Positions 1 to 64,000 of a DNA stretch of 64,000 nt are shown one piece after another (position 1 is the first letter of the stretch; every line of letters starts with the position of its first letter). The DNA comes from Georgenia sp. EYE_87 (lineage in GTDB: Bacteria; Actinomycetota; Actinomycetes; Actinomycetales; Actinomycetaceae), in assembly GCF_023148685.1 (NCBI RefSeq), contig NZ_JAHXNL010000009.1, positions 1 through 64,000 of the forward strand, given 5' to 3'. The notes beneath the pieces were generated by a model. It saw only the letters and a list, made by a program, of their open reading frames with translations. It was not told where the DNA came from and searched no databases. Made by a program: the position numbers and the translations under genes.

Positions 1-116
1 GTCGGCTCGAGCACCTGCGCGGCTCCGCCCTGGGGTTCCGCAACCTGACGAACTACATCGCCAGAGCACTCCTGGAGACCGGCGGATTCAGACCCCGACT
101 ACACCCTCAATTCTGA
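1..116 (+). pseudogene. C-terminal remnant of an ISL3-like transposase
   Basis: Reading from base 3, the plus strand encodes about 37 residues ending at a TGA at 114-116. The peptide contains HLRGSALGFRNLTNYIAR followed by LLETGGFRPRLHP, which I recognise from memory as the C-terminal tail of actinobacterial ISL3-type DDE transposases. The rest of the gene would lie left of the window, so I cannot say whether the element is complete. The fragment overlaps, antisense, the last codons of the neighbouring minus-strand gene, so that gene's 3' end lies in transposon-derived DNA. Family assignment is from pattern memory only. Confidence 0.6.
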
Positions 117-1137
117 AGAGCCGGTAAACCCGGCCCTCGGACGTGGTTACGACCGCGTCGCCCGGCTTCATACGGCTGAGAAATGCGAAGAGTTCGGTGA
201 GCTTGGCTCGCCGTTGGTGGTAGCTCAGGTGGGAGTAGTCGGCCTCCACTGCCGTGCGGAGCTCGTCGTAGCCGCTTCCCCCTTCGAGAGGCCGGAGGTG
301 CGCCGCTGCGAGGCTGACGAAACTTTCGCTCAGCCACATCGGCACGACATTGACGCCGGAGACGGCCGAGCCGCGCACAAGCCATGCCCGCGCTCCGGTA
401 CTTGCATCGGCCCCGAGCGCGTCGCGAAGTTCGTCCGCCGGTATCCGCTGCTCAGCGGACGCCCGTCCCGCGATGTCGAACTCAATGCCCTCGGCCGCAA
501 GAACCTCGCGGGGGTCGTCCGTGCGGCCTGCCTCATGCCACTGGAAGTCGGCGAGGATGGTTCCCTCCTCGCCGAGCACGCGATAGTGGTGCGGGACGTT
601 GACCGTTGCGAGGAACTCCCTGATCTCCGCGCTTCCGACGTCAATGAGGTCGGCGAGGTCCTCGTCGCTGCTCCACGATCCCTCGGCGATGAGCTCGACG
701 GCGTCCTGGACCGTCTGCCAGCCGGGCTGGGCCCATCGTTCCTCTGTCTTGCGGGACCTGGCGAATGCCCGGTAACGGCGGGACGTCACCTGATATACGT
801 CGGCGGCGTGCTCGCGAAGTCCCGTCCGACCTTCGTCCGTGATGCGCCAGCCGGCGTCGGACTTTTCGATCCATCCGATCGCCCGGAGCCAGCCCGAGGC
901 GAACCGGACGTAGGTGTCAACGCGCGGTCTGCCGCTCTTGTTGAGGCTGCGCTCAAATTCGGTGAGCTCCACACGCTTGGCCACCTCGGCGAGGACCTGA
1001 CCAGCAGGCACCGGCGCGTTCGCCTCGGCAAGAATCTCCAAGGCGGTGCGGAGCAGCAGGTCACGACGAAACTCCCTCACAGTGACTTCCTTCCCCACGG
1101 GAACCTTGCCCGCGTCATGGACCACGTTTCCCGTCAT
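88..1137 (-). CDS. Winged-helix / alkyltransferase-like DNA-binding protein, probably truncated at its C terminus
   Basis: 349 residues from ATG at 1137, five bases after the methyltransferase stop, so last in the four-gene operon. Three parts can be seen. Residues about 18-115 look like the N-terminal winged helix of Mrr-type restriction proteins (LLLRTALEILAEANAPVPAG...). Residues about 130-245 carry a stretch ending in VLAAEGIEFDIAGRASAEQR, which closely matches a stretch after the alkyltransferase-like (MGMT/ATL) domain of the nuclease at 13855. Residues about 248-349 (AWLVRGSAVSG, LKPGD-like MKPGDAVVTTSEGRVYR) resemble a domain found at the N terminus of some McrB-like GTPases. This last domain stops abruptly inside DNA that reads as transposase on the other strand, so the protein may once have been longer. 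Inferred role: recognising modified or damaged DNA for the operon. Confidence 0.6.
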   Translation of the reverse strand: MTGNVVHDAGKVPVGKEVTVREFRRDLLLRTALEILAEANAPVPAGQVLAEVAKRVELTEFERSLNKSGRPRVDTYVRFASGWLRAIGWIEKSDAGWRITDEGRTGLREHAADVYQVTSRRYRAFARSRKTEERWAQPGWQTVQDAVELIAEGSWSSDEDLADLIDVGSAEIREFLATVNVPHHYRVLGEEGTILADFQWHEAGRTDDPREVLAAEGIEFDIAGRASAEQRIPADELRDALGADASTGARAWLVRGSAVSGVNVVPMWLSESFVSLAAAHLRPLEGGSGYDELRTAVEADYSHLSYHQRRAKLTELFAFLSRMKPGDAVVTTSEGRVYRLFRIEGVVGV

Positions 1138-1142
1138 CGTGC

Positions 1143-4100
1143 TCAGGCGGTCGCGGAAGGTGCCATCGACCGGATACTCGCGGGCGCCGTCGGGCCCGAC
1201 CCTGATCTGGTCTCGTGGCGCGGTCCGTGTCCCGGCGGCGGGTCCAGCTGGGTCCGATAGGCCGTTCCCGAGTCAACGGCCTCCTGCATGGCGTCGTAGC
1301 GCTCAAGGACGAGCCGCTTCGTGCGAAATTCGCCGTGGTCGCGTTCGTCGTACTTGCGCACCACGAAGAAGGAGTCGAGCACGTGCTCAACCTCGGGTCG
1401 GTCGAGTCCGTAGATGTGGAACATGGCGGCGTCGAGCTCGGCTTTGAGCACCTCGCGACGGTTTGGAATCCACCGGAAGGGTGGTCCGTCGTCGCCCAGG
1501 TCATGGGCGTATGGGGCGATCCGATAGGAGGTGTAGGTCAGTTCGAGAACCCGAGGCTTGATGAAGTCTGCGAGGGCCGCGCTCGGATCCCAGGGAGCGG
1601 CGCTGGCGAAGGTCTTCGGTGCGGGGCACGCCAGTTGCTCCATGATCCCGTACGTCATGTGAGTCCCGCTCAACTTCTGCCTCGCAACGTAGTCACACAC
1701 CAACGACGACCAGGTCGCTTGGAGCAGCGGCGCACCATCCGGATTGGCAGGAAACGCGATCGGAAACACGTGCCCGACCGCGGAGCGGGGCAGCACGGAG
1801 GGCACGAAAGTTCGTTCGTTGCTGGCGTTGGTGATGTCGCGCCAGCCGAGAAACCATTCTCGGTCCCAATGGTCACCAACGGCAATGGTGACTGCCTCGT
1901 CTGGAAGCCAATATCGGGTGAGGGTCTCGACCGCTGGGCTGTCGTGGGCTTCTAGGCTAATTTTCGGGAGAGTGCCTTTGTTGAGGTGTGCTTGGGTGGC
2001 GTCCGCGTAGGTGGAGTAGCGGTGGTCGTAGTGGAAGAGCAGCTTGGCTTCGTAGAGGGGTAACCAGCGGCGCTCCCCGTCGTTCCATGCCCAGCCGTCG
2101 AACTGGGCGTCCTCGGCTGCGAGCTGGTCGGCGGTGCTGAAGATCTCGGAGTCGTTAGCCATGTCGAAAAGGCGGGTGAAAGCGAGCCCCCAGGGGTTGC
2201 CGCTGGGGTCGCCGTCGCGGATCAGGACGGGCTGCCGGCGATAGATTCCGAGGGTGATCTCCGCATCCGCTCGGGACCGGAAGACCGGCAGGGTGCCGGT
2301 GTTGGGGTTGAGGAGCAGAACCTCCTCTGGTGCGAGTTCGAACCGGCGTTGTGGCACGTCCTCGATGAAGCGGGTGTAGAAGGCGAATCGCACGCGGTCG
2401 ACTCGGCTTCCGCCGGTGATGCTCGTGACCGCGAAACGGAACTGGTTGTGCACGCTGGGGAAGATTTTGGCTTCGTTCTCGAAGTCGTAGAAGGCGGCGA
2501 GCCGTCCTTGGGAGAGGGTCTCGGCGAAGAACCGGGCGGTGGTGGCGTCGGTCGCGAGGCCGGTGGGGGTGATGATGCCCATGCGTCCGTCGGGCCGGAT
2601 GGTGGTGCGCATGGTCTCGGCGAAGACGCTGTAGGTGTTGACGTCGCCGCGGCCGGTCAGCGGGTAGTGGCCGGAGTTGCGCAGGAAGTGGCTCTGGCCC
2701 TCTGAAGTTCGCAATGTCTGCTGAAACTCGGCGAGAAGTGCAGGACTCCGCTCGGCGAGACCCTTGATGAGCTTCTTGCGGGAGGCAGCGTTGCCAGCCG
2801 CCGCGATCTGCGGATCGCGGGAGGCGAAGAACTCCTTCTCCTGGATCTTCACCCGTTCCCAGGGTGGGTTGCCGATGACGCACGCGAATCCGCCGTGCCA
2901 GCCGGTGTCCGTGTCGGGTGCGCCGCCGTCGGGGACCGAGAAGATGTCGGGAAACTCGAGGTGCCAGTGGAAGAAGCGATACGCGGCGGCGAGGGTATCG
3001 ACCGCACCGATAACTTCGGGCCGAAGATCGTGGATTGGAGTGGTGAGCGTCTGGTGGGTGATGGCTGCTGTACCGGCGGATTTGTGCTGGACGAAGGCTG
3101 CGCACCAGGCGTCGGTGGTAAAGCGGGCCTGTCGCATGCCGGGGGATGACTCCAGGGCAGCGAATCTGCTGGCCTGGAGGTGGACGTCGCCGAGCGAGAG
3201 TGCCCGGTTCGCCGTGATCCGGGCGGCTTCTGCACTCAGGGCTTGGTTGCCGGGGTCGATCTGCTGGACGTCGAAGAGGTCGCCTTGGCCCGTGGCGTCA
3301 CGTTCGGTGGCGTTTCGCTTGCGGAGGGCGGTGGCGTACTTCTTGTCGTCGCCCTCGATGGGGGTGAAGGCGATGTCCGGGATGCCCGCGGCTAGGAGGG
3401 CCGGCGTGGTGGCGAGGAGGGAGTTGCCGACCTTGATGTGAGCGTCGAGGAAGCTCAGCGGGTGGCCGGGGCGGAGGGCTTCGATCCAGAGGCTCACCTT
3501 GGCGAGCTCGGCGGCCATGGGATTGAGGTCGACGCCGTAGATACATTGCGCGATGACGTCGTGGAGAGCCTCTTTGAGGTGCGTGGGGCTCGGATCGGTG
3601 TCGGCACCGCGGACGGTGGCGAGGCGTTGGGCGATGCGCCGTGCCGCCGCGACGAGGAAGTGGCCGGAGCCACAGGCGGGGTCGCAGACAGTGAGGTTCA
3701 GGAGCGCTTCCTCGGGGTTATCCGACCTCTCGGCAGAGTCGAGCAGGGGGTCGAGGGTTGTGTCGAGGACGAGGTCGATCAGTCCCGCGGGCGTGTAGTA
3801 CGAGCCGCTGGTCTTGCGGTCGTTGCCGGCGAGATTCTCCAAGGTGAAGGTGCGCTCGACGGCGTCGACCCGGGGGATGAGCTCGAGGAGGGACTCGTAG
3901 ATGCTGCCGAGCTCTTCGGCGCCGAGGTGGCGGTAGTCGACCATCCGCCGGGGCTGACCCTTGGGCTGGACCACAGCGAGGCGACGAATGGCGGTCAGCA
4001 GGGACTCGTTCGCCAGAGAGAGGTCGCTCGCTACGTCGGCCGGGCCGCGTTCGAAGAGCCCACCCAGGGCAGGCAGACCGAGTGCGGGAAGTCCTCCTTC

Positions 4101-5177
4101 GCGGCCGAGGCCATCCATGACGATGGTCAGCGCCTGCCAGAGGTCACCGTGGCGCGTGCCGCGCCGCCGGGTGGCAAGGCGGCGTAGCCGGGCGGTGGCG
4201 AAGTAGTCCCGGTAGCGGCTCCGGGCCAGCGGTTCGGCGTGCGGGTCGAGGAGGGCGTCCCGGTCCTCGGCCACGAAGAGGAAGAGGAGGCGGTAGACCA
4301 GGCGGAGCAGCGCCCTGTGGTAGTCCTCCAGGCGCAGCTCGCCAGAGCTCAGTCGATGGACCAGAGCGCCGTTGTCGGGGTGGCGCAGGAATCCTGTGCC
4401 CAGTGCCTCGATGGCGTCCTGGACCCCGTCGCGGAGCAGACCCAGGGCCCGGGTGCCGGACTCGACCGCGGCCGTGCGCCATCGCTCGAGCCAGCACTCC
4501 GACGCAGGTGCGCCTTCCGACAGCGGTTCGACCCGTGACTGGTGGACCAGCATGTAGAGGACCACGAAGTCGGAGAAGACCTCGCCGTCGAACATGGCCT
4601 CGAGATCGAACTCGAGATAGCTCTGCCCGACGAGCGAGGTCGAGTCCCGGAGCAGCCGGAGGGTGCGCCCGTTGGACAGCACCCCCCACAGGTAATCGTC
4701 GCTCCGGTTGAGGAGTTCTTGGACAAGGGCGTGGGGTGCGCGGCCAGCCGCGCCGGGCACGCCAGGAGTACGCCGGTCCAGGTCGACGCCCCACCCGAGA
4801 AGGTGGATGGGCGTGCGTTCCCAGAGGTGGGAGACAGGGTATGCGGTGTCCGCGGCGCTGAGACCGCCCGCTGGTGCGGTGGGCAGACGGCCGTAGCCGA
4901 GCTCACGGAAGAGCAGGGCGAGCCACTTCTCTCTGGTGAGGCCGACCGCCGGATCGGTCGCCGACAACTTCTTGCGGGCCGCAGTGAATGAGGCCCAGGT
5001 GCCGGTGAGGTAGGACCAGGCGCGGTTGGCGGCCTCACGTACCGACTCCCCGTCACCGAGGTGGTAGTCGCCGGCGCGGAGCCCCGGCAGGTCGGAGTCG
5101 CCGGCCAGGACGCGAGCGAGAAGGTCGGGCGGTAGAAGGCCGCCCACCGACCGGATGGTGGTGAAGGCGGTGCTCAC
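1143..5177 (-). CDS. PglX/Eco57I-like N6-adenine DNA methyltransferase (DrmMI-like)
   Basis: About 1344 residues. I start it at the GTG at 5177, whose bases overlap the stop of the SNF2 helicase (GTGA); the longer open frame upstream is only read-through in the helicase. The protein has a long N-terminal region, then methyltransferase motif I DPACGSGHFL near residue 500, the associated ISSWIEAL-like VSLWIEALRPG, and the catalytic NPPW motif near residue 767, followed by a target-recognition-type C terminus. The order and size fit PglX (BREX) and DrmMI (DISARM) enzymes, which methylate adenine to mark host DNA. Its place directly after an SNF2 helicase and a DUF1998 helicase favours the DISARM-like role. 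A standalone type IIG restriction-modification enzyme is less likely because no nuclease motif was recognised in it. Confidence 0.85.
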   Translation of the reverse strand: MSTAFTTIRSVGGLLPPDLLARVLAGDSDLPGLRAGDYHLGDGESVREAANRAWSYLTGTWASFTAARKKLSATDPAVGLTREKWLALLFRELGYGRLPTAPAGGLSAADTAYPVSHLWERTPIHLLGWGVDLDRRTPGVPGAAGRAPHALVQELLNRSDDYLWGVLSNGRTLRLLRDSTSLVGQSYLEFDLEAMFDGEVFSDFVVLYMLVHQSRVEPLSEGAPASECWLERWRTAAVESGTRALGLLRDGVQDAIEALGTGFLRHPDNGALVHRLSSGELRLEDYHRALLRLVYRLLFLFVAEDRDALLDPHAEPLARSRYRDYFATARLRRLATRRRGTRHGDLWQALTIVMDGLGREGGLPALGLPALGGLFERGPADVASDLSLANESLLTAIRRLAVVQPKGQPRRMVDYRHLGAEELGSIYESLLELIPRVDAVERTFTLENLAGNDRKTSGSYYTPAGLIDLVLDTTLDPLLDSAERSDNPEEALLNLTVCDPACGSGHFLVAAARRIAQRLATVRGADTDPSPTHLKEALHDVIAQCIYGVDLNPMAAELAKVSLWIEALRPGHPLSFLDAHIKVGNSLLATTPALLAAGIPDIAFTPIEGDDKKYATALRKRNATERDATGQGDLFDVQQIDPGNQALSAEAARITANRALSLGDVHLQASRFAALESSPGMRQARFTTDAWCAAFVQHKSAGTAAITHQTLTTPIHDLRPEVIGAVDTLAAAYRFFHWHLEFPDIFSVPDGGAPDTDTGWHGGFACVIGNPPWERVKIQEKEFFASRDPQIAAAGNAASRKKLIKGLAERSPALLAEFQQTLRTSEGQSHFLRNSGHYPLTGRGDVNTYSVFAETMRTTIRPDGRMGIITPTGLATDATTARFFAETLSQGRLAAFYDFENEAKIFPSVHNQFRFAVTSITGGSRVDRVRFAFYTRFIEDVPQRRFELAPEEVLLLNPNTGTLPVFRSRADAEITLGIYRRQPVLIRDGDPSGNPWGLAFTRLFDMANDSEIFSTADQLAAEDAQFDGWAWNDGERRWLPLYEAKLLFHYDHRYSTYADATQAHLNKGTLPKISLEAHDSPAVETLTRYWLPDEAVTIAVGDHWDREWFLGWRDITNASNERTFVPSVLPRSAVGHVFPIAFPANPDGAPLLQATWSSLVCDYVARQKLSGTHMTYGIMEQLACPAPKTFASAAPWDPSAALADFIKPRVLELTYTSYRIAPYAHDLGDDGPPFRWIPNRREVLKAELDAAMFHIYGLDRPEVEHVLDSFFVVRKYDERDHGEFRTKRLVLERYDAMQEAVDSGTAYRTQLDPPPGHGPRHETRSGSGPTAPASIRSMAPSATA

Positions 5178-8014
5178 GAGGCACCTCCGCCGGCGGTAGG
5201 CAGGTAGATGTAGACGCCGAGGATGTCGGTCGGCTTCTGTGCGGTGACGACGAGTCCTCGACGTGCGGCGCCGGCCCCTGCGCGGACGCGACGGTGGCTC
5301 TGGAGCAGCGTCGCGGCGAGGTCGTCGGCCGTGGCGTTGAGGTGATCTTCGACGGCGGGGAGGGTGTCGATGACGCGTTCGGCGAGCGTGGCGGCCTGGT
5401 CGGCGGGCATGTTGGCTCCTGGAGTCGCCGCGAGAAGGCTGCTCACCGCGGCGTCGTCGAGCCATGCGGCGTGGTCGGGTGGGCCTTGGAACGCCAGCAG
5501 CTGGGCGTCCTCCGCGACGAGGGGTCTGGTTCCGGTTGCGGTGGGGATCTGCAGATGGAATCGGAACCTGACAAGCAGCAGCGTGGTGCGGGTAGTGACG
5601 GCGGTCGTGCGCATCACGCCCGCGCGGGTGGCGGGTCGGGAGTCGGGATCGCTCGCGCGGTCGAGGGCTGAGTCGAGCACGTGCCGGGCGAGAGCCTCAA
5701 CAGTGGGGTCGGTGCGGGACAGGAGGGCGTGGCCACGCTTGACCGGGAGCTGAGCATGGAAAGGCAGCGGCTCGGCGTGGCCGAGAGGGAGTGCATCGCG
5801 GACGCCTGCAGTCAGGGTGGTGGTCACGGCGGTGAATCCGTCCTTGGTCGGAGTGACGGAGGCGCCGAGCGCGCGTAGCACCTCATCAGTGAAGGCGGCG
5901 ACGTCGTCGTGCGTGCCGAGCGCGGCGCGTACGGCCGCGACCTCGGCGGCGACCTCGCCGGGGTGGATGCTCCGCTGCGCGTACCGGGTGCGGGACCGCT
6001 TCTCCTTCTCGGCTGCCGACTCCCAGTCGCGGTGGAGGTGCTCGATCTTCTCGGTCAGTCCGAGGTCGAGGGTGAGCTGCTGGGGGTCCTGTCCGCGCAG
6101 CAGCAACCCCTCCAGGAGGGCCTGGATGACGCCGTCGGACTGGTCGGGGACCGGGACTGAGACACCGGTCGCCTTGGTGATCGCGCGGTGCTTGCGGATG
6201 AGGGTGTCCAGGACGATGCCGTCGATGCGGTTGTCGGTGCCGTAGATCGTCACCGCGCGCACGATGTTGGCCCGCTGGCCGAACCGGTCGACCCGGCCTT
6301 CGCGTTGCTCGTGCCGCGTGGGGTTCCATGCGAGGTCATAGTGGACGACCGCCTGGAAGGCATCTTGAAGGTTGACGCCCTCGGAGAGGCAGTCGGTGGC
6401 GACAAGGACGTGCCGGGCGTCGGTGGCGGTGAGGTCTCGGATGCGCTGCTCGCGCTCGCTCGGGGGGAGCGTGCCGGTCACGGACGCGATGTCGACACCC
6501 TTGCCCAGCGCCCCAGAGAGATGCTCAGCGACGTACTCGGCGGTGTCGATGTAGCGACAGAAGACGATCGGGTCGTACCCGTCGGCCAGCAGCGCCTTGA
6601 CCTCCTTGGTCAGGGTGGCCAACTTGCGGTCCTGAGCCGGGCCGGCCAGGGCCTCGGCCTCCCGGGCGAGGGTGAGGAGGCGGCGATGGCGCGGGTCGCT
6701 GGTGCTGGCCTCGCCGGTGGTGTCCGCGCCCGGGATGGCGTCGAGGGACTCCAGGGCCTCGTCGTCCGCGGTGTCCAGGATGCCCGCGCGCCCCAGCGCG
6801 TCGGCCTCGGCGACGTCGACCGCCTCGGCGGAGGCGGCGCGAGTTCGCAGGGTGGCGGCGGCAGCGTGCGGTGAAGAGGCGATGGTGCGCAGCAGGGCCA
6901 GGGCCGACCACCAACGGACCCGCTGGTGGACCGTGCCGCCCGCGGTGTCGCGGACCTGCTCGCGGGCATAGGCGAGGACCTTCTCGAACAGCGCTTGGTA
7001 CGCCGGTGAGAGCGCGTAGGGAGCCTCACGGCTCTCCCGGTCGGCCGGGAACGCGGTCTCCTCGTCGAGGAAGGTACGGATGTCGGCGCGGCGACGTTGG
7101 ACGAAATGTTTGGCGAGGAGTTCCCGGTCCGACTGGCGTTCGAGGTCGAGGCTGGCCAGAGCGGGGTTGAGCAGGCCGACAAGGTTGCGGAAGCCGGCGT
7201 CCTTGCCCGAATGGGGGGTGGCGGTGACCAGCACCAGGTGTCGGTCGGGGTCCTTGGCGAGGCCCTGGAGCAGCTCGTAGCGCTGGTGTCGGGTGCGCCC
7301 GCTGCCGCCGTCGTCGGCCACCGCGGTGTGCGCCTCGTCGACGATGACGAGCTCGGGACAGCGGTTGAGGAACTCGTGGCGTCGCTGGGGGGACTTGATG
7401 AAGTCCGTGGAGACCACCACGAAGGGGTACTTGTCGAACAACGACTCGTCCATCATCAGCCCTCGCTCGAGGGATCGGACGGTGGAGGTGAGAACGAGCT
7501 CGGCGTCGATGTTGAACTTCTCGCGCAGCTCGTGCTGCCACTGCTCGGCCAGGGCTGGGCTGCACAGCACAGCCAGGCGCTGCACGGCGCCCTGCGCGAG
7601 CAGTTCGGCGGCGATGAGGCCGGCTTCAACGGTCTTGCCGATGCCCACGTCGTCGGCGACGAGCAGGCGCACCACGTCCTGGCGCAGTGCCAGCATCAGC
7701 GGGACGTACTGGTAGGCGCGCGGTTCGACGGCCAGACCGGCAACCGAGCGGAACGGTCCCGCGGAGGAGCGGAACCCAATCCGCAGTGCCGTGCGCAGCA
7801 GCGCGGCGCTGGTCGCGTCGCCCAGATCTGACGGACTCGGTGGTGGGAATGTGGCCGGGGTGACCGCCTCGATCGCTGGGAATACCCCCGCGATGTCGTC
7901 GCGTCCTCCCCCCAGCGGTCTCAGGACGAGGAAATCGGGGACGCTGTCGGGGAGCACCACCCATTCCCTGCCTCGTGTGCGCACGAGCGAGCCGGCGGCG
8001 TATGTCGTCGTCAC
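5174..8014 (-). CDS. SNF2-family helicase (DrmD-like)
   Basis: About 946 residues from the GTG at 8014, which overlaps the stop of the preceding helicase gene (GTGA). Walker A is GIGKT (ADDVGIGKTVEAG, near residue 125), motif II is DEAH (VIVDEAHTAV, near residue 225), motif III is VTATPHSG, and the C-terminal RecA lobe has ATDCLSEGVNLQDA and EGRVDRFGQ. This is the HepA/RapA-like branch of SNF2 ATPases, typical of phage-defence operons. Such enzymes translocate on double-stranded DNA rather than unwind it fully. In class 1 DISARM the SNF2 gene (drmD) is next to the adenine methyltransferase drmMI, which is the order seen here. The tight coupling on both sides suggests fixed stoichiometry with its neighbours. 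Confidence 0.88.
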   Translation of the reverse strand: MTTTYAAGSLVRTRGREWVVLPDSVPDFLVLRPLGGGRDDIAGVFPAIEAVTPATFPPPSPSDLGDATSAALLRTALRIGFRSSAGPFRSVAGLAVEPRAYQYVPLMLALRQDVVRLLVADDVGIGKTVEAGLIAAELLAQGAVQRLAVLCSPALAEQWQHELREKFNIDAELVLTSTVRSLERGLMMDESLFDKYPFVVVSTDFIKSPQRRHEFLNRCPELVIVDEAHTAVADDGGSGRTRHQRYELLQGLAKDPDRHLVLVTATPHSGKDAGFRNLVGLLNPALASLDLERQSDRELLAKHFVQRRRADIRTFLDEETAFPADRESREAPYALSPAYQALFEKVLAYAREQVRDTAGGTVHQRVRWWSALALLRTIASSPHAAAATLRTRAASAEAVDVAEADALGRAGILDTADDEALESLDAIPGADTTGEASTSDPRHRRLLTLAREAEALAGPAQDRKLATLTKEVKALLADGYDPIVFCRYIDTAEYVAEHLSGALGKGVDIASVTGTLPPSEREQRIRDLTATDARHVLVATDCLSEGVNLQDAFQAVVHYDLAWNPTRHEQREGRVDRFGQRANIVRAVTIYGTDNRIDGIVLDTLIRKHRAITKATGVSVPVPDQSDGVIQALLEGLLLRGQDPQQLTLDLGLTEKIEHLHRDWESAAEKEKRSRTRYAQRSIHPGEVAAEVAAVRAALGTHDDVAAFTDEVLRALGASVTPTKDGFTAVTTTLTAGVRDALPLGHAEPLPFHAQLPVKRGHALLSRTDPTVEALARHVLDSALDRASDPDSRPATRAGVMRTTAVTTRTTLLLVRFRFHLQIPTATGTRPLVAEDAQLLAFQGPPDHAAWLDDAAVSSLLAATPGANMPADQAATLAERVIDTLPAVEDHLNATADDLAATLLQSHRRVRAGAGAARRGLVVTAQKPTDILGVYIYLPTAGGGAS

Positions 8015-11000
8015 GGTGTGGGGTTCTCCCTGCTGGTGCCGAAGATCGATGGATGCTTGGTGACGACGGCGTGCCACGCGGTTTTGTCGTATCCGACCCG
8101 GACGACCATCCATCCGGCGTCGATCAGTCGCTCCTCGGCCTCGCGGTCGCGTTCGGCGACTGCGGCCGAGTCGTGCACCGGTCCGTCGACGAAGACCGCG
8201 ACCGGACTGCCGGTCAGGTCGTAGATGAAATCAGGCCGCGCACTTGCCTCCGGGATCCGGACCTGGGCACGGTCCGGAAGCCGGAGTCCGCGTTCGTCGA
8301 GCCAGTCGAGAAATCTGCGCTCGAGCCCGGAGTCGGCGAGGTTGGCGAGCTGATCGCGCTGCTCTGCCCGGGTGCGTCCGCCGGCGCCGGTGGTCGTCGT
8401 CGAAGTCGCCATGGTGAGGAGGAGGTCACGAATGGTGTGGCGGTCGATCTGGGCGTGGTCGAGCTGGTTGTTGTAGGAGAGCAGGCACTCGTAGCAGGCG
8501 TGCTCGCACCGTTCCCGGGCGCCGTCGGCGTGCCCGAGGTCGGCTCCGGTCTCGGGGTCGAAGTGGGCGATCATCAGCGCTTTGCGGGCGACCCTGGCCA
8601 TCGCGTCTGGTTCCGTGACGAGGCGGCGCAGCGCGCCGGCGCCACCCTCGGCGGACTCGGTCAGCAGCAGCCGTCCGCGGTGCGCGTCGTCGGGCAGCTC
8701 CTGACTCTCCAGCTCCGAATCCTCGAGCTGGAAGAGCGCCTCGGCACCGCGTTCGAGGGCGTAGCGCAGAGTCGTGGCGACTGCATCGTCCACGCTCTGC
8801 GCCAGGCGCATGACGAGAATGTTGCGGCGGTCCTCGACGTAGGGGATGACCTTGGCCTTGCGTGCGACATCTTCTGCGGCGTCGAGTGACTCGGTGTCGA
8901 CGGTCGTGTCGGTGGCCTGCTTCTCCGAGAGCCACTTTCCTTCGCCGAGGTCGAGCCAGAATCCGCGGTCGTGCGGGTTCTTGCGGCGGCGGCGTCCGAC
9001 GTTGGCGATGCGGATCATGGCGCTGTCACCGTACGTCAGATTGGCGAGCGGGCCGTCCGACGTGTCCGCGGTGAGGGCCTCGACGCGGCCGGGCCGGTCC
9101 CCGTGATCGTGAAAGCGGTAGGAAACCTCGAGCTCGAATCCTGAGCGGCGCCGTTCCTCCTCGTCGCTGGAGATCCGTTCGCGTCGCCGGGTGAACACGG
9201 TCTGCAGGCGCAGCAGGCCGTAGGTCTTGCCGCCCAGCGGCTCACCGCAGGAGTCGCAGACATCGGTGCCGACGCCGACCGGATGGTGGTAGCCGCAGGC
9301 GCCGCACCGGCGAGCGTCCTCGGTGACCGTGCCGGTGGCATCACCGGGGCTGCGGGGAAGCTGGACCCGGACGACCTCGTAGCGGGCACCCTCGTGATAG
9401 ATCAGGGCACCGGGGCCGAACTCACTGATGGCGAGGAACCGGGGTCGCTGGATGTAGTCGCCGTCCCGAGGACCACGGCCTGCCCGCCCGCCGGGAATGT
9501 ACGCGGCGAGCGGCAGCCGCGGGAAGGAGTACCCAGGCAGGAAGCCCTCGGAGGCGAGGTACCGGTAGGAGTAGAAGTCAGTCTGGCCCAGCTCGCTGTC
9601 TTCGTTACGTAGCAGCACGAGCTGGCTTCGCGCGTCGCCCGCGCGTCGCGCAGCGACATCCCGGAGCCTGCCCGGGGCCTTCGGGTCCACCGCAAGCTTG
9701 CTCTGGTCGTTGTACTCGGCCATGGCGGCGCGGTACAGGCTGCGCCACCGGTCCAGGGCCTCGTCCAGGCTCTGCGGTGCCCGGGCCACCTGGTCAGCCA
9801 CCCAGCCGTCGTACCACCATGACACCGCCTCACCAGACGCAGCCCACGTTCGCCGCAACTCGTCGAGCACGTGCTCGGCACGGTGGGTGGCCCGGCGGCG
9901 CGCGCTCTCCTCGGTCAGCGCCCGCCAGATCTCCGGCAGGATCGTCAGCGTGGGGTTCTCCCCAACGGCGTCGACCACGTCGGTGAGGCGCGAGCGCATC
10001 GACTGGTCCGTCTCGGCCAGCCAGATGGCGTGGACATGGGAACGCACCAGATCCTCGTTCCCCAGGTCAAGGCGTGGCGCGACGACCGACCCGGCCACCA
10101 TCTCGCGAGAGTGGCGGAAGTAGTAGCTGTCGTGTGCGTTGCCGGTCGCGCAGTATGTGACCACGAGCGCTGGCTGCCCGCTGCGCCCCGCGCGTCCAGA
10201 GCGCTGGGCATAGTTGGCCGGCGTAGGCGGCACGTTCCGCAGGCCGACGGCGTTGAGACTCGCGATGTCCACACCGAGTTCCATCGTGGGCGAGCAGTAC
10301 AGCAGCGGCAGCGTGCCGGCGCGGAAGTCCAACTCGCGGGACTGCCGCTCATCCTGGGGCACCTGGGCCGTGTGCTCCTTCGCCCGCAGCCCTGAGAGGT
10401 TTACGCCGAGGTCGCTGTACAGGCTCCTGAAGAACGGGTTCACGCGCGAGACGTTCTCGGCGTCCAGGCTCTTGCGGAGTGGGTCCTCGGCGCCCTTGGT
10501 GCCATCACCGGCGAGCCACCGTAGCGCCGAGGCCTTCACCCGGTAGCCCTTCTCACCGTTCTCGGTCTCGACCACGGCGGTCAGGAGTCCCGTGGTATCG
10601 AGGACTCGGAAGAAGTCGCCGATGATCTGCTGGGCGTCGTCAACGGTGAGTTTCGCTCCCACCCCGACGTCAGAGCGGCGCAGATAGCGGCCGAAGGCGG
10701 ACCTGCCGGAAACGTTGAGGTCTCCGCGGTACCCCCCGACCTTGCCGGACCGGGCAAAGGCGGTGCCCACCTGGGCGACCCGCTCGCCGTCGGCGATGGT
10801 CCATGCCCCGACCAGGTGCTGCCGCGATTCTCTGACCAGCTGATCGAAGCCCGCCTGGGTCAACGACGGCACGTCGATCGCCAGTGCGCGCCGCATCTCG
10901 TCGAGCAGGATGTGCGCGAGCTCCTCGCGCAGCTGAGGGCGGGCGTCCTGGAGGGCGGGATGTGCCCCTTCCCAGGACTCACTGTCGGCGGCGATCTCCG

Positions 11001-13254
11001 CGAGGTCGGCGTAGCGGACCTTGAGCAAGCCGGTCTGCTCAAGATTGGGCATCGTCACGCGCCAGCCGCGCTGGAGGTCGGTGTAGAGCCGGTACTCCAC
11101 CACCTCTCGCAGCGCCCGCTCGGCAAGTTCCTTGGCGGAGAACTTCGCTGCAGGGTTGGCGGCGTAGTCCGCCGTCGTCAGGCCGAGCGCCGCGGTGACT
11201 CGGCTGCCGACGATCTCGTGGGTGAGGCCTCCGGGAGCGCTGACCATCGCAGCGTGCAGCGCGCCCCGGAGCTGAGCGACCTGGACGAAGTCGTTGAAAT
11301 GCCCGGCCTGGAGCGAAGCGTCCTGGCGGTTGTCCACGAACGTGAGGAGTTTGCGCGCAGCGGGGTCGAGTGCGTCGGGGCCGAGCGCCTTGAGGGACCG
11401 GACGATGCTGGCGCTGACCACGGTGACCGCGGACGAGCGCCCCTCCTGGTCGAGCGTGGCCAACTTGGCGAAGTCACTGCCGCGGACCTGCTCATAGGAC
11501 ACCCGGCACCGCATGCAGAACGCGAAGGGAGTCGAGATGAACCAGGCCTGCAATCCATGCCCCGGCTCGGCCAGGGATCCGTCTGGCTCGAGCCAGACTT
11601 CGGCTGGGAGGTACTTCTCCTTTGACTTGATGACTTCGCTCTCGCCCGAGTCAGTCACGGTGAGCCAGTGGTCCGGCACGCGTGCCTCGCTCACAGGGTC
11701 GTGAGGCCAAGGCAGGTCGCTGGAGATGTAGAGGTACCCGGTCACGGCGTCACCGCCCGACGCGTCTCGGTCCTGGCGGGGGACGAACGTGACGTCGCCG
11801 TTGCGGGAGGTGCGAGAGACCACCAGGTACTCCTGACCGCACTCTCGGCAGAAGCCCAGAGGGAGCAGTGCCTTCTCCGGGTGGCCGGGGACACGGACCT
11901 GGTAGGCGTCGGTGATGTGGCGGGCGTCCTCCGGCTCGAGCGAGACGTAGACAGTGTCGCCCTTGGAGAGGAACTGGTGCAGACGGAAGGCGAACATTGG
12001 TCGGCCGGTCTGCGGGTCCGTCGCCTCCGAGCCTTCCCCGAGCAGAGCGCGGATGGCGGCGGCGGCCATGCCCTCGTCGGTGCCGACTATGGCGGCGAGC
12101 TCCTTGGCTGCCCGGGGGACGGTGGTGGGCTTCCTCCGGATCAGCCGATCGGTCCCCTGCTCGACGTCGAGGCCGAAGGTTGTCTCGATCCAGGCCGCCA
12201 GTGGGTCGACCGCCAGCTCGGCGTAAGTCCGAGAGTGCCCGAGCCCATGGGCAAGTGCGACCTCGACCGACAGTGCCAGCGAATCCGCTGCGACCCTAGT
12301 CAGTTCGGTGGCACGACGCAGGGACTCCCCGATGACCCGGTCGGGAGTGACCTCGGCACCGAAGAGCCGCGATGCGACGTCCGCGACCACTCGCTGCTGG
12401 TCCGCAACGGTGCCACCTGAGGCCATTGTCGCCGAGGTCCCCACCGCCTGGAGGTTGGGAGACTCGCACACGTCGCGCAGGCGACGTACCAAGAGCGCCA
12501 CATCAGCCCCTTGGCGACCGCGGTAGGTGTGCAGCTCGTCCAGCACGAGAAATCGCAAGCCTTTTGCTGCCCTGATGAGGTGCGCTCGCTCATCCGGACG
12601 CGTCAGCACCAGCTCGAGCATCACATAGTTGGTGAGCAGGATGTCCGGCGGGTCTGCCAGGATCGCGCGGCGATCGTCACTGCTCTCCTGACCGGTGTAA
12701 CGGGCGAAGGTCACCGGCTCTCCGCCGGTTGAGTAGCCATATCGCAGGAACTTCTCGAGTTCGTGGCGTTGGGAGTTCGCCAGCGCGTTCATCGGGTAGA
12801 CGATGATCGCCTTCACTCCGGGTGTGCGCTGCCCGCCGTTGGCCGCACGCTCGCGGAGCACGCTGTCCACGATCGGCACGATGTACGCAAGGCTCTTGCC
12901 CGACCCCGTGCCGGTGGTCAGGACGTAAGACTTGCCGCTGCGGGCAGTCTCGATCGCCTCGCGCTGGTGTCGGTGGAGGGTCAGCGGCCTGGTGCCTGGG
13001 TCCGTGGGGGCCTCCTTGACCCGGAAGATCCGTTCGCACTCAGCTTCGAGAAGTCCCTCAGTAACAAGTTCGGGGATCGTGCCGCCTGTCTCAAAGCTTG
13101 GGTTGAGGCTGAGCCAGGGGTCCGGCCATTGCACACCGTCCTCAAGCTGGCTATCTACAAATCGCCTAATTCGGGGATCCCGCACATCAACGAACCCCGA
13201 AGTGAAGGCTCGATAGTCGGAGATCAGCTCACGATGTACTTGAAAAACGTCCAC
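8011..13254 (-). CDS. DEAD/DEAH helicase with DUF1998 and C-terminal Vsr-like nuclease domain
   Basis: 1747 residues, first gene of the operon, GTG start at 13254 preceded by GGGGAG. Walker A TGTGSGKS lies at about 115-121 and motif II DELH at about 239-242; the second RecA lobe has ELGVDIASLNAVGLRN and QRSGRAGRSG near residue 985. A CGACG...CDSCG zinc site follows near 1310-1350, then a DUF1998 module with the cluster CEHACYECLLSYNNQLDH near 1580, as in MrfA/YprA-type helicases. The last roughly 110 residues (RPDFIYDL, VAVFVDGPVHD, AGWMVVRVGYD) look like a Vsr/PD-(D/E)XK nuclease. In DISARM the helicase (DrmA) and DUF1998 (DrmB) parts are usually separate proteins and the nuclease is a phospholipase-D type (DrmC); here all are in one chain with a different nuclease fold. 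Nuclease activity is inferred. Confidence 0.85.
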   Translation of the reverse strand: MDVFQVHRELISDYRAFTSGFVDVRDPRIRRFVDSQLEDGVQWPDPWLSLNPSFETGGTIPELVTEGLLEAECERIFRVKEAPTDPGTRPLTLHRHQREAIETARSGKSYVLTTGTGSGKSLAYIVPIVDSVLRERAANGGQRTPGVKAIIVYPMNALANSQRHELEKFLRYGYSTGGEPVTFARYTGQESSDDRRAILADPPDILLTNYVMLELVLTRPDERAHLIRAAKGLRFLVLDELHTYRGRQGADVALLVRRLRDVCESPNLQAVGTSATMASGGTVADQQRVVADVASRLFGAEVTPDRVIGESLRRATELTRVAADSLALSVEVALAHGLGHSRTYAELAVDPLAAWIETTFGLDVEQGTDRLIRRKPTTVPRAAKELAAIVGTDEGMAAAAIRALLGEGSEATDPQTGRPMFAFRLHQFLSKGDTVYVSLEPEDARHITDAYQVRVPGHPEKALLPLGFCRECGQEYLVVSRTSRNGDVTFVPRQDRDASGGDAVTGYLYISSDLPWPHDPVSEARVPDHWLTVTDSGESEVIKSKEKYLPAEVWLEPDGSLAEPGHGLQAWFISTPFAFCMRCRVSYEQVRGSDFAKLATLDQEGRSSAVTVVSASIVRSLKALGPDALDPAARKLLTFVDNRQDASLQAGHFNDFVQVAQLRGALHAAMVSAPGGLTHEIVGSRVTAALGLTTADYAANPAAKFSAKELAERALREVVEYRLYTDLQRGWRVTMPNLEQTGLLKVRYADLAEIAADSESWEGAHPALQDARPQLREELAHILLDEMRRALAIDVPSLTQAGFDQLVRESRQHLVGAWTIADGERVAQVGTAFARSGKVGGYRGDLNVSGRSAFGRYLRRSDVGVGAKLTVDDAQQIIGDFFRVLDTTGLLTAVVETENGEKGYRVKASALRWLAGDGTKGAEDPLRKSLDAENVSRVNPFFRSLYSDLGVNLSGLRAKEHTAQVPQDERQSRELDFRAGTLPLLYCSPTMELGVDIASLNAVGLRNVPPTPANYAQRSGRAGRSGQPALVVTYCATGNAHDSYYFRHSREMVAGSVVAPRLDLGNEDLVRSHVHAIWLAETDQSMRSRLTDVVDAVGENPTLTILPEIWRALTEESARRRATHRAEHVLDELRRTWAASGEAVSWWYDGWVADQVARAPQSLDEALDRWRSLYRAAMAEYNDQSKLAVDPKAPGRLRDVAARRAGDARSQLVLLRNEDSELGQTDFYSYRYLASEGFLPGYSFPRLPLAAYIPGGRAGRGPRDGDYIQRPRFLAISEFGPGALIYHEGARYEVVRVQLPRSPGDATGTVTEDARRCGACGYHHPVGVGTDVCDSCGEPLGGKTYGLLRLQTVFTRRRERISSDEEERRRSGFELEVSYRFHDHGDRPGRVEALTADTSDGPLANLTYGDSAMIRIANVGRRRRKNPHDRGFWLDLGEGKWLSEKQATDTTVDTESLDAAEDVARKAKVIPYVEDRRNILVMRLAQSVDDAVATTLRYALERGAEALFQLEDSELESQELPDDAHRGRLLLTESAEGGAGALRRLVTEPDAMARVARKALMIAHFDPETGADLGHADGARERCEHACYECLLSYNNQLDHAQIDRHTIRDLLLTMATSTTTTGAGGRTRAEQRDQLANLADSGLERRFLDWLDERGLRLPDRAQVRIPEASARPDFIYDLTGSPVAVFVDGPVHDSAAVAERDREAEERLIDAGWMVVRVGYDKTAWHAVVTKHPSIFGTSRENPTP

Positions 13255-13854
13255 GTTCTCCCCGCCTGGCGCCTCGTTCGGCCGAAGCCTCGACTGCCAG
13301 GTTAGCCGGAACGACGCACTTCACGCGGCGCTTCCGACGGAACTCGCCCGTTTTGTTCCGAACCTCAGCGAGCCTCAGGTGCTCTGCGCGCGCGTCGCCG
13401 CGATCCCCTCTGCAGAACGTGCTGCCACGGAAGCGTTGAACCGGTGCGTGAGTCTCAATGCTCGCTCGTCTCGGATTGTGCGTCTCCGCGAATGCTGGCC
13501 TACCGCTGGCCCGCGACGTCACTAACCTGTGGCCGGTGACTCTTCGTCTACAGGTTCACATACTCGGAAGTATGTGACGTCGACTTTCGATAACCGGCCG
13601 GCCGCGAACTCGTTGCGACACCGGGCGGGCTGTAATTCCTGGCGGCGGCGCACGGTCCGCAGCACCACTTCTAACCAGTGCCGTTCGTCGGCTACGCAAC
13701 GAACTACCGCAGACCAGCGGCTTTCGGCGGTGTGCACGGCGACGGTCTAGAGGGAACTGTGCTCCTACCCTCGCGGCGTTGAGGCAGCAGCCCGGCGGTT
13801 ATGGGCCGATTCCGAGACAGTAGCCGATAGATTTGCAGCAACCGGGACAGGACG
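13255..13854. promoter_or_regulatory. 600-base divergent intergenic region
   Basis: It separates the start of the minus-strand helicase operon from the plus-strand DUF262 nuclease and must hold both promoters. Short open frames exist on both strands but none has a recognisable product or ribosome binding site, so I do not call a gene. One perfect inverted repeat is visible at 13556-13577. No clear sigma-70 promoter hexamers could be assigned. Confidence 0.4.
13556..13577. promoter_or_regulatory. Perfect inverted repeat, candidate operator
   Basis: Two 9-base arms, TCACATACT and AGTATGTGA, are separated by CGGA. It lies about 300 bases from each divergent start, in a region without a gene. 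It could be an operator controlling one or both units, or part of a hairpin. No regulator gene sits next to it apart from the winged-helix protein at the far end of the operon. Confidence 0.35.
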
Positions 13855-16410
13855 ATGATGTGGGGGTCGGTTGTGGTCAAGGCGGTCGAGACGAGTCTGC
13901 GCGAGCTGCTCGAGGGATCGAAGCAGTACCAGGTGCCGTTGTACCAACGGACGTTCTCATGGAAGCGGGCCAACTTCGACAGGCTGTGGGACGACGTCAG
14001 TCAGCTCGTGGAGGACCGCCAGGGCAACGGAGCTGGAACGACTCACTTCATGGGTTCTTTGGTGCTGGCCCCGACGCCGAGTGTGGGGCCGGCCGGTGTC
14101 TCCCGGTACCTGGTAGTCGACGGACAGCAGCGGCTGACGACACTGACACTGCTCCTCGCCGCGATCCGTGACCATCGGGCAGAGACCGAGTCTGCCGAGC
14201 ACCGAGACCGCCTGAATGAGCAGTATCTGATCAACAAGTGGCGCGAGGGTGTGGATCGGCCGAAGGTCCTACCGACGCAGGCCGACCGAGCGTCGTACCG
14301 AGCCTGCGTCGAGGGCGGCCACGATGAGGGCTGGGCAGACGGGGTGGGCGAGGCGTACCGATACTTTCGAGGACGACTGGCCGACCACGACGATCCGGAC
14401 GACGACCACGACATCGCTCGCATGGAGGAGGCGGTCCTGTCGGGTCTGACGTTGGTATCGGTGACGACCAGCCATGACGACAACGTCCACCGCATTTTCG
14501 AGTCTCTGAACAACACTGGCCTGCGGCTGACCCAGGGCGATCTTCTACGGAACTACCTTTTTATGCGGCTGCCTACCCGCGGAGACGTGGTGTACGAGAC
14601 GCAGTGGATGCCGCTGCAGGAAAGGTTGACCAACGAGCAACTCGAGTTGCTGTTCTGGCTCGACGTCGTCCAGACCGATGAGACCGTCAACCAACGCGAC
14701 ACCTATCAGGCCCAGGTCGCACGCATGGATCGTCTGCTCACCGAGGAGGAGATCGAGGCCGAGGTAGCGCGGTTCAACCGTCTGAGCGGACTCGTCGAGC
14801 GGATCCTCAACCCAGCGAAAGAGCAGGACCCGCAGGTACGGGAACGACTGACCCGGCTCAGTTCGTGGGGGACCACGACCGTCTACCCGCTGCTGCTGCA
14901 CCTGCTTGACCGGCGGGAACGTGGCCTGGCCAGCAGTGAGGAGATCGCCTCGGCCATGCTGTACGCGGAAAGCTATCTTGTCCGTCGTGTGTTGATCGGG
15001 CGGGCGACTGCCAACCTAAACCGAATCCTGCTTCGCGCGGTCCCGGAGATCGCGGGCGCGGGTCCTGCCGACCAGGCGCTTCGAACCTTCCTGTCGACGG
15101 GGCGTAAGTTTTTCGCCACCGACGACCAGGTCCGTGCCGCGGTGAAGTCGACGGCGTTCTACTACTCAGGTCGCGCCTCCCAGCGCAAGCTACTGCTGAC
15201 ATGGATCGAGCAGACCTTCGCCAACAATGAACCCGTCGACCCGGAGAAGTGCACTATCGAGCATGTGATGCCTCAGACGATCACCTCCGCGTGGCGGCAG
15301 ATGCTCCGTCCGGATGTCGCACCGGACGAGTCGCTGGGTGAAGTCTACGACAGCCTCGTGCACACCCTCGGCAACCTAACCCTAACCGGGTACAACTCCG
15401 CCCTGGGCAATAAGCCGTTCAGCGGTAAGCGGGAGGCGTACCGGAAGAGCGGTTTCAAGATGAATCAGGAGATTGCGAACCAGCAGGTGTGGTCCCGCCC
15501 CCAGATTCTGGCCAGGGCGGACAGGCTCGCCGAGCGTATCGTGGCGTACTGGCCGGGTCCGGATCCCACGGCCGTGCAGGAACCCATGACCGAGGCCTGG
15601 GGATTGATGAATCGCGCTCTGGCCGAGCTGCCCGCCGGGACGTGGACCTCGTACAGCGCGGTTGCCCAGCTCATTGGCAGTCACCAGGTGCCGGTCGGGC
15701 AGCGGATCGCCAACCATCCCGTACCCAACGGGCACCGGGTGCTCCAGGCCGCTGGCACCACGTCGCCGGGGTTCCGCTGGCTTGACGGGGATGAGCGCAC
15801 AGAGACTCAGCGCGAGGCGTTGGAGGCCGAAGGAGTGAGCTTCGACGAAGCTGGGCGGGCCGACCCTGCCCAGCGAGTCGACGCCGACGAGCTCGCCGTC
15901 CTGGCCGGGGTAGAGCTGCTCGGTGAGGAGCTGTTGTCGCAGCCCGACGACGGCACTGGACGTTCGGAGTCCTTCCTCACCCAACTCGCCGAGAACCACT
16001 CCGAATCAACGGTCCATGGCGTGATCGCGGTGATGGACACCTGGGTTGGTCTCGGCGGGCGGTTGCAGTACGGCGAGTTCGCGGAGACGACCTGCTTCCT
16101 CATCCTCGACACCCCAGCCGGAGTGACCTGGCCCGCCGCGATCTACCCGAAGGGAAAGTTCGAGGTCGTGTTCCAGTACCTCAAGGACCGCCCACCCTTC
16201 GATGAACTCGGCAACCGCCGTGAGTTGGCGAAGCGGCTCAACGCGGTCGAGGGCGTAGAACTGCCGGAGGGCAAGCTGGCGATGCGGCCCGGTTTCACTC
16301 TCGACGTGCTCGGGACGACGAATCTGAGGCAGCGGGTGATCGAGGCGCTGGAGTGGTTCGTGGCGACGCAGCGCGAGACCGAGCAGCCAGAGGTCAACGT
16401 CCCGGTGTGA
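13855..16410 (+). CDS. GmrSD-type DUF262/DUF1524 nuclease with alkyltransferase-like domain
   Basis: 851 residues. The N terminus has DUF262 motifs YQVPLYQRTFSW and VVDGQQRLTTL (the DGQQR nucleotide-handling ParB-like motif). Near residues 460-530 is the DUF1524 HNH nuclease (CTIEHVMPQ, then LGNLTLTGYNSALGNKPF). Residues about 580-680 match the alkyltransferase-like DNA-binding domain (GTWTSYSAVAQLIG, PNGHRVLQAAG, ALEAEGVSFDEAGRA), and a further C-terminal domain of unknown type follows. GmrS-GmrD enzymes are type IV restriction systems that cut DNA with sugar-modified hydroxymethylcytosine; ATL domains bind alkylated or bulky bases. The combination suggests a nuclease directed at modified phage DNA. 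Two adjacent ATG codons (13855, 13858) could be the start; I chose the first. It is divergent from the helicase-methylase operon and probably part of the same defence locus. Confidence 0.85.
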   Translation: MMWGSVVVKAVETSLRELLEGSKQYQVPLYQRTFSWKRANFDRLWDDVSQLVEDRQGNGAGTTHFMGSLVLAPTPSVGPAGVSRYLVVDGQQRLTTLTLLLAAIRDHRAETESAEHRDRLNEQYLINKWREGVDRPKVLPTQADRASYRACVEGGHDEGWADGVGEAYRYFRGRLADHDDPDDDHDIARMEEAVLSGLTLVSVTTSHDDNVHRIFESLNNTGLRLTQGDLLRNYLFMRLPTRGDVVYETQWMPLQERLTNEQLELLFWLDVVQTDETVNQRDTYQAQVARMDRLLTEEEIEAEVARFNRLSGLVERILNPAKEQDPQVRERLTRLSSWGTTTVYPLLLHLLDRRERGLASSEEIASAMLYAESYLVRRVLIGRATANLNRILLRAVPEIAGAGPADQALRTFLSTGRKFFATDDQVRAAVKSTAFYYSGRASQRKLLLTWIEQTFANNEPVDPEKCTIEHVMPQTITSAWRQMLRPDVAPDESLGEVYDSLVHTLGNLTLTGYNSALGNKPFSGKREAYRKSGFKMNQEIANQQVWSRPQILARADRLAERIVAYWPGPDPTAVQEPMTEAWGLMNRALAELPAGTWTSYSAVAQLIGSHQVPVGQRIANHPVPNGHRVLQAAGTTSPGFRWLDGDERTETQREALEAEGVSFDEAGRADPAQRVDADELAVLAGVELLGEELLSQPDDGTGRSESFLTQLAENHSESTVHGVIAVMDTWVGLGGRLQYGEFAETTCFLILDTPAGVTWPAAIYPKGKFEVVFQYLKDRPPFDELGNRRELAKRLNAVEGVELPEGKLAMRPGFTLDVLGTTNLRQRVIEALEWFVATQRETEQPEVNVPV

Positions 16411-17069
16411 CCCCCTGCGGTCACTGATCGGTGCGCTACTCCACCCCGCGGGGCGTGGTGGTCGGGCGGAGGTCCGGGGCGCGTCGCCGGGACGGAGCTG
16501 ATGGATCGTCACCCACCTAACGCTCTGCCCCTTGTGCCGGACTGGGCCGCAGGCAGGCGCTGGCTCGTCGAGGTCGCCCCGCACCGGCTCTCGACTCCGG
16601 CCAGGCCTTCTGTCGACCTGGCGCACCACCCAACCACCCGGAAGAGCCGGATGGTGCATCGCGCCCGCCCCAGCCGAAGGCCCGCAGCGTCGCGGAGCGG
16701 GACTTCCTCGCACTTTGCGAGGGCGCACACGCCGGGCTGGTCGAGGCCTCCGCAGCCGGCATGGTCCGGGTAGTGGCGAAGCGGTCGAGCTCGTCGCACT
16801 TGTCGGTGACCAGGTCGTCGACGCCGCTGGGCGTCGCCCCGGCCCCGGCCGGTTCGGCGAGTGCGACCTGGCTGCGAACTTCGACCACCACGCTGCCAGC
16901 GCGACGTCCGCGGAACTTCGTCATCGCCGCCGCCGTCCGAAGCCCTCACGCCGGTGACTGCGGCGCCTGAGAATGGCGTACCTGCGCGCCGCGTCCACCG
17001 AGGCTTCGGCGACGGCGAAGGCACAACGCTGGGACACCACCGGGCGGTGGATGTAACTAGACGGGCCAC
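16411..17069. other. 659-base region without a convincing gene
   Basis: It lies between the convergent ends of the DUF262 nuclease and the coiled-coil membrane protein. Open frames on both strands are arginine- and serine-rich frame shadows without recognisable domains or good ribosome binding sites. Just after the nuclease stop there is a GC-rich palindrome (CCCCGCGGGG near 16445-16465) that could contribute to termination. The stretch may hold decayed coding DNA, but I could not identify the parent gene. Confidence 0.4.
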
Positions 17070-19868
17070 CTATAGGAAGGCGTCGGAGCTCTCCGTCTCC
17101 GACGTCGCCCCCCGCTCATCCACGGGCACCATGAAAATCGTCAGGTCCTGAGGCGCGAGGCGTCGCGACAGGTCCACGCGAACTGCCGTCGCACCTTCTG
17201 CCTCCTGAAGGCGGACGGTGGAACTCTTAGCCTCTGCCGCATGTGCGTGCGCCGCGCGCGGCAGCCACGCGGTCACGTGACTGGCGTAGTGGCGATTCTG
17301 AGTCCGGGCCACAGTTCCGAAGGCGTCCAGCGCGAAGGTGGTGTCACTCGTCGCGATCGCGGCGAAGTAATCGAGCTCCTCCTGCCACTGCCCGTCCGAG
17401 TGCGCCCCGGCCCGCCGCACTTTCCTCATCGGCAGCTGCAGGTCGCCGTCGGCGGCGAGCTCCCGGAGACGCTCGGCTCGTCGATCGGAGAGCAGCTCCC
17501 GGGCTTTGCCGGATCGCCACAGCGTGACGAGTTGGCCTCGAGGCGAGAGCTCTGTCGCAGCCGCGTCGACATCGACATCGAGGTAGCCGGTGGACGCCAT
17601 GAGCAATGCGTCGTTCGCAAAGGCCTCGTACGCCTCGTCGAACGCCTGCTGAGCCCAGCCTTCTTGGTAGATCGCTTCGTACCCGTGGACAAGGAGTAGC
17701 GGGGGCAGCTCCACGTGCTCCCGCTCCTGCCGCGCCACCGCCATAGCCGCAGGGAACTTGCCGACGACCTCGTCCGACAAATCGTCGAACTGTCGCGCGG
17801 GCGGTTGCCACGGGCGGTGCAGGACCTCGGCGATGACGGTAGTCCAGTCCCGCCAGCCCTGGTACAGGACGCTGAGCCGGGCATGCTCCTTCGCCTCCCA
17901 CAGGTACCGAGCGGCCCGGTTGCGCTGCTCCGCGAGAGCGTTCGCCACCTGCCACTCATACTTGCGGAACGCCTTGTAGAACGCGTGGTTGAAGCCGATG
18001 AGCAGGGCCAGCGTGACGAGGACGATCCCGCCGGCCCACATCGCGGTGTCCTGCCAGTCGCGGTTCTCCTGCTCGCTGACGACCAGCACCAGAAAGCCCA
18101 GCGCCAGCGCGCTGAGGATCGAGGTGAGCCACCAGCGCCGCAGGAGGCGCTTCTTCGCGGCGGTTAGCTCCTCAGTCGCCGGCGCCGTGACGTCGCGGTG
18201 CTCTCGATACGACTGCCGGCCGGCTGCATACTCACCCAACCTCCGAGAGACATCGTCGCCCACCTGCCACAGGACGCTGGTGGACACGTCCGTGAACCAC
18301 CCATGGAAGGCCGCGAGCGCCGCCTCTGCCTCGTCGACTCTTGCCTCGGCCGCCTGCAGTAGCTCCAGAATGTCCCTTTGTTCCGCCTCCCAACGGGCAT
18401 GGGCCTCCGCATCAGTGGCATCGGCCGCGGCCCCCGACGGCTGCAGGCGCTCCATGTCGTCGAGACGGCGACGCAGCTCCGCTGCCTCCGTTAGGAGCGC
18501 ATTGAGGGACGCCTCAAGGTCCTCGAGGTACGCCCGCATGGCGGGCGGGTCCGTCGCCTCGATGAGGTCCCCGCTCCGGGTCTCGTAGGCGGCACCTGGA
18601 GGAGGCGCGACGTGCTGGGGCGCCAGTACCTCGCGCCGCCCGAGCTGACGCGGCGCATCCATGTCGTCCATCTCGCCGCCGTCGGCGAGGGCGAAGCACA
18701 GGTGGCGGAGCTTGCTCCACGTCGTCGGGGCAGGAGGTGCCCCTCGGGTCGCCTCGTAGGTGATCGATTCCTCCAGCCTCGCCCTCTCCGCCTCGAGGAT
18801 CCCCTCACTGATGTCCGTCATCCGGCCGACGGCGCGGGGTCCGACGGTGACGATGGTCCCCGCCCCCGCGCCGACCAGGCGCTCGGTCGCGATTCGGTCG
18901 GCAGTGTCGCGGCCCCGGCTGAAAGACCACGCTGCGACGGCGGCTACGGTGCGGAGGCTGAAGCGGGCGGCACGTGCGAACGCGCCGGTGGTCTGCTCAC
19001 GCTGGTGTCCGGGCTCGTCGAGGTCGACGGCCGGCGACGGCGCCCACTCGGGCGCCGTCAACAGCGTGCGGGTGGCGCGGTCGATGACGACGCCGGGTTC
19101 GGCCGCAGGGTTCGCCCACGTCACGACCTTGCCCGGGCCGCCCGGGGTTAGGGTGCCGGGGTCGAGCACCCTGCGGGTGATGACATCCAGGACGTCCTCG
19201 CCCACCACGGTCCGGATGGCGATTCGCGCGACGAGCACATCCTCCGGGCGGGTGGAGGAGTCCGAGGTCACCCGGTCGAAGACCCCCTCGCTCACGCCGC
19301 GCACCAAACCGGCCACTGCCGACACCGCGGCCGCGGCATGGCCCGCGTAATTCGTCGCCGGTCGCACGAGCACGGACGAGCGGTCGAGATCCGGTCGGTC
19401 TTCCGGGGAGATGACGACGTTCGCCTCCCAGGCGGGCAGGAGGATCCGGCGGTCGACGCCGGCCACGTCGCTGGCCGGGACGAGGAGGAGCGTTCTGTGC
19501 AGCCGGGTCTGTTCCTTACCCGAGGGATGGCGCGGCAGAGCAGACCGGATCATGTCGGCAACATGGGCTCCGACGGCGGAGACCGCGGGGTCGGCCTCGT
19601 CGCCTGCGGCCGCCAGCTGGGCAACAACTACGCGGATCGCCTGGAGCCGGAACCTGCCCAGGTGGGCGAACAGGTCGACCTGCTCCTCGCCGTCGGCCGT
19701 GACGACCGAGGCGAAGACCTGTGCCGGCTGGGACTCGGTGTGCACGTCGGCCGGGCGCACCCACAAAGAGAACCCCGTAATCCCCGCTCGGGTCCAGTCT
19801 CCGACAAGGGATCGAACCGCCGTGGCGGCAGAGGTGTCGCCCGTGACGACGACGCTGATCGAGCGCAT
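17070..19868 (-). CDS. Coiled-coil membrane protein of the tubulin/vWA cluster
   Basis: 932 residues; its ATG at 19868 overlaps the stop of the tubulin-like gene (TGATG), so the two are translationally coupled. The N-terminal half (about 1-330) begins ISVVVTGDTSAATAVRSLV and has no motif I recognise. A charged, alanine-rich stretch at about 425-560 is predicted coiled coil. Two hydrophobic helices follow (SILSALALGFLVLVV near 575 and MWAGGIVLVTLALLIGF near 610), then a hydrophilic C-terminal half of about 300 residues. It is therefore an inner-membrane protein with large cytoplasmic parts. Given its partner, it may tether the tubulin-like polymer to the membrane. Function is inferred from context only. 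Confidence 0.7.
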   Translation of the reverse strand: MRSISVVVTGDTSAATAVRSLVGDWTRAGITGFSLWVRPADVHTESQPAQVFASVVTADGEEQVDLFAHLGRFRLQAIRVVVAQLAAAGDEADPAVSAVGAHVADMIRSALPRHPSGKEQTRLHRTLLLVPASDVAGVDRRILLPAWEANVVISPEDRPDLDRSSVLVRPATNYAGHAAAAVSAVAGLVRGVSEGVFDRVTSDSSTRPEDVLVARIAIRTVVGEDVLDVITRRVLDPGTLTPGGPGKVVTWANPAAEPGVVIDRATRTLLTAPEWAPSPAVDLDEPGHQREQTTGAFARAARFSLRTVAAVAAWSFSRGRDTADRIATERLVGAGAGTIVTVGPRAVGRMTDISEGILEAERARLEESITYEATRGAPPAPTTWSKLRHLCFALADGGEMDDMDAPRQLGRREVLAPQHVAPPPGAAYETRSGDLIEATDPPAMRAYLEDLEASLNALLTEAAELRRRLDDMERLQPSGAAADATDAEAHARWEAEQRDILELLQAAEARVDEAEAALAAFHGWFTDVSTSVLWQVGDDVSRRLGEYAAGRQSYREHRDVTAPATEELTAAKKRLLRRWWLTSILSALALGFLVLVVSEQENRDWQDTAMWAGGIVLVTLALLIGFNHAFYKAFRKYEWQVANALAEQRNRAARYLWEAKEHARLSVLYQGWRDWTTVIAEVLHRPWQPPARQFDDLSDEVVGKFPAAMAVARQEREHVELPPLLLVHGYEAIYQEGWAQQAFDEAYEAFANDALLMASTGYLDVDVDAAATELSPRGQLVTLWRSGKARELLSDRRAERLRELAADGDLQLPMRKVRRAGAHSDGQWQEELDYFAAIATSDTTFALDAFGTVARTQNRHYASHVTAWLPRAAHAHAAEAKSSTVRLQEAEGATAVRVDLSRRLAPQDLTIFMVPVDERGATSETESSDAFL

Positions 19869-22800
19869 CAGAGGAACGCCCTATCAGCGTCGGGGCGGTA
19901 GTCGACGACCACGCGATGCAGGTCGCGCAGCACGGCCCGCATGAGGTGGCGCAAGTCGAAGGACCCTGGGTATCCAAGCACGTCATGGCGCGCCTCGAGC
20001 GCCTTGAAGTGGCGGTCGAACGCGTCAGCCACACCCTCGATCCGCTGCCGGGCGGCCGCTTGCCGTTCCGTGACGGTGCGGGCATCCCGGCCCGCGTCCT
20101 GGGCGCGCTGGCCGGTCTCGATCCATTCTTTGAGCTCGCGCGGGAGTGAGCCCGACTCGCTCGTGCCGAGGTCCAGCAGACGGAGGTACGGCCTCATCGG
20201 CTCGAGCGATTCCTGGGTATTGACCCGCAGCAGGGCGAGCACGAGCGACTCGAGCACCGCCGGCAGAGCCTCCGGCCCCTCGCTCGTGCCGACCAACAAG
20301 GGGTCGTCGAAGGTTGCGAAGCCGGCGGGGCCGCCGCTGCTCGCCGGCACGTACAGCGCCAACGGCGGCTGCTGCTTGACCTGCTCGAGCAAGCCTGCGA
20401 CGAACCACCCCTTGACGGCGGCGGCAAGCGTCTCCGGGTGGAGGGGGAGCGACTCCTGCAACGAGCGCGCCCGGCGCCACCGCCAGAATTCCTCCCGGCC
20501 TTCCACCGAAGCCTTCCGGGCGCCCCAGTCGCTCGCGATGGGGCGCATGAGACTGTCGAAGACGACCGGTTCGTACGGCTCGCCGAGCACCGTGAAGATG
20601 TCGATGAACCCTGCCTCGGAGTCGGAGAACGACTGCTCGACCTTCGGCCCGTACTGGCCGCGGCCCTGGAGGGTGCGCACGAAGGACTCGCGTGCCGCCG
20701 AACGCTCCGGCAGCGGGATTTCGCTGAAGTTCTGCTGGTAGGTGACGCTCGAGCCCCCGTGAACCCGGGTGAGCACCGCCGCGTTGATGCTCACAAGTGG
20801 CGCGCCGGCGTTCAGCGCCGCCAGCAGCTGGCCTTCGAACGTGCGTAGCCGGTCCGCTCGTTCGCTCGGAGACGTCGACTCCTCGGCGAGGTACCCTCGC
20901 AGACCTTCGTCGAGGTAGTTGCCGATCGCGGTCCCAGGCCGCGTCGCCCATCCGGTCGCGCGCCTGAGGATCGCCGACGAGGAGCTCGCCACGCTGATCG
21001 TCGCCCGGGTCGCGGACTGCATCGCGCTGTTGTGCAGCCGGGTGTCGGCGGGCACCCAGGGCTGATCGATCGTGACCAGCTGTTGGCGTTCGCCGTCGGC
21101 CGCCCCGAGGAGCAGCTGCCGCTCGGCGGTCGCCCGCGAGACGAGTGGTGTCTCACCCGCGACCGTGCGGGCGATGACGTCCCTGAGGATCTGCGGGAAG
21201 GTGTCGACGCTCTCCAGGAGAAACTCGTTGGGCGCGGGCTTGAGGCGACCGGGGACGATGTCACCCGTCGGCCACGTCGAGATGACGGAGCCGCGCCCGT
21301 CGAGGCCACCGGTCCGCTCGACGGCGAGGCCGTCCACGGCGTGTTCGACCGCCTCGGTGAGCGGCTCCAGGAAGTTGCTGCGCAAGTCCGGGATCAGGAG
21401 GACCGCAAGGTCGCGGACCTCGGCCTCTTGCTCCCACTCGAGGGTCTGGACGGCGCGGTCGACCGCGCTCTCGATCTCGTCCTCCGTCACGCTCCGCCCC
21501 GTGCCCAGGACACCCGAGATCTCGTCCTCGAGGTTCGCCGCCCAACGCCGACGGTGCTCGGCCTCCGAGCGCAGCTCCTCACCAACCTCGTCGACCTCCT
21601 TGACGAGTCGTCGGAGCATCACCGTGGCAACGCGACCGCCATGTTTCGCAATGGCGTCCGCGAGGGCGTCCGCCACCTTGCGCTGAATCTCCGCCACCCA
21701 CGCGACCGCCTGCCGCTCCCTCGCAGCCCGCTGGTCCGCTGAGAAGCGGGACCGGCGATCCAGGACCTCGTTGCGCACCCGTATCCGCGCCTCGTCGGTC
21801 GTGAAGCCCTTGGCCGGCGCGGACGCGCGCACCGCAGCGAGCACCTCCGCGCCCAGCGCGCGGCCGGCAGCTGTCAGCGCGGCTTGGTCCTGCAGCGCGT
21901 CGATGATGTTGTTGCAGTCCTCCCCGCGCTCGTCGAGCCCGGTCTGCACGAGGAAGGCGCCGAACGCGTCGCTCGCCTGCTCCTGGATGAGCTGCATCGA
22001 GGGGCGCTCGTCGTCGCGGGCGCGCAGCCGCTCGTGACGCTCGAGGACCACCTCGACGACAGAGCGTGCAAGGTGCTCCGAGGCGTAGCTTCGGAACCTG
22101 TCCCGTCCCAGGCCTACGCGTGACGACCCGAGCGCCGTGAACGGAGTCTCGGTGCCGCTCGGGTGGAGGCGCAGGTGGTCCGTGACTGCACCGGCGGTCG
22201 CCGCCCACTGGGCGTGGAGGTATCCGGCCATGCTGTCCTGGAGCGCCGCACTCGACACCCAGGAGGCGATCGACCGGCCCATTGCCCGGTAGACGTCGTT
22301 TTGCGTCTTGTAGGTGACGGCCTCGTTACGCGCGCCCACGAGGAACGGGTAGCGCGGACCGAGCCGACGGCTGGCCCCGGTGGAGATTCCTGCGGCCTGG
22401 AAGAGCTCGCTGGTGCTCTCGGTCGGACCCTGGGTGTTCCAGTACCCGCTCATCAGCTCGGCGAGGGCGGCGAGCGAGTTCGCGCGGACACCCCGGCGAA
22501 GCGACTCCTCGATGTCGTCGAACACGTCAGGGCAGTAGAGGATGCCGACACTCTCGGAGGCCCACTTGTCCGGCAGTGCGCGGATGACGTCGCACACGTC
22601 CAGGACGGCTCCCGACCCGCTACCGCCTGCGATGGAGGAGACGACCACGACCTCCGGAGCCGGCGCGGTCGTGCGAGCCTTCCCGCCGAACTTCTCGGTG
22701 AGCCGCTGCAGCTCGCCGGTCACCTCGGCGCCTGTCATCCGTCGTCGGGCTTCGCGCACGGCGTTGTCGATACGGCTGAGCTGGGACAGCGATATGACGC

Positions 22801-23170
22801 GACCCAGGGCGCGGAACTGCCCGGCGCCCTTGCTCGCGGGGACGTTCACCCGGTCGCGATCGGGCCGCCAACCCCCCAAGGCGTCACGTGCGTGCGTGCC
22901 GGCGGTCTGCAGCAGCGCGTCGTCCACCGTCCGGTAGTCGATCCCCGAGCCGATGAGGCCCTGGTAGTCGCGCTCAGGCAGCTGACCGGGCAGGTCGGGG
23001 TCGTTGCCGTCCGCCGTCGTGGGGACGTCGATGTGCAAGAACTGCCAGGCATCGGGGATGCCCCCCGTCCAACCGACCTGATCCAGGCGGCGCTCGAGAT
23101 CATCGCGGACGACTCGCAGTGTCTTTCCACCGGACCCGCCGACTCCGACCAGAAGGAAGGGACGAAGCAT
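19868..23170 (-). CDS. Tubulin/FtsZ-like GTPase (Tubulin_2 family)
   Basis: 1100 residues. The N terminus LRPFLLVGVGGSGGKTL has the tubulin-superfamily nucleotide-binding start, and the tubulin signature loop appears as SSIAGGSGSGAVLDVCDVI near residue 180. The size far exceeds FtsZ (about 400 residues); a long helical C-terminal region makes up the rest. Large tubulin-like proteins of this type have been described beside von Willebrand A proteins and were proposed to act in membrane remodelling. Here it lies between the vWA protein gene and the coiled-coil membrane protein gene, which fits that description. The ATG at 23170 follows a weak TGAGG ribosome binding site, 44 bases after the vWA stop. 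The substrate (GTP) and polymerisation are inferred from the family. Confidence 0.82.
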   Translation of the reverse strand: MLRPFLLVGVGGSGGKTLRVVRDDLERRLDQVGWTGGIPDAWQFLHIDVPTTADGNDPDLPGQLPERDYQGLIGSGIDYRTVDDALLQTAGTHARDALGGWRPDRDRVNVPASKGAGQFRALGRVISLSQLSRIDNAVREARRRMTGAEVTGELQRLTEKFGGKARTTAPAPEVVVVSSIAGGSGSGAVLDVCDVIRALPDKWASESVGILYCPDVFDDIEESLRRGVRANSLAALAELMSGYWNTQGPTESTSELFQAAGISTGASRRLGPRYPFLVGARNEAVTYKTQNDVYRAMGRSIASWVSSAALQDSMAGYLHAQWAATAGAVTDHLRLHPSGTETPFTALGSSRVGLGRDRFRSYASEHLARSVVEVVLERHERLRARDDERPSMQLIQEQASDAFGAFLVQTGLDERGEDCNNIIDALQDQAALTAAGRALGAEVLAAVRASAPAKGFTTDEARIRVRNEVLDRRSRFSADQRAARERQAVAWVAEIQRKVADALADAIAKHGGRVATVMLRRLVKEVDEVGEELRSEAEHRRRWAANLEDEISGVLGTGRSVTEDEIESAVDRAVQTLEWEQEAEVRDLAVLLIPDLRSNFLEPLTEAVEHAVDGLAVERTGGLDGRGSVISTWPTGDIVPGRLKPAPNEFLLESVDTFPQILRDVIARTVAGETPLVSRATAERQLLLGAADGERQQLVTIDQPWVPADTRLHNSAMQSATRATISVASSSSAILRRATGWATRPGTAIGNYLDEGLRGYLAEESTSPSERADRLRTFEGQLLAALNAGAPLVSINAAVLTRVHGGSSVTYQQNFSEIPLPERSAARESFVRTLQGRGQYGPKVEQSFSDSEAGFIDIFTVLGEPYEPVVFDSLMRPIASDWGARKASVEGREEFWRWRRARSLQESLPLHPETLAAAVKGWFVAGLLEQVKQQPPLALYVPASSGGPAGFATFDDPLLVGTSEGPEALPAVLESLVLALLRVNTQESLEPMRPYLRLLDLGTSESGSLPRELKEWIETGQRAQDAGRDARTVTERQAAARQRIEGVADAFDRHFKALEARHDVLGYPGSFDLRHLMRAVLRDLHRVVVDYRPDADRAFL

Positions 23171-23214
23171 GAAGAAACCTCAGTTCAGTGATTGGGGTTA
23201 AGGACAGGAGTGGG

Positions 23215-25980
23215 TCAGCGGCGCGGGGGAGGGGGTGGCGGGGTTCCGCGACCGGGTGGCGGGTCCGACGGGAATGTCGTCCCACCACGGTGGCTCCGCT
23301 CCGAAGGAGGTGCGACGCCCTCACGGGGCTTTCGAGGAGGGGGCGGGCCTGCGGGGCCGCGTGGACCCCTGGGCGGGGGAGGGGATGACGCGGGCGAGCC
23401 CGAACGCGGCGGCGGGGGGCCCTGCGTTTGGCCGCCGGAATTGTCTTCCAGAGCTGCCGCACGGGGCGGCGGAGCGACGGCACCCACCGCACCGTCGCTG
23501 CGGTCGCGGGACCCTCGCGGCGTCCTCTTCGGAGCGGACGACGCAACCTCCGCCCACGCGTTGCGAGCGCGGGTGACTTCCCGGTCCCACGTGACGCGGC
23601 CGAACTCTGCCAACCGGTGGGGCAGCAGGCTCGCGACGCTGTCCCGTCCTGGGTCGACCACCATGACAAGAGTGCCGCGCAACTCGTCTTCGCTGTGGTG
23701 CGGTTCCGGCCGCTCCGTGACAACGACGAAGCCGGCGCTCCCAGGCAGCTCGGTCCGCCGGACCACGGGGTTGCGGTGCTCCTTGATGACGTGCGTCATA
23801 GGCACGCGCCCTGGGGACTCGACCAGGGCTTGCGGCTCAGCGAGCGGGTTCCACGGGTAGTGCACGCGGTGAGTGACGGGGCCGGCCTTGAACGTGCGGT
23901 GCTTCCCCTTGACGGACAGCTGACGGAACTCCTCGGACGACAGCAGTGCAGTCGCTCCGTCGGTGCGCTCGATTCCACGCGGAGTGATCCGGACCGGTAC
24001 TTCGGCGAACTTCGTCTCGGTGCCGAGGTTGAAGCGGCCGAGCCAGCGGCGCGCGAGGACGGCGCTCGCGTACGCGAGGGCCAGGGCGACGGCCGTGAAC
24101 GCAGCTACCAGCCACAGTTGTTCCGCGACGTCGACGGGGCGCACCATCGTGGCAGTGACGCGCACCTGCGCCTCGATCGGTTCTCCGCCGTCGACTCCGT
24201 GCAGCGTTACGGGCAGCGTCCCACTCACCCGCCCATCTGCCACGTCCTGCGCCGCGAACTCGACGGTCACGTCGCGCGAGGCGCCGGCCTCTATATCCAC
24301 GCAGTCGGCGTCGGCGGTGAGCGTGACGGTTCCCGCCCGCTCGGGCGCGGAGACGACCCCCGGGGCGAAGCAAGCACGCGTCGGACCACGGTCGGAGCCG
24401 GTCAACGTCACCACGGTCTGCGCCGAAGTCGCGCCGTCGAGGCGTCCGAGGTTGAGCTCCGCGGGGGTCAGGCCCGGGAACGACGGGGGGAATTGGGTAA
24501 CCAGGAGGTCCTGCACGGCGACGGGACCGAGTCCGAGCCCACTCGGAGTGGTCACGGCGGTCGCTCGTCCGCTTATCGCCACAGAGGACGCTGCCGCGTC
24601 GGCAGGGACGGCAATCTCCCCGGCCCAGCCGTCGCTGTCGGCCCGGAAAATCGCGGGCTCGCCGTCGATGGTCACCTCTATGGCGACCGACTCGTAGAGG
24701 TTCAGCGGGATGGGTGAGCCGTTGGGCGTCCGCGGGGTGATCCGCACGGGACTCACCTCACCGATGACGACGTCATTCGGTGCTTCGACGGTCAGCGTCA
24801 CGCCCCAGAAGTGGTAGAGGTCGATCACGGTGGTCGCCGTCGGATCGGTGATGAGCGTCCACGTCCCTGTGAGCGAACCCACCTCCCGCACGTCGATAGT
24901 GGTGAGGCTGCCGTTCACCAGGACGCTGGATACGGCGCTGCCGACCTGAACCGTTGGTGCCTTGAGGACAGCTGTAGAACCGTCAGGTGCCACGAGTTGC
25001 ATCGGCGCCGCGCCCTCCGCGCTCTGCGCCACTACGCGAAAGCCTCCGACGCCGGCGTCCACCGGGATGGCGAGCCGGCCGTCGACGCAGTCGTCGTTGG
25101 GGCAGACATAGGTGGCCGTTGACTGGCCGCCCTCGAGCAGTGCTCCCATCTGTGCGAAAAGCCGTGCGAGAGCGCCGGCGTCGTCCGCGTTGAGGAAGGC
25201 GCCGTTCGTGACGTCGGCGGCGACGGGAACGGAACCGCAGGCCTCGGCGCCCCCACTCCCTTCCGCGATCGCCTGCAAGCGGTCACGATCGAGCGGGGTG
25301 ACGGCACCCGCGCCCTCGAGCGTCATGAGTCCCATTGCGATGATGGCGACATCGTCTGCGCGCAGGCCGTCGACGATGCCGCCGGGCTCGCACAGCTCAA
25401 CGCGAGCGGATTCGGTGGCAGGGCGGTCGCCACGGCCGTCGACGTCCAATTTGCCGTCGGTCAGCCAGAGGATGAGCTTGCACGACGTGCCGCCCACCTC
25501 GGTGGCTCTGTCATCGAGTGACTTCTGGGCGTCGGCGAGTGCACGTCGGTAATCGGTGAGGCGTGCGCCGTCACGGGCGGGCAGCTCGTTCCGCGCCGCG
25601 GCGCGCAAGCTCTCAAGGTGCGCGCCGTCCGTGGAACCCCAGTCGACGAGCGTGGTGGTCCGCTCGCCGAAGACGGCCAGGCTTGCCTGAACGTCGAGCT
25701 CGCCGCGGCTGTTGGCAGTGAGTCGTTCGAGCGAGTCGAGCGCGGTGACGATCGCATCAACCCGGAGGTCGTTCGGGTCGGTACTGCGCAGGCTCAGCGA
25801 CTCGTCGACGACGATGGCGGCGAGTAGATGTTCGGAATCCGCGGCGCACGCGGCGACCTCTGAGAAGCTCTGGGAACCCGCCGGTGACAACTCGTCGACC
25901 GCCGCGGCCGGGGTGGCTGCTAGAAAGCTTGCGGCGAGGAGACTTGTGAGAGCGGCCCACGCCCACGGGACGTGGTTCAC
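23215..25980 (-). CDS. von Willebrand factor A membrane protein with proline-rich tail
   Basis: About 921 residues from the GTG at 25980, which overlaps the stop of the small membrane protein (GTGA). A signal peptide is visible (LTSLLAASFLAATPAAA). The vWA domain has the metal-ion MIDAS sequence DESLS and later LWLTDGK. Several beta-sandwich-like segments follow, then a membrane helix near residue 620 (LWLVAAFTAVALALAYASAVL) and a cytoplasmic part that ends in about 70 proline-, glycine- and arginine-rich residues. The topology puts the vWA domain outside and the tail inside, able to contact the tubulin-like GTPase encoded next. The likely role is a sensor or adhesion module for the cluster. 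Confidence 0.8.
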   Translation of the reverse strand: MNHVPWAWAALTSLLAASFLAATPAAAVDELSPAGSQSFSEVAACAADSEHLLAAIVVDESLSLRSTDPNDLRVDAIVTALDSLERLTANSRGELDVQASLAVFGERTTTLVDWGSTDGAHLESLRAAARNELPARDGARLTDYRRALADAQKSLDDRATEVGGTSCKLILWLTDGKLDVDGRGDRPATESARVELCEPGGIVDGLRADDVAIIAMGLMTLEGAGAVTPLDRDRLQAIAEGSGGAEACGSVPVAADVTNGAFLNADDAGALARLFAQMGALLEGGQSTATYVCPNDDCVDGRLAIPVDAGVGGFRVVAQSAEGAAPMQLVAPDGSTAVLKAPTVQVGSAVSSVLVNGSLTTIDVREVGSLTGTWTLITDPTATTVIDLYHFWGVTLTVEAPNDVVIGEVSPVRITPRTPNGSPIPLNLYESVAIEVTIDGEPAIFRADSDGWAGEIAVPADAAASSVAISGRATAVTTPSGLGLGPVAVQDLLVTQFPPSFPGLTPAELNLGRLDGATSAQTVVTLTGSDRGPTRACFAPGVVSAPERAGTVTLTADADCVDIEAGASRDVTVEFAAQDVADGRVSGTLPVTLHGVDGGEPIEAQVRVTATMVRPVDVAEQLWLVAAFTAVALALAYASAVLARRWLGRFNLGTETKFAEVPVRITPRGIERTDGATALLSSEEFRQLSVKGKHRTFKAGPVTHRVHYPWNPLAEPQALVESPGRVPMTHVIKEHRNPVVRRTELPGSAGFVVVTERPEPHHSEDELRGTLVMVVDPGRDSVASLLPHRLAEFGRVTWDREVTRARNAWAEVASSAPKRTPRGSRDRSDGAVGAVAPPPRAAALEDNSGGQTQGPPPPRSGSPASSPPPPRGPRGPAGPPPPRKPREGVAPPSERSHRGGTTFPSDPPPGRGTPPPPPPRR

Positions 25981-26300
25981 CACTTTGCCAGTTCCGTCGC
26001 GACAAGGTAGCCGCAGTAGAGGCCCACCACCAGGCCGCACACTGCAATCAGCTGGCCGGTCCGGTCCAGTCGCGGATTCCTTCGGAAGGACTTGCTGCGC
26101 CGGAGCGAATTGATCGACCGGTACAGCGTTAGCAGGAACACCGAGACGACCGCGCCCAGTAGATATCCGGCGATCGCTAGCTGCCAGGGGCCGTCATTGA
26201 GGGATACATGCCATGCAAGGGCCGCGGCTCCGGCCAAGGCAACACCCTGAGCCACAACCGGCCAAGGGGTGGGCGTGGTGGTCGATTGCCCACTCGCCAT
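25977..26300 (-). CDS. Small membrane protein leading the vWA/tubulin operon
   Basis: 107 residues, ATG start at 26300. Three hydrophobic segments are visible: VAQGVALAGAAALAWHV, IAGYLLGAVVSVFLLTLY and LIAVCGLVVGLYCGYLV. Its stop overlaps the start of the vWA gene. No family was recognised. As first gene of the operon its promoter should lie in 26301-26480, shared with the divergent nuclease gene. Confidence 0.65.
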   Translation of the reverse strand: MASGQSTTTPTPWPVVAQGVALAGAAALAWHVSLNDGPWQLAIAGYLLGAVVSVFLLTLYRSINSLRRSKSFRRNPRLDRTGQLIAVCGLVVGLYCGYLVATELAKW

Positions 26301-26479
26301 CAGAGTGCCGATCCGTGGGTTTGACCGGATTCGGGTGAAGTGGTCGTATGCAAATTGCTTCCCCCGAACGCGCCAGTGAGATGTTTCGTGTGGAGTCTAG
26401 CGGCGGCACAGGTAACGTGGGATGCATTCCGCCGCAGATAAATCGAAGTCGCGGCATCCGCCCAAACCGGCAGGAATTG

Positions 26480-27511
26480 ATGCGCCCCAGCGACTCCCGT
26501 CCGCCGCCTCCTCGGTCTCCGCGCCTGACTTCGCCAGAAGCGGCTCCGGGCTGGCGCCGAGTCCAGCTCCCTGATGGTCCCGCACCGCCGCCCCGGCGCG
26601 TTGCCGCCCAAGGACGGCCAGACACGACGCATCACCGCACCCATCGTCCGGCAAAACGGCTGTGGGTCGGCGGCGCCGTGAGTGGTGCAGTCGTCACGGC
26701 GATCGTCGGCCTTGCCGTCGCAGTGGGGCACGGCAGTGCGCCCGATCACGAGAGGGTCGGGGCTGCTCCCACGGTTAGCGCAGTGGCAACGCCCCGGCAC
26801 CCAGAGGCCACTGATACGGAGGCGGACCGTGCGGAGCCGAACCTCAGCGGTCCTTCTACACCGCCGGTCGGCCCGACCGAGCCCGCGCCAACGGCAGCCG
26901 ACGGAGTCGACGGCCGTTCCAGCGCGCTCGACGCCGTTGCGCAATTACCGGTCAGCGGGCGAGCGCCCATGACCAGCTACGAGAGGGACCTTTTCGCATA
27001 TCGGGAGGTGGACCACGACCGCAACGGGTGTGATGTTCGGAACGACGTGCTCCGACGCGACTTGACCGACGTCGTGATCCGCGAGAACTCGAACGGCTGC
27101 ACGGTCAAGCGGGGAACTTTGGCCGACCCGTACACCGGTGCCGATATCGAATTCATCCGAGGAGTGGGTTCCTCGTCCGAGGTGCAGATTGACCATGTCG
27201 TGGCGCTTGGTAACGCATGGGCGATGGGCGCCCAGCAGTGGGATGAAGCCACTCGCCACAGATTCGGCAACGACCCCCTCAACCTGCTCGCTGTAGACGG
27301 CCAGTCAAACCAGGAGAAAGGCGCTGGTGACCTCGCGACGTGGCTGCCATCCAACGGGGCCTTTCGGTGCGAGTACGCGGCGCGTCAGGTCAGCGTGAAG
27401 ATGGCATACGGGTTGCGGGTCACGGTCGCGGAGAGGGACGCGATGGAGCGGATCCTCAGCACCTGCCCCGGCGAGCCATTGCTGACCTCAGAGGACACCA
27501 AGACTCCATGA
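26480..27511 (+). CDS. Membrane-anchored HNH endonuclease (DUF1524 family)
   Basis: 343 residues from the ATG at 26480, preceded by AGGA. A proline/arginine-rich cytoplasmic start is followed by one membrane helix (VGGAVSGAVVTAIVGLAVAV) and a threonine/proline linker. The C-terminal 170 residues are a DUF1524 HNH nuclease: QIDHVVALGNAWAMGAQQW, then NDPLNLLAVDGQSNQEKG and WLPSN. This form is common in actinobacteria and is expected to act outside the membrane on nucleic acids; whether it takes part in nutrient scavenging, competition or blocking of DNA entry is unknown. It is divergent from the vWA/tubulin operon, with 179 bases between. Confidence 0.8.
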   Translation: MRPSDSRPPPPRSPRLTSPEAAPGWRRVQLPDGPAPPPRRVAAQGRPDTTHHRTHRPAKRLWVGGAVSGAVVTAIVGLAVAVGHGSAPDHERVGAAPTVSAVATPRHPEATDTEADRAEPNLSGPSTPPVGPTEPAPTAADGVDGRSSALDAVAQLPVSGRAPMTSYERDLFAYREVDHDRNGCDVRNDVLRRDLTDVVIRENSNGCTVKRGTLADPYTGADIEFIRGVGSSSEVQIDHVVALGNAWAMGAQQWDEATRHRFGNDPLNLLAVDGQSNQEKGAGDLATWLPSNGAFRCEYAARQVSVKMAYGLRVTVAERDAMERILSTCPGEPLLTSEDTKTP

Positions 27512-27815
27512 GCTGACACGCGGGCACCGCTCGGCGACGTCGCCATTTGGCCACTTCGCTGGTACCTGCGCTCACGGCACGTCAATTGTCATGCGCCGAG
27601 CTTTGCAGTCAGTGACAACAGGACGTCGGATATGGTCTGCCGTCCATGATCGCCCAAATCTGAGCGTCTCACGGCACCCATCGTGGTCTTTGTGGACACC
27701 CGTGCCGACCGCCAGCCCGTCGTCAGAAGCGGTGCGATGTAAGCGGGCGATGCACTGCAGGCACTATTTCTGATCGCTGGTCGCGACCTGGTCACTCGAC
27801 TTCGTCGGCAGCGGG
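27512..27815. other. 304-base convergent intergenic region
   Basis: It lies between the HNH nuclease and the PH-like-domain gene. I see no gene, RNA or repeat. Base composition is lower in GC than the chromosome to the right. Confidence 0.4.
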
Positions 27816-29519
27816 TCAGTCATCTCTCTTCGTGCCCGGCTCGATCTGAGCGTGGAGTCCCTCGATCAACTGCTCACGTTCCACGTCGGGGATAGTCATC
27901 GACTCTGCAAGCACGGCCGCGAGGGCGTCCACCTGCGTGCTGTCTGAGTCAGCGTGGAAGGCCCACCGAATGTCGGCGTCGCGCGTGATGAGGTCGATCG
28001 TCGAGCGCACGTTTCCCTCCGGCGACGTCCTGGCACGGACGTACCGAACTCGGTCAACCGGGATGTCTTGGCTGATCTCGCCGTTATGACGGAAAGCGCT
28101 CGCCCTTGCCGTGATGACGCGCCGGTCCGTGACGGCGACCAGCGTTGCCCACTTCTCCGGGTCAAGCCGGCCCAGAACGCTTTGTCCGACAGTCTTGACG
28201 ACATCACCTTCTCCGAGCTGATACGGGAAACTGAGGCACCGCAGTGACTCCTCGTCCTCGATGAACCACCGCAGGACTCGCATGTATGGGTCAAGATCCA
28301 ACTGCTTGGGCGCGCAGACGACCTTCGGTAGTTGCAGGGGAGGCGCAGGCGGACGGAGAGCGTCGGCGAGAGGCTCCATCGCCTTGAGAAGTTCGGCGCT
28401 GGTGAGCCGGGCCGCCTTCGAATCCCTCCGTTTCCGCGTCAGCGGCAGTGTGGCGCGCCCGGGAAGCTCAGCGACGATCCGCAGCTCCCGCGTGAGTGAA
28501 TCGACTAGGCGAGCTGTCTCGGCGAGGGCGGAGTCGAACTCTGTGCGAGTCTCCCTCGCGATGATGTCGACGAGCCGCGCCTCATCCTGGTCGTCGGCGC
28601 CAGCGACTCTTGCCTTGCCCGCGTGGAGTGCCTGATGTGTGGTCCAAGCCTTCAGCGAGGACATGAGGGCGTTGACGTCGAACAGGATTGCCTCTGCGTT
28701 GGCATCGAGATACTCGCGACGGCGTTGTGTGCCGAGACGATCGATCTCTTTGATGTGGTTGCCGACGTTTCGCCGGTAGAGGTCAAGTTGCTTTCGCAGC
28801 GCGGCTTCATTGCCGGCGACGGAGTCCCACAGTGACGCAGGAACTGATCCGATCTCCCGCGCCTTGTCCAGCGCACGATCGGTGGCCGCGACGAGACCGG
28901 TGAGCTCGGCCCACTGTTCGTGGCGGATCGTGGTGAGCACCTGGCCCGTCAGAGCAAGGTTGGTGCTGACGAGGCCGGAAATCTGACTTAGCTGCATCTG
29001 TAGGGCGACCATCGCCAGGGCCGGGCCGATTGCGGCCACCGTCTGCGCCGCGGTCACCGACACAGGGATAAAGCGCGCCTGCGCAACGACCTTGCCATTT
29101 GCGAATACCGCTCCCAGGTTCGCGCCATCCTTGACTGCGAGCGCTGCGCCGTTGTCCAGGAGGGCCTGTGTTGCGCTGTTCACCCTGTAAAGGCCCTGCG
29201 CGCTGGAAATCGCATTGGCGAGGTTGCCGCCCGCGGTGGCCGTGTTTCCCACGACGGAGGCGAGTGCTGTGGCGAGCTGAGTTCGGTCGCCCGTCGGCAC
29301 GAGTCCAAAGTCCACCAGATCGAGTTTGAGCGCCGCTGGCACCTCACCGAAGACAACGGCAACTCCCGGGAGAACTTCTGCTAAGACCGTGGACGTCGTA
29401 GTTGCCGAATCGCTATCGGAGACCGGTGGCAGATCGTCCGCCGGAGGTGAGTCAGGCAGTTCGCTGTGGTCGCTAACGTCGGCCCGATCGATCTCCGACG
29501 AGTCCGATAAATCCTGCAT
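27816..29519 (-). CDS. Uncharacterised protein with C-terminal PH-like domain
   Basis: 567 residues; I chose the ATG at 29519 because AGGAGGAG lies just upstream, rather than an earlier in-frame ATG. An acidic N terminus (residues 1-45) is followed by an alanine-rich region with a long hydrophobic stretch (VTAAQTVAAIGPALAMVALQMQL, quoted here in two parts: VTAAQTVAAIGP and ALAMVALQMQL), a helical middle, and a C-terminal segment with WATLVAVTDRRVITAR, typical of bacterial PH-like domains. Similar proteins are known to me only as hypothetical ones in actinobacteria. It ends the low-GC island on the right. Membrane association is possible but not certain. Confidence 0.65.
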   Translation of the reverse strand: MQDLSDSSEIDRADVSDHSELPDSPPADDLPPVSDSDSATTTSTVLAEVLPGVAVVFGEVPAALKLDLVDFGLVPTGDRTQLATALASVVGNTATAGGNLANAISSAQGLYRVNSATQALLDNGAALAVKDGANLGAVFANGKVVAQARFIPVSVTAAQTVAAIGPALAMVALQMQLSQISGLVSTNLALTGQVLTTIRHEQWAELTGLVAATDRALDKAREIGSVPASLWDSVAGNEAALRKQLDLYRRNVGNHIKEIDRLGTQRRREYLDANAEAILFDVNALMSSLKAWTTHQALHAGKARVAGADDQDEARLVDIIARETRTEFDSALAETARLVDSLTRELRIVAELPGRATLPLTRKRRDSKAARLTSAELLKAMEPLADALRPPAPPLQLPKVVCAPKQLDLDPYMRVLRWFIEDEESLRCLSFPYQLGEGDVVKTVGQSVLGRLDPEKWATLVAVTDRRVITARASAFRHNGEISQDIPVDRVRYVRARTSPEGNVRSTIDLITRDADIRWAFHADSDSTQVDALAAVLAESMTIPDVEREQLIEGLHAQIEPGTKRDD

Positions 29520-29582
29520 GGATTCTCCTCCTGGCAAGAGCATGTAACGGCCAGTTGTCGTCGGCGCGTTCGCTGCCGAAGT

Positions 29583-29864
29583 CTATGGGGCAGAGCACTC
29601 GTCAAGTGCTGAATCCGCTTGTAGCCGCCGCGGCGAGTTCGCCAGCAGGGCGGCCCCCAGGAGCAGGTCCGGCGTCGTCATGCGCTCCACCGTGCCGAGG
29701 CGCAACTTCCCATCGCGGACCTCTATCTCGAGGATCCGACGTATTCCATCGACCTTGTCTTGCACGAGCTGGCCCCTCGGCCAGGTCGCTAAGTGATACC
29801 ACTCGCCGAAGCAGTCCCGTTCAAGGGCCGTCAGGTTCGGGGCGGGCGGCAGCAGCGTCTGCAC
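29583..29864 (-). CDS. Possible small protein, 93 residues
   Basis: The frame starts with GTG at 29864 and overlaps the end of the ATP-grasp gene by 44 bases. The product (FGEWYHLATWPRGQLVQD, then TPDLLLGAALLAN) is not arginine-rich in the way frame shadows usually are here, which argues for a real gene. No family was recognised. It sits at the boundary between the island and the high-GC chromosome, so it could also be a remnant. Confidence 0.35.
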   Translation of the reverse strand: MQTLLPPAPNLTALERDCFGEWYHLATWPRGQLVQDKVDGIRRILEIEVRDGKLRLGTVERMTTPDLLLGAALLANSPRRLQADSALDECSAP

Positions 29865-30753
29865 GACGGACCCGTGCGACTACGGCGTCGGCCACCCGGT
29901 CCACGGACCCCGGAGCCGCGTCGAGGTAGAGGTTGGGCTCGACCGCTTCGAGCTCCATCAGCAGGGGAGCGCCGCCATCGTCCGCCACCATGTCCACCCG
30001 CGCGTAGAGGGGCACGTATCGGAAGCGGTCGGCGACCGCCTCGACGATCCGGGCGGCGAGGCGCAGCTCGGCGTCGGTGGCCTCCCCGGCGGTGACCAGG
30101 GCGGGGTCGTACATCGCCTCGGCGGCGCCCAGCCCGTCCTCACGGACGGGCGCGACCTCGTCGGCTCGCAGCACGGCCCGTTTGCGCAGGACGTTGCTGA
30201 CCACGCCGTCGACCAGCACGACGGCGGTCTCGCCGCTCGTGTCGACGGCGCGCTGATACGGCTGGATCATCGCCGTCCGGCCGCTCCCGTGGATGCGCTC
30301 GACGAGCCGCCGCGCGAGGTCGTGGAAAGCCTCTCCGAAGCGGCCGGTGTCCCGCGCCCCGGCCGACACGGTCGGCTTCACAACCACCTCGCCCCGCAGC
30401 GCCGGGACCGGGTCGCCCGGGGCGACATAGACAGTCGGCACCACCGGGACACCGGCATCGACGAGGTCCTGCAGGTAGCGCTTGTCGCTGTTCCAGCGGA
30501 CCAGGTCTGGCGCGTTGTGGAGCCGGTCACCGACCGTGTCGGCCCAGGCGACGAACTCCTCGCGGCGCGCCGAGTAGTCCCAGGTTGAGCGGATGACGAC
30601 GGCGTCGAAGGCCCGCCAGTCCACGCCCGGCTGGTCCCACGGGAGCTGGACGGCGTCGGCGCCGCGGAGGCGAAGCGCCTCCGCGAGCCGACGGTCGTCG
30701 TCGAAGCTCGGCGGTATCTCCGCGATGGTGGCGATGGCGATGGCGATCTGCAC
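29821..30753 (-). CDS. ATP-grasp domain enzyme (RimK/DcsG-like)
   Basis: 310 residues from a GTG at 30753. The N-terminal pre-ATP-grasp domain (IRSTWDYSARREEFVAW) and the ATP-grasp core are visible: EVVVKPTVSAGARDT (phosphate-binding part), IQPYQRAVDTSGE, and the metal-binding LLMELEAVEPNLYL near the C terminus. The ATP-grasp fold joins a carboxylate to an amine or thiol through an acyl-phosphate. The closest known type is the RimK-like group including DcsG of cycloserine synthesis, but no pathway partner is nearby, so the substrate is unknown. It is followed in the chromosome by a sulfurtransferase on the same strand, 30 bases upstream. Confidence 0.8.
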   Translation of the reverse strand: MQIAIAIATIAEIPPSFDDDRRLAEALRLRGADAVQLPWDQPGVDWRAFDAVVIRSTWDYSARREEFVAWADTVGDRLHNAPDLVRWNSDKRYLQDLVDAGVPVVPTVYVAPGDPVPALRGEVVVKPTVSAGARDTGRFGEAFHDLARRLVERIHGSGRTAMIQPYQRAVDTSGETAVVLVDGVVSNVLRKRAVLRADEVAPVREDGLGAAEAMYDPALVTAGEATDAELRLAARIVEAVADRFRYVPLYARVDMVADDGGAPLLMELEAVEPNLYLDAAPGSVDRVADAVVARVRRADAAAARPEPDGP

Positions 30754-30783
30754 CTGCCGAGAGTATCGGCGGGCGAGCGTCGC

Positions 30784-31662
30784 TCAGCGCGCCGGCGGCG
30801 CGCCCACCTCCAGCGGCAGGGATTCGTCCGCCGCCCACTCGGTCATCGACCCGTCGTAGACGGCGACGTCGTCGCGACCGAGGCGGGCGAGGTTGAAAGC
30901 CAGGTACGTCGCGGCGATGCCGCTGCCGCAGTAGGTGACGATCTTCTTGTCCTCCTCGAGCGCGCCGGCCGCCTCGAACGCCGGGCGGACCTCCTCGGCG
31001 TCGCGGGCTCCGCCGTCGGGGGAGACGAGCTCACGGAAGAAGACGTGGCTGGACCCGGGAATGCGGCCGGGGCGGGCGTAGGTGACGCGGGTGCCCTCGT
31101 AGGTGGGCCCGTCGAGGGAGTTGACGAGCTGGACGTCGTCGCGCTCGAGCGCGGCGAGCACGTCCTCCTTCTCGGCGAGGAGCTCGGGGCGGCGCCGGGC
31201 GGTGAACGTCGCGGCCGGGCGGGTCTCCTCGCCGGCGACCACGGGGAGGCCGGCGTCGCGCCAGGCACGGAAGCCGCCGTCGAGCACGGCGACGTCGTCG
31301 AAGCCCTCCAGGCGCAGGTTCCACCACAGGCGGGTGGCCCACATGTCCGCGCCCTGGTCGTAGACGACGACGCGTGCGCCGTCGCCGACACCGAGGGCGC
31401 CGATCCGCTCGGCGAATGTCTCGGAGTCGAGGGCGGTGAAGGTGGTGGGGGCGTCGGTGTCGGCGAGGTCGGTAAGCAGGTCGGCGAAGACGGCACCGGG
31501 GATGTGGCCCTTGCGGTAGGCGTCGCGGCCGGAGGCGACGTCGTAGTAGCCGTCGCCCTCGGGCTGGGTGAGGAAGGTGGTGGCGTCGACGACGACCAGG
31601 TCGGGATCGTCCAGGTGAGCGTGGAGCCAGGCGGTGTCGACGAGCAGCGGGAGAGTGGTCAT
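30784..31662 (-). CDS. sseA: Thiosulfate/3-mercaptopyruvate sulfurtransferase
   Basis: 292 residues, ATG at 31662. Two rhodanese domains are present: the N-terminal inactive one (LVVVDATTFL, PGAVFADLLTDL) and the C-terminal one with active-site loop VTYCGSGIAATYLAF, Cys being the sulfur carrier. The enzyme moves sulfane sulfur from thiosulfate or mercaptopyruvate to cyanide or thiols in the cytoplasm. The loop sequence cannot separate the two donor specificities with certainty. The length agrees with the family. It probably forms a two-gene unit with the ATP-grasp gene, with 30 bases between. Confidence 0.9.
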   Translation of the reverse strand: MTTLPLLVDTAWLHAHLDDPDLVVVDATTFLTQPEGDGYYDVASGRDAYRKGHIPGAVFADLLTDLADTDAPTTFTALDSETFAERIGALGVGDGARVVVYDQGADMWATRLWWNLRLEGFDDVAVLDGGFRAWRDAGLPVVAGEETRPAATFTARRRPELLAEKEDVLAALERDDVQLVNSLDGPTYEGTRVTYARPGRIPGSSHVFFRELVSPDGGARDAEEVRPAFEAAGALEEDKKIVTYCGSGIAATYLAFNLARLGRDDVAVYDGSMTEWAADESLPLEVGAPPAR

Positions 31663-31829
31663 GGCGTCGACGTTACGGACCGGGACGACGGCGTCGCGCG
31701 GCGAGCCGGGATCGGTCTCGGCACGTGGACGGCGACACGGCCGTTGGTCGACGGGACCGACGGTGCGGTTCGGCTTCCGTGAAACGAAGCCGGAGCTCTG
31801 GAGGGCTCGTGCTTGTAGTCTGGCGCTGC

Positions 31830-31848
31830 TGGCGCCAAACTGGCGCCA
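31830..31848. promoter_or_regulatory. Repeated palindromic operator of the toxin-antitoxin pair
   Basis: TGGCGCCA occurs twice, at 31830-31837 and 31841-31848, 11 bases apart, and an imperfect copy TGGCGCTG lies at 31821-31828. The second copy ends on the first base of the antitoxin start codon. Each copy is itself a palindrome, as expected for a ribbon-helix-helix dimer, so this is most likely the autoregulation site of the FitA-like antitoxin. Confidence 0.6.
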
Positions 31849-32078
31849 TGGCGACGATCCAGATCAAGAATGTGCCGGAAGAGACGCACGCGGTGCTCCG
31901 GCGACGGGCAGCGGCGGCGCACATGTCGATGCAGGAGTACCTCCTCAGCCGCTTGATTGAGGAGGGGTGCCGCCCAACCTTGGACGAGGTGCTCGACCGG
32001 GCAGGCGGTCGAGCCGGCGGGGCGGTCTCGCTTGCGGACGCGGTGACCGAGCTGCGGAGCGAACGTGCTGGTCGTTGA
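31848..32078 (+). CDS. FitA-like ribbon-helix-helix antitoxin
   Basis: 76 residues, ATG at 31848. The N terminus MATIQIKNVPEETHAVLRRR is the beta-strand and first helix of an Arc/FitA ribbon-helix-helix domain; the C-terminal half would wrap around the toxin. It overlaps the PIN toxin gene by 14 bases, a typical type II toxin-antitoxin layout. Expected to bind the TGGCGCCA repeats just upstream and repress its own operon with the toxin as co-repressor. Confidence 0.85.
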   Translation: MATIQIKNVPEETHAVLRRRAAAAHMSMQEYLLSRLIEEGCRPTLDEVLDRAGGRAGGAVSLADAVTELRSERAGR

Positions 32079-32466
32079 TGCCAGCGTGCTCGTCGTCGCG
32101 CTCGCCGACGACGGTCGGGACGGTGATGCCGCCAGGAAACGGTTGCGAGGCGAGCGGATGGTCGTGCCCGAGCTCGCCGACCTCGAGGTCGCCGCCGTGC
32201 TCCGTCGGCATCTCCGCACGGGCTCGCTGGACGAGAGGCGGGCGCGTCTGGCGCTTGACGACCTGCTCGCCCTTCCCGCTGAACGCGCACCGCACGGACC
32301 GTTGCTTGACAGGGCGTGGGAGCTGCGCGGGAGTCTGACGGTCTACGACGCCGTTTACGTCGCGCTCGCCGAGGCGCTCGACGCGGTGCTGCTGACCGGG
32401 GACCGGCAGCTCGGCAGGGCGCTGGGTCCGAGATGCTCGGTCGAGATTCTCGACCCCGCAGCCTGA
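32065..32466 (+). CDS. PIN-domain toxin (VapC/FitB-like ribonuclease)
   Basis: 133 residues from the GTG at 32065. PIN acidic residues are visible: VVDASVLVVAL at the N terminus, ELADLEV in the middle, and the C-terminal YDAVYVALAEAL and LLTGDRQL. PIN toxins cut tRNA or mRNA when released from their antitoxin, which is the overlapping upstream gene. The active-site set looks complete, so the toxin is probably functional. Confidence 0.85.
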   Translation: MLVVDASVLVVALADDGRDGDAARKRLRGERMVVPELADLEVAAVLRRHLRTGSLDERRARLALDDLLALPAERAPHGPLLDRAWELRGSLTVYDAVYVALAEALDAVLLTGDRQLGRALGPRCSVEILDPAA

Positions 32467-32501
32467 GGTCGGTTGCGCGGGTGCTGATACCGTCCTCGGC
32501 A

Positions 32502-33224
32502 ATGCGCGTCGAGAACACACGGGACAAGACCGACCAACGTGCCCGCGCCGACGCGCCGCTCTCCGGGCAGCTGCGGGAGGGCACGCGGGCCGAGCACCGG
32601 GCCGCCGAGTCGCAGGAGTTCGTTGAGCGCCTGCTCGCCGGCGAGCTCGACGTCGCTGCCTACGCCGACCTCGCCGCCCAGCAGCTCGAGATCTACGGTG
32701 CCCTCGAGGACTCTGACGCGGCCATGCGGCGCGACCCGCGGAGCGCCGGCCTCGTGATGCCCGATCTCGAGCGCGTGCCGTCCATCGAGCGCGACCTCGC
32801 CCACCTCTATGGCGCCGGCTGGCGCGACGCGATCCGCATCCTGCCGGCGACGGGCGCATACGCGGCGCGGCTGCGCGACGCCGCCGCCCGGCTGCCCGAG
32901 TACGCCGCCCACGCCTACACCCGCTACCTCGGCGACCTCTCCGGCGGCCAGATCATCAAGCGGATGATGCAGCGTCGCTACGGCATGGGCGCCGAGGGGC
33001 TCGCCTTCTACGACTTTCCCGGGATCCCCAGGACCAAGCCGTTGAAGGATCTCTACCGCGAGCGGCTCGACGCCCTCGGCCTCGACGTCTCGGAGACCGC
33101 CCGTGCAGTCGCCGAGGCGCAGGAGGCGTTCCGCCTCAACCGTGCGATGTTCGACGAGCTCGGCGCCGTGCACGTCGCCCGGTGCGGAGCAGCCGGTCGC
33201 GCGGCGCGGGGAGCGGTGGCATGA
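32502..33224 (+). CDS. Heme oxygenase (biliverdin-producing)
   Basis: 240 residues from the ATG at 32502. The N-terminal helix with the proximal heme ligand is LREGTRAEHRAAES (His about 32), and the distal helix has the family signature YLGDLSGGQIIKRM. It opens heme to biliverdin, iron and carbon monoxide. Its stop overlaps the start of the bacteriophytochrome gene (ATGA), and biliverdin is the chromophore of those photoreceptors, so supply of chromophore is the likely purpose. It is the first gene of this two-gene operon. Confidence 0.92.
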   Translation: MRVENTRDKTDQRARADAPLSGQLREGTRAEHRAAESQEFVERLLAGELDVAAYADLAAQQLEIYGALEDSDAAMRRDPRSAGLVMPDLERVPSIERDLAHLYGAGWRDAIRILPATGAYAARLRDAAARLPEYAAHAYTRYLGDLSGGQIIKRMMQRRYGMGAEGLAFYDFPGIPRTKPLKDLYRERLDALGLDVSETARAVAEAQEAFRLNRAMFDELGAVHVARCGAAGRAARGAVA

Positions 33225-35524
33225 GACGGGACGACCCGGCGACGGCGGCCGGCGCGGCGCTGCCGGACGGCACAGCCATCGTGGACGGCGGGGCGGCGGT
33301 GGACGGCACGAGCATGGACGGCGTGGAGCTGGAGGCGTGCGAGGCGGAGCCCATCCGCGTGTCCGGCAAGGTGCAGTCGCGCGGCGTGCTGCTGGTGGTC
33401 GACGACGGCGTGGTTGTCCAGGCCTCGGAGAACCTGTCGGAGCTGCTCGGCGTCACCGTCGACGACGCCCTCGGCCGCCCGCTGGCGGAGGTGCTGGGGG
33501 CCGAGGCGGCGGCGGGCGTGCGGCTGGCCGACAGCCGCGCCGGCGGCCCGCTCGGGGACTCGCTGCAGCAGCTGACGATGCACGGCCGCGACTGGCTGGT
33601 GGCCTCCCACCTCGGGGGCGACGGCTCCGTGCTGGTGGAGGCTGAGCCCGCGCCGCAGTCGACCGGCGAGGGCGAGCCCACCACCGCGATCTTCCAGCAG
33701 ACCCACGCCGTGCTGCGAGAGGCGGCCACGGCGTCGAGCGTCGAGGAGGTCTACGCCCTCGCCGCGAGCGGGGTGCGCCGGCTGACCGGCTTCGACCGCG
33801 TCATGGTCTACCGGTTCGACCGCGACTACAACGGCCAGGTGGTCGCCGAGGACGTCCGGGAGGACCTCGAGCCGTACCTCGGGCTGCACTACCCGGCGTC
33901 GGACATCCCCGCCCAGGCGCGGGCGCTGTACGAGAAGAACTGGATCCGGCTGATCTCGGACACCGAGGCGCACACCGCCCGCCTCGTGCCGGAGCTGCAC
34001 CCGCGGACCGGGGCGCCGACCGACCTGACGTTCGCCACCCTGCGGGCCGTCTCCCCGGTGCACGTGGAGTACCTGCGCACCATGGGCGTGCGCTCCTCCA
34101 TGTCCATCTCGCTGCTCAACGAGGGGCGCCTGTGGGGCATGGTCGCGTGCCACCACGTCTCCGGCCCGCACACGCCGTCGCTCGAGGTGCGCGCCGCGGC
34201 GGAGACCCTCGCCGCCGGGCTGTCCCTGCAGGCCGTGGTCCGCGCGGCCGCCGACCGCGCGCACCACGCGCAGGCCGTCGCCGACGAGCTGCGCCGCCTC
34301 ATCGGCGTCACGGAGACCGAGCCGCTGGCCCAGGCCGTGGCCCAGCCCCGGCTCCTGGAGCTGCTCGACGTCGACGGGCTGATGCTGCGCGTCGGCGGCG
34401 CCTCGGCCGCCGTCGGGCTCGTGCCCCAGGACGCGGACCGGGTGGTGCGATCGCTGATCGGGGCCCGGGAGGCCTCCGCCGTCGCGGACACCGCGGGCGT
34501 GCTCACCTTCGACGCGCTCCCGACGGCGCTGCCCGACCTCGCCGGCGCGCTCGGCGAGGTGGCCGGCGCCCTGGTGGTGCCGCTGCCCGAGGGGGACGCG
34601 CTGGCGCTCTTCCGCCGCGAGGTGGCGCGCGAGGTCGCCTGGGGCGGCGACCCGGGGGACAAGCCCGTCACCGTGGGCGACGACGGCGTGGCCCGGCTGG
34701 GTCCGCGCCGCTCGTTCGCGAAGTGGCAGCAGGTGGTGCGAGGGACGTCGCGGCCGTGGACGGTCGAGAACGTCGAGGCGGCCGTCGCCGCGCGCCGCCT
34801 CGTCGTCGAGGTGCTCTACCGCCGCACCCGCCCGGACTTCGGGGCCGCGCTTGCCCTGCAGCGCTCCTCCCTGCCGGACCGCCTGCCGCAGCCGGCCGGG
34901 TGGCACGTCGCCGCGCGGTACCGGCCCGCCGACGGCGGCCGGGTCGGGGGCGACTGGTACGACAGCTTCGAGCTGGCGTCGGGCCACCTGGCCCTGGTCG
35001 TCGGCGACGTCGCCGGCCACGGGCTCGCGGCGGCGTCGTCCATGAACCAGCTCCGCAACGGCATGCGGTCCCTGCTCGTGGCGCACGATGGCGCGGTGGC
35101 GCCGGCGGTCGAGGCACTGGACCGGCTGGCCAAGCAGCTGCTGCCCGAGGAGATGGCGACTCTGTGGGCGGGCGTGCTCGACCCGGCCACCGGCGTCGTC
35201 GACTACGTCTGCGCCGGGCACATGCCCCCGCTGCTGGTGAGCGACCACCACGCCGCGTGGGTCGAGGTCGAGCGCAACCCGCCGCTGGGGTTCCTGCGCG
35301 CGCGTCCCCGCGGCGGCACGCTGACCGTCGCACCGGGGGAGTCGCTGCTGCTGTACTCCGACGGGCTGGTCGAGCGGCGGGCGGACCCGATCGTCGGCCG
35401 GCTGGAGGAGCTGCGGGCCACGGTGGAGGTCACCCTGGACCTGGAGGTCCTCGAGCACCGGCTGGCCGGGCTGGAGTCCGAGGACGACGCGACCATGCTG
35501 CTGGTCACCGCCCAGTCACGGTAG
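33221..35524 (+). CDS. Bacteriophytochrome with SpoIIE-type phosphatase output
   Basis: 767 residues from the ATG at 33221. The N-terminal PAS domain is preceded by LEACEAEPIRVSG, with Cys about 40 where biliverdin is attached in bacteriophytochromes. The GAF domain has the chromophore-pocket motif YPASDIPAQARALY, then a PHY domain (SWGGDP-like AWGGDPGDKP, RRSFAKWQQVV). The C terminus is a PP2C-like SpoIIE domain: GGRVGGDWYDSFEL, VVGDVAGHGLAAA, and LLLYSDGLVERR. There is no histidine kinase, so red/far-red light probably controls dephosphorylation of a partner, perhaps an anti-anti-sigma factor; no such partner is encoded next door. The coupling to heme oxygenase supports the assignment. Confidence 0.93.
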   Translation: MRRDDPATAAGAALPDGTAIVDGGAAVDGTSMDGVELEACEAEPIRVSGKVQSRGVLLVVDDGVVVQASENLSELLGVTVDDALGRPLAEVLGAEAAAGVRLADSRAGGPLGDSLQQLTMHGRDWLVASHLGGDGSVLVEAEPAPQSTGEGEPTTAIFQQTHAVLREAATASSVEEVYALAASGVRRLTGFDRVMVYRFDRDYNGQVVAEDVREDLEPYLGLHYPASDIPAQARALYEKNWIRLISDTEAHTARLVPELHPRTGAPTDLTFATLRAVSPVHVEYLRTMGVRSSMSISLLNEGRLWGMVACHHVSGPHTPSLEVRAAAETLAAGLSLQAVVRAAADRAHHAQAVADELRRLIGVTETEPLAQAVAQPRLLELLDVDGLMLRVGGASAAVGLVPQDADRVVRSLIGAREASAVADTAGVLTFDALPTALPDLAGALGEVAGALVVPLPEGDALALFRREVAREVAWGGDPGDKPVTVGDDGVARLGPRRSFAKWQQVVRGTSRPWTVENVEAAVAARRLVVEVLYRRTRPDFGAALALQRSSLPDRLPQPAGWHVAARYRPADGGRVGGDWYDSFELASGHLALVVGDVAGHGLAAASSMNQLRNGMRSLLVAHDGAVAPAVEALDRLAKQLLPEEMATLWAGVLDPATGVVDYVCAGHMPPLLVSDHHAAWVEVERNPPLGFLRARPRGGTLTVAPGESLLLYSDGLVERRADPIVGRLEELRATVEVTLDLEVLEHRLAGLESEDDATMLLVTAQSR

Positions 35525-35609
35525 CCAGGGACGCACGACCGCGTGGACGGGTCGGTGTCCTTGTGGTCTCGGCAGACTAGGATGTAGTCACGTTCTCGAG
35601 GGAGGCAAC

Positions 35610-35864
35610 GTGGCGAGCGTCGGGATCCGTGCGCTGAAGGCGCAGCTGAGCTCGTACGTAGAGCGTGCGCGCTCGGGCGAGGTCGTGGTGGTCACAGACC
35701 ACGGAAGGCCGGTCGCCCAGCTGACTCCGATCACGGGCGAGAGCGTGCTCGAGCGCCTCGTCTCCGAGGGGCTCGCCGTTCGTCCGGCGGGGGCGGCCGA
35801 GTTGCCCGTGCCGATCCGTGCCACCGGCACCGTGAGCGACCTCGTCGGCGAGCAGCGTCGTTGA
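35610..35864 (+). CDS. Phd/YefM-type antitoxin
   Basis: 84 residues, GTG start at 35610 with GGGAGG upstream. The sequence VGIRALKAQLSSYVERARSG and VVVTDHGRPVAQL is the Phd/YefM DNA-binding domain. It is followed 10 bases later by a PIN toxin gene, which it should neutralise while repressing its own promoter. Confidence 0.88.
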   Translation: MASVGIRALKAQLSSYVERARSGEVVVVTDHGRPVAQLTPITGESVLERLVSEGLAVRPAGAAELPVPIRATGTVSDLVGEQRR

Positions 35865-35874
35865 GACCCCGTCG

Positions 35875-36297
35875 ATGCTGCTCTACGTCGACACCTCGGC
35901 GCTCGTCCCGCTGATCGTCGACGAACCGTCCTCCCCCCTCTGCCGGGACGTCTGGCGGCGTGCCGAGACGCGGTGCTCGTCCGTCCTCCTTCGGGTCGAG
36001 ACGGCCGCCGCGCTCGCCCAGGCGCGTCGCATGGGACGTCTCACGGCCGAGCAGCTGTCGAATGGCCTGCGCGCGGCGGAGGCGCTTCTGCGAAGCATGT
36101 ACCTGGTCAGCGTCACGCCCGGCGTCGCCACGGCCGCCGCCGACATCGCCGTCGCGCACGATCTGCGCGGGTACGACGCGGTACACGCGGCCACCGCAGT
36201 CTCCGTCGCCTCGCCGGATACCGCCGTCGTGTCGGGCGACCGCGCGCTCCTGGCCGCGTCCGTACGGCTCGAGCTGACCGTGATCGCCGTAGCCTGA
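35875..36297 (+). CDS. PIN-domain toxin (VapC-like)
   Basis: 140 residues, ATG at 35875. The PIN pattern is clear: LLYVDTSALVPLIV (first Asp), VETAAALAQARRMG (Glu), GYDAVHAATAVS and VVSGDRALLAA (C-terminal Asp residues). A ribonuclease toxin paired with the Phd-like antitoxin upstream. This is the second toxin-antitoxin pair within 4 kb; the heme oxygenase-phytochrome operon lies between them. Confidence 0.88.
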   Translation: MLLYVDTSALVPLIVDEPSSPLCRDVWRRAETRCSSVLLRVETAAALAQARRMGRLTAEQLSNGLRAAEALLRSMYLVSVTPGVATAAADIAVAHDLRGYDAVHAATAVSVASPDTAVVSGDRALLAASVRLELTVIAVA

Positions 36298-36307
36298 CGC
36301 CCTGCCG

Positions 36308-36829
36308 GTGACCTACCGGGTGCGCCTGGACCTGCTGGACGCGCAGACTCCTGTGTCCGCCGTTCCCAGCTGGGCCGAGTTTAATGACGGCCGACCCCTG
36401 GCTCAGCACCGGTCGAGGAGCGATGCTGTGCGGGTGGGCATCGAGGACGTGCTCGCCGGGGCACGAGCGGGTGTCAGGCGGCTGCAGCCGCTGGAGGTGG
36501 TGGCGGCCGTCGCCGCCGGGGCGCTGCTGGTCGACACGCGCACCGAGTCTCAGCGACGCGAGCAGGGCGAGCTCCCGGGTGCGCTGGTGATCGACCGGAC
36601 CGTGCTCGAGTGGCGGCTCGACCCGGCTTGCCGCTGGCACATCCCCGAGGCGACCAGCTACGACCAGCAGGTCGTGGTGGTCTGCCGCTACGGGTACAGC
36701 TCGAGCCTGGCGGCCGCGTCGCTGCGTGCGGTCGGTCTGCACCGGGCCACCGACATGGTCGGCGGCGTCGAGGCGTGGCGGGCCGCCGGCCTGCCGATGA
36801 GCCAGGGGCCGGCCGACGTACGCCGTTGA
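36308..36829 (+). CDS. Rhodanese-like domain protein
   Basis: Up to 173 residues from the GTG at 36308; an in-frame GTG at 36428 would give a better fit to the domain, removing 40 residues that match nothing. The single rhodanese domain has LLVDTRTESQRREQGELPGA and the active loop VVVCRYGYSSSLAA, with Cys as the sulfur carrier, and ends MVGGVEAWRAAGLP. A small cytoplasmic sulfurtransferase; its partner is unknown. It lies 10 bases after the PIN toxin gene. Confidence 0.82.
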   Translation: MTYRVRLDLLDAQTPVSAVPSWAEFNDGRPLAQHRSRSDAVRVGIEDVLAGARAGVRRLQPLEVVAAVAAGALLVDTRTESQRREQGELPGALVIDRTVLEWRLDPACRWHIPEATSYDQQVVVVCRYGYSSSLAAASLRAVGLHRATDMVGGVEAWRAAGLPMSQGPADVRR

Positions 36830-36891
36830 CACTTCGTGCTGGCCGGACAGGCGTGCGCGCTGGTCGACCAGGCACGACCGGACGCGCGGCG

Positions 36892-38370
36892 TCAGGGCGT
36901 CGGCGTGGCCCGGGCCCTCGGCATGGCCAGCACCGCCCCGGCGGTGAGGACGGCGGCGACGACGGCGGCCGTGAACACCGCGCTCGTGGCGTCGGCGATC
37001 GCGCCTGGGCCGTGGTTGCCGAGCTGGGCGTAGACGGCGTTGGAGAGGGCGCCGAACACGGCGACGCCGAACGCGCTGCCGACCGAGCGGGCGAACATGT
37101 TCGTCCCGGTGACGACCCCGCGCTCGGCCCACTCCACGCTCGACTGCGCCGCGACGATGCTCGGCGTCGAGGTCAGGCCGAGACCGAGTCCGACGACGAA
37201 GCACGCCGCCGCCACACCGAGCACGGCGGGGGCCAGGCTCACGACGAGCGCGAGGAGGGCCGTGCCGGCGATGACGACCGCGACACCGATGAGGTTGGTC
37301 GCCCGGAAGCCCAGCCGCAGGTAGATGCGCCCGGCCTGCGAGGCGGCGATCGGCCAGCCGAGCGTGAGAGCGGCCAGGGCGAGGCCGGCGACGATGGGCT
37401 CGGCGCCCAGGACGCCCTCGAGGTACGTGGGCACGTAGGAGGTGAGCCCGAGGAGGATGGCGCCGACGCCGAAGGCGATGAGCGTCGTCGTCAGCAGCAG
37501 GCGCCGGGTGAGGACGAAGCCGGGCAGGACCGGCTCGGCGGCCCGTCGTTCGACGAGGACGAAGAGGACGAGCAGGACGGCGCCGACGGCGACCGTGGCG
37601 ACGCCCACGGGGGAGTCCCACGCCCACGTGTGGCCGCCCTCGAGCAGCGCGAGCATGAGCAGGCTCAGGGCCACCGTCAGGAGGACCGCGCCGAGGACGT
37701 CGACCTTGTGCCGCTGCCGGTGGACCGACTCGTGGAAGGACCTGCCGAGCATCCAGGCCGCGAGGAGGCAGACCGGGACGTTGACGAAGAAGATGGCGCG
37801 CCAGAGTCCCAGCGACGCGAAAACCCCGCCGAGGGTGGGGCCGAGGACGGAGGAGACGGCCCAGACGCTGGCGAGGTAGCCCTGGACCTTGGCCCGCTCG
37901 GCCACCGTGTAGATGTCCCCGGCGATCGTGATGGCCATCGGCTGCACCGCTCCCGCGCCGAGCCCCTGCACGAGGCGGGCGAGGATGAGCACGGGCATGC
38001 TCCACGCGAACCCGCACAGCACCGACCCGAGGAGGAACAGGCCGATCCCGAAGAGGACGACCGGCTTGCGCCCGACCATGTCCGAGACCTTGGCGTAGAT
38101 CGGCACCGTGACGGCCTGCGCGAGCAGGTAGCTGGAGAACAGCCAGGGGAAGGACGTGAAGCCCCCGATGTCCTCCACGATCGAGGGGACCGCCGTCGCG
38201 ACGATCGTCGCGTCGATGGCGATGAGCGCCGTGGTCAGCATGAGCGCGACGAGGACGGGGCCGCGCTCGGAGCGGAAGCCGACGTCGCGCACGGCAGGCG
38301 ACGTCGTCGAGTCCTTGGCCTTGTTCATCGTCCCGTCGGCGGTCTGGTCACGGCTGGTCAGGAGACGCAC
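36892..38370 (-). CDS. MFS multidrug efflux transporter (DHA2, 14-helix type)
   Basis: 492 residues from a GTG at 38370; the ATG at 38328 is an alternative. The motif A region is YAKVSDMVGRKPVVLFG and the antiporter motif C is VLGPTLGGVFA, with DATIVATAVPSI in helix 1 typical of EmrB/QacA proteins. About 14 hydrophobic segments are present. It should export drugs or metabolites in exchange for protons. No regulator of the TetR or MarR type is adjacent. Confidence 0.88.
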   Translation of the reverse strand: MRLLTSRDQTADGTMNKAKDSTTSPAVRDVGFRSERGPVLVALMLTTALIAIDATIVATAVPSIVEDIGGFTSFPWLFSSYLLAQAVTVPIYAKVSDMVGRKPVVLFGIGLFLLGSVLCGFAWSMPVLILARLVQGLGAGAVQPMAITIAGDIYTVAERAKVQGYLASVWAVSSVLGPTLGGVFASLGLWRAIFFVNVPVCLLAAWMLGRSFHESVHRQRHKVDVLGAVLLTVALSLLMLALLEGGHTWAWDSPVGVATVAVGAVLLVLFVLVERRAAEPVLPGFVLTRRLLLTTTLIAFGVGAILLGLTSYVPTYLEGVLGAEPIVAGLALAALTLGWPIAASQAGRIYLRLGFRATNLIGVAVVIAGTALLALVVSLAPAVLGVAAACFVVGLGLGLTSTPSIVAAQSSVEWAERGVVTGTNMFARSVGSAFGVAVFGALSNAVYAQLGNHGPGAIADATSAVFTAAVVAAVLTAGAVLAMPRARATPTP

Positions 38371-38418
38371 CCTACGCCGACCCTTTCCCGACGGTGGCGC
38401 GGGGACTGTCGGCGCTGG

Positions 38419-39771
38419 TCAGTGCCGCGTGCGCGCCCCGCGGCCGGTGTGCGCCTCGACCCGGCGCAGCGTCGTCACGAGCAGGATCAGCGCCACGGCC
38501 TGGCTGAGCGCCACGACCACGACGAGCGTCGGCAGTGACGCCTCGTACAACCAGCCGACGACGCCGCCGCCCACCACGGCCAGCGCCCCCTGGATCCCGG
38601 CGAAGACCCCGTAGGCGGTGGCGCGGCGCGGCGCTTCGACCAGCTCGGCGACGAGCGCCTTGACGGTCGAGTCCTGCACCCCGAAGGCGAACCCCCAAAC
38701 CACCACGCCGACGAGCACCGCGGCGAGCCCGGAGGAGAGCGCCAGCGCCGGCACCAGCGCCACCAGCACCGGCACCACGTAGAGCACCCGGACACCGACC
38801 CGGTCGTACGCCGAGCCGACGACGAGCGCGGCGAGCGCCTCCACCGCCATCGCGCCGGCGTAGACGAGCGGGACGGTCGCCACCGGCACCAGGCCCTCCG
38901 TGGTCAGGTGGAAGGAGATGACGCCGAAGGTGACCAGGCCGCCGGTGGTCAGGCTCGCCGCCGCGGCGTACCGGAAGAACTCGGGCGGCAGCCCGGCCCC
39001 GACCGACTCCGCCAGCCAGGCGCGGAGCCCGCGCCGGGTCCGCGCCGTGGGGTCCGGAGCCGACGTTGTGGGAAGGAGGTTCGTCTCGTCCTCGGGCCCG
39101 GCGGAAGGATCCGCCGCGGAAGCGACCGGCGCGGGACGCGCCGAGCCGTCGTACACGGACGGGTCCGGCACCCGGGCCCGCAGCACGGCGAGCAGGACCA
39201 TCGCGGCGGCCCCCGGCACCGCCAGCACCAGGTACGCCGGCCAGATGGCACCGGAGACGGCCAGCACGGCGGCCACCACCAGCGGCCCCGAGAACGCCCC
39301 CACCTGGTCCATCGCCTTGTGCACCCCGAAGCCGCGACCCCGCCCCACCTCGACGGCGACGTGCGCGAGCAGGGCCGACTTGGACGGGCTGCGGACCGCC
39401 TTGCCGGAGCGCTCGAGCAGGATCAGCACGATCCCGACGGCGAGACCCGCCCCGCCGAGGAACGGCGTCACGGCGAGCAGCGGCACGCACACCGCCGTCA
39501 TGCCGTAGCCGAGGATCGTCAGCGCCCAGTACCGGCCGGTGCGGTCGGCGAGCGGGCCGAACACGAACCGCAGCACCAGCGCCATCGCCTCGCCCGCGCC
39601 GGTCACCAGGCCCACGACGAGCGCGCTGGCGCCGAGCGCGGCGAGCAGGGGACCGTACATCGAGCGGGCGCCCTCGTAGACCATGTCCGCGGCGAGGCTG
39701 ACCCCGCCGAACATGACCACGACCCGCCACGGCGTCCAGGCGCGGGCCGACCCGCCCGTCGAGCCGTTCAC
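38419..39771 (-). CDS. MFS transporter, 12-helix type
   Basis: 450 residues, ATG at 39771. Hydrophobic helices are clear (ALGASALVVGLVTGAGEA, LALSSGLAAVLVGVVVWGF) and the loop 2-3 motif reads FGPLADRTGRYW. A hydrophilic loop of about 60 residues in the middle separates the two six-helix halves. The substrate is unknown. It lies upstream of, and on the same strand as, the DHA2 transporter, 48 bases away, so the two may be co-transcribed. Confidence 0.82.
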   Translation of the reverse strand: MNGSTGGSARAWTPWRVVVMFGGVSLAADMVYEGARSMYGPLLAALGASALVVGLVTGAGEAMALVLRFVFGPLADRTGRYWALTILGYGMTAVCVPLLAVTPFLGGAGLAVGIVLILLERSGKAVRSPSKSALLAHVAVEVGRGRGFGVHKAMDQVGAFSGPLVVAAVLAVSGAIWPAYLVLAVPGAAAMVLLAVLRARVPDPSVYDGSARPAPVASAADPSAGPEDETNLLPTTSAPDPTARTRRGLRAWLAESVGAGLPPEFFRYAAAASLTTGGLVTFGVISFHLTTEGLVPVATVPLVYAGAMAVEALAALVVGSAYDRVGVRVLYVVPVLVALVPALALSSGLAAVLVGVVVWGFAFGVQDSTVKALVAELVEAPRRATAYGVFAGIQGALAVVGGGVVGWLYEASLPTLVVVVALSQAVALILLVTTLRRVEAHTGRGARTRH

Positions 39772-40028
39772 CGGCGGTCGGCCCCGGCCGGCGGGTCGAG
39801 ACGGAGGAGCGCGAACCAGCGCGAACGCATGCCGGCACAGTAGTCGGCGCCCCTGCTGCCGGCGCGGGCTGCGCTACCGTGACACCGCGGCCCGCCACCG
39901 AGGTCCCATGGCGTCAGGCTGCGCGTCGACGGAAGGGATGACGGCGGGGCGGTACGAGGCGACTGTCGCGAACCTGGCGACGACGGCGCGGAACTCGAGA
40001 CGAGCCTGGCCGCGTCTCCGGGGTCGTC

Positions 40029-40499
40029 TCAGGGCACGGACGGCCAGGTGTAACCCGTCGGGGTCGGAGCGTCGAAGGTGACGATCGGGCTCTCCGCCCG
40101 CGCCGTCCCCTCGAGGCCGACGTAGGCGACCTCCACCCGGGCGAGCAGCTCGTCCGTGTCGGGCAGGCGCCGATACATCGTGGGCCAGCCAGGGTAGGTG
40201 CTGACCGGGACGAGCTTGTCGTCCTCGTTCAGCGACGCGGTCGTGACCGTGACGTGCCGGGTCCGGGCCTGCGTACCGGCCGTGCCCGGGAGGCGCTGGG
40301 GCTGGAACGTGTGGAGAACACGGTCCGTCGCGTCGCCGTCGTCATCCCCGATGACCTGGACGCGCTCCTCGAGGACGAGGCCGTTGCTCATGAGCCAGAC
40401 CTCGAACGGACTGACAGCGACGGAGTACTCGACGACGAGGGTTGCGCTGGTGCCGCTGGCGGAGACGGAGAGCGTGGGACCGCTGACGATGGTGGGCAT
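40029..40499 (-). CDS. Uncharacterised beta-rich protein
   Basis: 156 residues; ATG at 40499 chosen because AGGAGG lies directly upstream. No signal peptide or membrane helix. The alternating hydrophobic pattern (LSVSASGTSATLVVEYSV, ARVEVAYVGLEG) suggests a beta-sandwich. No family recognised. About 257 bases without a gene lie between it and the MFS gene. Confidence 0.6.
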   Translation of the reverse strand: MPTIVSGPTLSVSASGTSATLVVEYSVAVSPFEVWLMSNGLVLEERVQVIGDDDGDATDRVLHTFQPQRLPGTAGTQARTRHVTVTTASLNEDDKLVPVSTYPGWPTMYRRLPDTDELLARVEVAYVGLEGTARAESPIVTFDAPTPTGYTWPSVP

Positions 40500-40700
40500 C
40501 GCTACCTCCTGGGACGTGGTGCTCCGAAGGCTAGTGACGGCGGACGGCGGAACTCTCCGATCGAGTGGCAGCAACCTGTCGTGGCCGCCACCTGCCCGGC
40601 GGTCGCGTCAGCCGTCGCCACTGGCGGGGGACTCGCGCGGTTGTGCGACCCGTGCCGATAGGCTTTCGGCCGGTACCCGTCGTTCCTTGGAGATCACGCC

Positions 40701-41351
40701 ATGTCCCCACGCCTTCGACCGATGCTCGCAGCCACCGCCGCGGCACTCCTGCTGGCCGGATGCACCTCCAGCGACGGAGGGTCCGACGGGGACCAGGCGG
40801 ATCCGTCGGCCGCGTCGACCGCGGGCGCCGACGTCGCCGAGGAGCTCCGGTCGTCGGCGGCTCCCGACGCCGAGCCGCAGCCCGTCGAGACCGCGCTGCC
40901 CGTCATCGCCACCCGCGCCACGTCCGACGGTGACAACCTCCTCGAGATCGACCTGAACACGGTCTCCGTCTCCGGCGACGTCATGACGGTCGTCTTCACC
41001 GCCCGCAACGTCGGCGACGGACGCTGGCAGATCCACCAGTACTTCGACGACGGGCTGCTCTCGGCCCCGCTCGACGACGAGGGCACCCGGGGCGAGGACG
41101 CCCCGCTGAAGAACGGGGCGACGACCGACGGGGTCAGCGTCATCGACACGACGAACGGCACCGTCCACCGGGCGGCGTACGACGTCGCCGGCAACTGCGC
41201 CTGCAGCGTCAACCTGACGGTCAGGAACGTCGAGCCCGAGAACTCCCTCGTGCTCACGACGTCGTTCGCGGCCCCGCCCGAGGACGTCGAGTCGGTGACC
41301 GTGCAGATCCCGGGGGCGGGGGCCTTCGCCGACGTGCCGGTCAACCGGTGA
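40701..41351 (+). CDS. Secreted lipoprotein
   Basis: 216 residues, ATG at 40701. The signal peptide ends in the lipobox LLLAGC, so Cys about 21 is lipidated and the protein anchored outside the membrane. The mature part starts with an acidic, serine-rich linker, followed by a beta-rich domain (VMTVVFTARNVGDGRWQIH). Its stop overlaps the start of the OmpA-domain gene (GTGA), implying a shared function at the cell wall. Confidence 0.8.
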   Translation: MSPRLRPMLAATAAALLLAGCTSSDGGSDGDQADPSAASTAGADVAEELRSSAAPDAEPQPVETALPVIATRATSDGDNLLEIDLNTVSVSGDVMTVVFTARNVGDGRWQIHQYFDDGLLSAPLDDEGTRGEDAPLKNGATTDGVSVIDTTNGTVHRAAYDVAGNCACSVNLTVRNVEPENSLVLTTSFAAPPEDVESVTVQIPGAGAFADVPVNR

Positions 41352-41983
41352 GCCGGACCCTTCTCGCCGTCGCCCTCGCCGCGGTGGTCGCCGCGGCGCC
41401 GGCCCAGGCTGCCGGCGCGGCCGACGCAACGGCGAGCGGGTCCGCAGAGGCGACGGCGAGCGGCTCCGCCGACCCGTCGTCGCCGAGCGTCCTCGCGGTG
41501 CCGCCCGCGACCGCGGGCATCGACGTCGCGCCCGTCATCGCTCTCGTGCCCGAGCCGGCAGCGCTACGCGCCCCGGTCTCCCCGCTCATCGCCAGCACCG
41601 GCAGCGTCGACGGGGCGCTGACCGTCGACGAGGGGCAGGCGCAGAAGCAGTACACCCTCGCGGGCGACGTCTTCTTCGAGCCGACGTCGGCCGAGCTCAC
41701 GGAGCGGGCCCGGACCGACCTGACCGAGCTCGCGGCCCGCCTGGCAGAGGAGTCGCCGTCGGCGGTGGCCGTGGTCGGACACACGGATGACGTCGACACC
41801 GACGAGTACAACCAGACACTCTCGGAGCGGCGGGCCGAGGCCGTGCGAACGTTCCTCGCGCAGGCTGGCGGCCTGCCGGTCACCGCGGAGGGCCGCGGCG
41901 AGGGCGAACCGGTCGCGACGAACGAGACCGACGAGGGGCGGGCGCTCAACCGGCGCGTGGAGATCACCGCGCAGATCGGTTAA
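41348..41983 (+). CDS. OmpA-family peptidoglycan-binding protein
   Basis: 211 residues, GTG at 41348. A signal peptide (LAVALAAVVAAAPAQAAGA) precedes a low-complexity linker in which the unit TASGSAEATASGSAD is repeated. The C-terminal OmpA domain has VVGHTDDVDTDEYNQTLSERRA and GRALNRRVEI, including the Asp and Arg that hold diaminopimelate in peptidoglycan. A wall-associated protein, translationally coupled to the lipoprotein gene before it. Confidence 0.87.
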   Translation: MSRTLLAVALAAVVAAAPAQAAGAADATASGSAEATASGSADPSSPSVLAVPPATAGIDVAPVIALVPEPAALRAPVSPLIASTGSVDGALTVDEGQAQKQYTLAGDVFFEPTSAELTERARTDLTELAARLAEESPSAVAVVGHTDDVDTDEYNQTLSERRAEAVRTFLAQAGGLPVTAEGRGEGEPVATNETDEGRALNRRVEITAQIG

Positions 41984-42027
41984 ACCCACGACCGCGCGAC
42001 GGCGTCCCACCCGTCCCGACGTGGCCC

Positions 42028-42099
42028 GTAGTCGGCCTCCGACGGTTCCGGGCGACTACCCGCCGGTGAGCAGCGGGCGGCCGGCTCGAGCTCGAGGCC
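42028..42099. terminator. Possible bidirectional terminator between convergent genes
   Basis: Between the convergent ends of the OmpA gene and the Ltp gene there are two inverted repeats: GTAGTCG (42028-42034) with CGACTAC (42053-42059), and a near-palindrome centred on CTCGAGCTCGAG at about 42080-42099. There is no T-tract, as is usual in high-GC actinobacteria, so this is only suggestive. Confidence 0.3.
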
Positions 42100-42101
42100 G
42101 A

Positions 42102-42863
42102 TCACAGACCCGTCTGGCTGACTCCGTACTCGGCCTGCTCAGCGGTGAAGCCCTCGAAGATCAGCTGGTCGACCAGCCCACTGTGCGAGAAGGACGTGAA
42201 CTCGAGGTACTGCTCCGCTGACTTGGCCGCCTGCTCGTTCCAGTCGACCGTGAGGTGGTCGACGCCCCAGGTGGCGTCCGCGGTCGAGAAGCCCTCGAAC
42301 TCCAGCTGCCCGATCAGGCCGGTGCGCGAGAAGGCGGTGAACGCGAGGTAGTCCTCGGCGGACCGCTGCGCGTTCTGCTGGGCGACCGTCCCGGCCGCCG
42401 CAGCCTCGGCGGCCGCCTGCTCCGCGGCGGCCTTCTCGGCCTCGACCCGGGCAGCCTCCTCGGCGGCTGCCTTCTCGGCGGCCTCCTCCTCCGCGGCCTT
42501 CTCGGCCGCGACGCGCTCGGCCTCCTCGGCAGCCGCCTTGTCGGCCTCGGCCTTCGCCGCCTCCTCAGCGGCGGCGCTGGCGCTCGCCTCGGCGGCAGGG
42601 TCGACGACCTCGGTGGTCGGCGAGGCGACCGCGGTCGGTTCGTCGTCGGCGCCCGCGCCGCCGGCGATGCCGATGATGACGAACAGTCCCGCCACACCCG
42701 CCGGGAGGATGAATCGCTTCTTCTTGTACCAGGCGCGTGGGGCCTTCCCTCCGCGCTGGTGGGGTTGCTGGCCTGCGGGGTTCGGGCCCCACGGCTGTCC
42801 GACGGGCTGCTGCTCTCCGGGCGGGCGCCAGGGCTGTCCGGGGGGCGGCGGGTACTGGGTCAC
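42102..42863 (-). CDS. Ltp-repeat membrane protein with alanine/glutamate coiled coil
   Basis: 253 residues from a GTG at 42863, with GGAG upstream. A proline/glutamine-rich cytoplasmic start is followed by one membrane helix (LPAGVAGLFVIIGIAGGAGA), about 100 residues of Ala/Glu/Lys-rich coiled coil, and two copies of the roughly 45-residue Ltp unit (SAEDYLAFTAFSRTGLIGQL and SAEQYLEFTSFSHSGLVDQL). Ltp-type lipoproteins can block phage DNA injection in Streptococcus (superinfection exclusion of TP-J34). This one has a membrane anchor in place of a lipobox. A role in phage resistance is possible but many actinobacterial copies are uncharacterised. Confidence 0.8.
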   Translation of the reverse strand: MTQYPPPPGQPWRPPGEQQPVGQPWGPNPAGQQPHQRGGKAPRAWYKKKRFILPAGVAGLFVIIGIAGGAGADDEPTAVASPTTEVVDPAAEASASAAAEEAAKAEADKAAAEEAERVAAEKAAEEEAAEKAAAEEAARVEAEKAAAEQAAAEAAAAGTVAQQNAQRSAEDYLAFTAFSRTGLIGQLEFEGFSTADATWGVDHLTVDWNEQAAKSAEQYLEFTSFSHSGLVDQLIFEGFTAEQAEYGVSQTGL

Positions 42864-43098
42864 GAGGAACTCCTTTGTCTGCCTACGTGGGTCGCCATGC
42901 ATGCTCTGTGCCGAGCTGCGTCAGTGCGCATCGTCACACCCGGACGCACGCGCAGTCCGGGACGATTGGCCCTACCGCCGCGGCCACGCGCCGTCGGGGG
43001 CGTCGCGGACGCCGCCGGGCAGCCGGCTGACCAACCCTTGCCCACCGGTCCGGCGGAGCGGGATAGTTGACGCACCACGCATGAGGAGCTGGTGCGGG

Positions 43099-44118
43099 AT
43101 GCGCGTCTTCCTCAGCTACCGGCGCGAGGACAGCGCCGCTCACGCCGGCCGGCTCGCCGACGAGCTGCGCCGGCGCCTCGGGCGGTCCGACGTGTTCCTC
43201 GACGTCGCCGAGATCCGGCCGGGCAGCGACTTCACCGATGCCATCGACACCGCCCTCAGGCAGAGCGACGCCGTGCTCGTCGTCATCGGGCCACGGTGGC
43301 TCTCGGCGGCCGTGGCGGACGGACGGCCGCGGCTGGACGACCCGCAGGACTACGTCCGCCGCGAGGTCGCCGCCGCCCTCGACGGCTCGCTCCCGGTGGT
43401 GCCCGTGCTGGTGGGCGGGGCGCGGCTCCCGCGGGCCGACGAGCTGCCCGAGGACCTCGTGCCTCTCGCGCGCCGGCAGGCCATCGCCCTCGACGACGAC
43501 ACCTGGCTGCGCGACGTCCAGGCCCTGCTCGACCTCCTCGAGGGCCGCCGCGAGGCGCCGACGAGGCGACGGCTGGCCCTGCTCGTCGGGGCCGGCGTGC
43601 TGGCCGGGGCGGCCGTCGCGACCGTGGTCGCCGTCGCCCTCCTGCGGCCGGACCCCGGCGAGCCGGACGGGGCCAGCGGGACCGACGGCGAGACGGGCGG
43701 CGTGCTCACCGGCTGCCCCGACCCGGACGAGACCTGGGAGCGGCTGCTGGGCCCGGACGGCACGGCGTCGGGGGTGGTCGAGGAGGCCGACGGCGGAACG
43801 CTCGAGTTCACCGTGACGGACGTCTTCGCGCAGGACAACGACGACGGGTCCTGGGAGGTCGTCGTCACCTCGGTCATGACGAACAACCTCGACGAGGTGC
43901 GCAACCACGGCGACTGGGTCTACGACCAGCTCGAGGTGGCGCGGATCGCGTACGAGACGAAGACCTGCTACTCGGTGGAGTCACAGCTGCCCGAGCCCGG
44001 GCAGCGCAGCCGCGCACGCGTGGGGTACGAGGTGACCGAGGACCCGGCCGGCGGGCTGCGGCTCACGGTCGGGGACAACAACTACTACGCGAACTTCGCC
44101 CTCACGCCCGGCTCGTGA
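43099..44118 (+). CDS. Membrane-anchored TIR-domain protein with extracellular domain (TIR 1)
   Basis: 339 residues; I chose the ATG at 43099, which has GAGGAG about 12 bases upstream and directly starts the TIR fold (MRVFLSYRRED). An ATG at 43081 in frame is the alternative. The TIR domain includes VFLDVAEIRPGSDF and DYVRREVAAAL, with Glu about 89 where NADase TIRs have the catalytic acid. One membrane helix follows at about 158-182, then a Cys-containing beta-rich domain of about 150 residues that should lie outside the cell. The layout is a receptor turned outward with an NAD-consuming or signalling head inside. Enzyme activity is inferred from the family. Confidence 0.85.
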   Translation: MRVFLSYRREDSAAHAGRLADELRRRLGRSDVFLDVAEIRPGSDFTDAIDTALRQSDAVLVVIGPRWLSAAVADGRPRLDDPQDYVRREVAAALDGSLPVVPVLVGGARLPRADELPEDLVPLARRQAIALDDDTWLRDVQALLDLLEGRREAPTRRRLALLVGAGVLAGAAVATVVAVALLRPDPGEPDGASGTDGETGGVLTGCPDPDETWERLLGPDGTASGVVEEADGGTLEFTVTDVFAQDNDDGSWEVVVTSVMTNNLDEVRNHGDWVYDQLEVARIAYETKTCYSVESQLPEPGQRSRARVGYEVTEDPAGGLRLTVGDNNYYANFALTPGS

Positions 44119-44133
44119 GGCGGTGGCGGCGGC

Positions 44134-46221
44134 CTACGACAGCTCCGCCTCCACCGCAGCCAGCGCGCCGAGCAGAGGGGCGAGCGCCGCGGCGCTCTCG
44201 CGCGAGAGCTGGAAGTCGGTGCCGACCGGGACGTCGGCCGGCTCTCCCGGCAGCTCCCGCGCCGCCTGGTCCGGATTCGCGGCGGGGACGACCACGCGGC
44301 GCACCGCGTCGCCGGACCGGAGGGTGACGACGGCGATCATCGAGTCCGGCACGATGTCGCCCTGCGTGCGCAGCGCCGGCTCGGCCGGTGGCTCGTCCGC
44401 CAGCAGGCCCGCCTCCGCGGCGGCCGCGAAGACCCGGGTGGCGACGTCGGACGGCACCGTCGACACCGTCTCCACCCGGTCCGCGCCGCCCAGCTCGTCC
44501 ACCACCCGCTTCTCGGCCCCGCCCTCGGCCGTGACGGCGAGGTGGAACAGGTACCGCTCGCTCGGCGCCCCGCCGGTGATGTCGAACGAGATCTCCTCCG
44601 TCGCGCCTGCTCCGGCGCCACCGCCGGGACCGCCGCCGGTCCGGCCGCGGTCGTCGTCGCGCGCCTCGCCCGCGGCGCGCAGCCGCTCCAGCGCCTCGGC
44701 CCGGCGGGCCGGCTCGAGGGCGTCGAGGGATCGTAGGTCCGGCATGCGGGTCTCCCTGTCCGTGCGTGCCTCCCCGGCCTCCGGCGGCTCGCCGGGGCCG
44801 GACGAGGCGGGGCCGTGGCCGCAGTGGAACGCGGCGATGCGGTTGTACAGGCGTTGGACGGTCTCGGTGTTGTCGTCCATGACGGTCCCGGTGTTCACGG
44901 GCGAGCGCGAGGGGCAGGCGGTGGAGGCGTACTCGTCCGGGTGGCCCAGCATGTGGCCGAACTCGTGGGACGCGACGTCGCCCGAGTCCGAGGTGTCCCA
45001 GTTGGTCATGTTCGACTGCGCCGGCCCGGGCCGGACGCGCACGACGTGGTGCGCCCCGGACGCGACCCAGTGCACGTCGAACGTGATGGCCTTGCGGTCG
45101 CCGTTGCCGGCCCGGCAGTCGAACCGGTTCGCCCACTTGGAGATGATCCCGTTGCGCCAGGTCGGTTGCAGACTGGCGATCTGGGCGGCCGTGACCCCTC
45201 CCTCGGGGACGAGCTGGATCCGCACGGTGACGTGCGTGTCCCCCTGGTGGTAGGCCGAGGTCCAGCTGTAGACGCACTCGCTCACCGAGCGCGAGATCTC
45301 CCCGCCCACCCGCCACGGGCCGGTCCACGTCCACGGCGCGCGGTCCATCCGCCAGAAGAAGTCGACGTTGCCCGCCTCGTCCCGGGCCAGCAGCTCGAGG
45401 TTGCCGGGGCTGCCGTAGTTGCCCTGGATCAGCGCGACGCCGGTGTACCGCGGCCCGCCCACGAACCGGCCCGGGGCGCTCCAGGTCATGCCGGCGTCGT
45501 TGTTGCGCCACAGGTGGGCCAGGCCGCCGTCGCGGTGGGGGACGACGACCTCGAAGTTGCCCTTGGTGCCGTGGCGGCCCTGGATGAGCGACGGCGCACC
45601 GGCGAGGCCGCTCGCGATCCGGAACGGGCCGGACCAGGTCCAGGGGGCGCGGTCCAGGCGCCAGAAGAAGTCGAGGTTGCCGGTCTGGTCGGTGGCGACC
45701 ACCTCGAGGTTGCCGGGGCTGCCGTAGTTGCCCTGGATCAGGGACGCCCCGACGTACCGGGCGGTCCCGCCGAAGCGGCCCGGGGCGCTCCAGGTCATGC
45801 CGGCGTCGTTGTTGCGCCACAGGTGGGCGAGGCCGCCGTCGCGGTGGGGGACGACGACCTCGAAGTTGCCCTTGGTGCCGTGGCGGCTCTGAATGAGCGA
45901 CGGCGTGCCCACGAGGCCGCTCGCGATCCGGAAGGGGCCGGACCAGGTCCAGGGGGCGCGGTCCAGGCGCCAGAAGAAGTCGAGGTTGCCGGCCTGGTCG
46001 GTGGCGACCACCTCGAGGTTGCCGGGGCTGCCGTAGTTGCCCTGGATCAGGGACGCCCCGACGTACCGGGCGGCGCCGCCGAAGCAGCCCGGCCCGCTCC
46101 ACACCCCGCCGGCGTCGTTGTTGCGCCACAGGTGCACGAGGCCCCCGCCGTGCGAGGACGGGATCACGGCCTCGAAGTTGCCCTTCCGGCCGTGCCTGCC
46201 CTGGATGAGAAAGCTGCCCAT
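44134..46221 (-). CDS. Zinc metalloprotease with N-terminal beta-propeller-like repeats
   Basis: 695 residues, ATG at 46221 with GGGAGG upstream. Residues about 5-315 are three repeats of 103-104 residues, each with HLWRNNDAGMTWSAPGRF-like and DFFWRLDRAPWTWSGPF-like blades, which look like tectonin/PLL-type lectin propellers. Then comes a metalloprotease domain with the zinc motif HEFGHMLGHPDEY near residue 425, followed by an alpha/beta C-terminal domain of unknown type (EEISFDITGG). There is no signal peptide although the protease type is often secreted. It is divergent from TIR 2 and convergent with TIR 1, with only 15 bases to the latter. Confidence 0.78.
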   Translation of the reverse strand: MGSFLIQGRHGRKGNFEAVIPSSHGGGLVHLWRNNDAGGVWSGPGCFGGAARYVGASLIQGNYGSPGNLEVVATDQAGNLDFFWRLDRAPWTWSGPFRIASGLVGTPSLIQSRHGTKGNFEVVVPHRDGGLAHLWRNNDAGMTWSAPGRFGGTARYVGASLIQGNYGSPGNLEVVATDQTGNLDFFWRLDRAPWTWSGPFRIASGLAGAPSLIQGRHGTKGNFEVVVPHRDGGLAHLWRNNDAGMTWSAPGRFVGGPRYTGVALIQGNYGSPGNLELLARDEAGNVDFFWRMDRAPWTWTGPWRVGGEISRSVSECVYSWTSAYHQGDTHVTVRIQLVPEGGVTAAQIASLQPTWRNGIISKWANRFDCRAGNGDRKAITFDVHWVASGAHHVVRVRPGPAQSNMTNWDTSDSGDVASHEFGHMLGHPDEYASTACPSRSPVNTGTVMDDNTETVQRLYNRIAAFHCGHGPASSGPGEPPEAGEARTDRETRMPDLRSLDALEPARRAEALERLRAAGEARDDDRGRTGGGPGGGAGAGATEEISFDITGGAPSERYLFHLAVTAEGGAEKRVVDELGGADRVETVSTVPSDVATRVFAAAAEAGLLADEPPAEPALRTQGDIVPDSMIAVVTLRSGDAVRRVVVPAANPDQAARELPGEPADVPVGTDFQLSRESAAALAPLLGALAAVEAELS
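45280..46209 (-). repeat. Three tandem coding repeats of about 309 bases
   Basis: Units at 45898-46209 (312 bases, one extra codon), 45589-45897 and about 45280-45588 within the metalloprotease gene. The landmark CCCTGGATCA recurs at 45422, 45731 and 46040, exactly 309 bases apart. Long stretches of units 1-2 and 2-3 are identical at the DNA level, so the copies are recent or kept alike by recombination. Confidence 0.88.
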
Positions 46222-46464
46222 GACGACCTCCCCCGGCCGGAGAGCGCCGGCCCCGCCGCCGGCGACGCTGCCGGCACCGAAAATCTTCCCACCCGGCCCG
46301 TCACCGGCGCGTTACCGGCGGTGCTCCGCGCGTACCCTGGAGACGCGGGCAAGGTCCCGCTGATCACGCCGGGAGAGAGGGCCCGGCGGCGCAAGGAGGC
46401 GCCGCCGCCGAAGCAGCCGGCGCCCCGGGGAGCGGCCCAGCGGGCGCCCGACCAGGAGACGCCG

Positions 46465-47652
46465 ATGAGCGCTCGGGAGGAGAGGGACGCCGGGCCGCTG
46501 ACGGTCTTCATCAGCTACCGGCGCAGCGACGCGGCCGGCACGGCGGGCCGGCTCTACGACAGCCTGTCCAAGCGGTTCGGCGACGAGCACGTCTTCATGG
46601 ACGTCGACTCCATCCGGCCCGGCGAGGACTTCACCGCCGTGCTCACGGACGTCCTCGAACGGTGCCGCGCCGTCGTCGTCGTGATCGGGCCCGGCTGGGT
46701 CACCGCCACGGACGACGACGGGCGCCGCCGGCTGGAGGACCCGGGGGACTACGTGCGCACCGAGGTCGCCCGCGCCCTCTCCGCGGGCGTGAGCGTCTTC
46801 CCCGTCCTCGTCGACGGCGCCACGATGCCCCGGGCCGAGGACCTCCCGCCCGACCTGCAGGCCCTGACGACGCGGCAAGCCATCGAGATCTCCCCGACGC
46901 GCTACCAGTACGACGTCGGCCAGCTCGTCGCCGCGCTCCGGCACCTGCACCGGCCCTGGTGGCGGACCGGCGCGGGGCGGGCCGCCCTGGCCGTCGTCGC
47001 GGCGGCCGCCGTCGTGACGGGCGCCCTGCTGTGGCCGGACGGCGGGGACGACGGCGGCGCGGGGGCGGAGGAGGCGACGGCGACCGGCCCCACGGGCGGG
47101 CGGGGGACGACCGGCGCGGGGACCGCGACGGCGACCGAGGAGCCGACCGTCGAGCTCCTCCGGGTGCGGGTGAACTTCCAGACACCGGCGTCCGAGACGC
47201 CCGAGGGGTACCTCGCCGACTTCGGGGAGCCGTTCGGCCCGCGCGAGGGGCCCGAGCAGGGCGAGGGGCTCACGTACGGCTGGGTCCACCAGGGCACCCA
47301 CGACCCGTACGACATGGTCGGGAAGGGCCGGGACCGGGACACGCCTGGCATCGAGCAGCGCCGGGACACCCTCATGCACATGCAGGCGGGGGACCCGGGG
47401 TCGTGGGAGATCGCGGTGCCGAACGGCAGGTACGCCGTCGACGTCTCCGTCGGCGACGCCGCCCCCACCGGGGCGCACAGCATCAACGTCGAGGGCGTGC
47501 CGGTGATCTCCGGCTTCGACGGCACGGGGGAGCTGTACGAGGAGAACGGTACGCAGGTGGAGGTCACGGACGGCGTGCTGACCGTCGACTGCGTCGGCGG
47601 CCAGAACACGAAGATCAACTACGTGCACGTGACCCAGCTGCCCTCGGCCTGA
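46465..47652 (+). CDS. Membrane-anchored TIR-domain protein with malectin-like outside domain (TIR 2)
   Basis: 395 residues, ATG at 46465 after CAGGAGAC. The TIR domain (TVFISYRRSDAAG, VFMDVDSIRPGEDF, DYVRTEVARAL with Glu about 100) is followed by a membrane helix at about 172-192 and a glycine/threonine linker. The C-terminal 165 residues (LRVRVNFQTPASETPEGYL, YAVDVSVGDA, VDCVGGQNTKINYVHV) look like a malectin-type carbohydrate-binding domain. It should lie outside and bind glycans, wall or phage sugars, with the TIR head in the cytoplasm. Close in sequence and plan to TIR 1, differing mainly in the outside domain. Confidence 0.85.
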   Translation: MSAREERDAGPLTVFISYRRSDAAGTAGRLYDSLSKRFGDEHVFMDVDSIRPGEDFTAVLTDVLERCRAVVVVIGPGWVTATDDDGRRRLEDPGDYVRTEVARALSAGVSVFPVLVDGATMPRAEDLPPDLQALTTRQAIEISPTRYQYDVGQLVAALRHLHRPWWRTGAGRAALAVVAAAAVVTGALLWPDGGDDGGAGAEEATATGPTGGRGTTGAGTATATEEPTVELLRVRVNFQTPASETPEGYLADFGEPFGPREGPEQGEGLTYGWVHQGTHDPYDMVGKGRDRDTPGIEQRRDTLMHMQAGDPGSWEIAVPNGRYAVDVSVGDAAPTGAHSINVEGVPVISGFDGTGELYEENGTQVEVTDGVLTVDCVGGQNTKINYVHVTQLPSA

Positions 47653-47664
47653 GGTCGCGGGCCC

Positions 47665-48129
47665 TCACCCCGAGCCGGGGAACAGCCGCCGCGCGACCTC
47701 GGCGTGCCGGCGCCGGACGGCGTCGGCCGCCCCGGCGCCGGGGAGCGACTCGAGCAGGGCCTCCTCCCCGGTCTCCCCGTCGGCGATCGTGTACGCCGCC
47801 AGCGCCCGGCCGTTGGCGGCGTCCTCGGCGTTCTCCTCGGCTGCCCGCTCCGCCTTCTCCACCCGCGCGGACTGCACGGTGACCCCGAACAGCGCACCGG
47901 CGGCGGCGAACGCCAGCGCCTGGACCGACGCGAACACGAACGTCAGCCGCGTCCACTGCTCGCTGTCCGTGCCCGTCCGGGTCAGCAGGACGATCACGAA
48001 GCCGAGCCAGACCAGCACCGCGCCGACGGCCACCACCATCGGCACGCCGGACAGCCCCGGGCGGGGCGGGGACTCCTTCTTCCCGGGCGTCGGGCCGGGC
48101 TGCTTCCTCTCGGGCGTCGTGCCGGACAT
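47665..48129 (-). CDS. Small two-helix membrane protein
   Basis: 154 residues, ATG at 48129. Two hydrophobic helices (VVAVGAVLVWLGFVIVLL and FASVQALAFAAAGALFGV) are followed by a charged coiled-coil segment (VEKAERAAEENAEDA) and a cytoplasmic tail. No family recognised. It is convergent with TIR 2 and divergent from the protease-TIR operon. Confidence 0.6.
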   Translation of the reverse strand: MSGTTPERKQPGPTPGKKESPPRPGLSGVPMVVAVGAVLVWLGFVIVLLTRTGTDSEQWTRLTFVFASVQALAFAAAGALFGVTVQSARVEKAERAAEENAEDAANGRALAAYTIADGETGEEALLESLPGAGAADAVRRRHAEVARRLFPGSG

Positions 48130-48353
48130 CGTCGTCCTCCGTCTCCGCGCCGCCGGGGCGCGTCACCCGCCCGCAGAGCCGCTCACGCCGTCGTGAGCCC
48201 CGCGGCTGCCGTCCATGCTCCCGGCGGGCCCGGCGGGCTGTCAACGCAGCTCCCGGCACCGGTGGCGCCACCCCTTGACAGCCGCCCCCGGCAGGTCCAG
48301 CGTGAATCACGGCCGGGCGCGACGGCGCGCACCGGCGGAGGCTGGGGTGCGTC

Positions 48354-50063
48354 GTGGTCACGAGCTGGCGCGAGCTGAACGAGCGTCTCGCCGACGCCCT
48401 CGCGCGGTCCGACGACGCCGCCGTCGAACGCTCGCTCGCGGGCGCCCTGACCCGGCTCGCCGGGCGCGACGGCGCCACCGCCGACGTCCAGCCCGCCGCC
48501 ACCGACCTCGCCGGCCCGGAGCCCGAGCCCGCCGGCCCGGTCTCCAGCCTCGCCCTGCTGCGCAGGCACCGCCGGTTCGACCTCGTCGAGCGGCTCGCGG
48601 AGGCGGTCGTGCAGGCGGGCGAGACCTCGGGCGCCGTGGTGCACCACTACGCGCTCGCCCTCGTCGAGCGCGGCGCGCCGGCGGCCGCCCTCGCCCTCCT
48701 GCGGGGCCTGCTCGACGACGACGCCCGCGCCACCCCCGAGGCGCGCGGGCTGGAGGGACGCGCCTGCAAGGAGCTGTTCCTCGCCACCGACCCCGGCGCC
48801 GCCCGCCGGCGCCGGGCCTACCTCACGCGCGCCGTCGACGCCTACCGCTCGGTCTACGAGGCGGACCCCGGGCACCTCTGGCACGGCATCAACACCGCCG
48901 CCCTGCTGCTGCGGGCCGAGCGGGAGGGGCTGCGCCTCGACGCCGTCCCCGACCCGGGGGCCACCGGGCGCGACATCGCCGCCCGGGTGGCCGAGGCCGT
49001 CGCCCGGCACGACGACGGGCCCTGGGAGTGGGCGACCGCGATCGAGGCCGAGATCGCGCTCGGCAACACCGACGCGGCGCTCGCCCGGCTGCGCCGCCAC
49101 CCGGTCGGGGTCGGGGCGTTCGAGCTGGCCAGCCTGCGCCGCCAGCTCGTCGACGTCTGGCAGCTCACCCACGCCGAGCCGCCCGGCGCGCTGATCCTCC
49201 CGCCCCTCGAGGCGCTGCTGCTCACCAAGCCCGGGGCGACCCTCACCCTGGCGCCCGGCACCGGGACGGCGGTCGCGCGCACGGAGGCCGCCGTCGCCGG
49301 CTTCGAGAAGGTCTTCGGCGCCGAGGGCGCGCACACCCAGTCCTGGTTCGAGGAGCTGCTGCGCCGCTGCCGAGCCGTGGCCCGGATCGAGAACGCGTAC
49401 GAGGAGCCGGTGGGCACGGGCTTCGTCCTCGCGGGGGCGGACCTGCACCCCTCGTTCCCGGAACGCGTGCTGCTCACCAACGCCCACGTGATCCCCGACG
49501 CCGTCGCTGCTGGCGACGCCCGCCTCACCTTCCGCGGGCTGCGGACCCCGGACGGGACCGCGGCGGTCCCGGTCGGCCGGGTGCTGTGGACCTCGCCGGT
49601 CGGCCGGTTCGACGCGACCGTCCTCGACCTGCCCCGCGTGCCCGCCGGCGTCGAGGCCAATGCCCTCGCCGGCGCCGTCCCGGCCCTGGGGGGCGTCCCG
49701 CCCGCGCGGGTGTACGTCGTCGGTCATCCGCTCGGGGCGGCGACCGTGAAGATCTCGATCCTCGACAACGAGCTGCTCGACGCCGACGCCACCCGGCTGC
49801 ACTACCGGGCCCCGACCCAGCCGGGCAGCTCCGGCAGCCCCGTCTACGACGCGCAGTGGCGGGTGGTGGCGCTGCACCACTCCGGCGGCGACCGGCTGCC
49901 GCGGCTGACCGGCGGCGGGGTCCACGCCGCCAACGAGGGCCTGCGGCTCGACGCGATCCGCGCGGCGATCGCCGCCGCGCTCGCGCCGCCCGAGCCGGGC
50001 GAGCCGTCGGCAGCGCCGCCCGCGTCGTCGGCCGCGCCGGGCACGCTGGGAGCGACGCCGTGA
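48354..50063 (+). CDS. TRAFs-binding/TPR-type protein with trypsin-like protease domain
   Basis: 569 residues, GTG at 48354. Residues about 60-330 are helical repeats resembling the MAP3K TRAFs-binding (DUF4071) module (HHYALALVERGAPAAALALL, LEGRACKELFLAT). The C-terminal domain is a chymotrypsin-fold serine protease: EEPVGTGFVLAG, TNAHVIP (His near 375), FDATVLDL (Asp) and QPGSSGSPVYD (Ser near 492). It has no signal peptide, so it probably cleaves cytoplasmic proteins. Its stop overlaps the start of the TIR 3 gene (GTGA). Trypsin-like proteases of this build occur in predicted conflict systems as effectors. Confidence 0.85.
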   Translation: MVTSWRELNERLADALARSDDAAVERSLAGALTRLAGRDGATADVQPAATDLAGPEPEPAGPVSSLALLRRHRRFDLVERLAEAVVQAGETSGAVVHHYALALVERGAPAAALALLRGLLDDDARATPEARGLEGRACKELFLATDPGAARRRRAYLTRAVDAYRSVYEADPGHLWHGINTAALLLRAEREGLRLDAVPDPGATGRDIAARVAEAVARHDDGPWEWATAIEAEIALGNTDAALARLRRHPVGVGAFELASLRRQLVDVWQLTHAEPPGALILPPLEALLLTKPGATLTLAPGTGTAVARTEAAVAGFEKVFGAEGAHTQSWFEELLRRCRAVARIENAYEEPVGTGFVLAGADLHPSFPERVLLTNAHVIPDAVAAGDARLTFRGLRTPDGTAAVPVGRVLWTSPVGRFDATVLDLPRVPAGVEANALAGAVPALGGVPPARVYVVGHPLGAATVKISILDNELLDADATRLHYRAPTQPGSSGSPVYDAQWRVVALHHSGGDRLPRLTGGGVHAANEGLRLDAIRAAIAAALAPPEPGEPSAAPPASSAAPGTLGATP

Positions 50064-50701
50064 CGTTCAGCGCCTTCATCAGCTACTCGCGCCGGGACAG
50101 CGAGGCGGCCGACCTCGTCGCCGAGGTCCTGGAGGAGCAGGGCTTCTCGGTGTACCTGGACCGCGGGCGGGTGCGCGGCGGCCCCTTCCCCGCCCAGCTG
50201 GACCACGCGATCGCCGCCTGCGACGTGTTCGTCGTCCTGCTCTCGCCGGCCGCCGCCCGGTCGCAGTACGTCAACCGCGAGGTGCACGCCGCGGCCGACG
50301 CGCACCGGCGGCCGATCCTCCCGGTGCAGGTCGAGCCCGGGGACCTCGGGCCGCTCCGGTTCCTGCTCGGGCCGCTGCACCGCGTCGACCTCACCGACCG
50401 CACGGACGAGCAGCTCGACGCCGTGGTGGACGGCGCGTACCAGGCCGTCTACGCGGGGCACCAGCGGGTGGAGGAGCCCGGGCGGGCGCTCCGCGCGGTG
50501 GGCACGATCATCGCGGTCGTCGGCGTCGTGCTGCTGTTCGCCGGGATGGGCTACCTCTTCCTCCTGATGGGCGAGGCGTGGAACGCCCCGCCCGGGACCG
50601 GGCCGCCGGCGGAGATCCCCACCGGGTTCGGCATCTTCTTCGTCGGGATGGTCGTCGCCGGCATCGGCGAGGGCCTGCGGCGGGCCGGCCGGAGGCGGTG
50701 A
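50060..50701 (+). CDS. TIR-domain protein with two membrane helices (TIR 3)
   Basis: 213 residues, GTG at 50060. The TIR fold is compact: FSAFISYSRRDSEAADLV, VYLDRGRVRGG, and SQYVNREVHAAAD with Glu about 74 in the catalytic position. The C-terminal 65 residues hold two hydrophobic helices (IIAVVGVVLLFAGMGYLF and GFGIFFVGMVVAGIG) with only a short loop, so unlike TIR 1 and 2 it has no outside sensor. It may anchor the TIR at the membrane or disrupt the membrane. Translationally coupled to the protease gene upstream. Confidence 0.85.
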   Translation: MTFSAFISYSRRDSEAADLVAEVLEEQGFSVYLDRGRVRGGPFPAQLDHAIAACDVFVVLLSPAAARSQYVNREVHAAADAHRRPILPVQVEPGDLGPLRFLLGPLHRVDLTDRTDEQLDAVVDGAYQAVYAGHQRVEEPGRALRAVGTIIAVVGVVLLFAGMGYLFLLMGEAWNAPPGTGPPAEIPTGFGIFFVGMVVAGIGEGLRRAGRRR

Positions 50702-50704
50702 ACC

Positions 50705-52156
50705 GTGCCCCAGCCCGTGGCGTTCATGGTGATGCCGTTCAACCTCAAGCCGACCGGCCGGGGCGAGTCCACCGTCCCCTCCGAGATCGACTTCGACCTG
50801 CTCTGGTTCCGCGTCTACCGCCCGGTCCTCGCCGAGCTCGGGTACCGGCCGGTCCGGGCGGACGCCGACGTCGGCGCGCTGATCATCACCGAGATGATCC
50901 AGCGGCTCGTGCTCGGCGACCTCGTCGTCGCCGACCTCTCCCTGCCCAACGCCAACGTCTACTACGAGGTCGGGGTGCGCCACGCCGCCAGCCGTGTGGG
51001 CTGCGTGCTCGCGGCCGCGGACTGGGCGCAGCCGGTCTTCGACCTCGCCCAGCTGCGCCAGGTCCGCTTCCCCCTGCCCGACGGCACGGTCCCGCCCGCG
51101 GTCGCCGAGGTCGCTCGCGGGTACCTGGCCGAGGGGCTGCGCCCGCTCGCGGCCGGCGTCTCCCCGGTCTTCGCCGCGGTGCCCGGCTACCCCGAGCCGC
51201 GGGACCCGGAGCAGTTCGCCGCCTTCGCCGACCTGGCCGACGACCTGATGGCCTTCGACGCCGACGTCCGGGCCGCCTACCTCGCGCCGCGGCGCGAGCA
51301 GCGCTTCCGGGCCGAGGCGGTGCTGGCGCGGCACGGTCACAAGCACGCGGTGCGCCAGGCGGACGCCCTGCTGCTGCTGCGGCTGCTGCGCGACCTCGTC
51401 GGCTGGCAGGCGGTCCTCGACTACGCCGCCGGGCTCCCGCCGGAGGTGGCCCAGCACCCGCTGGTGCTGGAGCAGCGGTGCCTCGCCCTGGCCAAGATCG
51501 GGGACCCGGCGTTCGCGGTCGCGCAGCTCGAGGCGCTGCTAAGGCGGTACGGCGAGACCTCCGAGCGGCTCGGCCTGCTCGGCGGCCGGTACAAGCAGCT
51601 CTACCGGGTGGCCGCGAGCGCGGCCGAACGCCGCCGCTACCTCGACCTCGCCGTCGACGCCTACGAGCGCGGCATGCGGGCCGACCTGAACGACTACTAC
51701 CCGACGAGCAACCTGCCCCTGCTCTACCGGGCCCGCGGCGCGGACGGCGACGAGGCGCGCGCGGCCGACGCCGAGGTCGTGGCGCTGGCGGCGTGCCGGC
51801 GGGCCCTGGAGCGCGGCACCGCCGACGAGTGGGTGCGCCCCACGATGCTGGCGCTCGCCTTCCACCGGGGGGACCTCGCCGAGGCGCAACGGCTGGCGGA
51901 CGCCGTCGCCGTCGAGGGCGCCGCGGCCTGGCGGCTGGGGACCACGGTCCAGGACCTGCGCGACGTGGTGGCCGGGCTGGACGACGGCGAGGTCGCCCGC
52001 GGGCTCGGCGTGGTGCTGGGACGCCTCGAGGGTCTGCTGGTCGACGACGGCGCCGGCGAGGCCGCGCCGCCCGCCGACTTCGTCGCGCCCCGCGTCGGCG
52101 TCGAACCGCCGGGCGTCCTGGGCACGCCACCGCACCCCGGCGGCGCCACATCATGA
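50705..52156 (+). CDS. TRAFs-binding-domain (DUF4071-like) TPR protein
   Basis: 483 residues, GTG at 50705, four bases after the TIR 3 stop. The N-terminal part (VAFMVMPFNLKPTG, DLVVADLSLPNANVYYEVGV) resembles a Rossmann-like nucleoside 2-deoxyribosyltransferase/TIR-type fold. The remainder is a TPR-like array: LEQRCLALAKIGDPAFAVAQ, LAVDAYERGMRADLNDYY, TMLALAFHRGDLAEAQRL. In eukaryotes the corresponding module binds TRAF proteins; in bacteria it is seen next to TIR proteins in predicted immune systems. It probably acts as sensor or scaffold for the operon. Stop overlaps the next start (ATGA). Confidence 0.8.
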   Translation: MPQPVAFMVMPFNLKPTGRGESTVPSEIDFDLLWFRVYRPVLAELGYRPVRADADVGALIITEMIQRLVLGDLVVADLSLPNANVYYEVGVRHAASRVGCVLAAADWAQPVFDLAQLRQVRFPLPDGTVPPAVAEVARGYLAEGLRPLAAGVSPVFAAVPGYPEPRDPEQFAAFADLADDLMAFDADVRAAYLAPRREQRFRAEAVLARHGHKHAVRQADALLLLRLLRDLVGWQAVLDYAAGLPPEVAQHPLVLEQRCLALAKIGDPAFAVAQLEALLRRYGETSERLGLLGGRYKQLYRVAASAAERRRYLDLAVDAYERGMRADLNDYYPTSNLPLLYRARGADGDEARAADAEVVALAACRRALERGTADEWVRPTMLALAFHRGDLAEAQRLADAVAVEGAAAWRLGTTVQDLRDVVAGLDDGEVARGLGVVLGRLEGLLVDDGAGEAAPPADFVAPRVGVEPPGVLGTPPHPGGATS

Positions 52157-52869
52157 CTCGCCTGGAGCAGATCTTCTCGAGCGCCGAGCTCCGCGCCGTC
52201 CTGGCCCCGCTGGCCGGGCCTCGCGGGCGGCCCGTGCTCGTCCTCGTCGGCGGCGCCGGGGGGATGGACGCGGAGCAGGAGGGGGCCGTGCGGGCGGTCT
52301 TCGCCGACCAGGTCGTGCCCGTGCTCGCCAGCACCGGCGCGGTGGTCGTCGACGGCGGCACCGACTCAGGGGTGATGCGCGCCATGGGCACCGCGCACCA
52401 CGCCGCCGGGGGGACGTTCCCGCTGGTCGGTGTGGTCGCCCGCGGCTGTGTGACCCTGCCCGACGAGGGGTTCCCGGGAGACGCCGCCCCGGACGCCGCC
52501 GCAGTCGACCGGCACCACGACCTGGTCCTCGTGGTGCCGGGTCAGACCTGGGGGGACGAGTCCCGCTGGCTCGACGAGGCCGCCACCGCGCTCGCCCAGG
52601 GGCGCCCGTCGGTCACCCTCGTCGTCAACGGCGGACCGATCGCCCTGGACGACGTCGCGCTCAGCCTCGCCCGGGGCCGTCCCGTCGTGGTCCTGGCCGG
52701 GACGGGACGCCTCGCCGACGACGTCGCCACCGCCGACGCGAGCAGCGCCGCGGCCGTCCGGCAGGTCGCCGAGTCCCCGCTGACGCACCTGGTCCGCCCC
52801 GGCGACGACGACGGCGCGCTGGGCGCGGTCCTGCGCACCACGCTCGCCCGGGAACGCGACGCGTCGTGA
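52153..52869 (+). CDS. SLOG-domain protein (TRPM/LSDAT-like nucleotide sensor)
   Basis: 238 residues, ATG at 52153. The Rossmannoid SLOG/LSDAT fold is visible: VLVLVGGAGGMDAEQEGAV, STGAVVVDGGTDSGVMRAMG, and a third strand VTLVVNGGPIALDDV. SLOG domains bind or process nucleotide derivatives, including NAD-related signals made by TIR enzymes. As last gene of the protease-TIR-TRAFs operon it is well placed to detect or cleave such a signal. No effector domain is fused to it. Confidence 0.82.
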   Translation: MTRLEQIFSSAELRAVLAPLAGPRGRPVLVLVGGAGGMDAEQEGAVRAVFADQVVPVLASTGAVVVDGGTDSGVMRAMGTAHHAAGGTFPLVGVVARGCVTLPDEGFPGDAAPDAAAVDRHHDLVLVVPGQTWGDESRWLDEAATALAQGRPSVTLVVNGGPIALDDVALSLARGRPVVVLAGTGRLADDVATADASSAAAVRQVAESPLTHLVRPGDDDGALGAVLRTTLARERDAS

Positions 52870-52902
52870 CCGGCGCAAGGCCGGTGCGCGCCCGGCCCGG
52901 CG

Positions 52903-54384
52903 TCAGCCCACGACCTCGACGCAGGACCCCTCGACCGGCGGCACCCGGTTCCCGCAGGTCGAGCCGAAGGCCTCGTAGTCCGAGCCCAGGGGTGCGCTGA
53001 GGAAGAGCGTGTCGCACGAGGCGGCGTCGCCGGCGGCGCAGGCGTTCCACAGTGCGTCCAGCGTCGGGTCCAGGCCGGGCGGGGCGGGGACGGCGGAGCG
53101 CTCCGCGCACGTGCCGCCATCGGGCGGAAGACGGCCTCCGCACGTCGCTCCGAGCTGCTCGTACTCGGTGCCCGGGGCGGCGCTGTCGAAGAGCGCGTCG
53201 CAGGCGGCCATGTCCAGGGCCTGGCACCTGGCGAGCAGGTCGTCGAGCACGGCGTCGTCGCCCGGCCCCTGCGGGACCGAGGGCTCCTGCCCGCCGAGAT
53301 CGACCGTCTGACCGCCGGGGTCGGCCGGCTGGAGGTCCTGGTCACGAGGAGCCCCAGGCTGCTGAGGTGTCTGGATCCCCGGGTCGGGCGAGGGGCCGCC
53401 GCCCGACACCAGCGACCCGGCCAGGACGAGACCGCCGAAGAGCAGCACGACTGTCAGGACCAGGACGGGCCAGACGCGATGCCGCCGTGCCGGCGGCGCG
53501 ACCGCGCCCGGGGCGCCCTGCCAACTTCCGCCGTCGACGACCCGTGGGGGCGGCGGTCCCGACGGTGCGGCCGCCGTCCGCACCGGCTCGACCCGTGGTG
53601 CGACGCGGGTCGGGCCCCCGTCGGGCGCCGTCCTGTCGGCGTGGGGCGATGGGGCCGGCGGGACGGTCGGGGGCGGCGCGACGTGCCCCGCCCCGGCCCC
53701 GGCCGCCGGACCGGCGGGGGCTCGGGGCGGCCCGGCGGGTGCGAGCAGTGCGTCGATGTCCGCCGCGACCGTCGCCAGCAGGTCGCGGCGCCCTCGCAGG
53801 ATCCGCAGGATGGCCAGGCACTCCTCCCGGTCCGCCGGCGTGCGCAGCCCGTGCTCCAGCTGGTGCAGGAGGCTGAACTGCTCGTCCGGGGTGAGGTCGC
53901 GCTCGCGGTGCGCCATGGCCATGAGGTTGGTGGTGTAGCTCAGCGGCACGGGCGGTGGTGCCGGCGGCGGGTCGGGGGGCGGAGGTGACGGCGGCAGGTG
54001 CTCGACCGCCTCCCGCAGGCGCAGGTAGGACGGCTTGTCGGCGGGCAGGTAGTCGGTCCACTCGAGGGAGGCGAGCAGGGGAGAGGTGCGCCGTGGCTCG
54101 ACGGTCAGGTCGATCCGCACCGGGAGGATCTGCTTGCCCAGGGCAGCGGCGTACTCGAGCTCGCGCGCGCAGGGAAACGACTCGAGCGAGGACACGCTGA
54201 TGAGGAAGACGAACACGTCGGCGGCCTCGATCGACGCCAGCACCGTGTCCCACCACGCCTGCCCGCCCGAGAGCTTCTGGTCGCGCCAGGCGTCGACACC
54301 GAGCGAGGCGAGGTCGCTCTCCAGCTCGGCGGCGCACGTCTCGTCGACGCGGGAGTAGCTGATGAACCCGCTACGGCGCGTCAT
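52903..54384 (-). CDS. TIR-domain protein with membrane helix and cysteine-repeat outside domain (TIR 4)
   Basis: 493 residues, ATG at 54384. The N-terminal TIR (GFISYSRVDETCAAEL, ADVFVFLISVSSLESFPCARELE) is followed by a proline-rich linker, a helical segment of about 90 residues (LTPDEQFSLLHQLEHG), a second proline-rich stretch and a membrane helix near 310 (VWPVLVLTVVLLFGGLVLAG). The outside part ends with two copies of a roughly 40-residue cysteine unit (CQALDMAACDALFDSA... GATCGGR and CAAGDAASCDTLFLSA... GSTCGNR). This unit is common at the ends of actinobacterial membrane proteins; its role is unknown. Convergent with the SLOG gene. Confidence 0.83.
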   Translation of the reverse strand: MTRRSGFISYSRVDETCAAELESDLASLGVDAWRDQKLSGGQAWWDTVLASIEAADVFVFLISVSSLESFPCARELEYAAALGKQILPVRIDLTVEPRRTSPLLASLEWTDYLPADKPSYLRLREAVEHLPPSPPPPDPPPAPPPVPLSYTTNLMAMAHRERDLTPDEQFSLLHQLEHGLRTPADREECLAILRILRGRRDLLATVAADIDALLAPAGPPRAPAGPAAGAGAGHVAPPPTVPPAPSPHADRTAPDGGPTRVAPRVEPVRTAAAPSGPPPPRVVDGGSWQGAPGAVAPPARRHRVWPVLVLTVVLLFGGLVLAGSLVSGGGPSPDPGIQTPQQPGAPRDQDLQPADPGGQTVDLGGQEPSVPQGPGDDAVLDDLLARCQALDMAACDALFDSAAPGTEYEQLGATCGGRLPPDGGTCAERSAVPAPPGLDPTLDALWNACAAGDAASCDTLFLSAPLGSDYEAFGSTCGNRVPPVEGSCVEVVG

Positions 54385-54614
54385 GCCACGCCTCCACCAC
54401 CGTCGGTGAGGGTCATCCCGGCGGTTGTCGGGGGGACCGGGTCCGATGCTACGCCGGTGAGCCCCGTGCGAACAGGGTGCGCCGCGAGGTGTTCTGCCCA
54501 GTGAGGGTGGGTAGGCGAGACGGGGCCTCGCCTCGGCCCGCTCGTACCATTGGCCTTGGTCTCTCCACGCAGAGGGGGCGACCGGCGGGCGCCGGGACGA
54601 GCACGGAGGCGGTC

Positions 54615-55463
54615 ATGACGAGACGGGCGCTGTGCGTGGGGATCAACCGCTTCGGGCGCATGCCGGAGCATCTCTGGCTGCGGGGGTGCGTCAACGACGC
54701 CGAGGACTACCGGGCGCTCCTGACCGGCCAGTACGGCTTCGCGCCGGACGAGGTCACCGTGCTGACCGACGACGCCGCCACCCGCACCGCCGTCCTCGGT
54801 GCCCTGCGCGACCTCGTGGCGGCCGCCGCGGCGGGGGAGGTCGACCACCTCGTCGTCACGATGTCCAGCCACGGCACCCAGGTGGTCGACACCACCGGCG
54901 ACGAGCGTGACCGGGTCGACGAGGCGTTCGCGACCAGCGACCTCGAGCAGGACGGGGAGCGGTGGAGCCAGGACACCCTCATCCTCGACGACGAGCTGCG
55001 TGCGCTCTTCGCCCGCGTTCCCGAGCAGGTGCTCCTCGACGTCGTCCTCGACACCTGCCACAGCGGCTCCGGGCTCGAGGTGCTCTCGCCGACGCGCATC
55101 CCGCGATTCCTCCCGCCGCCGGCGGAGGCAGCCCGGTCCGCCGGCCAGGCCCACGCGACGGCCGGGACGCCGTCCGCCGGGTCGAGCGGCCCGGACCGGC
55201 CGCAGGCCCCGCCGCACGTGCTGCTGGCGGCGTGCCGCTCGGACGAGACGGCGTCGGACGCGCTCTTCGACGGCCGGTACTCCGGCGCGTGCACGCACTT
55301 TCTCGTCGAGGCGCTGCGCGCCGACCCGGAGGCGTCCCGGGGCGAGGTGCTCCGCCGCGTCCGCGAGCGGCTGGCCGCCGACCGGTTCTACCAGCAGCCC
55401 CAGCTCGACGCGCCCGAGGCGGCCCTGGCCGTCCCGTGGGGCCGGCCGTACCGGCGGCGCTGA
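54615..55463 (+). CDS. Caspase-like (C14) protease
   Basis: 282 residues, ATG at 54615 with GGAGG upstream. The caspase-hemoglobinase fold is shown by ALCVGINRFG at the start, CVNDAEDYRALL, catalytic His in VVTMSSHGTQV (about residue 87) and catalytic Cys in DTCHSGSG (about residue 149). It has no prodomain, linker or signal peptide. Such prokaryotic metacaspase-like enzymes cut after basic residues and serve as effectors in several defence systems. No sensor is fused; the nearby TIR 4 gene is divergent from it, sharing a 230-base promoter region. Confidence 0.9.
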   Translation: MTRRALCVGINRFGRMPEHLWLRGCVNDAEDYRALLTGQYGFAPDEVTVLTDDAATRTAVLGALRDLVAAAAAGEVDHLVVTMSSHGTQVVDTTGDERDRVDEAFATSDLEQDGERWSQDTLILDDELRALFARVPEQVLLDVVLDTCHSGSGLEVLSPTRIPRFLPPPAEAARSAGQAHATAGTPSAGSSGPDRPQAPPHVLLAACRSDETASDALFDGRYSGACTHFLVEALRADPEASRGEVLRRVRERLAADRFYQQPQLDAPEAALAVPWGRPYRRR

Positions 55464-55474
55464 CGCCGGTGGGG

Positions 55475-56872
55475 TCAGACCGGTGCGAACACCGCGATCG
55501 GCGTGACGACGGCGTCCCGCTCGGCGGCCGCCGTCGCCCGGGCGCGCAGCTCGTAGCCGCCGGGCGGCGGGGCTGCGAACGTCGTCCGGTAGACGCCGTC
55601 GCCGTCGTCGAGCAGCTCCCGCCGCTCGGCCGGCACGCCGGGGGCCGCGCCGTCCGCGCCGTCGAGGACGACCTCGATCGCCAGTCCCGGCACGGCCGTG
55701 ACGGTGACCTCGAGCGGCTCGCCGGCCAGCAGGACGTCCTGGGCGAGCACCCCCACCCGGAACGGCTCGACCCGGCGCGGGATGTCGGGGGAGCCGGTGA
55801 GCACCCCCTCGAGCTCCACCTGGATGACGTCGCTCGCCGGCAGGTGGCCGTGCTTGTCCATGACGTAGCGCAGGATCGGGTCGTCGGAGGCGACGCCGTA
55901 CGGCGCGGCGGACAGCCGGGGGACGGTGCCGTCGCCCTTCTGGTCCTGCCCGTCGATGGTCAGCAGCGGCTCGACCCGTCCGTCGACCAGCCGCGCCGTC
56001 GTCGCGGTGGGCTGGGTGCGGGCGAGCACGGGGTGGGCGTCGACGATCGCCGCGGTGCCCCGCGCCCCGTCCTCGAGCTCACGGTGGAACGCCATGGCGT
56101 CCGCCGTCATCGCCGTGTCGAGCTCGGGGACGGTGGTCTCGGTGGTCTTCAGCAGCCCCGACGGCCCGACGATGCACGCGTACTCCGGCAGCAGCTGGTA
56201 CAGCGCGGGCAGGCTCCGGGAGAACGCGCTCAGGTCCGTTCCGACAGGCCCGAAGCCCTTGCGGACCCCGTTGACGAGGGACTCCAGCGCGTTGAGCGCT
56301 CCCCGGTGCGGCGTGCCGAGGGTGACCACCTTGCGGGTGACCTCGTGGCCGCCGAGGACGTCGACGTAGTAGCGCACCACCAGCCCGCCCATGGAGTGCG
56401 CGACGAACACGATCCCCGCGTCCGCGTTCCCGGGGACCGCACGCAGCCGCTCGAGGACCGGCTCGACGGCGTCCCCGAGCGCCCGGGCGTTGTACCGGTT
56501 GGACAGGCGCCAGTCGTAGGGGAACTCCAGGTAGTTCGCGGGCCGCTCGGCGGTGGCCTCGGCGAGGGTGACGACGTCGAAGGTCCGGCGCAGCCACTCG
56601 CGCAGCGCCGCGTAGCCGATCTCCACGCTCCACAGGCCCGGGACGACGTGCAGGTCCGGCATGAGGGCGGTGGCGCGGACGCCGTCGCCGGGGTGGTCGT
56701 CGCCCACGCCGGCGGGCAGCTCCAGCGCCCGGATCCGCCGGCCGAAGGTCAGCAGGCCGCCGATGACCGCACGCAGGGAGGTCGACCACACCTCCCGGCC
56801 GTCGCGGTCCTCCAGGACGCTGCCCATGATCCCGGGGACGACCACGACGAGGTGGCCGAGAGGCTGTGCCAT
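55475..56872 (-). CDS. Alpha/beta hydrolase, LCAT/lipase-like
   Basis: 465 residues, ATG at 56872, overlapping the stop of the upstream hydrolase by one base (TGATG). The fold is shown by VVVVPGIMGSVLEDRDG (oxyanion region), nucleophile VAHSMGGLVVRYY, and VMDKHGHLPAS with a likely catalytic His. The C-terminal 100 residues form a beta-sandwich (LEVTVTAVPGLAIEVVL). The layout resembles lecithin:cholesterol acyltransferase-like lipases that act on phospholipids. There is no signal peptide. In a conflict setting it could be a membrane-lipid effector, but this is inference. Confidence 0.8.
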   Translation of the reverse strand: MAQPLGHLVVVVPGIMGSVLEDRDGREVWSTSLRAVIGGLLTFGRRIRALELPAGVGDDHPGDGVRATALMPDLHVVPGLWSVEIGYAALREWLRRTFDVVTLAEATAERPANYLEFPYDWRLSNRYNARALGDAVEPVLERLRAVPGNADAGIVFVAHSMGGLVVRYYVDVLGGHEVTRKVVTLGTPHRGALNALESLVNGVRKGFGPVGTDLSAFSRSLPALYQLLPEYACIVGPSGLLKTTETTVPELDTAMTADAMAFHRELEDGARGTAAIVDAHPVLARTQPTATTARLVDGRVEPLLTIDGQDQKGDGTVPRLSAAPYGVASDDPILRYVMDKHGHLPASDVIQVELEGVLTGSPDIPRRVEPFRVGVLAQDVLLAGEPLEVTVTAVPGLAIEVVLDGADGAAPGVPAERRELLDDGDGVYRTTFAAPPPGGYELRARATAAAERDAVVTPIAVFAPV

Positions 56873-58941
56873 CACGCGCTCCCGTGGTTGTGTCGGGCGA
56901 CGCTGCCCGTCGCCGTGAGTGTCCCACGCGCGGGCCCGCCGGACCAGAGCCGACGGCTGAGCCCGACGTCGAGCAGGATCAGCGCGAGGTTGGCGCCGGC
57001 GACCGCGCCGAGGACCGCCCCGGCCAGGACGGTCAGCCCGGTTCCGGCGTCGTACCCGAGCCAGGCGCCGACGCCGGCGCCCACGGCCGCCGCGGCCACC
57101 CCGGCACGCCGCTGCCGGGCGGACCGGCCGGGGCGGGTCCACGCGAGATACGTGCCGAGGCCGACGGCCGTGCCGACGGAGAGGGCGACCACCACCTGGT
57201 CGTCGACGCGCGCACCCGGCAGGAACGTGAGCACCACCAGCGCGCCGAGGCACCAGCCGCCGGCGCCGAGGATGACGGCCCCGACCGACCGCAGCAGCGC
57301 CGCCACCCACAGGCGCGCGGCCGGCGCGGGGGTCCGGCGTGCCCGACGGGCCAGCAGGAGCAGCATCACCACGGTCAGCGCCCCGAGGCCCACCATGAGG
57401 CCGACGATCGTCCTCGCCACCGCGCCGTGCGTCCTGTCGGGCGTGAGGTCGAGCCGTTGCGGCTGGTAGCGCGAGTCGTCGACGGTGCCGGTGTCGAAGT
57501 ACTCGTTGATGAGCCAGGTGCCGGCCTCCGGCTGCTCGCCGAACACGCTGCCGGTGTGGCCGAAGCCGGGCAGGACGACGTGCCGGCCGTTGGGCAGGTA
57601 CGGCAGGAGATCCGCCTCGGCGACCTGCGGCGGGGTGGAGACGTCCAGCTCGCCGCTGATCACGAGCGTCTCGACCTGGGACGTGCGCAGGCGGCGGTAC
57701 TGGTCGGTCTCCCGCGCGGCGGGCCACGCGTCGGCGAGCAGGCCCCCGCCCCAGCCGAACGCCGTCGCGGCCCGGCCGAGATTGGTCAGGTCCCCGACGC
57801 CGCCCGCGAAGTACCGCCGCGCCGCCTCGTCGTCGAGCGAGGCGGCCGACGCGTACTGCCCGCGCACGAAGAGCTCGGGCAGCATGACGTCGGCCAGCAC
57901 CGAGGCGAACCAGAGGCCGCTGGCGTCTCCCTCGCTCGCCGAGAGCCACGCGTCGATCATCGTCGGTGCCGAGGCCACGCCGCCGGGCGCCGTCTCGAAG
58001 AGCCCGAAGAGCGAGAGGGTCCGGACGTTCGACTCCTTGACCGGCAGGAACAGCCAGCGGTCTGGAAGCTCGGCCGCCGTCCGGCGCATCGTGGCCGCGA
58101 GGTCGTCCGTGCGCGCCCGGCAGCCCTCGTCCTCCGCGCACAGGGTGGCGAAGCGGCCGATCTGGGCGTCGGTGGTCCCGGCGTCCCACAGGAACGCACC
58201 GGGCGGGTTGGCCCCGATCATCACCGACCGATGGATGCTGCCCGGCCGGCGCAGGCCGTAGATCATGGCGGTGCGGGTCCCGGCGCTCTCGCTGAGGAGG
58301 TTGACGCGGTCGTAGCCGAGGGCCACGCGAGCCGTCTCCAGGTCGTCGACCTGCTGGACCAGGCCGTAGGCGGCGACGTCGATCCCCTCCTCGGTCAGCC
58401 GGTCCGCGCAGTCGCGGTACGCCCGGCCGGCCTCGCGGAAGAACGCCTCGCCGAGGATGTCCGTGGTGCGCCGGATCGCCGAGTCGACCTCCGGGCACTC
58501 GAGCCGCACGGAGCCGTCCACCCCCCGGTAGCCGACGAGCACGACGTCGTGGTGCTCGGCGTACCGGTCCGCGAAGGGCAGGGCCAGGTTCGACTGGCCG
58601 GGGCCGCCGGTGAGGTAGAGGACCGGCTCCGCCGCGTCGTCGGAGCTCGCCCGGACGCGGACGAGCGGCAGTGCGATCATGCGTGAGGCCGGGTCCGCCG
58701 GGTGCTCCGCGACGACGAGGGTGCCGCAGTCGGCTGCCCGGACGCCGCCCTCCCCGCGGTACTCGCACGGGGCCAGGGAGAGGTCGCCGGCGGCGGCGCC
58801 CGGCGGCACCGTGAGCTGATCCGGCTGCGCCGACAGACGCAGCTGGACCAGGGCCGCCACGAGGACCGCGACGAGGACGAGCGCGACGACTCTTCCCGGC
58901 GGGAAGAGCCGCTCCACCTGCGTCCGAGCCACCTGCACCAC
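56872..58941 (-). CDS. Membrane-anchored tripeptidyl-aminopeptidase-like alpha/beta hydrolase
   Basis: About 689 residues from the GTG at 58941; other GTG codons (for example 59022) would add up to 27 residues and longer versions would run into the divergent gene. A membrane helix near the start (VVALVLVAVLVAALVQL) is followed by an S33-type hydrolase: VLYLTGGPGQSNLAL, nucleophile in NLLSESAGTRTAM, Asp in VISGELDVSTPP and His in LPGFGHTGSVF. The C-terminal 190 residues contain about six hydrophobic segments, unusual for the family, which otherwise are secreted soluble enzymes. The hydrolase domain should face outside. Substrate unknown. Confidence 0.78.
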   Translation of the reverse strand: MVQVARTQVERLFPPGRVVALVLVAVLVAALVQLRLSAQPDQLTVPPGAAAGDLSLAPCEYRGEGGVRAADCGTLVVAEHPADPASRMIALPLVRVRASSDDAAEPVLYLTGGPGQSNLALPFADRYAEHHDVVLVGYRGVDGSVRLECPEVDSAIRRTTDILGEAFFREAGRAYRDCADRLTEEGIDVAAYGLVQQVDDLETARVALGYDRVNLLSESAGTRTAMIYGLRRPGSIHRSVMIGANPPGAFLWDAGTTDAQIGRFATLCAEDEGCRARTDDLAATMRRTAAELPDRWLFLPVKESNVRTLSLFGLFETAPGGVASAPTMIDAWLSASEGDASGLWFASVLADVMLPELFVRGQYASAASLDDEAARRYFAGGVGDLTNLGRAATAFGWGGGLLADAWPAARETDQYRRLRTSQVETLVISGELDVSTPPQVAEADLLPYLPNGRHVVLPGFGHTGSVFGEQPEAGTWLINEYFDTGTVDDSRYQPQRLDLTPDRTHGAVARTIVGLMVGLGALTVVMLLLLARRARRTPAPAARLWVAALLRSVGAVILGAGGWCLGALVVLTFLPGARVDDQVVVALSVGTAVGLGTYLAWTRPGRSARQRRAGVAAAAVGAGVGAWLGYDAGTGLTVLAGAVLGAVAGANLALILLDVGLSRRLWSGGPARGTLTATGSVARHNHGSA

Positions 58942-59032
58942 GCGCCCCTGCGGTCGGGCTTCCAGGGTCCGTCCGCGCCCGCCGGCGCCACCAGGGCCCA
59001 AGGTCCCTGTCCCCGGTCGCACGGTGTGACGT

Positions 59033-60118
59033 ATGCCTGAACCCATGAGGCGCGTCGTGGTCGACCGCTTCGGCGGTCCCGAGGTCCTGCGGGTGGTCGA
59101 GAGCCGGGAACCCCGGCCGGGTGCCGGCGAGGTCCTCGTCCGCGTCCTGGCCGCCGGGGTGTCCTTCACCGACGCCCTGCTGCGCGCCGGCACGTACCTG
59201 GGTGTGCCGAGACCGCCGTTCACGCCCGGCTACGAGCTCGTCGGCGTGGTCGAGGAGCTCGGGCCCGGCTGCTCGCGGCTGCGGGTCGGCGACCGGGTGG
59301 CCGCGCTGACCGCCTACGGCGCCTACGCGGAACGCGTCTGCGTGCCGGAGACGGAGGCGGTCGAGGTGCCCGGGGACCTCGACCCTGCGGAGGTGGTGAG
59401 CCTCGTCCTGACCTACACGACCGCGTACCAGCTGCTGCACCGTGCGGCCGAGGTGCGCCGGGGGGAGACGGTGCTCGTCCACGGCGCTGCCGGCCGCGTG
59501 GGTGCCGCGGTGCTCGAGCTGGGCGCCCTGGCCGGCGTGCGCGTGTACGGGACCGCGTCGGGCCACGACCGGGACGCCGTGGAGCGGCTCGGCGCCGTGG
59601 CGATCGACTACCGCAGCGAGGACTTCGTGGCCCGGGTGCACGAGCTGACCGGCGACGGCGTGGACGTCGCGCTCGACGGGTTCGGCGGCGGCATCTCGCT
59701 GCGCTCGTTCCGCGCGCTGCGGCCGGGCGGTCGGCTCGTCCTGTACGGGCACTACGCCACGATGGCGGGCGGGCGGAAGAGCTGGCGCGGGTGGTTCGTC
59801 TGGTTCGGGACGACGGCGGCCGTGGCGCTCGAGGGCCTGCTGTCGCGGGACCGGCGCGTGCTGGTGTACCGGATCCAGCGGCTGCGCGACAGTCGCCAGC
59901 TCCTCCCCGTGGCCGGACGCCGCCCGGCGCGTCTGGTCGGAGGAGGGCCCCGTCGCCCCGACTGGTTCCGCGAGGACTTCCTCGCCCTGCTGGAGCTGCT
60001 TCGCCGGGGCTCGATCCGTCCGGTCGTGGCTGAACGGTTGCCGCTGTCCGATGCGCGCCGTGCCCACGAGCTGCTGGAGAGCTCGGCGGCGAGAGGAAAG
60101 ATCATCCTGGTGCCGTGA
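59033..60118 (+). CDS. Medium-chain quinone oxidoreductase/zinc-type alcohol dehydrogenase-like
   Basis: 361 residues from the ATG at 59033; a second ATG at 59045 is equally possible because neither has a clear ribosome binding site. The GroES-like N-terminal part (GAGEVLVRVLAAGVSFTDAL, PGYELVGVVEELG) and the NADPH-binding part (VLVHGAAGRVGAAVLELG) are typical of quinone oxidoreductases without zinc. It reduces quinones or enones with NADPH. An unusual insertion of about 60 residues near the C terminus is visible. It converges with the M28 peptidase gene, overlapping by 17 bases. Confidence 0.86.
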   Translation: MPEPMRRVVVDRFGGPEVLRVVESREPRPGAGEVLVRVLAAGVSFTDALLRAGTYLGVPRPPFTPGYELVGVVEELGPGCSRLRVGDRVAALTAYGAYAERVCVPETEAVEVPGDLDPAEVVSLVLTYTTAYQLLHRAAEVRRGETVLVHGAAGRVGAAVLELGALAGVRVYGTASGHDRDAVERLGAVAIDYRSEDFVARVHELTGDGVDVALDGFGGGISLRSFRALRPGGRLVLYGHYATMAGGRKSWRGWFVWFGTTAAVALEGLLSRDRRVLVYRIQRLRDSRQLLPVAGRRPARLVGGGPRRPDWFREDFLALLELLRRGSIRPVVAERLPLSDARRAHELLESSAARGKIILVP

Positions 60119-61340
60119 GGCGGTCGGCGAGCACCGCGAGGTTCATGCGCAGGATCTTCAGCGCGAGGGCCGGCTCCAGCGTGGCGAGCACGTCCCGCGC
60201 GGTGTGGACGTCGGCGTTGGCGCGGTCGTTGTCCTCGATCGTCAGCACGGCCGGGAGGCCTGCGTCGATGAACGGCACGTGGTCGCTGGCGAACGGGTTC
60301 AGCGACGTCGTGACGGTCAGATCCGTCCACGTCGCGGCGGCGGCGACGAGGTCGTCGAGGAGCGCCCGGGAGACCGGGGCGCCCTCGATCAGCACGCCCG
60401 GCGCGGCGGTGTTGCGCCTGGCCACCATGTCGAGGTTGATCACGGTGGTGATGCGCCGGCGCACCGGCTCCGCCAGGGCGGCCACGTGCTGGCGACTGCC
60501 GTGCAGGCCCTGCTCCTCGCCGCCGAATAGGATCAGCCGCAGGTCGTGGTGGTGGTCCAGCGCCGCGAGGGCCCGGCCGACCTCCAGCACCCCGGCGGCG
60601 CCGCTGGCGTTGTCGTCCGCGCCGGGGGCGGCGCCGTCGGGCCCGTCGGCGTGGTTGACGGAGTCCAGGTGCGCCGTGAGGACCACGAGCCGGCGGGGCG
60701 ACGGCCCGGTCCCGTGCCGGTGCGCGACGACATTCTCGCTGCGCCCGACCGGGCCGACCGTGATGTCCTCGTGCGCGACGTCGTAGCCCAGCGCGGCGAG
60801 CGCGGCGCCCGCCGTGGCCGCCGTCTCGGTGAACCCGGGCCGGAGGGAGTGCCGGGTGTGCGGCGCGGTCAGCCGTTCGAGCCAGTCGGTGTAGTCCCGC
60901 TCGGAGAGCGTGTCGAGCAGCTCACCGGTGCCCGGCGCCCACCGCCGCCGTTGCGGTGCCGGCCGGTCGACGACGACGGCGCCCGGCTCGAGCGGGAGGA
61001 CGCGCCAGTGCAGGCCCTCACCCTCCCCGACGCCCGGCGGCAGCTCACCCGTCCGGACCAGGAGGTGGCGTCCATGGTCGGCGAGCACGCGCACGTCGGG
61101 GTAGGCGTCCTGGAAGGACCGCCCCACCTGCTGCACCAGGCTCAGCCCGGCGGGGCCGACGGTGCCGGGCCCGGCGGTGCCGGTGCCGAGCGCCGCGGCG
61201 GTGCCGTGACCGAGCGCAGCGGCGGCGCGGGCGACGACGTCGGGCGTTCCGCCGTCGGCCGGCGAGCCGTTGCCGACCGGCCAGGGCACGGTCTCGTCGC
61301 CGATCCGCACCCCGGGCGGGCCCGCTGCCGTGGCGCTCAT
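60102..61340 (-). CDS. M28-family zinc aminopeptidase
   Basis: 412 residues, ATG at 61340, overlapping the stop of the small beta-barrel gene (ATGA). The M28 zinc ligands are in order: LTAHLDSVNH (His), GADDNASGAAG (Asp), FGGEEQGLHGS (Glu pair), NLDMVARR (Asp) and FASDHVPF (His). About 150 residues of unknown type precede the catalytic domain, and no signal peptide is visible although M28 enzymes are usually exported. It belongs to the four-gene run from the nuclease at the right edge. Confidence 0.88.
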   Translation of the reverse strand: MSATAAGPPGVRIGDETVPWPVGNGSPADGGTPDVVARAAAALGHGTAAALGTGTAGPGTVGPAGLSLVQQVGRSFQDAYPDVRVLADHGRHLLVRTGELPPGVGEGEGLHWRVLPLEPGAVVVDRPAPQRRRWAPGTGELLDTLSERDYTDWLERLTAPHTRHSLRPGFTETAATAGAALAALGYDVAHEDITVGPVGRSENVVAHRHGTGPSPRRLVVLTAHLDSVNHADGPDGAAPGADDNASGAAGVLEVGRALAALDHHHDLRLILFGGEEQGLHGSRQHVAALAEPVRRRITTVINLDMVARRNTAAPGVLIEGAPVSRALLDDLVAAAATWTDLTVTTSLNPFASDHVPFIDAGLPAVLTIEDNDRANADVHTARDVLATLEPALALKILRMNLAVLADRLTAPG

Positions 61341-61633
61341 GCCGGCCGCCGGAGCTCGAGGCGGTCGGGGGCAGCGTGGACGACGTCGGCCACCCGGGCG
61401 TCCGCCGGGGCGCTCTCGAGCCCGGCGTCGGACCCGAGCACCCACGTGCCCCCGACCGGTTCGGGGGCGTCCGCCCGCCCGGGCGCGAGCTCGACGAACG
61501 TCCCGTCCGGCCGCACCTCGATCCACGCCCGGCCCCGGGCGGGCGGGAAGTCGAAGCCGGCCGGACGGTAGACCTCCACGCCGTCGTGGTCCTCCTCGTG
61601 GGAGCGGCCCCAGCGTCCGGCCGGCACGGTCAT
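61337..61633 (-). CDS. Small beta-barrel (lipocalin-like) protein
   Basis: 98 residues, ATG at 61633, coupled by 4-base overlaps on both sides (ATGA). The sequence [19 protein letters not shown], then [13 protein letters not shown] and GTWVLGSD, alternates polar and hydrophobic positions as in a small beta-barrel. I recall similar small proteins next to unrelated enzymes in actinobacteria but know no function. Lying between two peptidase genes, it could be an inhibitor or immunity protein for them. Confidence 0.6.
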
Positions 61634-62889
61634 GGGTGGGCCTGGAGGGCCGGTGCCGTCACCGCCGGCTGGCCGGCGACCTCCTGTGCGGGGGCCTCCT
61701 GCGCGGCGACCTGCTTGCCCGGGACCTGCGCGGGGACGGCGCCGTCGGGCGTGCCGAGGCTCTCCCAGCCGGTCTGCGAGGGGTGCCAGGCCTGCCCGTC
61801 GAACCACTTGTGGTGCAGGGCGGAGTCCGGCCCGACGACGAAGACGTCGATGCGCTCCCCGGAGGCGACCACCGTCGGGGTGCCCATCGTGACGGCCTCG
61901 CCTCGCGGCGCCGGGACCGCTGGTTCGACGGTCGGCTGGGGCACCCCGTCCGGGCCGGCCGTCCCGGTCCACAGGCCGCGGCGGACCGTGTCGAGGCAGA
62001 CGGCCATGCGTGTGGCCTGGCCGGTGGTGAACATGACCATCGCGGCGTCGTCGGTGTAGTCCATGTAGTCCATGAACAGGTCGCCGTTCGCGCCGTTGCC
62101 GCAGGACCGCTTCGGGAACGTGGGCACGCCGGTGTTCGGTCCGGCCTGGTTGGGGGTGTCGTCCACCTCGTCGCTCCCGTGGCAGCCGGTGCCGTCGTCG
62201 CCCCAGATGTGGAACAGGTTGAGCCAGTGGCCGACCTCGTGGGTGGCGGTGCGGCCCAGGTTGAACGGCGCCCGCGCGGTGCCGGTGGTGCCGAAGCCCG
62301 TGTAGGTGATCACGACGCCGTCGGTCGCGGCCTCGCCGCCCGGGAACTGGGCGTAGCCGAGCAGCCCGTCGCGCAGCGTGCAGACCCAGATGTTCAGGTA
62401 CCTCTCGGCGGGCCAGGCGTCGGCGCCGCCGCTGTCGGTGAACTTCACGGCGTCGTCGGTGCTGAAGGACCGCACGGTCGTCATCCGGCGGGTGATGCCG
62501 GTGGTCGGCTGGCCCGCGGGGTCCGTCGTCGCGAGGTAGAACTCCACGCGGGTGTCGGCGACCAGGTCCCGGAAGGCGTCGGGCACGTCGGCGACGTCCG
62601 GGTTGGCGGCCCGGAAGTCCTGGTTGAGCACGTCGATCTGCGTGCGGATCTGCTCGTCCGAGACCTCGTCCTCGGGCGAGGACGAGACCACGTGGACGAC
62701 GACGGGGATACGCGCGATCTCGCGGGCGTCGAGCACCAGGCTCGACTCCAGCTCGATGGTGAGGTTCTCGAGCTCGGACCGCGCGGCGCGGTACGCCTCG
62801 GAGGTGGTGAGCAGGCGGCGGTGGACGTCCATGGCGCCGCAGGAGCGCCGGGTGGGCGGTTGCTGGAGGGTGGGGTCGGTGGAGGACAT
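61630..62889 (-). CDS. M43 (pappalysin-like) zinc metalloprotease
   Basis: 419 residues, ATG at 62889. The zinc site and Met-turn region are clear: [19 protein letters not shown] and [11 protein letters not shown], typical of M43B cytophagalysins and pappalysins. The C terminus has one lectin-propeller-like blade ([17 protein letters not shown]), similar in kind to the repeats in the protease at 44134. No signal peptide can be seen (the start reads [16 protein letters not shown]), although known relatives are secreted. It overlaps the next gene and lies 17 bases after the nuclease gene. Confidence 0.87.
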
Positions 62890-62906
62890 GGGTCAGCCTC
62901 GGTCGG

Positions 62907-64000
62907 TCACGGCGCGGTCAGGACGAGGTCGTCGGGGCGCAGGATCTCGCGCGGGAGGGGCACGGCCTCGAGCAGGTCGAGGGGGTCCCCGGCGACGTAG
63001 GGGTCCCAGCCGAGGCCGGTCAGGGCGGCGATCCGGCGGACGGGGACCTGGAAGGTGCGGTAGGCACCGAAGGAGAAGGCCTCGGCACCCTCGGCGACCT
63101 CGTCGAGGAGCGCGGCCTGGCTCAGCAGGTAGCCGGTGGCGGAGAGCCGCCCGGCGGTGGTGACCATGGCGACGACCTTCCAGAACTGCCGCGGGAGGCG
63201 GACGCCCCGGTAGGGCGGGTCGTCGGGGTCGAGCACCGGCCCGGTGACGACGCTGACCAGCAGGTCGGCGGTGTCGGTGTTGTGCAGGATGTAGTCCTCG
63301 AGGCCGAGCCAGAGGGTCTGCCCGGCGTTGAAGTCGTGGTGCTGCGGGGTGCAGTTCGTGAAGTGGAAGGTGTCGTCGTTGGCGGCCTTCGCGACCGGCC
63401 CCCACGCCGGGTCGAGGCGCCGCACGAGGTGGCCGCGGTCCAGCGGGTTGTCCCGGTAGACCTCCTCGCCGGCCTGCTCCTCGGCCGGCAGCCGCGGGTC
63501 GAGGTACCAGCGGTCGCGCTCGCGGCTCGGCCGCTGTGCGAGCTTGCCGTCGATGTTGACCGCGGTGAAGAGCGCGAGCCTGCGCGGCCGGTGCATCACG
63601 ACGCTGAAGTGGTGGTACCGCAGCTCCTGGGAGGCGACCGCGGCCAGGTCGGCGCCGACCACCGGCAGCGGCAGCTCGTGGCCCCCGCCCAGGAAGTGCG
63701 GGTCGTACCCGGCCCGAGAGGCGTAGTCCGGGTCGATGGCGATGGCCTCCGCGGACGCCGTCCCGGCGTCGCCGGTGATCGCCGGGGCGACGGCGGACGG
63801 CACGTCCGCGGGGGAGGGCGGGCCCGCCGTTGCTGCGCGGGCGGGCGTGGCGGGGGTGGGCGTGGCGGGGGCCGGCGGGGTCACGGCGGGCGCCGGGCCG
63901 AGCTCGACCGTGATGCGCAGCGGCACCTCGAACGTCACCGAGCCGGCGGCGCCGCCGGGCCCCGCGGCGGGGAGCGTGGCCGGAAGGCTCAGGGCCTGGG
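62907..64000 (-). CDS. DNA/RNA non-specific endonuclease (DRGH type), 5' end outside the window
   Basis: At least 364 residues; the frame stays open to base 64000, so the start is beyond the edge (a GTG at 63938 is possible but upstream sequence also codes). A proline/alanine-rich linker is followed by the beta-beta-alpha metal nuclease: FTAVNIDGKL, then the signature NPLDRGHLVRRLDPAWG with catalytic His, and NDDTFHFTNCTPQHHDFN with the metal-binding Asn. These enzymes cut DNA and RNA without sequence preference. Known members are secreted or toxin domains; the window does not show its N terminus. It heads a run of genes (nuclease, M43, beta-barrel, M28). Confidence 0.88.
   Translation of the reverse strand, partial: QALSLPATLPAAGPGGAAGSVTFEVPLRITVELGPAPAVTPPAPATPTPATPARAATAGPPSPADVPSAVAPAITGDAGTASAEAIAIDPDYASRAGYDPHFLGGGHELPLPVVGADLAAVASQELRYHHFSVVMHRPRRLALFTAVNIDGKLAQRPSRERDRWYLDPRLPAEEQAGEEVYRDNPLDRGHLVRRLDPAWGPVAKAANDDTFHFTNCTPQHHDFNAGQTLWLGLEDYILHNTDTADLLVSVVTGPVLDPDDPPYRGVRLPRQFWKVVAMVTTAGRLSATGYLLSQAALLDEVAEGAEAFSFGAYRTFQVPVRRIAALTGLGWDPYVAGDPLDLLEAVPLPREILRPDDLVLTAP

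Follow-up and report, generated by a model that had tools for sequence, protein, structure and literature searches.

A probable ARMADA type I operon beside an insertion-split McrB gene in Georgenia sp. EYE_87

Organization of the locus

The window, the whole stretch of 64,000 nucleotides from Georgenia sp. EYE_87 that was analysed, begins with four long ORFs on the minus strand (88-1137, 1143-5465, 5174-8113 and 8011-13254 in its ORF listing). The ORFs that reach to 5465 and 8113 are longer than the genes they contain, whose likely true starts are GTG codons at 5177 (methyltransferase gene) and 8014 (SNF2 gene). Both GTG codons overlap the preceding stop as GTGA, and the gene for the McrB half begins 5 bases past the methyltransferase stop (Table 1). 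An earlier reading of the sequence alone had described four genes between 88 and 13254, coupled by GTGA overlaps at the first two junctions and by a gap of 5 bases at the third; this arrangement is confirmed by the ORFs and the GTG starts. Its DISARM-related trio of SNF2 helicase, adenine methyltransferase and DUF1998 helicase was likewise recovered, as Pfam, NCBIfam and PADLOC agree on a helicase with DUF1998/MZB, an SNF2 helicase and an N6-adenine methyltransferase. Window position 1 is the first base of contig C38, so that the operon is cut off there.

Table 1. Features at the beginning of the window (window coordinates)
Feature	Position	Strand	Basis
YprA-family helicase-nuclease, 1747 aa	8011..13254	-	Pfam DEAD, Helicase_C, MZB; tree; structure models and fold searches
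BrxHII/RapA-like SNF2 translocase, 946 aa from GTG at 8014	5174..8014	-	PADLOC PDLC02853; tree
PglX/DrmMI-like N6-adenine DNA methyltransferase, 1344 aa from GTG at 5177	1143..5177	-	Pfam Eco57I, N6_Mtase; tree
McrB-like N-terminal half	123..1137	-	Mrr_N; alignments to McrB-like proteins; ATL-like domain
End of ISL3-family insertion sequence (transposase C-terminus and terminal repeat), also contig end	1..122	+	identity to contig C12 end; plasmid annotation
Target-site duplication beside ISL3 element	123..130	.	reverse complement of C37:128-135
GmrSD-type (DUF262/DUF1524) restriction protein, divergent neighbour outside the core	13855..16410	+	Pfam GmrSD_N, GmrSD_C, DNA_binding_1

Of 80 loci retained in a genome scan, 78 have the order YprA-SNF2-methyltransferase, and this recurrence indicates that the order is not due to chance. 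The 80 loci are the best of at least 593 relatives, and all counts are therefore biased towards close, mostly actinobacterial relatives. The nearest named loci to the core of the window are those of Flavimobilis and Cellulomonas.

The YprA-family helicase-nuclease

The predicted folds of the YprA protein comprise an SF2 helicase with an interrupted RecA2, a helical extension, an OB-CON-DUF1998/MZB canopy and, at the C-terminus, a Vsr-like nuclease domain that spans roughly residues 1640-1737. The structure alignments drew on 40 of the 80 loci. The DUF1998 canopy resembles those of MrfA (6znp, Z 11.8) and DrmB (7s9v, Z 8.8). Model residues 591-688 match Vsr (1cw0) with Z 8.1, an rmsd of 2.6 and 28% identity over 92 aligned residues, a modest match that is tied with the homing endonuclease 3r3p (Z 8.4), and Vsr is missing from the 50 matches listed by Foldseek. 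In the alignment of YprA relatives, D1675 and D1690 of the Vsr-like domain are kept in 77 and 69 of the 79 rows, respectively, and the CxxC cysteines C469, C472, C580 and C583 in all 79. The RecA-type matches listed cover about 150 aligned residues, which for the most part lie scattered between model residues of about 143 and 773, and this fits inserts within RecA2. The beta-barrel expected with the CxxC pairs at the start of RecA2 found no match of its own in the fold searches. Helices occupy the place after RecA1, and further ones lie within residues 58-186 of the C-terminal model; BrxA and MarR are both absent from the fold-search matches listed, an absence that carries no weight.

The YprA tree of 18 rows has a branch with an SH-aLRT support of 100 that separates 12 proteins from operons like that of the window from the two ARMADA II and the four Druantia proteins, and the window protein pairs with a Nocardioides protein (100). 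This tree was built without DrmA and an MrfA-like piece from the same genome, and the separation from DISARM comes from the SNF2 tree. An earlier version with both was unusable due to terminal branches of 10 (DrmA) and over 6 (MrfA-like piece, mis-framed), and in it the 12 ARMADA I rows required two changes, not one. All trees are quick, with SH-aLRT as their sole support and with long-branch warnings. Reference rows were called ARMADA I by operon context, with only the first two genes seen for one of them (L010), and an Acinetobacter locus (L020) was excluded because its helicase gene is unannotated and matched in four pieces.

The SNF2 translocase and the methyltransferase

In the SNF2 tree, one branch (100) sets off 10 ARMADA I rows and another (99) unites four DrmD rows, with the window protein outside the DrmD clade. 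The groups were mixed in a previous tree, which contained a truncated ARMADA II row with a branch of 6.4; the rebuilt tree leaves out L025 and L026 and retains one ARMADA II row. The methyltransferase tree is less clean than those of YprA and SNF2. It splits ARMADA I, the Caballeronia enzyme standing beside DrmMI and an archaeal enzyme weakly beside ARMADA II; the DISARM references were identified by their position adjoining drmD.

The motifs DPACGSG and NPPW of the methyltransferase are conserved in the alignment of 74 rows, NPPW in 73 of 73. Within its first 440 residues, lysine is absent from all columns with a conservation of at least 93%, which leaves the C-terminal domain of YprA as the nuclease candidate. 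The suspicion that standard models miss this variant proved correct for NCBIfam, where the SNF2 protein scores 282 bits on DrmD (cut-off 610) and 178.7 on DpdE (cut-off 500), and the methyltransferase at best 55.1 on the BREX PglX models (cut-off 400). BREX was rejected on the latter score.

A split McrB gene and an ISL3-family insertion

The fourth gene, previously taken for a DNA-binding protein, really encodes the N-terminal half of an McrB that an insertion has split, according to the alignment with intact McrBs. It consists of an Mrr_N winged helix, an ATL-like domain (window 412-729) and the start of a domain shared with the intact proteins, and it aligns to a Nocardioides McrB-like protein and, over residues 12-336 of the latter, to the unbroken McrB of Flavimobilis (L030). 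Its ORF continues to position 88 through bases of the insertion sequence, from which the final residues are read. Contig C37 starts with an AAA_5 ORF, corresponding to the GTPase half of McrB, followed by McrC (PF10117). Judged by the duplication and by homology, C38 and C37 carry the two halves of one McrB gene.

An ISL3-family insertion sequence terminates in the window, where its end takes up about the first 122 bases; 127 bases are identical to those that end contig C12. Of the six plasmid matches listed for this end, three are annotated as ISL3-family transposase and three lack an annotation at that place. A first reading as IS1380 with a 4-bp duplication was dropped in view of the plasmid annotation. 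A target duplication of 8 bp is usual for ISL3. Since C12, C38 and C37 have a few bases in common beyond the chosen boundary, the edge of the insertion is uncertain by a few bases, and the duplication accordingly measures 4 to 8 bp: positions 123..130 and C37:128-135 agree over 8 bp on the chosen boundary, and at least the inner 4 bp remain if the element ends two bases later. The interruption makes the function of McrBC doubtful, and the pair is probably inactive in this genome.

McrB directly follows in only 15 of the 66 loci with enough sequence and thus appears to be an optional partner. This count omits 14 of the 80 loci, 12 with too little downstream sequence and two without a methyltransferase hit, and scores one locus (L045), whose overlap exceeds the 300-base limit, as not adjacent. 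A DISARM-like cassette of YprA/DUF1998, SWI2/SNF2 and PglX adjoining McrBC has already been published (Bell et al. 2024, PMC11090510). Uninterrupted examples resembling it are found in Nocardioides (pNOCA01) and, as loci of five genes, in Flavimobilis marinus (L030) and Cellulomonas sp. (L099), whereas McrB of the Georgenia genome is broken and its ATL-like domain goes without mention in the available part of that paper.

The ATL-like domain is common, by homology, to the split McrB and to the neighbouring GmrSD-type protein (window 15589-15912). A profile of ten members matches two ATL structures, and all ten match PF01035 at E values up to 1. Across 149 genomes of the order, among them the present one, 12 places were found at E <=1e-8, all of them in McrB- or GmrSD-type proteins. 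The open-access PMC literature yielded no report of McrB or any other restriction enzyme with an ATL domain. The common domain may be a sensor of modified bases.

Assignment to ARMADA type I

We consider it likely that the first three genes represent an ARMADA type I anti-phage system once followed by an McrBC pair whose McrB is now split by the ISL3-family insertion. Gene content, gene order, family placement and predicted folds, together with the insertion and its duplication, are the observed part of this assignment. The core is a further example of a class already described: in the available part of the preprint by Bell et al. (2025, PMC12458937), ARMADA type I has the order YprA - BrxHII-like - PglX-like with a Vsr-YprA and is abundant in Actinomycetota. 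The window shows the same order, and its YprA protein combines CxxC modules, a long helical extension, a DUF1998 canopy and a C-terminal Vsr-like nuclease in the predicted folds. It matches most of the domain anatomy, the BrxA-like insert, a defining domain of the ARMADA lineage, lying outside the features matched. No difference was seen in the core, and the peculiarity of the window copy is its position at a contig end beside the split McrB. ARMADA II (ArmABCD of E. coli) contains homologues of all three window proteins but differs in the order SNF2-methyltransferase-YprA, in an additional helicase, described as GajB-like with a RelE domain (PMC12458937), and in a YprA protein on another branch. 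The experiments in the available part of the same source concern this type II, which defends without killing the cell and requires all four genes as well as the NPPW motif of ArmB; its fourth gene, ArmD, is missing at the window locus. Where a variant missed by standard models had been suspected from the sequence, the first three genes fall within a system that already has a name and the same gene set.

The initial interpretation was a compact form of class 1 DISARM, in which drmA and drmB would have fused and drmC would have disappeared. In its favour are an SNF2 helicase (PADLOC DrmD 249 bits), a DrmMI-like adenine methyltransferase (PADLOC DrmMI 189.5 bits) and a DUF1998 helicase as common parts, and a methyltransferase tree without a single ARMADA I group. 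It is nevertheless very unlikely, as the YprA protein groups with ARMADA I-type operons and reaches at best 58 bits on PADLOC DrmA, the DrmD proteins are held apart in the SNF2 tree, and the NCBIfam DrmD score lies below its cut-off. In class 1 DISARM, helicase and DUF1998 are separate as drmA and drmB, whereas the window has both in one protein, and drmD and the methyltransferase come first in the reference loci, with the often added drmC annotated in two of the four. The absence of a phospholipase D gene noted from the sequence holds for the window and C37 proteins scanned, which are part of the neighbours, and drmC is unannotated in the other two DISARM loci too. On pNOCA01, the nearest plasmid relative, a separate class 1 DISARM lies close to the ARMADA I-type operon. 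Druantia enters the discussion because DruE is the helicase's best PADLOC match (318.5 bits), and Druantia type III has a long YprA-family helicase as well. In a control, four Druantia helicases scored 773-2692 bits on their best DruE model, whereas the scores of two ARMADA II helicases (350 and 312) were close to that of the window protein, and the YprA tree separates the Druantia helicases. DruH, the partner in Druantia type III where the window has SNF2 and methyltransferase, was matched by PADLOC in the gene before the helicase in all three Druantia loci tested but not among the matches listed for eight window proteins. The nuclease domain of the window resembles Vsr, and those of Druantia type III are phospholipase D-type (PMC12458937). 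Overall, a Druantia-type system with this helicase as DruE is extremely unlikely. DruE, a YprA relative, is reported in the available part of PMC13192584 to be both helicase and nuclease and to load onto DNA with a 3' tail.

That the SNF2 protein is DpdE of a Dpd restriction part (7-deazaguanine DNA modification) has a practically negligible probability, despite its 1103.5 bits on PADLOC PDLC02853, which is labelled DpdE and far exceeds DrmD, BrxH (200) and HmaA (198). The same model scores 678-1074 bits on three further ARMADA I SNF2 proteins, so its label seems too narrow; the curated NCBIfam DpdE score stays well under the required value, and the genome, which is 99% complete, has no DpdA match. 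The methyltransferase scores up to 132 bits on type IIG models and its Caballeronia orthologue is annotated as MmeI, but a self-contained type IIG/IIL cutter with the helicases as accessories is unlikely, given the N-terminal region without a strongly conserved lysine and the conserved helicase pair and Vsr-like domain that accompany the enzyme.

Proposed mechanism and implications

For ARMADA type I at this locus, we infer the methylation specificity, the cleavage, the rule for self and non-self, the division of labour and the loss of McrBC function. The PglX-like enzyme would methylate adenine within a host recognition sequence, and the SNF2 translocase and the YprA helicase would act on DNA that lacks this mark or has infection-type structures such as ends and single-stranded tails. 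Cutting of the targeted DNA would then fall to the C-terminal Vsr-like domain of YprA, and phage DNA would thereby be restricted directly, without suicide of the cell. DNA with foreign modifications, the opposite case, would have been the task of McrBC.

Sequence reading without searches here picked out a defence class whose name first appeared in print in 2025, and the PADLOC 2.0 models label ARMADA I proteins as DpdE, DruE and DrmMI. The locus is an actinobacterial ARMADA I beside McrBC, its accessory half broken by an insertion. The ATL-like domain common to two type IV restriction families is a directly testable pointer. More tentatively, and with a rather low probability, McrB and GmrSD, two unrelated modification-dependent restriction families of this island, may both have recruited the ATL domain to recognize altered guanine bases in phage DNA, and ARMADA and ATL-armed type IV enzymes may form a complementary array. 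If so, ARMADA would attack DNA without the host mark, and the ATL-armed type IV enzymes would attack DNA with a foreign one.

Operon organization and protein domains

The operon genes, all on the reverse strand, and further genes of the window are listed in the table. Inspection of the sequence bore out the GTGA overlaps and the gap of 5 bases that the sequence-only reading had described between the operon genes. The source genome comprises 4.35 Mb in 38 contigs and is 99% complete; the window covers the first 64,000 positions of contig C38.

Positions of the operon and of further genes in the window
Feature	Position	Strand	Basis
YprA-family helicase gene	8011-13254	-	ORF and start-codon inspection
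SNF2/BrxHII-like gene	5174-8014	-	ORF and start-codon inspection
Methyltransferase gene	1143-5177	-	ORF and start-codon inspection
Fourth gene (McrB-like half)	123-1137	-	ORF and start-codon inspection
GmrSD-type gene	13855-16410	+	
Three consecutive large genes (932, 1100 and 941 aa)	17070-26040	-	
Gene for 387-aa protein	26348-27511	+	

The 1747-aa helicase harbors DEAD, Helicase_C and MZB/DUF1998 domains (Pfam). Its C-terminal 698 residues were predicted as a model (mean pLDDT 84.9) whose DUF1998 region resembles MrfA (6znp; Z 11.8, rmsd 5.5 over 230 aligned residues) and DrmB (7s9v; Z 8.8, rmsd 4.7 over 270 aligned residues). The final domain of the model resembles the Vsr endonuclease 1cw0 (Z 8.1, rmsd 2.6 over 92 aligned residues, 28% identity), on a par with 3r3p, a homing endonuclease (Z 8.4); Vsr is absent among the 50 matches to the C-terminal model listed by Foldseek. 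The modeled middle part (mean pLDDT 85.2) exhibits a RecA2 fold split by a long insert, and the four cysteines of the two CxxC pairs are kept in 79 of 79 alignment rows. The second gene encodes a SNF2/BrxHII-like protein (PADLOC, Pfam, NCBIfam) and the third an N6-adenine methyltransferase that resembles Eco57I/PglX enzymes and contains the motifs DPACGSG and NPPW; among the columns of its residues 1-440 that are conserved to at least 93%, there is no lysine.

Assignment to ARMADA type I

The order YprA, BrxHII-like protein and PglX-like methyltransferase, with a Vsr nuclease at the YprA C-terminus, is that of ARMADA type I in PMC12458937, and the three-gene arrangement of the window already carries this name. 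The same paper reports experiments in which ARMADA type II protected E. coli without cell killing and required all four of its genes. Earlier, PMC11090510 had described a DISARM-like cassette of YprA, SNF2 and PglX in association with McrBC.

The sequence-only reading had described the four-gene operon as resembling a compact class 1 DISARM. Class 1 DISARM and ARMADA I-McrBC are two systems and not one, as is evident from the Nocardioides plasmid pNOCA01 (typed conjugative), which harbors class 1 DISARM (drmD, methyltransferase, drmA, drmB) close to an ARMADA I-McrBC operon. The quick YprA tree contains 18 rows, i.e. 12 helicases from operons of the window's composition, two from ARMADA II and four from Druantia. 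A branch with an SH-aLRT support of 100 sets the 12 apart from the other six, and the helicases of the window and pNOCA01 form a pair with the same support. In two of the 12 operons (Chroococcidiopsis, Natrinema) the helicase comes after the SNF2-methyltransferase pair, an order that PMC12458937 describes for cyanobacteria and archaea. Each on its own best PADLOC DruE model, the four Druantia helicases, which served as control, scored 773-2692 bits, far above the helicase of the window (318.5 bits) and the two of ARMADA II (350 and 312 bits); a DruH match directly precedes the helicase in three Druantia loci.

Four DrmD rows are separated from the 10 ARMADA I rows in the SNF2 tree. In the methyltransferase tree, four DrmMI rows constitute one side (SH-aLRT 100) and the enzymes of the window and Nocardioides are paired (96). 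The ARMADA I enzymes do not form one group here and the Caballeronia enzyme adjoins DrmMI, thus suggesting that the methyltransferase gene may swap. The PADLOC model PDLC02853 is labeled DpdE, yet four SNF2 proteins of ARMADA I score 678-1104 bits on it and one of ARMADA II scores 135 bits; the model may actually represent ARMADA I.

Distribution and genomic setting

By tblastn, 70 plasmid records contain a match that spans 80% or more of the helicase, including Deinococcus radiodurans MP1, Roseomonas, Thermus, cyanobacteria and one Campylobacterota plasmid. Scanning genomes with the alignment of SNF2 proteins retrieved at least 593 relatives, of which the best 80 were kept; 78 of these 80 loci show the one-strand order YprA-SNF2-methyltransferase, and the remaining two lack a methyltransferase match. 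Of 59 genomes from the kin of the window, its own genome counted, only two possess the SNF2 gene at E 1e-60 or better, with the second locus cut by a contig end; its spread among kin is patchy and mobile-looking.

The G+C content amounts to 62-72% at positions 1-30000 versus 71-79% across the remaining window, a difference that would fit an acquired defence island. The window has no tRNA gene. The three large genes encode one protein without Pfam match, one with Tubulin_2 and one with VWA_2, none of them matched by PADLOC at E 0.01, and possibly represent a tubulin/VWA conflict system. The 387-aa protein, which has a GmrSD C-terminal domain and no N-terminal match, is possibly the product of a second, partial GmrSD-type gene.

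McrBC as an optional partner

McrB is an optional partner of the ARMADA I core. Among the 66 loci with at least 2.5 kb of downstream sequence, out of the best 80 relatives kept, McrB directly follows the methyltransferase in 15 and is located anywhere downstream in 24. By the chosen distance limit McrC is next in 14 of the 15 loci; it is also present in the fifteenth (L099, Cellulomonas sp.) with an overlap beyond this limit.

The fourth gene of the window has an Mrr_N domain (Pfam), and its product aligns with an McrB-like protein of Nocardioides. The single McrC match (PF10117) of the whole genome lies at the start of another contig, C37, where it is preceded by an McrB GTPase half. The starts of the window and C37 share the same terminal ISL3-family sequence, and the 8 bases that come directly after it are reverse complements of each other (the boundary may lie a few bases away, and the narrower reading gives a duplication of 4 bp). 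Moreover, in the McrB of Flavimobilis, which is uninterrupted, residues 12-336 align to the window half and 336-703 to the C37 half. Judged from these common ends, the reverse-complement bases and the alignment of the two halves, the McrB gene is split by an insertion. Another copy of the element ends contig C12, and the assembly most likely breaks at McrB because the element is repeated. The McrBC arm has probably been lost in this strain. The GTPase half (L016:33-1238; L016 is C37:1-15000) is open from an ATG within the insertion end, so that a short McrB form would be possible. Past McrC, a gene for a PP2C-type phosphatase (L016:5454-6467) overlaps that of a 645-aa protein without Pfam match.

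An ATL-like domain in McrB and GmrSD

Residues ~137-242 of the McrB half (window 412-729, reverse strand) are homologous to residues ~579-686 of the divergently encoded GmrSD-type protein (pair E 3e-15). Ten such domains were combined in a profile, which matches Alkyltransferase-like protein 1 (3gva; 2.8e-5) and 2kif (4.5e-5), a chain of ATL type whose entry is titled O6-methylguanine-DNA methyltransferase; each of the 10 members matches PF01035 with an E of up to 1 (best 1.9e-8). At E 1e-8 or better, a threshold below which stand-alone alkyltransferases may fall, the domain occurs at 12 places, spread over 11 of the 149 genomes searched from the order (own included), and all 12 lie within McrB- or GmrSD-type proteins. 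Nine of the 10 places outside the own genome are in GmrSD-type proteins, two of them merely ~26% identical, and one is in an McrB-type protein. The use of this ATL-like (O6-alkylguanine-DNA-binding type) module by both families suggests a reader of altered bases.

Proposed mechanism

The analogy with ARMADA II (PMC12458937), DISARM (PMC9142583) and DruE (PMC13192584) makes self-marking combined with loading on and cutting of unmarked or abnormal DNA the most likely mechanism of ARMADA I. The mark on self DNA would come from the methyltransferase. The SNF2 translocase together with the YprA helicase-nuclease would load on DNA that is unmarked or abnormal in structure and then cut it.
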